A DNA stretch of 21,203 bases from a virus: the IMG/VR virus record IMGVR_UViG_3300031658_000173, positions 1-21,203 of that record; one strand, 5' to 3'. The notes under the pieces were generated by a model. The model was not told the origin of the DNA and made no database searches. It was given only the letters and a program-made list of their open reading frames with translations. Made by a program: the position numbers and the translations under genes. Positions 1 through 21,203 of the stretch are shown piece by piece; the stretch's first letter is position 1, and each line of letters starts with the position of its first letter.

Positions 1-314
1 TTTATAGTGTGGCAGCAGTAATCTAGGTCTAGGTCTACGGCGACAGACGCGACATTCGATGTGATAGTAGATCGACTTTTAAATAATGCGTCTGACTCGA
101 CATGGTTCGTTGTGTAGGTGACAAAGCTGTTGTTTCCATCTCCCGCGATACTGCTCGAACCGGATTGACCATGCGCCCCATGATTACCTATGGCCGCTTT
201 AGAGCCGCTGTCTAAGTTCGCTGACAACTTATAATGTTTTTCAGTGTACTCAGTTCCACTAACGCTGTTCCCAGAGATTATAGTGGTGCCACTGGCCTTA
301 TAGTAATCAACCAT
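1..314 (-). CDS. Partial tail-associated protein, cut by window edge
   Basis: A frame open for 104 codons runs from an ATG at 314 off the left edge without a stop. Its start overlaps the end of the fibre gene by 8 bases, the usual spacing in this operon, so translational coupling is likely. The visible part is rich in Ser, Gly, Thr and Asn, includes NHGAHGQSGSSSIAGDGNN, and has few hydrophobic stretches, as in fibre or appendage proteins. A pair of cysteines (CCH) lies near the cut end. I recognise no family. Position directly after the S74 fibre suggests a second receptor-binding or fibre-assembly component, but that is inference from context. Confidence 0.6.
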   Translation of the reverse strand, partial: MVDYYKASGTTIISGNSVSGTEYTEKHYKLSANLDSGSKAAIGNHGAHGQSGSSSIAGDGNNSFVTYTTNHVESDALFKSRSTITSNVASVAVDLDLDYCCHTI

Positions 315-2523
315 TGAGCTTTTCCTTTAAAGTATCAATTTGAACTTGTTGTTTCTTAACGGCTTCAACAAGTACCCCGATTATTTCATTATAGTTTACG
401 CTTTTAATACCGTCTTCATCTTCAGTTACAGCAGAGGGTAATACTTTCTCTACCTCCTGAGCCATTACGCCCAGAGAGGGTTTGCCAGTATCTTTCCAGT
501 TAAAGGAATACCCATTTAGTTCGGTTATTTTACCCAGCGGGTCTTCTATACTCTTGATGTTGGTCTTCAAGTTAATGTCTGAGGTTGCATTAAACGAAGC
601 GGCGGTAACCGTGTTAAATGTAACGCTGCTGTTTGTATTTGTAGCCTGATTAGAGGTGTAAGTAGTGTAACCAGCACCGTTTGTTAACTGGTTGTTGTTC
701 GTTACACTAGAGCCAGCCGTTGCTCCATCTGCAACATTGAGGAAGCTTCTAACCGCAGCGGCAGTACCATGACGAATGTAACCGTCGTTGCCAGTCTCCA
801 CGCAAACCTGAGTTATGCCAGAAGTTACGGTGTTAGGCGTTGTGTTAAAGTAATTTGCAAAAATGTAACCACTAGCGTGTCGCTGAACGACTGTGCTGTT
901 CCCTGCGCTGGTAGAAACAGTATAAGGGAAGCTGTAGTTGTTCGCACTGGTGGCTATCGTATCTAGCTTTGTACCGTCTGCTGCTACGTCACGTCCATCT
1001 ACTGTGCCTGATACTTTAATATTACCACCCACATCAAGTTTTTCCGTAGGAGCAGAAACATTTATACCTAGATTGCCAGAGGTATTTAAAGCCATTTTTA
1101 AACTGGCGTTGACTATAAAGCCTACCCCGTGATTTGTATATGTGCCAAGATGACCATTTTGCGTTGAGCCAGAGATATTATGCCAAGCGTCGTGGGCATA
1201 CGTCCCCATGAGTACATTTCCAGTTTTAACCGTAGACCTTGCGTGACCTGTGCCGTGGAGGATCATCTGACCATGCCACCCACCTTGGTTAGTAAATGTC
1301 TCACCAACTGAAAAACCATTCGCAGCGGTGTTATTAGTATTTACACTTACAGTAGAAGTTGTAGTTGCACCACGGCTTGTGACAGTTGCAAGCGTATCTG
1401 TCTCAGTATAGGACTGTAAAAACGCACTTGCGTGATTACCATCCAGTAAGTCAGCGTCTAGTCCAGAGCCTGCACCATCCACAGTCTTAATAGCAGTAAG
1501 TAGCTGCGCTGCTGTTTGATCTGTCGAAGAGATAGTCCCGTTCGCAGCGATGGCTATGTTTGTTCCAGCAGTAAAGGCTGCAATAGCGTCTGCGTCTGTG
1601 TATACTGTGTTTGTATCTGTCGAAGAGATAGTCCCGTTCGCAGCGATGGCTATGTTTGTTCCAGCAGTAAAGGCTGCAATAGCGTCTGCGTCTGTGTACC
1701 CCGCTGGTACAGTCGCCCAAGTTAAACCTCCAGAAGCCCCTGATTGTGCTGATAAGAAGTAACCGTTTGTAGGCGTGTTTGAAACTTTAAGGTTAGCTTC
1801 ATCAACAATATTGTCAGCAACGACAGTTGCACCATCGCCCGTCGAGATAACTTCGCCTGAGTGATTTGGGTGCGTGTAAGAAGCTGAGCCAGCGATAGTT
1901 CCACCAGCGGAGATAGTAATATTTGACCCCGCTGTCAGAGCGTTAACAACATTAGCAGTATCGGTCACGTCAGCTGAGGCTTCTATGCCGTCTAGCTTCG
2001 TGCCATCTGTTGCTACGTCACGTCCATCAAACGTAGAATTTGTTGTGATAGCCCCAGTCATAGCGCCACCCGCAAGCGGTAGCTTGGCAGCTATATTGGT
2101 GTTAACCGTTGAAGAAAAACTAGCGTCATCGCCGAGGGCCGCTGCCAACTCGTTGAGAGTATTTAAAGCGGCTGGTGAGCTGTCGACCAGATTGGAAACA
2201 GCCGTGTCGGTATAGCCTGTGTAATACGACCCGTGCTGTCCGTCTAGCAGATCGGCGTCAAGACCTGAAGTCGCACCATCAACGGTTTTGACTGCGGTTA
2301 ATATCTCAGCCGCTGTCTGGTCCGCTGTAGCTGCGGCCTCAACATTGTTGAGCTTTGTATGATCAGCATCAGTAAAAACGTTGCTGTCTGACGCGGCCTC
2401 GACTGACGCTCGCACCTGAGCGTCAGTTTCGATTTTATCAGTATTGAGGTTGGTAAAGTTCGCGTCAACCTCAGTGTTAGTAAGGGGCGACCCTTTGCCT
2501 GATCGTGTTACTATGGTAGCCAT
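307..2523 (-). CDS. Tail fibre with C-terminal S74 autocleaving chaperone
   Basis: This 738-residue protein probably forms the trimeric fibre that contacts the host surface. The N-terminus (MATIVTRSGKGSPLTNTEVD, then ANFTNLN) is a style common in fibres of aquatic phages and probably anchors it to the tail. The body is repetitive: DGRDVA.DGTKLD occurs twice, TVDGA.SGLDADLLDG twice, and a YTDADAIAAFTAGTNIA block twice in perfect copy. From residue 648 the sequence SDINLK begins an S74 intramolecular chaperone: Ser648 and Lys653 have the spacing of the known Ser/Lys dyad, and cleavage between Ser648 and Asp649 would release about 90 residues after trimerisation. The last 30 residues (VKKQQVQIDTLKEKLNG) look like a coiled coil. 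AGGGGG lies 6 bases before the ATG. The S74 call is firm; the receptor is unknown. Confidence 0.9.
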   Translation of the reverse strand: MATIVTRSGKGSPLTNTEVDANFTNLNTDKIETDAQVRASVEAASDSNVFTDADHTKLNNVEAAATADQTAAEILTAVKTVDGATSGLDADLLDGQHGSYYTGYTDTAVSNLVDSSPAALNTLNELAAALGDDASFSSTVNTNIAAKLPLAGGAMTGAITTNSTFDGRDVATDGTKLDGIEASADVTDTANVVNALTAGSNITISAGGTIAGSASYTHPNHSGEVISTGDGATVVADNIVDEANLKVSNTPTNGYFLSAQSGASGGLTWATVPAGYTDADAIAAFTAGTNIAIAANGTISSTDTNTVYTDADAIAAFTAGTNIAIAANGTISSTDQTAAQLLTAIKTVDGAGSGLDADLLDGNHASAFLQSYTETDTLATVTSRGATTTSTVSVNTNNTAANGFSVGETFTNQGGWHGQMILHGTGHARSTVKTGNVLMGTYAHDAWHNISGSTQNGHLGTYTNHGVGFIVNASLKMALNTSGNLGINVSAPTEKLDVGGNIKVSGTVDGRDVAADGTKLDTIATSANNYSFPYTVSTSAGNSTVVQRHASGYIFANYFNTTPNTVTSGITQVCVETGNDGYIRHGTAAAVRSFLNVADGATAGSSVTNNNQLTNGAGYTTYTSNQATNTNSSVTFNTVTAASFNATSDINLKTNIKSIEDPLGKITELNGYSFNWKDTGKPSLGVMAQEVEKVLPSAVTEDEDGIKSVNYNEIIGVLVEAVKKQQVQIDTLKEKLNG
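1519..1698. repeat. Perfect 84-bp direct repeat inside the fibre gene
   Basis: Positions 1519-1602 and 1615-1698 are identical over 84 bp and are offset by 96 bp, a multiple of three, so each copy encodes the same 28 residues in frame with a 4-residue linker. Zero mismatches means recent duplication or ongoing recombination. It encodes part of the fibre shaft. Confidence 0.97.
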
Positions 2524-2558
2524 GTATCGCCCCCTTTTTAAACGTTAGAACTACCGAG

Positions 2559-3017
2559 TTAAGACGCCGCTAGTGTGATTGTCCAAGTGATAGAAAGAGT
2601 GTCGTCCGCAGCCTTGTTAACAACGTTAAACACAGTGCGGCAAAGCATGTCACCGCTTGAAGCCGCGTTGAAGATTCCGGCTTCAGTAACAGCTCCAGTT
2701 CCATCCCCCGCTTCAAAAGAAGAAGCGTAAATGACTTTTTCGTTATTGCTTCCAGAGATTGTCGTGGAGTCCAGTGCCTCACGCGAGCCGAGTACCGAAA
2801 CCACATCAGTCTGACCTGCCGCCGCCGCTGTGGTGCTAGACCCCAAGGACATATGAGACATGACACCTTTGGTGGTGTTAACCATGCGGCTCGCAATGTA
2901 GGCAAGCCCTGCGTTTACAACAAGGTTTTTAACCTCGCGCTGTTCTTTTACGTTCCCGGCCTTGTCCTTTAGGACGATGTTAAGCTGACCGGAGAGCTTT
3001 AAGTTTTCGTTAATCAT
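2559..3017 (-). CDS. Tail structural protein, 152 aa
   Basis: The protein starts with a short beta-rich stretch (LKLSGQLNIVLKDKAGNVKE) and continues with KNLVVNAGLAYIASRM and SHMSLGSSTTAAAAGQTDV. It ends with EAGIFNAASSGDMLCRTVF and a LSITWTITL strand. This pattern, with conserved LVV..GL.YIA.RM, EAGIFNA and FN/SVVNK segments, is one I associate with small virion proteins of aquatic phages, often labelled tail fibre or structural protein. There are no membrane segments or catalytic motifs. AGGAGA lies 6 bases before the ATG. It sits between a repeat-rich tail protein and the main fibre, so a role in fibre attachment or the tail tip is likely. The exact role is not visible from sequence. Confidence 0.8.
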   Translation of the reverse strand: MINENLKLSGQLNIVLKDKAGNVKEQREVKNLVVNAGLAYIASRMVNTTKGVMSHMSLGSSTTAAAAGQTDVVSVLGSREALDSTTISGSNNEKVIYASSFEAGDGTGAVTEAGIFNAASSGDMLCRTVFNVVNKAADDTLSITWTITLAAS

Positions 3018-3026
3018 AACGATCTC

Positions 3027-3938
3027 CTAAGTGAAGGTTCGGGAAGCACCGACGTAATCTTCCTGAAAGTAAGTGAAGGCAGCGTAACCCTGACTTCTTA
3101 ATGACCCCGCGTCGGTAAACGAGGTCGTCTCAAACAGCCCTTTGTTTGGGGATGTTGTTGTCGCATCACCCAGAAAAGCGCTATCGGCGCGTGGGCGAGA
3201 AAATGTTTTTGAAATAGACTCTGTGACCGCCGCCGCTTCGGTGAAAAAGCGGTTAAACGTGTAAAGTAAGACTATGGTGTCAGTTAGACCTAAGTTTTCG
3301 CCAACTGACTTTTGCGGCGCTAGAGTAAGCGCGTCAGAAGCGGAAGACGTATCGGAAAACGCCCTCAAGTACGAAACAGCAAGAAGAAGCGTGTCCGCAA
3401 CAGAAGCTATCTCTGTTCGAGCTTTAACAAACTGTATCTCTTGGTCGTCAAGAATGCTCGCTTCGCCGTCGACGTCGTCTGTTACAGAAAGCGCAGAAAA
3501 CAACGCTTTTTGCACTGCAAAATTATAGTCTTCATCTGTAGCAAGCGAAACGTCAGAGGTTGATTTCCCAAAATTTGCAGTAAAAACGTCAGTGGGAATT
3601 GCACTGTTAGAGCTGGCTTTGCCAAAAGCACTCTGCAACGCCTCTTGGGCGAAAGCGTTATCCGATGCCCCTTTAGAAAACTGGCGTTCCAGTTGATCTA
3701 TAACAGCCAGAACATCAGCAATCGATCTACCAACGGCAAGTTGCGCAGCGTCCGACGCGTAAGCTTGCTCCAATACGAGCCGCACAGGTACAAAATCACC
3801 TTTCTCCAGCGCCGCTACCATCTCCTCGACTGCGGACGCGGAAAAGTTTAGCCCGAGAAGAGTTGCAGACAAGTTTAGTCCGAGCGCTTCAACAGTCGCT
3901 TTTAAAGCATTTAAAAACTCGACGGACTTCAGGCTCAA
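3027..3938 (-). CDS. Repeat-rich tail structural protein, 303 aa, TTG start
   Basis: The first 90 or so residues are helical (LNALKATVEALGLNLSATLL). From there to residue 270 come degenerate units of about 20-25 residues built on Ser/Thr-Asp pairs with aromatic or Phe-Gly spacers (SDNAF, FGKSTSDVS, SDTSSASDA). The C-terminus SLRSQGYAAFTYFQEDYV is a cap I have seen on structural proteins of aquatic tailed phages. The start is TTG: GGAGG lies 7 bases upstream, the TTG overlaps the previous stop as TTGA, and the next in-frame Met is only at residue 40. It is probably an extended appendage or tail-side protein, since Asp-rich repeats often bind calcium. Function is inferred from repeats and context. 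Confidence 0.8.
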   Translation of the reverse strand: MSLKSVEFLNALKATVEALGLNLSATLLGLNFSASAVEEMVAALEKGDFVPVRLVLEQAYASDAAQLAVGRSIADVLAVIDQLERQFSKGASDNAFAQEALQSAFGKASSNSAIPTDVFTANFGKSTSDVSLATDEDYNFAVQKALFSALSVTDDVDGEASILDDQEIQFVKARTEIASVADTLLLAVSYLRAFSDTSSASDALTLAPQKSVGENLGLTDTIVLLYTFNRFFTEAAAVTESISKTFSRPRADSAFLGDATTTSPNKGLFETTSFTDAGSLRSQGYAAFTYFQEDYVGASRTFT

Positions 3939-4270
3939 GCAAAGTCCTCCCTGATTTTAAACTTAATTTTATCATACAAAGTTTCACGAACGCCGTTTCC
4001 GCGTATGACTTCTAATTCCCCCTCGTAGTTTCCAGCATCCTGGTCGAGATCGCCCGCCGCCCATTGAACAACGGCTACACCAAGGGTCGCATTTTGAGCG
4101 GTGATTATTAACGGGCGCGAAAACAAAACAGTAGTTTCCCCTGCCGCTCGAAAGTGCAAAGTAGCAGTGGCACCTGTAAGGTTGGTGACAACACCGTCGT
4201 CAGCGTTGGTTATTGTAAACTTTAACTGTGGTCCTGTGTCGCCTTGGACATACTTAAACGTTGAAGCCAT
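3935..4270 (-). CDS. BppU-like baseplate/tail protein, 111 aa
   Basis: This beta-rich protein has the pattern FKYVQGDTGPQLKFTITNAD, then NLTGATATLHFRA, VVQWAAGDLD and GNYEGELEVIRGNG, ending with KIKFKI. It matches the N-terminal Ig-like domain of phage upper baseplate proteins (BppU_N type), in which a polypeptide with a D..P.L.F.I...DG...DLTGATV.F start is typical. That domain holds receptor-binding proteins on the virion. Here only the domain is present, so it may be a small adaptor or decoration subunit. The ATG overlaps the previous stop (TAATG), AAGGAGG lies 7 bases upstream, and the end overlaps the next TTG start. The fold call is moderately sure and its place in the particle is inferred. 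Confidence 0.7.
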   Translation of the reverse strand: MASTFKYVQGDTGPQLKFTITNADDGVVTNLTGATATLHFRAAGETTVLFSRPLIITAQNATLGVAVVQWAAGDLDQDAGNYEGELEVIRGNGVRETLYDKIKFKIREDFA

Positions 4271-4908
4271 TAGCGTCCTCCTTGGCCGTTTGCTCGGTCA
4301 AAACCCACAGCCGCTACGCGCAAGTTTACTCTGCGGGCATCACGGCTTTTTGCGTCGGTCGCGCCTTTGGCAAATTTTGCATGGTAGTACATAGCTAGGT
4401 CTGGGTTGGACCATTCTTTACCGGGGATTTGCGCTAAAAGTGCTATTGCGCCGTAAGATATACAGCGGCCATGGGTTTCAAAAATCCAGTCTTCTACACC
4501 CGTGGCGCTTAGCGAAGGCTTTAATACCCCTGTACCCTCGAACTTATATTTCTGGTCTGGCGTGGGGAAAAACCTAATTTGGGTATCTTGGTATATGCTA
4601 TACCTGTTGGGTCGCGCCGTAGCTGCCGTTGACGGACGATCAAAGTGACGATCTGTGACCGCCGAAATTTTACTGCCCTCGATATAAAGAGATAACATAT
4701 TTTCGAGGACAGCGTTCTTGGGGGTCTCAACAGCGTAATCGGTGGTAGATTTACTGGTAAAATCAGGCTCAATATCAAAACGCCAGACTTCGCTCTGCAA
4801 ACAAAACTCCGCTGCCGCCTCTTGTAAGTGCGCCTCTACGACAATTTCGGGACAACCCGGTAAGTAAGGTTGTATGTAAGGGTAGAATTTGCTCCAGAGC
4901 ACAGCCAT
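4270..4908 (-). CDS. Probable neck/tail-tube adaptor protein, 212 aa
   Basis: The N-terminus (WSKFYPYIQPYLPGCPEIVV, then EAHLQEAAAEFCLQSEVWRF) and the IRFFPTPD segment fit the helical-plus-sandwich adaptor or neck proteins that follow the capsid gene in podoviruses and siphoviruses. The C-terminal half contains GAIALLAQIPGKEWSNPDLA and a basic helix KFAKGATDAKSRDARRVNLR, as in adaptor helices that pack against the portal. Its ATG directly follows the stop of the upstream adaptor gene. I place it in the connector between portal and tail, but no diagnostic motif separates adaptor, nozzle or head-closure roles. Confidence 0.7.
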   Translation of the reverse strand: MAVLWSKFYPYIQPYLPGCPEIVVEAHLQEAAAEFCLQSEVWRFDIEPDFTSKSTTDYAVETPKNAVLENMLSLYIEGSKISAVTDRHFDRPSTAATARPNRYSIYQDTQIRFFPTPDQKYKFEGTGVLKPSLSATGVEDWIFETHGRCISYGAIALLAQIPGKEWSNPDLAMYYHAKFAKGATDAKSRDARRVNLRVAAVGFDRANGQGGR

Positions 4909-5607
4909 CTAAGTCACCGAGCTTGCAGGGTTAGGTGTGACAGCTGCATCGACCTGCGTCTTAGTACCAATAGCAGCGTTAAAGGTTTGAAACGACGATG
5001 CGGCCCTTTGTTCATTTGCGCCATACTCGGCGTCCTTGCTGTAGGCTCTGTACAAAATCCAGTCAGTGATCGGACTTAAATAAGTGTTGTCGAGCTTTAT
5101 CACTTCCGTACTCCCAGTGTCTGGGTGTAATTGGGCCTCAGACAAGCTGTGAGAACCGGGTGCGTCAGCGTAAATTACCTCTAACTCAGCAGTACTTGTT
5201 GCCGGAGGGTAGACGTAAAACTGTTTTGGGTTTCGAGGGTCATATGTGTAGTGCTGAATGTTGGCCGACTGGGTTTCGGCGTGCCAGCTAGGGCGCTGGT
5301 CATCCAGAACGCTTCTCGCAACTACCCTAACAACTTTCTTGTCCGAGCTACTGAGCATATTCCGAGTAATATCAAGAAGTCGGAGCGCTGAAGGAAAACC
5401 TCCGCTTGAAGCCGTTAGCTCCTGTTTCGTTCCAGCAGTGCAGGTAAATGTCGCGCACACCGCATTCGCGTCAGGGCGCAGTAAGACAATACTCAGATAC
5501 GACTCATTAAGCCATTTCTGAAGCTCAAGTCGAGGCCAACGTACATTCGTGTCCTGTAGTATCGCTTCAACGCGGGAAATAACGTCGATTACTTTAATGG
5601 TAGCCAT
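4909..5607 (-). CDS. Phage adaptor protein, DUF6682 / SU10-type, 232 aa
   Basis: The N-terminus (ATIKVIDVISRVEAILQDTN, then VRWPRLELQKWLNESYLSIV and LLRPDAN) and the later WHAE...HYTYDPRNPKQFYVYPP segment are the signature of DUF6682 adaptor proteins. Their relatives sit under the portal ring in phage SU10 and phiEco32-like virions. The order is a helical N-terminal bundle (residues 1-55), a beta-strand core (55-190) and a C-terminal extension. I chose the ATG at 5607 rather than the GTG at 5610 because AAGGGG lies 6 bases upstream. The gene follows the capsid gene after a stable hairpin, where connector genes usually stand. Confidence 0.85.
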   Translation of the reverse strand: MATIKVIDVISRVEAILQDTNVRWPRLELQKWLNESYLSIVLLRPDANAVCATFTCTAGTKQELTASSGGFPSALRLLDITRNMLSSSDKKVVRVVARSVLDDQRPSWHAETQSANIQHYTYDPRNPKQFYVYPPATSTAELEVIYADAPGSHSLSEAQLHPDTGSTEVIKLDNTYLSPITDWILYRAYSKDAEYGANEQRAASSFQTFNAAIGTKTQVDAAVTPNPASSVT

Positions 5608-5629
5608 CACTAACCCCTTATGGTTGTGA

Positions 5630-5647
5630 GAGGGGGCGAACCCCCTC
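5630..5647 (-). terminator. Strong GC hairpin between capsid and adaptor genes
   Basis: A 7-bp stem (GAGGGGG with CCCCCTC) closes a 4-base loop that reads UUCG in the minus-strand transcript. It lies just after the capsid stop codon, but no U-tract follows, so it is more likely an mRNA-stabilising, processing or attenuating hairpin than a full terminator. Confidence 0.6.
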
Positions 5648-5659
5648 CGACATTAGCTA

Positions 5660-6667
5660 CTAGGCTGTTCCAACTAGAGCAGTTACGAGCGCAGTGTTCT
5701 TCGTTACTGTGTTACCGAATACTGAGAGCCCGCGAATGATATCGCCGAAGTCAGTCTGGTTACGCAGAGGCTCAGTCTTAGTGATCTGAGAGGCGAAGGA
5801 ACAAGCTGCTTTAGTACCAGCTACCATCATCCGACGCTTCTTAGCGTTGGTCACTGTGGCACCACCAGAAACCGCTGACAGACCTGGGACCAGTGCTTTG
5901 GCAGCTGCGCCTTTTGGTAGTAGGTTAGACACATACACGTCGAAGCGATCCAACATGCCAATCTTGCCTGTGCGAACGATGCTGGAAGAGTCACCAGTAA
6001 AGTAAGCTTGAGCAATGTCTGTTTGCATGAGCAACTGACGCTCAAAGGGGCTAATAATCAACCAGCGGCCATCTTCTGGTACGTTCTGCTCGTCGAGAGC
6101 GGAAGACATAGCAAGGATAGCGTTGAGGATGTTAGCCGGAGTTGTTTCAACAATTGGAGCAACGTCAGTTCCGAGATTGTAGGAACCTGCGGATACACCA
6201 GCAGTTGCGCCTTTGTTAGCAGCGGCAGCGCCAGTAGTTACAAACCAGTCAAAGAACACGTCGTTCTCAATTTGGATTTTCAACTGCTTGGCAGCGTCGT
6301 CAGTGAACATATTCATCAGGTCCATGTCAGCTTGGTGAGCTAAGATGTCGTTGACTTGTACGCTGAAGTACTTGCCTTTGTTGATCTGCAAGTCCTGAGT
6401 GATTGGCACTGGGACTTCAGAAGTAAGGGTAGTACCGGCACCAGCGTAGTTGTTGATGGTGATTGATGGTGCAGTGCGGATACGAATGGTATCGCCCTGA
6501 TTTTTGATTTCGCCTTCCCAAGAGGTGTTAGCGATTTCAGTCATCATTGTGGACGAATAGAACTTAGCATTTAGCTTGTTCGACCATAATGTTGGAATAA
6601 ATGTACCTGAGTACGATGGGTCAGTAGCGAATGGTTGTCCGCCTACGACGGGGAATACAGCAGCCAT
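5660..6667 (-). CDS. Major capsid protein, 335 aa
   Basis: Gene position directly after an acidic coiled-coil scaffold and before the adaptor, length and sequence style mark this as the major head protein. The N-terminal arm (MAAVFPVVGGQPFATDPSYS, then FIPTLWSNKLNAKFY) is followed by a long beta/extended region (GDTIRIRTAPSITINNY) and a helix-rich centre with NDILAHQADMDLMNMFTDDA. The part LIISPFERQLLMQTDIAQAY resembles the A-domain strand-helix pattern of HK97-fold coat proteins (PDGRWLIISPF). The start has AAGGAGG 7 bases upstream, the best ribosome site in the left arm, fitting very high expression. A regulator-like triple half-site lies 37-58 bases upstream of the ATG. The HK97 fold itself is family knowledge, not seen directly. 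Confidence 0.88.
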   Translation of the reverse strand: MAAVFPVVGGQPFATDPSYSGTFIPTLWSNKLNAKFYSSTMMTEIANTSWEGEIKNQGDTIRIRTAPSITINNYAGAGTTLTSEVPVPITQDLQINKGKYFSVQVNDILAHQADMDLMNMFTDDAAKQLKIQIENDVFFDWFVTTGAAAANKGATAGVSAGSYNLGTDVAPIVETTPANILNAILAMSSALDEQNVPEDGRWLIISPFERQLLMQTDIAQAYFTGDSSSIVRTGKIGMLDRFDVYVSNLLPKGAAAKALVPGLSAVSGGATVTNAKKRRMMVAGTKAACSFASQITKTEPLRNQTDFGDIIRGLSVFGNTVTKNTALVTALVGTA

Positions 6668-6703
6668 GGTGGCCTCCTTGGGTTGGTTTTATACGCAACT
6701 GCT

Positions 6704-6725
6704 GTTTACATGTTAACACGTTAAG
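6704..6725. promoter_or_regulatory. Triple phased GTNNAC site upstream of the capsid gene
   Basis: Three half-sites, GTTTAC at 6704, GTTAAC at 6712 and GTTAAG at 6720, repeat every 8 bp between the scaffold stop and the capsid ATG. Related sites occur at other gene boundaries in the window. It is probably an operator or a promoter element for the capsid gene; I see no clear -35/-10 pair beside it. Confidence 0.5.
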
Positions 6726-6727
6726 TC

Positions 6728-7690
6728 TTAGGTTTTAACGCGGCCTTCCATGTACGCAACAGTCAGTTCAGCTTCAAGTTTTTCAGCCGCATCGTACTTT
6801 CCCTGTGTATTCAAAGTGCGAACCTTGGTCCAAGCAGCGTCCACTTCGCGAGTGGAGTACACCTTAGAAGTTTGGCCAACACTCTTCGTACTAACAGAGT
6901 TAGCAGAACGGTTTGGCGCAACCTGCTTTTCGAGTTCGGCTTGGTGAGGCGGCTTAACTAGTTCACTTGGGCCAGCGACTGTTGCTTTCCACAAACCCAC
7001 GTAGTGGGCAATTGCTTCGGCGTCACCTTTATCAAATGCCTGTTGCGCTTGAACTCTGCGTGGCCCTCTAAGCATGGGATCATGCTCGTTTAACCACGCT
7101 ACCCAACGTTCATCGGTGTCGATGGTGGAAAAATCAGGCACCAAATAACGTAGGCGCTGGTTAAAATCCATCTCTCCAACTTGGTTCCCCGTGTCTGCAA
7201 GTTTACCCTGCAAATCTTGGATAACCGCGTCCTGTTTTGTAAGTCGGTCCTCGTACTGGTGAGAGACCTCTTCCGCTACACGGCGCTGAACGTCCAGCAG
7301 TTCTTCACCAAATTCGGCTCGATCTGCGTCGGTCACTAAACTGACTTTCTCCTTCGGCTTTGTCGGTTCGACGTTAAGCGCCTTTAGCTCCTCTTGGAGC
7401 CGCTTTGTTACCTCGGTCATTTCTCGCACCTGTTGGTGCAACCGTGGAACTTCAGCGTCGTACTTACCCGTAAGGGTTTTGTACTTTTGCTTAAAAGTCT
7501 CTTCCTCTAAGTCCGTCGGTGACGTGTCAGCTGGCTTTGCTTCTTTAGGTACTGGTGCTTCTTCGGTCTCTGAAACTACTTCCGTTTCCGTATCCAGCGC
7601 ATCCTGATTTAGGTTTTGCTGGGCTTCTAACGCCTGTTCGTACTCTTCGACTTCCGCAAGCTGTGCCTGCACCTGTTTTGGCAACGCCAT
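6728..7690 (-). CDS. Head scaffolding protein, 320 aa
   Basis: This strongly charged, helix-rich protein has almost no aromatic core: the first 60 residues are Gln/Glu-rich (QAQLAEVEEYEQALEAQQNL), and residues 70-105 (VPRLHQQVREMTEVTKRLQE) and 125-165 (DVQRRVAEEVSHQYEDRLTK) look like coiled coils. The C-terminus is basic (KVRTLNTQGKYDAAEKLEAE). This is the usual architecture of phage scaffolds, which fill the procapsid and leave before packaging. It stands directly upstream of the capsid gene in transcription order. TAAGGAG precedes the ATG. No protease motif is visible, so fused prohead protease activity is unlikely. Confidence 0.82.
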   Translation of the reverse strand: MALPKQVQAQLAEVEEYEQALEAQQNLNQDALDTETEVVSETEEAPVPKEAKPADTSPTDLEEETFKQKYKTLTGKYDAEVPRLHQQVREMTEVTKRLQEELKALNVEPTKPKEKVSLVTDADRAEFGEELLDVQRRVAEEVSHQYEDRLTKQDAVIQDLQGKLADTGNQVGEMDFNQRLRYLVPDFSTIDTDERWVAWLNEHDPMLRGPRRVQAQQAFDKGDAEAIAHYVGLWKATVAGPSELVKPPHQAELEKQVAPNRSANSVSTKSVGQTSKVYSTREVDAAWTKVRTLNTQGKYDAAEKLEAELTVAYMEGRVKT

Positions 7691-7768
7691 ATTGTTCTCC
7701 TTAAAGCATCAACTCTGTTTTCAGCGCCCTAGGTGTGCTGGTCCCGTGATGGTTTGCTTCGTATGCTC

Positions 7769-8002
7769 TTACGAGCGGTTTGCTACTTTGGCCGACTCCT
7801 CCATCGCCCTTAGTAAATCTTCAAATGCTTCCGCCCTACCCTGCAACCGGTGGATACTTACCGTGTCGGTTACGCTTACAAGTCTGGTCTTAGCCGACTC
7901 CGCTTCAGCCTTAAAAAGACCTACCAGAGCCGCATCGCCTGTTTCTTTAAGTCGCAGAAGAGCTTTTACGTGCTTCTGGTCACAAAGATTCAAGTCGATC
8001 AT
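7769..8002 (-). CDS. Small helical protein between portal and scaffold, 77 aa
   Basis: The protein is fully helical by inspection (DQKHVKALLRLKETGDAALV, then LFKAEAESAKTRLV and HRLQGRAEAFEDLLRAMEES) with heptad-like spacing. A small gene in this position occurs in several podovirus head modules; its product may help portal or scaffold assembly, but I cannot name it. GAGGT lies 11 bases before the ATG and is joined to a regulator-like palindrome at 8018-8038. The 78 bases between its stop and the scaffold start hold nothing recognisable except a small GCTC/GAGC hairpin at 7765-7776. Confidence 0.72.
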   Translation of the reverse strand: MIDLNLCDQKHVKALLRLKETGDAALVGLFKAEAESAKTRLVSVTDTVSIHRLQGRAEAFEDLLRAMEESAKVANRS

Positions 8003-8017
8003 GGGTGTAAACTACCT

Positions 8018-8038
8018 CACATGTGTTAACGTGTCAAC
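8018..8038. promoter_or_regulatory. Composite palindrome CACATGTG plus GTTAAC-GT-GTCAAC
   Basis: CACATGTG (8018-8025) shares its last base with an inverted repeat of two 6-bp arms, GTTAAC at 8025 and GTCAAC at 8033, separated by 2 bp. A near copy stands at 10113-10133. It lies between portal and the 77-residue gene, upstream of the latter's ribosome site. Confidence 0.55.
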
Positions 8039-8049
8039 ACGTATAGGCA

Positions 8050-10074
8050 CTACCTGCCATTAGGTCGAGGGCTCATCGTGTTGTCCTGCCGCCCACCCAT
8101 AGGAGTGCCGTCTTCTTGCAATTGCGCTGCTTGCTGCTCTTGCATCATCTGTTGCTGCTGCATCTGCTGTTGCTGAGCTATGTCTTGCTGCTTCTGCACA
8201 TCTTCTCGAGAAGGGACAAGCCTATCAATATTGGTGTTAAGATTACCCGCGACGTCTCGGAGTAGTTCAGCTGTACCCGGTAATCCAACAATCTGCTGTG
8301 CGACCGGACTTTCCAACACAAGACGGAGGAAGTCAGTCTTACGGACAGCTTCAGCTTCTTTAACGACCAACGACATTGCGCCCGTTGCAACGATCTGTAC
8401 ATCGCCAATAAGGTCTGGGTCATCTGAATACCTTAAATTTCTTTGGTACTGGCGTTCTAGCATCGGTCGCATCACATCGTGGTCGATGTTACTGATAACC
8501 TGCTTGATGCTCTTACCAGCGTTTGACATGAGCATTGAGAGGCCCGAGGAGGTCCGTCCAGCGCCGGGAACATGCTGCCCCGTCATGTACTTAGGAATAC
8601 CAGAAACCTCGTCTGAAATGGCCATAAAGCGGTCAAAGACAGTCATCAGTTCTTGGGCGTTCGAATTGGGCTGAAAGAAACTCATAGGCGGGGCTGAATC
8701 CGCGAAATCTGATTGCCGGAACTGCCATATCTTCCAAGGGTACATCTGTGTGATGTCCTCACCCGCTGGAAGACGGCTTATATTTACGCCGACCTGTGGA
8801 CCTGAAGAGATGCCCATATTATTTGCTAACGCCCGAGCAGCAGCGTTGCACATATTCTGAGCGTCCATACAAAGGTCGGCGACCCCATTGCCGTCAACAC
8901 GGCCTGGAACTTTTTCAAATGATGTTATGTAGTAAGGCTTGCGGCCAATCGGGTCGTAGTTAAGAACCGCACGTATCACGGTGTTATTAACCATCCAGAT
9001 TTCGCAAGGGTAGGATTTCTGCGGGTCTTCAATTTCTTCGTCGTCCAAGCCCCACTCGAGTAGCAGCTCCCCAGGAACTGAGTCCCATAGCTGGAGCGCA
9101 GCAACGACATCGGAGTGGCCTTCGTCGAAATCTATACCACTAACGTCTTCCATTAAACTGTCGTCGTGGTCCAGCCAGCTAAAGCCACCCGAGCCGAAGT
9201 CAGAGAGTATGGAACGCACCGCGTCCTCGTCGTAGCCTTCAACGCCTATCATGTTCTCCACATCGTCGCGTGTCAGGTGGTGCAGCTCAATGACAGGCAT
9301 GTTCTGGACGTCGTCGCCCCATGGTGCCCAGTAAAACTTAAACGGGTCGACGCGTTCCCACTCATCGCGGAGTACCTCAACAACGCCTAGACCGCCGTCA
9401 ACGTACTTCATGGTCTTGCGTTTTCGGGGGATCGGACCCTTGAGGATCGCGTATGGGAATGTGGCGATGTCGTTCGTAAACTCAAACAGAGCCTTAACGA
9501 AGCCGCCCTCGACCATCTGGTCTTCCATCTTCGTTTCCATCCGCTCGACGCGCTTTTCCGCTTCGAACTTCATGGCCCTCATGGCGGTGTCTTTCATGCC
9601 AGACGCAAGGTCTTTTAACTCCGCAGGGTCTATCGGTTCGTTCCCAGCGTCGTAGTACTGCATGAGGTTTTGCTTCATTATGTTCTGCATCGCTTGCGCG
9701 ACGTCTGGAGCAACTTCTGGTATCGGTGTGGCAGACAGGGACCACGGCTTATCAGCGCCAGTCCCTAGAAGCGTATCTCGCAACCAGGCAGTAGCAGTCC
9801 TGCACTTAGAACTAACAATACCCATAAATATTTCAGAGCCACCTTGCTCTTTGATCTGTGCGAGTTTGGCAGGGTCATACTCCATATTTCTAGCGCGAAC
9901 ACACGCGGCCAGTCGCTGCTCAAGGTTTTGTTGGTGGTGATCCCGCAAAACCTCCCAGCGCTTTCGCGTATGCGAAGACAACCCGGCTATAATCGGCGAG
10001 TTCTGGGTAACAGAATTAGCACGGTTTGCCTCTGCCTCGAGGGTAGAGGCACTTGCAACAGGGATTAGTGACAT
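8050..10074 (-). CDS. Portal protein, 674 aa, phiEco32/SU10-like
   Basis: The portal ring is the DNA gateway and the nucleus of head assembly. Length, position directly after terminase and motifs agree: HTRKRWEVLRDHHQQNLEQR near residue 35, TATAWLRDTLL near 95, DPFKFYWAPWGDDVQN near 240 and PYYITSFEKVPGRVDGNGVA near 375, followed by DAQNMCNAAARALANNMGIS. These are typical of the large portals of phiEco32-like podoviruses. The centre carries a very acidic loop (DHDDSLMEDVSGIDFDEG). The C-terminus is a polyglutamine/methionine segment (QQQQMQQQQMMQEQQAAQLQ), often flexible and inside the head. GTGAG is the only Shine-Dalgarno-like sequence before the ATG, so translation may start weakly. Confidence 0.88.
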   Translation of the reverse strand: MSLIPVASASTLEAEANRANSVTQNSPIIAGLSSHTRKRWEVLRDHHQQNLEQRLAACVRARNMEYDPAKLAQIKEQGGSEIFMGIVSSKCRTATAWLRDTLLGTGADKPWSLSATPIPEVAPDVAQAMQNIMKQNLMQYYDAGNEPIDPAELKDLASGMKDTAMRAMKFEAEKRVERMETKMEDQMVEGGFVKALFEFTNDIATFPYAILKGPIPRKRKTMKYVDGGLGVVEVLRDEWERVDPFKFYWAPWGDDVQNMPVIELHHLTRDDVENMIGVEGYDEDAVRSILSDFGSGGFSWLDHDDSLMEDVSGIDFDEGHSDVVAALQLWDSVPGELLLEWGLDDEEIEDPQKSYPCEIWMVNNTVIRAVLNYDPIGRKPYYITSFEKVPGRVDGNGVADLCMDAQNMCNAAARALANNMGISSGPQVGVNISRLPAGEDITQMYPWKIWQFRQSDFADSAPPMSFFQPNSNAQELMTVFDRFMAISDEVSGIPKYMTGQHVPGAGRTSSGLSMLMSNAGKSIKQVISNIDHDVMRPMLERQYQRNLRYSDDPDLIGDVQIVATGAMSLVVKEAEAVRKTDFLRLVLESPVAQQIVGLPGTAELLRDVAGNLNTNIDRLVPSREDVQKQQDIAQQQQMQQQQMMQEQQAAQLQEDGTPMGGRQDNTMSPRPNGR

Positions 10075-10084
10075 AAATAAATCT

Positions 10085-10133
10085 CACATGTGGCGTCGAC
10101 TACGCAGTAGCACACATGTGCTCACGCGTCAAC
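10085..10133. promoter_or_regulatory. Two CACATGTG palindromes and a GTTGAC-type site before portal
   Basis: CACATGTG occurs at 10085-10092 and 10113-10120. The second one is fused to GCTCAC (10120) and GTCAAC (10128) arms with a 2-bp centre. The fused part matches the element at 8018 in 19 of 22 positions (10113-10134 against 8018-8039). It fills the short gap between terminase and portal, so it could control portal expression. Confidence 0.55.
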
Positions 10134-10136
10134 AGA

Positions 10137-11552
10137 TTACGTCCAGCCACCGGCTGAGACCTTGGACACGTTTTTCCTCTGAGACGTCCACGCTTGCGCC
10201 CCGAAGGTCTCACCGCCGTCTGCGTGTAGGCACAGATACTGGAACGCATCGGCTACATCTGACCACGGGTGGGACTTCTCTGGCTTCTCGTCACGTGCGC
10301 CTTTTGTGTTTATTTTGTACCGATACTTCCCGGCCAACGCCATCACCAACGGCGACGCACTACCAGCGTCGGCGACGAAACCGTATTTACCATCGACCAC
10401 ACGGGTCAGGTATTTTTCAACCGCTGCTATCCGTCCAGCTATAGAGTTAGTCCTCGCGGGCTTCACGACGAACCCCTCGTTTTTGTATATGTCAGCCACG
10501 GTTCTCTCGTCCGTCTGGACCCGCTGGAACGCAGCAGGGTCGATTATAACGAGGGCTTGCCTGCCGGGAAACTTATTGGCCATCAGTGGTTTGAGCCTCT
10601 CACGGACGAACCTGAGAGCTCCCATGCCGTCTGAAATTAGCGCGTCGTACACAACCAGTCGCCCGTCGTACCCAACCTGCCCTATCACAGCCGCTGGTGT
10701 CAGTCCTGCGTCGACACCTATCAGCAGTGGGGTGTCCGAGAACATGGGTTTAAGCGGCTCTTTGGACGAGTGGACTGTACGGTCAAATGATCTAAAGACG
10801 GGTTGCCCAGATAAACTCTTACCAAACTCCGCGTGTATATACACCGCGATCCAGTCTTCGGTCTTACCTTTGGCTAGGTTGTCGTAGTAATCATCGGGCA
10901 GAAACTTAGTCCAATCGGCCTCTGGAGCAAGACCTGACGGTTGTATCGTAACATGCAAGTTATCAGGCGGCTCTGTGAGCAGCGTTTCCCAGAAAGTGTC
11001 CATGTCAGGGGGGTTCGTCATACCCCAAATGTGCATATTTGGCATTCCATCGTCCGTTTTGCACCCTACCCCGTTCATCATCTTGTCGGGATACCGCCCC
11101 ACACGACCTTGAGCGGCATTGTAGATATCGGGGTGAATTTCCCTAAATTCGTCGAAAATGATGAAACTAGCCTGTAATGAGAGCAATCTGCGCACATCGT
11201 TGGCGTCGTCTAGCCCGCGAAACAGCACTTCGCACTCAATATCACCCACTTTTAGGACGAATTTGTACTCCGTTTTGAGAAAACTCCCCATAACACCGTC
11301 TGGAATCCACTTGAGGAAGTCAGGAATGGACGTATCACGCAGCTGCTCTCGCGTATTTCGCACCCAAATGGTCCTAGAACGCCTAATTCCATCCTTACAC
11401 GGGGCCATTCTCGCCGCATGGTGCAGGATTTTCATGATACCCGCCGTGGTTTTAGTCGACCCGACTGGTCCTACCGCCAAGGATATGAACTTTTCCGAGT
11501 AAAAGAAGTCGTCTAGGGACGCGATTACCTCGAAATCTATCTCATGTATCAT
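10137..11552 (-). CDS. terL: Terminase large subunit, 471 aa
   Basis: This is the motor and nuclease that packages DNA through the portal. The Walker A site is GPVGSTKT at residues 28-35, an unusual form with Thr in place of the glycine before the lysine. Walker B is FIIFDE at 130-135, and a MTNPP coupling motif is at 178-182. The C-terminal RNase H-like nuclease has acidic residues in IGVDAG (Asp281), VIIDPA (Asp338) and SDVADAFQYL (Asp432/Asp435). Length is normal for the family. The ATG at 11552 overlaps the upstream gene by 11 bases, with AGAGG about 7 bases upstream. Both enzyme centres appear complete, so the gene is probably functional. Confidence 0.95.
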   Translation of the reverse strand: MIHEIDFEVIASLDDFFYSEKFISLAVGPVGSTKTTAGIMKILHHAARMAPCKDGIRRSRTIWVRNTREQLRDTSIPDFLKWIPDGVMGSFLKTEYKFVLKVGDIECEVLFRGLDDANDVRRLLSLQASFIIFDEFREIHPDIYNAAQGRVGRYPDKMMNGVGCKTDDGMPNMHIWGMTNPPDMDTFWETLLTEPPDNLHVTIQPSGLAPEADWTKFLPDDYYDNLAKGKTEDWIAVYIHAEFGKSLSGQPVFRSFDRTVHSSKEPLKPMFSDTPLLIGVDAGLTPAAVIGQVGYDGRLVVYDALISDGMGALRFVRERLKPLMANKFPGRQALVIIDPAAFQRVQTDERTVADIYKNEGFVVKPARTNSIAGRIAAVEKYLTRVVDGKYGFVADAGSASPLVMALAGKYRYKINTKGARDEKPEKSHPWSDVADAFQYLCLHADGGETFGAQAWTSQRKNVSKVSAGGWT

Positions 11553-12003
11553 GCTTCAGCCTCTTAAACAGGCGGACGTCGAAGTGCGCGACAGGCTCAA
11601 CATCTGCACCATCCCTCGGGTTCCGCGTTCTTCCTGAAAAATCTATGGTGTAGTTTTCGTTGACACCGGTGTAGAAGATGCCATCGACCATCTTAACGAC
11701 AAGCAGAAACCGTACCCCGATCTCGTTTGCCAGCTGCTTGCCATTGATGACCTTGTTCAACGATATGAAGACCGTCGGGTACCGCCGCAACTCAGTTGAC
11801 CGACACTTGATCTCAACCAACGCCTTTATGGTCCTACCCACGCACAGCGCGTAGTCAAGGTGGTAAGAGATTGGTAGCTTCTTACCTTCACAGCGCCACT
11901 GCTTGGTCAGTGCTGCTAGAACTTCGCCTTCATTGTACTTATCGGACGCAGTCTCATACATCGGACGCATGGGGGATTGCCTGACCTTCAATGGTGAGAG
12001 CAT
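11542..12003 (-). CDS. Putative PD-(D/E)XK-type nuclease, 153 aa
   Basis: Residues 44-70 read SYHLDYALCVGRTIKALVEI and continue with KCRS: an Asp, a hydrophobic strand and an E-I-K triplet, the core of PD-(D/E)XK enzymes. An upstream helix with Glu (YNEGEVLAALTKQW) and a downstream helix after SLNKVINGKQLANEIGVRFL complete the expected alpha-beta order. Such folds serve restriction, Holliday junction cleavage or DNA end processing. Here, between a packaging gene and terminase, it might trim or debranch DNA before packaging. The ATG at 12003 has AAGGA 8 bases upstream but overlaps the upstream gene by 50 bases; ATGs at 11970 or 11961 are possible alternatives. The fold is inferred from motif spacing only. 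Confidence 0.65.
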   Translation of the reverse strand: MLSPLKVRQSPMRPMYETASDKYNEGEVLAALTKQWRCEGKKLPISYHLDYALCVGRTIKALVEIKCRSTELRRYPTVFISLNKVINGKQLANEIGVRFLLVVKMVDGIFYTGVNENYTIDFSGRTRNPRDGADVEPVAHFDVRLFKRLKHDT

Positions 12004-12310
12004 CGGAATGATCCTTGGCTCTGGTGATGTTTATGACCACTTGAGGGCCACCATTGCCGAGGTCTACCTTCGTATCAGGCTCCAACCTGCCCATTTTGTT
12101 CAGCATTTTCTGAAATTCTATACGAGCGGTGGGATTTATGTCGGGATTTTGCATGTGGCGGAACAGATTGTCCAAGTTCACTGCGCCCAGGAGACGCGCA
12201 AAGGTCTCGATGAGTGTGGGATCGTCCTCGATAGCCAAGAGTTCTGCCGGGGATAGGAGGGCTTTGTCTACAAGGAGGGGGTCAAGGACTTGGTTTACAC
12301 GTTGATTCAT
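11954..12310 (-). CDS. Putative small terminase / packaging protein, 118 aa
   Basis: This is the first clear gene of the leftward operon, two genes before the large terminase, where small terminases usually stand. It is helical up to residue 80 (NQRVNQVLDPLLVDKALLSP, LIETFARLLGAVNLDNLFRH, TARIEFQKMLNKMG) and then has a strand GGPQVVINITRA like the tail segment of many phage small terminases. I see no convincing N-terminal helix-turn-helix, so it may recognise DNA differently or be another packaging factor. I chose the ATG at 12310 (AGGTGA 5 bases upstream) and not the GTG at 12334, which falls inside a palindromic site. Identification rests mainly on position. Confidence 0.6.
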   Translation of the reverse strand: MNQRVNQVLDPLLVDKALLSPAELLAIEDDPTLIETFARLLGAVNLDNLFRHMQNPDINPTARIEFQKMLNKMGRLEPDTKVDLGNGGPQVVINITRAKDHSDALTIEGQAIPHASDV

Positions 12311-12334
12311 AGCTTCACCTGTTAACACGTACAC
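12293..12334. promoter_or_regulatory. Two GTNNAC palindromes flanking the packaging gene start
   Basis: GTTTAC (12293) with GTTGAT (12301), and GTTAAC (12321) with GTACAC (12329), each with a 2-bp centre, lie on both sides of the ATG at 12310. The two sites are 28 bp apart, so a dimeric regulator could bind both. The inner site also encodes residues 2-6 of the protein. Confidence 0.45.
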
Positions 12335-13037
12335 AAGTTCCGGTCAATCGGGGGGTGATTTGGGTATTTGGCGGGTCTATTTGGCGGGTTGAGAACAAAA
12401 AGGGAACAATTGGGATTTTAGGGGGTCGCGATGAACGGAACACATAAGGGCTGGGTGGGGGGCCGGGGGGGCCTCGGTCAGTGGGGGGGTGTCCATGCCG
12501 CGCCATAGTTGTAAGGCCGGAAACATGGTCCTTGCTGTAGCCACTGCTCTCCTTTTGGTCCGCAGGTACGCCTCACGCGCTGATGAACCGCGCGTTAAAG
12601 ATAACGGGTTTAATTGCGCCCAGTCCAGTAGCAAGCCATATGTACGAGGCGCGTAGCGCTTCCCCGACGTCAGGCTCAAGAAGCTGTGATGGTCAATACA
12701 TCTCCGTGTAGTTTATCGGACGGGATACCAGTACGAGCGACACCGACTTATCGGGTTACGAGAAAAGTATTTGCTCGTCAAAAAAGCGCAACGTGCAGCA
12801 TGGTTACATGCTTGGCCCTCCAAAGGGGTGATGTCACTGATCCACTGGCGCACCAGACAATAGTAATATTGCACGGTTTGCAAAACGCATGACACATTGT
12901 GTACGGCGCGTGGTTAGTATGTCTGGCCAACCAGTCCTCAGTTTATCTTTGTCTGACCGCTCGATCCGTACCTTGTGTCAATGTAGGGCGCATCAATCGG
13001 TGCATCCTAGATTGATACAAGCTTAAGGAGCTTAACC
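12335..13037. other. Divergent non-coding region with G-tracts
   Basis: This 700-bp stretch separates leftward and rightward genes. Its left part (12347-12492) is very G-rich on the plus strand, with many runs of 3-7 G, including GGCCGGGGGGGCC near 12460 and GGGGGGG near 12484. TATTTGGCGGGT occurs twice (12365 and 12378, 13 bp apart). The middle (12500-12990) has no gene with a usable ribosome site; I see only small imperfect hairpins such as GTTA/TAAC at 12594-12605. Promoters for both arms must lie here or nearby, and a replication origin or packaging site is possible. I cannot point to a convincing -35/-10 pair. Confidence 0.6.
12992..13033 (+). promoter_or_regulatory. Two leader inverted repeats, the second holding the ribosome site
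   Basis: ATCAATC (12992-12998) pairs perfectly with GATTGAT (13010-13016) over an 11-base loop. Two bases later AAGCT (13019-13023) pairs with AGCTT (13029-13033), and the Shine-Dalgarno AAGGAG (13025-13030) lies across that loop. The first may be an operator or a transcript-protecting stem. The second could hide the ribosome site, although five base pairs is weak. Confidence 0.5.
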
Positions 13038-13526
13038 ATGCTTACTCGTAAAGAATTGAACAAGAAAATCTCTGGCGTTCGTCGTTCGACTAAAGCGTTC
13101 CGCGCTAACATCCAGATGTTGCTTATCGAATGTGCTGCTCACGCATATGTCGACGGTCAAACTACGCCAATGGCGCAGCTGTACGACGCTGCTAACGGCG
13201 CTGACCGCCTTGCCATGGCTAAATGGGCGCAGAAGTTCGGCTTCTCACAAGCCAAAGCTGACGGCAAGTTTGGCCTGATCCGCGCTGCTGTTAACGATGC
13301 TGCGTTCGACGACGGCGACGCTTTGATCGAGTACCTGACTGAACACGCAACAAGCTGGTTCGACATGGGCAAGACTAAGTCCGATATTGCCAAAGATGTA
13401 GACATCGCTGTGGCCCTTATGGCACTCGCTAAGCGCTGCGCCAAAGCTAAAGCTAATGGTGGTAAAATCACCGCTGAACGCATCGCTGTGACTGCCGCGT
13501 TCAAAGAGCTTCAAGCCGCGTGCTAA
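13038..13526 (+). CDS. Unknown 162-aa protein, likely highly expressed
   Basis: This is a helical protein of unknown family with a basic N-terminus (MLTRKELNKKISGVRRSTKA). The centre has MAKWAQKFGFSQAKADGKFG and a helix pair LIRAAVNDAAFDDGDALIEY. The Lys/Ala-rich end is ALAKRCAKAKANGGKITAER. Codons are those preferred in highly expressed proteobacterial genes (CGT for Arg, GCT for Ala, few rare codons), and AAGGAG lies 7 bases upstream. It is the first rightward gene and is followed by a strong terminator, so it forms its own transcription unit. The basic ends and dense helices would suit a nucleic-acid-binding or host-takeover protein, but nothing identifies a function. Confidence 0.85.
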   Translation: MLTRKELNKKISGVRRSTKAFRANIQMLLIECAAHAYVDGQTTPMAQLYDAANGADRLAMAKWAQKFGFSQAKADGKFGLIRAAVNDAAFDDGDALIEYLTEHATSWFDMGKTKSDIAKDVDIAVALMALAKRCAKAKANGGKITAERIAVTAAFKELQAAC

Positions 13527-13537
13527 CGACGAATTAC

Positions 13538-13575
13538 CTACAAGACAGTGATTTGGCTGTCTTGTAGTTTGTCTT
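13538..13575 (+). terminator. Rho-independent terminator
   Basis: A perfect 11-bp stem (CTACAAGACAG with CTGTCTTGTAG) closes an 8-base loop and is followed by TTTGTCTT. It ends the 162-residue gene. The stem is symmetric, but no good T-run exists on the other strand. Confidence 0.85.
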
Positions 13576-13816
13576 AAAGCTACATGTAACGAATTCAACA
13601 GCTTGACCCCCCCTTTAAGACAATAAGACAATAAGACACTAATAAATAATAACTGAGAGTGTGAAAAAAGAGAGAGGTGCCGTGCTCACTTTTAGAGCGC
13701 TTCACTCTCCCCGCTTGCTTCTCTCAGCCTCTGTCTTATTGTCTCAAAGCCTTAATATCAGACACTTACGAGGTACCTGCTGTCTTGTAACTTTGTCTTG
13801 TTGCTACTTTTGTCTC
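13557..13816. repeat. AAGACA/TGTCTT repeat cluster in the 315-bp intergenic region
   Basis: Besides the terminator stem, AAGACA occurs three times at exact 8-bp steps (13617, 13625, 13633), and its complement TGTCTT at 13570, 13732, 13781 and 13794, with TGTCTC at 13740 and 13811. An AGACAATAAGACA arm near 13626 has an inverted copy at 13732-13744, and each arm is followed in its own sense by CTGAGAG. GAGAGTG (13655) can also pair with CACTCTC (13703). A 27-28 bp imperfect copy of the terminator's 3' arm (13557-13583) stands at 13780-13807. No gene with a usable start lies here. It could be an origin, an RNA element or a regulator-binding array. Confidence 0.7.
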
Positions 13817-13841
13817 ACAAACCATCCCATAGGAGTTTCTC

Positions 13842-14231
13842 ATGGCTAGAACCGCCCACCAGATTTCGCTGAGCAGATTGCCCAAAACTACTTTCGCCCC
13901 TGCGACCCGAGTAGGTAAAAACCAAAACTCGTGGACTAAATCGTCTGCCACTTACGCGGATCGTGTCAAAGCTCGTTCCCGCTCGTTCGTCGCCACAAGT
14001 AAATTCCGTGAGCAACTCGCTAAGGGTAAAGTATTGCGCGACGCCGACGGCCAATGGCATGTCTGCCACAACGACGGTCTCGGTTTCTTCTGGAGCTACG
14101 CCAAGTTCGTTTCTGTCACTATCGCTGTCGAGTGGATGGCCTGTGCTGACATGTCCGACCGTAAGACGTTCTGGGCCAAGCACCCTAAGTCGGTACGCAA
14201 GCTGACTGGTGGCCCGTTCCAACCAACCTAA
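13842..14231 (+). CDS. Unknown 129-aa basic protein
   Basis: The N-terminal 60 residues are basic and low in structure (ARTAHQISLSRLPKTTFAPA, then ADRVKARSRSFVATSKFREQ). They are followed by a compact part with DADGQWHVCHNDGLGFFWSY and a tail RKTFWAKHPKSVRKLTGG. I recognise no family. The Trp/Phe-rich C-terminal half suggests a small folded domain, while the basic N-terminus could touch nucleic acid. AGGAG lies 8 bases before the ATG. It is the first gene after the repeat cluster and leads five small genes with short gaps or overlaps, so it was probably transcribed from within that cluster. Confidence 0.75.
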   Translation: MARTAHQISLSRLPKTTFAPATRVGKNQNSWTKSSATYADRVKARSRSFVATSKFREQLAKGKVLRDADGQWHVCHNDGLGFFWSYAKFVSVTIAVEWMACADMSDRKTFWAKHPKSVRKLTGGPFQPT

Positions 14232-14245
14232 ATATGACAGGAGGT

Positions 14246-14259
14246 GTTAACGTGTTTAC
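14246..14259. promoter_or_regulatory. GTTAAC-GT-GTTTAC site over a start codon
   Basis: A 14-bp member of the recurring inverted-repeat family (arms GTTAAC and GTTTAC, 2-bp centre) directly covers the GTG start of the small membrane protein. Bound protein there would block transcription through the gene start. Confidence 0.4.
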
Positions 14260-14437
14260 ACTTAGTATATTTATATCTCGACTCATCAACCCCACCATCT
14301 CACTTCTGGCTTCCGTCTTCTTTGGATTACTCGTCGGCTGGGTTGGTATCAACTGGGTCACTGGCTGCGGAGAAATGGCCATCACCATGTACGGCGCACA
14401 CATTCCCGGCCACTGCGTGCTCTATCCATTTAACTGA
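14252..14437 (+). CDS. Small membrane protein, 61 aa, GTG start
   Basis: One long hydrophobic segment (ISLLASVFFGLLVGWVGINW, residues 16-35) flanked by a positively charged residue before it suggests a single inner-membrane helix. The C-terminal 25 residues carry two cysteines (Cys39, Cys56) and could lie in the periplasm. I chose the GTG at 14252 because AGGAGG ends 7 bases before it; the ATG at 14234 would place that ribosome site inside the gene. Size and topology would suit a pinholin, spanin part or exclusion protein, but the lysis enzyme is 6 kb away and nothing proves the role. Confidence 0.6.
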   Translation: MFTLSIFISRLINPTISLLASVFFGLLVGWVGINWVTGCGEMAITMYGAHIPGHCVLYPFN

Positions 14438-14453
14438 ACAGGGAGTTACCCAC

Positions 14454-14651
14454 ATGAAATGGTACATCGCCACCGCCCAACTGAAATTTGCCCGATACGG
14501 GTTCATCGGCTGTCCCTTAACTGACGCCCAACTGACCGCACTGTACAAACTCAACGTCAAACTCGACGACGTCTACGGCGTAGGCTGCGACGTTGTCTGC
14601 GGCCACACCTTTAACCAAGCACTGGAGCACGTACGCCATGAAACGCTTTGA
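14454..14651 (+). CDS. Unknown 65-aa protein
   Basis: The reading frame is open far upstream, but the ATG at 14454 is the credible start: GGGAG lies 8 bases upstream and the earlier part overlaps the membrane gene in another frame. The product MKWYIATAQLKFARYGFIGC has a small alpha-beta look, with three cysteines (20, 49, 53) and a GCDVVCGHTF segment. No family is recognised. It overlaps the next start by 14 bases, so translation of the two is probably coupled. Confidence 0.65.
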   Translation: MKWYIATAQLKFARYGFIGCPLTDAQLTALYKLNVKLDDVYGVGCDVVCGHTFNQALEHVRHETL

Positions 14652-14916
14652 CCCATTCCGCAAGGTAAATTGTAAGTACGGCGCGCCAATGGGGCGTCGC
14701 GGTGCCAACACCGTCGTCTACTCTGACAACGGTAAACTGTGCGCTCGTCACTGTGGTGGCTACGATGCCTACGATAAAGGCGGCGCTTACTGGGGTTCAC
14801 CCCTTAACATATGGGCCGTGTGGAACCACGGCAAAGGCGACGACACTGTAACCTATGTTCGAGCCGACAACCGAGCCACCGCGCTTGTATTTGCCCAGAT
14901 AGAAGGAGACGCGTAA
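14638..14916 (+). CDS. Small phage protein with KYGAPMGR and GGAYWG motifs, 92 aa
   Basis: The sequence holds CKYGAPMGRRGANTV near residue 12, YDKGGAYWGSPLNIWAVW near 45 and a VTYVRADNRATALVFA end. This series (KYGAPMGR, then GGAYWG, then a V.A..R..A helix) is one I have seen in small proteins of many phages and mobile elements of Proteobacteria; no biochemical role is known to me. The start is ATG 14638 rather than GTG 14593, with GGAG 9-10 bases upstream and a short overlap with the previous gene. The fold is probably a small beta sheet with one helix. Confidence 0.75.
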   Translation: MKRFDPFRKVNCKYGAPMGRRGANTVVYSDNGKLCARHCGGYDAYDKGGAYWGSPLNIWAVWNHGKGDDTVTYVRADNRATALVFAQIEGDA

Positions 14917-15122
14917 TGACTTTAAATAACTGGGGCCACGACGTCGACGCCCACATAACTGTGACGCTCAAAGACGTCTACGGCAATCGCCTAGTCTACC
15001 CCGTGTGTGAAGACGCACAACGCTTCGCCAACATAGCTGGCACCAAGACGCTATCCCCTGTCGTAATCACGACCATCAAAGCTATGGGGTTCGAAGTCAA
15101 AGTTAAACAAGAAGAACTGTAG
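14916..15122 (+). CDS. Small widespread phage protein, 68 aa
   Basis: The product has VTLKDVYGNRLVYPVCEDAQ, then RFANIAGTKTLSPVVITTIK and a strand GFEVKV. The K(D)VYGN.L.YPV...A..FA.I..TKTL pattern recurs in small accessory proteins of phages and plasmids, function unknown to me. The ATG at 14916 is fixed by AGAAGGAG 7 bases upstream and shares its A with the previous stop (TAATG). Only 22 bases separate its stop from the tRNA. Confidence 0.78.
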   Translation: MTLNNWGHDVDAHITVTLKDVYGNRLVYPVCEDAQRFANIAGTKTLSPVVITTIKAMGFEVKVKQEEL

Positions 15123-15144
15123 CTAAAACCACCAAATAACATCT

Positions 15145-15218
15145 AGGGGTAAAGTGTTACGGCAGCACGTCGGATTCCAAATCCGAAAGACTGGGTTCAA
15201 TTCCTAGTACCCCTGCCA
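15145..15218 (+). tRNA. tRNA-Trp (anticodon CCA), encoded CCA end
   Basis: The cloverleaf is complete. The acceptor is AGGGGTA with TACCCCT, and the D-arm GTGT/GCAC has a TACGGCA loop. The anticodon stem is TCGGA/TCCGA with loop TTCCAAA (anticodon at 15177-15179). The variable loop has 4 bases, and the T-arm CTGGG/CCTAG has a TTCAATT loop. Discriminator G73 and A1-U72 agree with bacterial Trp identity, and the CCA tail is encoded (15216-15218). The short D-loop is the only deviation. The anticodon reads UGG and not UGA, so it gives no sign of stop-codon recoding. Confidence 0.93.
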
Positions 15219-15230
15219 ATAATCATTCAG

Positions 15231-15266
15231 TTGACAGGTTATATGTTTACCTGTAAACACGTGACA
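15231..15266 (+). promoter_or_regulatory. Promoter-like segment with palindromic operator before the ATPase operon
   Basis: TTGACA (15231-15236) is a perfect -35 box. At 17 bp follows TAAACA (15254-15259), a weak -10. Two inverted repeats cover this stretch: ACAGGT (15234) with ACCTGT (15249), and the perfect palindrome GTTTAC-CT-GTAAAC (15245-15258), extended by a third half-site GTGACA at 15261. This would be a repressible promoter for the ATPase operon. Confidence 0.5.
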
Positions 15267-15314
15267 CCACTTGCGCACGTGTGACTTAATCTGTGCATAC
15301 AAGGAGCACCAACT

Positions 15315-16337
15315 ATGACGAGCATCAATCAGTTTATAGAAATCGTTACCCGTACCCAAACGGTTAGCCCAAAGTTTGTCCCTATGGCTTGGGGCGAACC
15401 GGGAATTGCCAAATCAGCCAGCGCCCGTGTGATAGCGAAGAACCAAAACATTCCCGAAGATCGCTACATGGACGTCAACCTCGTCAACCATGAGGTAGTA
15501 GACTTCAACGGTATCCCACGTATCATCGACAGCGGGTCCGGCCCAGTGACCGAGTTCGTCCCGACCGACATCTTTGCCAAGTTCCGCAAGGGTACAGGAC
15601 CGGGCTTCATTAACATCGAGGAATTGCCACAGTCCGACAAGTCACACCAGACTTGGACCGCTGGCTTTGTATTAGACCGCAGGACTGCCACGTTCGAGCT
15701 AGACCCCGAGGTGCGCATCATGTGTACAGGCAATCGTGTACAAGACCGTAGCGGAGCCAAAGCCCTACTCGCTCACCTCTGCTCACGCATGACCCACTTC
15801 GACATAGCAGTAGACACCGAAGCCGCACTCGTATGGATGCTAGACAACGGCGTCGACCCTATGGTTGTGGCTTTCTTGCGACTACGCCGTGACCTTTTGC
15901 AGAAGTTCGACCCAGCTGCCAGAGCAAGCCCCACATGCCGAGCATGGACACAGTTTGGTACAGAAATACCACGTGACTTACCTCGAGACCTGTACCTTAT
16001 GGCTGCTACCGGCAAACTTGGTGAGGGTGCTGCGACCGAGTTAGTTGCCGCTCGAGACATGATGCACAAGATGCCTAACATCGACGAGATACGCGCCAGA
16101 CCTGACGCTGTCGAAGTGCCTAGTGAGCCATCCGTTTGCTACGCCGTCGCTACTTGTATGTCTATGTCTACAACGACGGACCTGTTCGCCGCTGACATGC
16201 AGTACATCAGCCGGATGAAAGCCGATTTCCAGATGGTCTACGTGACCGACGCGACGCGTCTTAATCCAGACCTGCAAGATTCCAAAGATTACATCAACTG
16301 GTGTCTCGCCAACCAAAACACATTTATGGGAGCTTAA
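15315..16337 (+). CDS. MoxR/CbbQ-type AAA+ ATPase, 340 aa
   Basis: A AAA+ motor, probably hexameric, that remodels a partner protein by ATP hydrolysis. Walker A is GEPGIAKS (residues 27-34), with Ala where the family has Gly before the lysine. The Walker B position is GFINIEEL (97-104), Glu-Glu in place of Asp-Glu. Sensor 1 is CTGNR (137-141), and a presumed arginine finger is LCSRMTHFDI (Arg158). A C-terminal lid of about 140 residues includes ASPTCRAWTQFG, like the SPR.W motif of the MoxR group. Length is standard. AAGGAG lies before the ATG. The operon also encodes a VWA/metallopeptidase partner, the typical companion of MoxR ATPases. Confidence 0.88.
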   Translation: MTSINQFIEIVTRTQTVSPKFVPMAWGEPGIAKSASARVIAKNQNIPEDRYMDVNLVNHEVVDFNGIPRIIDSGSGPVTEFVPTDIFAKFRKGTGPGFINIEELPQSDKSHQTWTAGFVLDRRTATFELDPEVRIMCTGNRVQDRSGAKALLAHLCSRMTHFDIAVDTEAALVWMLDNGVDPMVVAFLRLRRDLLQKFDPAARASPTCRAWTQFGTEIPRDLPRDLYLMAATGKLGEGAATELVAARDMMHKMPNIDEIRARPDAVEVPSEPSVCYAVATCMSMSTTTDLFAADMQYISRMKADFQMVYVTDATRLNPDLQDSKDYINWCLANQNTFMGA

Positions 16338-16340
16338 CTA

Positions 16341-16532
16341 ATGAGGTTCAACAGTTACAGTATCGTCCCCGCCCCTAAAGGTGTTTCCATCAAGCCTAAT
16401 AACGGTGACGCAGATTTAGAAGTCTGCATATCCGTAGCTGACGGGCAACTCACGGTCAGTGTCTATCACGACGACGGGATCATGGACGACGCAATCGCGT
16501 CACACTCATATAAAATGGAGAAAGTAACATGA
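16341..16532 (+). CDS. Unknown 63-aa protein
   Basis: A small beta-rich, acidic protein (DADLEVCISVADGQLTVSVY, then HDDGIMDDAIASHSY) set 3 bases after the ATPase stop. GGGAG precedes its ATG, and its end overlaps the start of the next gene as ATGA. No family is recognised. The overlap on both sides places it within the ATPase operon, so it may be a small subunit or regulator of the complex. That is inference. Confidence 0.7.
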   Translation: MRFNSYSIVPAPKGVSIKPNNGDADLEVCISVADGQLTVSVYHDDGIMDDAIASHSYKMEKVT

Positions 16533-17563
16533 ATATGCAAGCATCACTTCAAGCGTCAATCCAAGCAGCCGTCGAGGCAAGCAAGAAAATATCCGTCGAC
16601 GACTCACCACCTGTTAACGCGTCACCACCTGTCTACTCCCAACTAGTCGACCCCGTCGACGCGGTTCCATTCCCCCATAATTTTAGCTCCGACGACGACG
16701 TTGTCTTCAAGAACATCAGTGACCGAGCTATGACGTTCAAGCTCAGCATGTCTAAGTTCAACGTTAACGTCAAAGATGTTGACCGCACTGTTGAGTACGG
16801 CGCGGGTCACGTGACCAAGCGGTTGTTCAAAGGTACAGACAACCTCGTAGCCAAAGCAGCAGCTGCCTACGGCGCACTATATACCTACGTTCACGATAAC
16901 ACACTGCCGTGGGATGTTGGCGTCCGTATCGTCAACGCGACGTTCTTCAAGGAGTTCTCCGCCCAAGTTCGAGTGCTACGGGCCGAGTGCGAAAGAGTAG
17001 TATCACTCGTAGAAGCTGACTGGGGTAACATCAAGGCCGCAGACTTCCGCCGTATGGAGCAGATAGGTATCGCTACTAACAACCCTGACCTTGCCAAATG
17101 GTCTGACTACCCCGACGACATCGGTGCCTGTTACAGCGTCACAACGTACATAGAACCCATTGCTCAGACGTCGAGCATAGACCCACGTTGGGGCGTCGAC
17201 CCATCGGACGTCGAGGAGTACAACCAGCGGCTGCGCGATGCCAACACCAACAGCGGCAAGCATGTAGTCTCTAACCTCATAGCACCACAAGAAGCTGCCA
17301 TAGCTAAGCTGTCGGTTCCTATCGGTTCCGATAACGATACGTTCCGTGCCACGCTTATCGGTAACATGGTTGGCGTCGCCGACCGGATGTCACGAGCGAA
17401 CGTCTGCGACGACCCAGCGATTGCTCAGCAGATCACCGACCTATCCAGCTTGGCTGGTAAGTTAGATGCCAACCACGACATTCTGCGCAACTCACAGACC
17501 GCACGTAACCAAGCGGTTGCTGACATAAGTTCACTGGTCAACCAGATGCGGGGGTTCGCGTGA
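16529..17563 (+). CDS. Partner protein of the ATPase module, 344 aa (possibly DUF3150-like)
   Basis: The N-terminal 50 residues are Ala/Ser/Pro-rich and disordered. The rest is helical and includes FKLSMSKFNVNVKDVDRTVE, GALYTYVHDNTLPWDVGVRI, then FKEFSAQVRVLRAECERVVS and, near residue 195, KWSDYPDDIGACYSVTTYIE. The order helix, (Y)..LP...G.RI, long helix with an LR.E.E..V core, then DYP is similar to DUF3150 proteins that lie beside MoxR ATPases and VWA proteins in bacterial and mobile gene clusters; I have not confirmed this. A role as adaptor between ATPase and VWA protein is inferred. The start is ATG 16529 (GGAGAAAG upstream), overlapping the previous stop, and the stop overlaps the next start (TGATG). 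Confidence 0.75.
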   Translation: MNMQASLQASIQAAVEASKKISVDDSPPVNASPPVYSQLVDPVDAVPFPHNFSSDDDVVFKNISDRAMTFKLSMSKFNVNVKDVDRTVEYGAGHVTKRLFKGTDNLVAKAAAAYGALYTYVHDNTLPWDVGVRIVNATFFKEFSAQVRVLRAECERVVSLVEADWGNIKAADFRRMEQIGIATNNPDLAKWSDYPDDIGACYSVTTYIEPIAQTSSIDPRWGVDPSDVEEYNQRLRDANTNSGKHVVSNLIAPQEAAIAKLSVPIGSDNDTFRATLIGNMVGVADRMSRANVCDDPAIAQQITDLSSLAGKLDANHDILRNSQTARNQAVADISSLVNQMRGFA

Positions 17564-17706
17564 TGCGAATTGAATGTCCAAATTGTGAGGGTGAGGGCCA
17601 AGCATACTACTCGTTCCCTGACCACGAAGAGAGGCTGGCGCAGTGTGAAGACTGCGTCGGTGGTGGCCGCGTAGATGTAGACGACGAAGAGGAGGAAGCA
17701 GCATGA
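17563..17706 (+). CDS. Two-knuckle zinc protein, 47 aa
   Basis: The tiny product MRIECPNCEGEGQAYYSFPD has a first CxxCxGxG knuckle (Cys5, Cys8). After a short loop comes a second, CEDCVGGG (Cys28, Cys31), then an Asp/Glu tail (VDVDDEEEEAA). Four cysteines in this layout are the zinc site of DnaJ-type cysteine-rich domains. The start overlaps the previous stop (TGATG) and its end overlaps the next ATG. It may bind the partner proteins of the ATPase module or unfolded clients. The zinc site is visible and the role is inferred. Confidence 0.75.
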   Translation: MRIECPNCEGEGQAYYSFPDHEERLAQCEDCVGGGRVDVDDEEEEAA

Positions 17707-17771
17707 CGAGCAAAGACATGGACCGCCTATTGGACGAGGTATTCGCCAAAGTATTCGGGAGTAAATGGTGA
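17703..17771 (+). CDS. Mini protein, 22 aa
   Basis: The frame starts at ATG 17703 with AGGAGG 7 bases upstream, an excellent ribosome site placed in the end of the zinc-protein gene. It reads MTSKDMDRLLDEVFAKVFGS plus KW, an amphipathic helix with Leu, Val and Phe on one face. The start overlaps one stop codon as ATGA and its stop overlaps the next start as TGATG. These overlaps make it a probable translated link in the operon. The helix could be a subunit, or the frame may serve mainly to couple ribosomes onto the next gene. Confidence 0.55.
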   Translation: MTSKDMDRLLDEVFAKVFGSKW

Positions 17772-17980
17772 TGGCTAAATGGACACTCGACAAGGGGGCC
17801 GACGAAATCTCAGACCAGACTAGGTTTTCACAACTCCACGCCGAGATCAAAGCGTTGCAGAGTAAAAACTCCCGACAGCGCAACGACATCGCACGGCTCA
17901 ACCAGAGCTTGGAACGTGTCACCAAAGACAAGATGTCTTTACTCAGTGACATCAAATTTCTTAGAGGAGAAACACAATGA
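17771..17980 (+). CDS. Coiled-coil protein, 69 aa
   Basis: Residues 18-65 form one amphipathic helix with heptad spacing (FSQLHAEIKALQSKNSRQRN, then DIARLNQSLERVTKDKMSLL), so a parallel coiled coil is likely. An upstream in-frame ATG at 17765 would add two residues. I prefer ATG 17771, which overlaps the previous stop and has GGGAG 9 bases upstream. The stop overlaps the start of the VWA/metallopeptidase gene (ATGA), so expression is coupled to it. It probably bridges or oligomerises components of the module; that is inference. Confidence 0.72.
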   Translation: MAKWTLDKGADEISDQTRFSQLHAEIKALQSKNSRQRNDIARLNQSLERVTKDKMSLLSDIKFLRGETQ

Positions 17981-19140
17981 GCGTACTAACGATGCAAGCA
18001 CCACTCGTCGATCCGACCGTCGACATGGTGTCTTTGCTTGCCAACGTGTCCAAGGCTAAGTCGCTACTCGTACTAGACCGCCCGTTCTATGGTATGGCTG
18101 TAAGCAAGCGACCGATCATCTACACAGATACTGTCCCGACCGCTGCTATGACAGCCAAGGGTCAGATGTACATGAACCCCGCGTGGTGTAGCAAGCTGAC
18201 TGTTCGCAACCTGATGTTCTTACTGGCCCACGAAGCACTGCACTACATGCTCTGCCACTCAATTCGTATGGGTGTACGTAAACACACAGCGTGGAACATC
18301 GCATGTGACAAGGTTATCAACGACCTTTTAGTCAACGACAAGGTTGGCGACCCAATACCAGACGGCGTCTACATGGAGGGTGCCCGTGATCTATCAGCCG
18401 AGCAGCTGTACGACGAAGACGACGGGAAAGACGGCCCAGTCGGCCCTATCGGCAACGACGTTGGCCCTCCAGTCGACGACGACGGCACTCCTCTCGACGA
18501 TGCAGAGGTACGTGAGATAGAGACGCAAGCTAAGATCGAGATCGTCCAGTCCGCCAAAGCTGCCAAAGCCGCTGGCAAGTTGCCCGGTTCTATCGAACGC
18601 ATCGTAGACGAACTTGTTAACGTGACAACACCTTGGTTCAGTATCCTCGAGCCTTTCATGGTTGGTAAGATCAAGGACGACATCACATGGAACAGACTTA
18701 ACAAGCGGTTTATCTCGCAAGGCGTACACCTACCTAGCCGCTCTACCAAGCCTACTATGGGAGTTGCTGTTCTTGTGCTCGACTCATCATGTTCTGTGTC
18801 TGAAGAAGAGTTCGCTTCTTACAACGCGCACATCAATCGCATCTTGGAGACGTGTAACCCCGAGATGGTTCACGTGATCTACTGCGATACAAATGTGACT
18901 GGCCACGACGAATACACAGCCGACGACCTGCCTATCAACATACGAACCGTCGCTGGCGGTGGCACCAGGTTCAAGCCAGCGTTCGACTACATCGACGACC
19001 AAGACCTAGAACCCGAAGTTGTTGTCTATCTGACCGACGGCTACGGCGACAGCAATTTCACCACCCCCCACGAAACTATCTGGCTAACCACCGGATCAAC
19101 TGAACTAGCCTTTGGCACTGTCATCAAATTTGAGGAGTAA
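17977..19140 (+). CDS. Metallopeptidase-like VWA protein (DUF2201 type), 387 aa
   Basis: The N-terminal domain has the zinc motif HEALH (residues 85-89), preceded by MYMNPAWCSKLTVRNLMFLL and followed by WNIACDKVINDLL (106-118). This is the layout of the putative metallopeptidase domain joined to DUF2201. An acidic linker (DEDDGKDGPVGPIGND, 146-161) leads to a VWA-like domain with a complete MIDAS: DSSCS (269-273), Thr330 in GGGTRF and Asp354 in LTDGYGD. VWA proteins are the usual partners of MoxR AAA+ ATPases, which pull on or remodel them. Both metal sites have their key residues, so the gene appears intact. The start overlaps the previous stop. Whether it cleaves protein is unproven for the family. 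Confidence 0.9.
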   Translation: MSVLTMQAPLVDPTVDMVSLLANVSKAKSLLVLDRPFYGMAVSKRPIIYTDTVPTAAMTAKGQMYMNPAWCSKLTVRNLMFLLAHEALHYMLCHSIRMGVRKHTAWNIACDKVINDLLVNDKVGDPIPDGVYMEGARDLSAEQLYDEDDGKDGPVGPIGNDVGPPVDDDGTPLDDAEVREIETQAKIEIVQSAKAAKAAGKLPGSIERIVDELVNVTTPWFSILEPFMVGKIKDDITWNRLNKRFISQGVHLPSRSTKPTMGVAVLVLDSSCSVSEEEFASYNAHINRILETCNPEMVHVIYCDTNVTGHDEYTADDLPINIRTVAGGGTRFKPAFDYIDDQDLEPEVVVYLTDGYGDSNFTTPHETIWLTTGSTELAFGTVIKFEE

Positions 19141-19145
19141 TCAAC

Positions 19146-19814
19146 ATGGCATACGTAAGAAAAACGGCCACTCTTGTCGAAGATATCACCGACCAAGTAA
19201 CTAAAATGCGTAGCGTCGCCGAGGCGCGGTACGACGTCGACAACATAGCGCTCGACCCTTCCCAGCTAACCGAACTTGTAGAAGCAGCGCACGTAACTGC
19301 GTGGAGTGAGGCACCAGAACTACGCCGCACGATGCCCCCAGCGTGGCGCTCAGAACCCGCTAGTGCTGACCTGCGTGTGTACGGGCCAAACAACGAAACC
19401 ACGGCTATGATCAAGTACAGCGTCCAAGGAACCTACAACCTACCTGCTACCACAAGGTATTCACGCCGCGAGCCAGCCATCGACATAAAATACGAGAACC
19501 TGTCCCCTTCCCTAAAATCGTGCGTCGACGACTGCGCGGGGAACGCCGAGAAGCTCAAAGAAATCCATGCCAAGTTTAGCACTGTAAGAAATCAGTTGGT
19601 CGCGTACATGGAACAGCACGCTTCTCTCAACGCTGCGCTCACCGAGATGCCCCAGCTAGAGATGTATGTGCCGCAAAAGTACATGCAACGCATTCGTGCA
19701 GCATCTGAACCCCGCGCAAAAGTACAGCACTCAAACGTTGTCGCTCTCAACATCGACGTCGACGCTCTCACTGCTGCCGCCATCACCCACCGCATCGCAA
19801 CTGCAACCTCGTAA
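19146..19814 (+). CDS. Unknown 222-aa protein
   Basis: The protein begins MAYVRKTATLVEDITDQVTK and contains a helix TELVEAAHVTAWSEAPELRR and a beta-like middle (ADLRVYGPNNETTAMIKYSV). The C-terminal half is helical: LSPSLKSCVDDCAGNAEKLK, then IHAKFSTVRNQLVAYMEQHA and LNAALTEMPQLEMYVP. I do not recognise the family. GAGGAG lies 8 bases before the ATG and the gene follows the VWA gene by 5 bases, so it is in the same operon and could be a client or cofactor of the ATPase module. An alternative is a replication or recombination accessory factor. Confidence 0.72.
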   Translation: MAYVRKTATLVEDITDQVTKMRSVAEARYDVDNIALDPSQLTELVEAAHVTAWSEAPELRRTMPPAWRSEPASADLRVYGPNNETTAMIKYSVQGTYNLPATTRYSRREPAIDIKYENLSPSLKSCVDDCAGNAEKLKEIHAKFSTVRNQLVAYMEQHASLNAALTEMPQLEMYVPQKYMQRIRAASEPRAKVQHSNVVALNIDVDALTAAAITHRIATATS

Positions 19815-19825
19815 GGAGAAACACC

Positions 19826-20269
19826 ATGAAACAGAACATCAGCAAAGCCGCCCGTGAAAACGGTCTAACAGCATCACTTGCGCACAATCGCATAAAGAGC
19901 GGGTGGTCTTTTGACGACGCCGTTTCCATCCCAGCTAGGGGGTACAAATCCATGAAGAAGTCGAAAGCTGAAATCGTCTGGGCTTATCTTCTGAAGAACC
20001 CGTTGGCTACATACGTGGAAGTCGCCAAGGAAACAGGTGTTTCTTACAGTTACGCCTACGCCCTAAAGACTAAAATCTCCACGCCCCGCGAAGTGTTCGA
20101 GGCCGAAGCCGCAGACAACACGTCAGAACTGTTTACTCGGGAGCAACGGAAGAAGATTATGATCGAGGGTTTTGCGAATAGAAAAGCCCAGATCGCGGAT
20201 TTCGAAGCTAACAAATCAGTCGGGAAAACTATCGGCAACGCCATCCGCCGTTGGTGGAAAGCCGCGTAG
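19826..20269 (+). CDS. Double helix-turn-helix protein, 147 aa
   Basis: Two DNA-binding-like helix pairs are visible. The first is at residues 4-33 (ISKAARENGLTASLAHNRIK, then SGWSFDDAVS), a pattern used by many phage HTH proteins to read DNA. The second is at 47-77 (EIVWAYLLKNPLATYVEVAK, then ETGVSYSYAYALKTKI). The C-terminus is basic (REQRKKIMIEGFANRK and IRRWWKAA). It probably binds DNA as a transcription regulator; it could be the protein that reads the recurrent GTNNAC sites, but no data link them. AAGGAG lies 9 bases before the ATG. The stop is 2 bases before the lysis gene. Confidence 0.75.
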   Translation: MKQNISKAARENGLTASLAHNRIKSGWSFDDAVSIPARGYKSMKKSKAEIVWAYLLKNPLATYVEVAKETGVSYSYAYALKTKISTPREVFEAEAADNTSELFTREQRKKIMIEGFANRKAQIADFEANKSVGKTIGNAIRRWWKAA

Positions 20270-20271
20270 CG

Positions 20272-20655
20272 ATGATCGCGATGACCTGCTTAGCACTTAA
20301 CGTATATTTCGAAGCTCGTTCGGAGCCTATCGTTGCTCAGTTCGCAGTGGCGCAAGTCACGATGAACCGCGTTAAGTCAGACCTCTACCCAGACAATGTA
20401 TGTGATGTTGTCTGGGACAACCGCCAATTCTCTTGGACGCACGACGGTAAGAGCGACAAGCCCAAAGAAACATCTGCGTGGGAACGTGCGCAGTGGGTGG
20501 CCAAGATAACGCTTGAGGACAACGACAACAGTATCTCCGTCGTTCCGAATGACACGGTCCACTACCACGCCGACTACGTCAAACCTTACTGGATAACGAG
20601 TTGTGTACGCATCACCCAGATAGGACGGCACATTTTTTATAGGAGGAAGTTATGA
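20272..20655 (+). CDS. Cell-wall hydrolase, SleB/Hydrolase_2 family (endolysin), 127 aa
   Basis: The full small SleB-type domain is present: CLALNVYFEARSEPIVAQFA with the presumed catalytic Glu in YFEAR, then VAQVTMNRV and CDVVWDNRQFSWTHDG. It closes with HYHADYVKPYW and IGRHIFYRR. Enzymes of this type cut peptidoglycan glycan strands. No signal peptide or membrane segment is visible, so a holin would be needed; none is obvious next to it. I chose ATG 20272, two bases after the previous stop; a TTG at 20251 or an ATG at 20281 are alternatives because no strong ribosome site is seen. Its end overlaps the next start (ATGA). Confidence 0.87.
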   Translation: MIAMTCLALNVYFEARSEPIVAQFAVAQVTMNRVKSDLYPDNVCDVVWDNRQFSWTHDGKSDKPKETSAWERAQWVAKITLEDNDNSISVVPNDTVHYHADYVKPYWITSCVRITQIGRHIFYRRKL

Positions 20656-20996
20656 GACTATACACAAACTGGTACGGCGCTTGGGCTGGCACACAGTCCG
20701 ACGCCAAGGAAATCAAAGGTGAGGTGCATCAGTTCGACGTGCCCACCGACAAGCCTAACCTGTTATCTTTCTTGAACCAAAACTCTGTGGGTAACACCAA
20801 AGACTGGGCGAAGACGGTCACACACATCGACGAGCGTATTCGCGACGAAACTAAACGGCACCCGCAGTCATGCAGCGTCAACGATCTAAGCACGTATGAC
20901 GTCCGCGACGTGGTTCTTAACTGTGACAAAAAGCATCTGGGCAGCGCGTTAGCCTCTATCGTCTCACGTTTATATGACATGCAGGAGTACGTGTGA
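20652..20996 (+). CDS. Unknown 114-aa protein
   Basis: The N-terminus is aromatic (MRLYTNWYGAWAGTQSDAKE) and the middle holds HQFDVPTDKPNLLSFLNQNS. The helix IDERIRDETKRHPQSCSVND is followed by VRDVVLNCDKKHLGSALASI. No family is recognised. AGGAGG lies 5-6 bases before the ATG, which overlaps the lysis gene's stop. The stop is shared with the next gene's start (TGATG), so it belongs to the same translationally coupled run. A role near lysis cannot be excluded, but nothing in the sequence supports it beyond position. Confidence 0.7.
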   Translation: MRLYTNWYGAWAGTQSDAKEIKGEVHQFDVPTDKPNLLSFLNQNSVGNTKDWAKTVTHIDERIRDETKRHPQSCSVNDLSTYDVRDVVLNCDKKHLGSALASIVSRLYDMQEYV

Positions 20997-21203
20997 TGGA
21001 CGAAGACGAATTGGATATTTTTGAATTGTTAGACACGGTGTCTGTCGAGTCGGGGGAAGGTTACGAAGTAGCGGGTCTAATCCCGAAAGGTTGGTACGCG
21101 GTTAGTATAGGCTGTCCGCTGCTCGATGACGGTATTACTGCGTGCTTTCGAAGGGAAACGGATGCGTTTCGTTTTCGTTTAGACCTTATCAATAGACGCA
21201 TGA
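20996..21203 (+). CDS. Partial unknown protein, cut by window edge
   Basis: The frame begins at ATG 20996 (AGGAG 8-9 bases upstream, start overlapping the previous stop) and stays open for 69 codons to the end of the window. The N-terminus is acidic (MDEDELDIFELLDTVSVESG), followed by a compact stretch with KGWYAVSIGCPLLDDGITAC and a basic helix FRFRLDLINRR. No family is recognised. The ATGA at the very end is not a stop in this frame. Confidence 0.6.
   Translation, partial: MDEDELDIFELLDTVSVESGEGYEVAGLIPKGWYAVSIGCPLLDDGITACFRRETDAFRFRLDLINRRM

Follow-up and report, generated by a model that had tools for sequence, protein, structure and literature searches.

The plus strand of a marine phage fragment of 21.2 kb carries a gene set predicted to encode a three-part AAA+ machine, composed of a MoxR-type ATPase, a DUF3150-like protein, and a metallopeptidase fused to a VWA domain. 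We consider the chances about even that this machine acts on a host complex or a DNA-establishment target in the early stage of infection, and not in virion assembly. What this analysis adds is the conserved third partner and the presence of the trio on conjugative plasmids; DUF2201 and DUF3150, for their part, are already named families.

Gene layout of the window

The fragment (21,203 nt; record IMGVR_UViG_3300031658_000173), referred to here as the window, carries head, portal, terminase and tail-fibre genes on its minus strand and, on its plus strand, a cluster of seven genes that follows a tRNA-Trp gene. The closest named relative is the Rhizobium phage RHph_TM3_14A, with tblastn identities of 36% for the portal and 40.5% for the capsid; the nearest relative seen is a 4.2-kb viral contig (IMGVR_UViG_3300046103_000105), the capsid of which is 99% identical. 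The tRNA-Trp gene (cca) occupies positions 15145-15218, just 5' of the ATPase gene. Relatives belonging to the clade of the window were reached with portal and capsid queries, and scans of viral contigs with the metallopeptidase-VWA protein alone or with the 344-aa protein alone gave no matches. We refer to the ATPase as P0001, to the 344-aa protein as P0003, to the metallopeptidase-VWA protein as P0007, and to the product of a 222-aa gene further downstream as P0008.

All seven overlapping or nearly touching open reading frames of the original prediction are present on the plus strand, with the same coordinates. Neighbouring genes are separated or overlap by only a few bases: the stop of the ATPase gene (16337) is followed after a gap of 3 bp by the start of a 63-aa ORF (16341), overlaps of 4 bases are found at 16532/16529, 17706/17703 and 17980/17977, the end of the 344-aa gene (17563) overlaps the start of the next ORF (17560 or 17563), and the junction of the 22-aa and 71-aa ORFs (17771/17765) is a 7-base overlap. 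The extent of the cluster was underestimated, in that the tight packing continues into an eighth, conserved gene (19146-19814) that had been omitted. Further along, on the early strand, we found a gene for a cell-wall hydrolase (Hydrolase_2/SleB-like; 20251-20655) that starts with TTG inside the last part of the preceding gene and possibly has a role in lysis.

The ATPase and the metallopeptidase-VWA protein

P0001 (340 aa; 15315..16337, plus strand) was originally recognised as a MoxR-type AAA+ ATPase, and profile comparisons bear this out: it matches phrog_1297 ("ATPase") at 7e-58, and an end-to-end profile alignment of its family, that of N4 gp24, with MoxR-annotated ATPases has an E-value of 1e-65. 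P0001 itself has no match among the Pfam AAA families; its relatives from cyanophage MinM2 and plasmid pSYSA pass the AAA_5 threshold and match the P0001 family with an E-value of 1e-65. The Walker A motif GEPGIAKS (residues 27-34; 15393..15416, plus strand) has G27, P29, G30, K33 and S34 invariant in 15 relatives. In the acidic pair of Walker B, E102-E103 (15618..15623, plus strand), E103 is invariant and E102 is replaced by Asp in N4-like relatives. Across the alignments of P0001 the invariant residues are P29, G30, K33, E103, N140, R158 and R209, so that, with roles assigned by alignment position, the protein possesses Walker A, the Walker B Glu, the sensor-1 Asn, the Arg finger and the sensor-2 Arg.

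P0007 (387 aa; 17977..19140, plus strand; N4 gp25 family, phrog_1314) consists of a metallopeptidase domain (DUF2201_N) fused to a VWA domain (DUF2201), as judged from Pfam, PHROG and alignments. Its scores lie far above the Pfam gathering cut-offs, with 116 bits against 23.2 for DUF2201_N (PF13203) and 62.7 bits against 26.4 for DUF2201 (PF09967), and both motifs from which the protein had been singled out are present. The zinc-peptidase motif HEALH spans residues 85-89 (18229..18243, plus strand), with H94 and D111 (in W106-N-x-A-x-D111-xx-I-N) also invariant, and the MIDAS motif DSSCS spans residues 269-273 (18781..18795, plus strand) and is intact, D269-x-S271-x-S273 being completed by T330 and D354. 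In 12 diverse phage homologues, with identities down to 22%, H85, E86, H89, D111, D269, S271, S273, T330 and D354 are all invariant; HExxH and the complete MIDAS are likewise invariant in 12 members of the clade. Of 13 further or repeated copies that were scanned, 12 have HExxHxxxxH and one, from Rhodothermus, does not. No solved structure was retrieved with the profiles built from the ATPase and VWA sequences. At the level of predicted folds, the VWA part of P0007 resembles solved VWA domains (Z 12.2, rmsd 2.4 over 124 residues), and the same comparison with solved structures did not confirm the N-terminal peptidase fold.

Many RefSeq records of Schitoviridae, as well as phrog_1314, name the homologues of gp25 "HNH endonuclease". 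We rejected this assignment for P0007, which is a DUF2201 protein, and consider the label a propagated error, because the domains are those of a metallopeptidase and a VWA protein.

The ATPase-VWA pair in phages

P0001 and P0007 are each found in about 450-490 phage records, and the original expectation that the ATPase and the metallopeptidase-VWA protein stay together across phages holds in our survey of their co-occurrence. They are homologues of gp24 and gp25 of phage N4, which are encoded in the same order and near each other and align over almost their full length, at 22-24% identity to the proteins of the window; N4 differs in lacking the third gene. In N4-like phages gp24 and gp25 belong to a core of 14 genes and have been reported as being of unknown function (PMC4193335). 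A pair with the same domains, including the N-terminal metallopeptidase on the VWA protein, has been described in jumbo phages (group 2.2) by Iyer et al. 2021 (PMC7824862), who proposed a role in virion assembly; their passage on the pair mentions no DUF3150-like third part. The original view that no phage machine of this kind had been reported thus finds no support, and, because of the N4-like core genes and this jumbo-phage account, we do not regard the ATPase-peptidase core as new.

The ATPase and VWA trees agree in broad outline, in that both recover the same main clades with strong support, while the presence of the third gene requires at least three changes when mapped on them. The pair is thus a heritable unit, to which the third part is optional. 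It occurs without the third gene in N4-like phages, in phage G, in a close relative of the window (G019), and in the Synechocystis plasmid pSYSA, where the two-gene form, a MoxR ATPase and a VWA-like metallopeptidase, occupies positions 3961-6239 of the locus. In some N4-like phages the two genes are parted by several kb of unrelated genes, so their co-translation is not essential.

The third component

The product of the 344-aa gene, P0003 (16529..17563, plus strand), gave no match as a single sequence in Pfam, PHROGs or the phage collection, and its status as an orphan was dropped once relatives from the clade supplied a profile. It is found in 14 records, and in all 12 relatives that possess both P0003 and the VWA gene (two of them partial) the order is ATPase, P0003, VWA protein; in three of these 12 the large genes touch, with gaps or overlaps of less than about 22 bases. 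The original description of a helical partner of 344 residues is therefore right as to the partner, which is conserved, and needs correction as to the fold: the predicted model (pLDDT 80, pTM 0.68) is alpha/beta with long helices.

The relationship of P0003 to DUF3150, which had been guessed at, is distant and is suggested by both fold and profile similarity. Foldseek matches the model of P0003 to viral proteins, among them one named DUF3150 (E 8.5e-13, TM 0.65/0.76), the clade profile finds the counterparts in MinM2 and in plasmids with E-values from 1e-33 to 4e-16 (two of these are annotated as DUF3150), and a profile-profile comparison with hhalign extends over 275 columns (99.9%, E 8e-34); this full-length similarity of profile and fold places P0003 in a wider DUF3150-like superfamily. 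A search of the PDB with the P0003 fold found nothing better than chance. The Pfam family itself (PF11348; gathering cut-off 24.9 bits) matched neither P0003 nor its 13 relatives, nor did a six-frame search reveal a match, and one plasmid copy that bears the name DUF3150 also falls below the cut-off (22.1 versus 24.9 bits). Since P0003 lies below the Pfam cut-off, we use the name DUF3150-like and leave it outside the family proper. Judging from its sequence relatives and gene order, P0003 is a true third part of the putative machine, unlike the small ORFs considered next.

The small ORFs and the downstream gene

The remaining four genes of the cluster, all on the plus strand, encode products of 63 aa (16341..16532), 47 aa (17563..17706), 22 aa (17703..17771, with AGGAGG upstream) and 71 aa (17765..17980, a coiled coil). 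The 47-aa product had been described as a zinc knuckle protein; its zinc motif is CxxCxGxG, which is DnaJ-like. In a codon-usage test trained on the long ORFs of the window and scored against out-of-frame stretches, the fractions of controls scoring as high as these ORFs were 0.0005, 0.007, 0.009 and 0.003, respectively, so that all four are probably coding.

No relative of any of the four was found in 15 loci of the clade, in RHph or in CRP-7. The corresponding gaps in relatives hold other genes or nothing, and in three close relatives one large gene follows directly on another, leaving no room for small ORFs. We therefore regard these positions as a variable slot for inserts and not as a source of subunits, contrary to the original proposal that the small genes encode coupled subunits. 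That all seven genes form one complex, as first envisaged from their tight coupling in the window, is accordingly very improbable, given that related loci contain no relatives of the small ORFs and have their slot otherwise filled or empty. In two relatives, L183 (4930-5385) and L182 (4580-5053 of the reverse complement), the slot of the zinc-motif and coiled-coil ORFs is occupied by a related protein of about 150 aa that begins with MGYRS.

The eighth gene (P0008, 222 aa; 19146..19814, plus strand) has relatives in nine loci; throughout the phage clade it follows the VWA gene, either at once or after a short distance. Pfam and PHROG contain no family for it, and candidate P0008-like genes in the CRP-7, RHph and N4 loci were rejected, as none matched above chance.

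The trio in a cyanophage, plasmids and bacterial contigs

The order ATPase, DUF3150-like protein, VWA protein recurs outside the clade, in MinM2 (from the freshwater cyanophages), in plasmids of Rhodovastum, Cupriavidus and Robbsia, and in four of 16 bacterial contigs. Comparison of coordinates places the VWA gene directly downstream of the third gene in all 20 of the plasmid matches listed. The sets of MinM2 and of the Burkholderiales plasmids thus comprise the same three families in the same order, although their sequences are distant from those of the window.

Three plasmid copies are adjoined by type IV secretion genes, and one of the three also follows PRTRC genes. In the plasmid of Robbsia (1-14633 of the locus) the trio lies between the PRTRC genes and the type IV secretion cluster, a placement hinting at a role in the plasmid backbone. 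Not all plasmid copies are intact: in a plasmid of Paraburkholderia acidisoli the ATPase match is split between two frames, with no gene listed there, and in one of Burkholderia cenocepacia (3673-7000 of the locus) an IS21 element splits the DUF3150-like gene between the ATPase and VWA genes. The open-access literature that we searched mentions neither DUF3150 nor the trio, which therefore appears to be undescribed there; this absence is weak evidence, because only open-access papers were covered.

Proposed function and alternatives

The trio shares with NorQ-NorD (PMC13036017), RavA-ViaA and CbbQ-CbbO the combination of a MoxR ATPase with a MIDAS-bearing VWA partner, and presumably the general mechanism, whereas those systems act on Rubisco or respiratory enzymes. 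The vWA-MoxR ternary conflict systems also add a third component to a MoxR-vWA pair; they occur mainly in multicellular prokaryotes, and their third parts (e.g. VMAP) differ from P0003 by name (Kaur et al. 2020, PMC7159879).

Our mechanical model for the trio is borrowed from NorQD, in which the VWA domain docks into the MoxR ring and twisting takes place (PMC13036017). The ATPase is expected to form a ring, on which the VWA end of P0007 would dock, with the metal site of the MIDAS gripping a target protein, while the DUF3150-like protein would be the third, dedicated subunit and would probably act as an adaptor by which the target is selected or held. Twisting or pulling driven by ATP would then expose the target or the peptidase site, and the HExxH domain would cut or reshape the target. 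We know of no such HExxH peptidase domain in the VWA partners of NorQ-NorD, RavA-ViaA or CbbQ-CbbO.

As to when and on what the machine would act, the genomic context points to the early phase. A gene for DNA polymerase A lies 1.8-8 kb downstream of the module, on the same strand, in eight of eight relatives, and the N4-like copies adjoin genes for dCTP deaminase or DNA polymerase. Together with the plasmid copies, this position favours a role in early takeover or DNA establishment over virion assembly, the putative target being a host complex or the element's own DNA-establishment proteins. A more specific version, which we put forward only tentatively, is that lytic phages and conjugative plasmids use the ternary machine for ATP-driven extraction and cutting of a host complex that otherwise blocks the establishment of incoming DNA.

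Clearly less likely than the early role is that the pair is a virion-assembly chaperone with a processing peptidase, which would remodel and trim structural proteins in the late phase. Assembly chaperones are known among MoxR-VWA pairs, and the pair of the Acidianus two-tailed virus offers an analogy, in addition to the proposal published for the same domain pair in jumbo phages (PMC7824862). However, plasmids make no virions, so virion assembly cannot be the general function of a trio that they also carry; moreover, the module heads the replication side of the genome, on the strand opposite to the head and tail genes, and the N4-like copies have dCTP deaminase or DNA polymerase genes as neighbours. 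A trio shared by plasmids and phages may still have been reused for virion assembly in the latter.

We find it unlikely that the trio works as a chaperone for metal insertion or cofactors in the manner of NorQD or CbbQO, with HExxH holding a metal for delivery without cutting, and so matures a metalloenzyme of the phage or plasmid. NorQD does carry out metal insertion (PMC13036017), and the set of HExxH and D111 could carry a metal, but the general-base residue E86 is invariant, although pure metal transport would not need it, and we recognised no shared metalloenzyme gene in the neighbourhoods listed. Still less probable is a narrower form of the takeover model in which the machine would dismantle a host immunity complex acting on incoming phage and plasmid DNA. 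Such counter-defence would agree with the occurrence of the trio in both lytic phages and conjugative plasmids and with its location near entry or establishment genes; PADLOC, the models of which cover defence and not counter-defence, gave no match, and, as the pair belongs to the core of N4-like phages, its job seems to be a general one and not tied to particular hosts.

Should the more specific version be true, in which a host complex is extracted and cut, phages and plasmids would share one device for taking over their hosts. What gp24 and gp25 do in the N4-like phages, to whose core they belong, has been a long-standing gap. The conserved third partner and the finding of the trio on conjugative plasmids narrow it down, since any function proposed has to suit elements that form no virions as well, and the gap is now directly testable with phage N4 and E. 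coli K-12.
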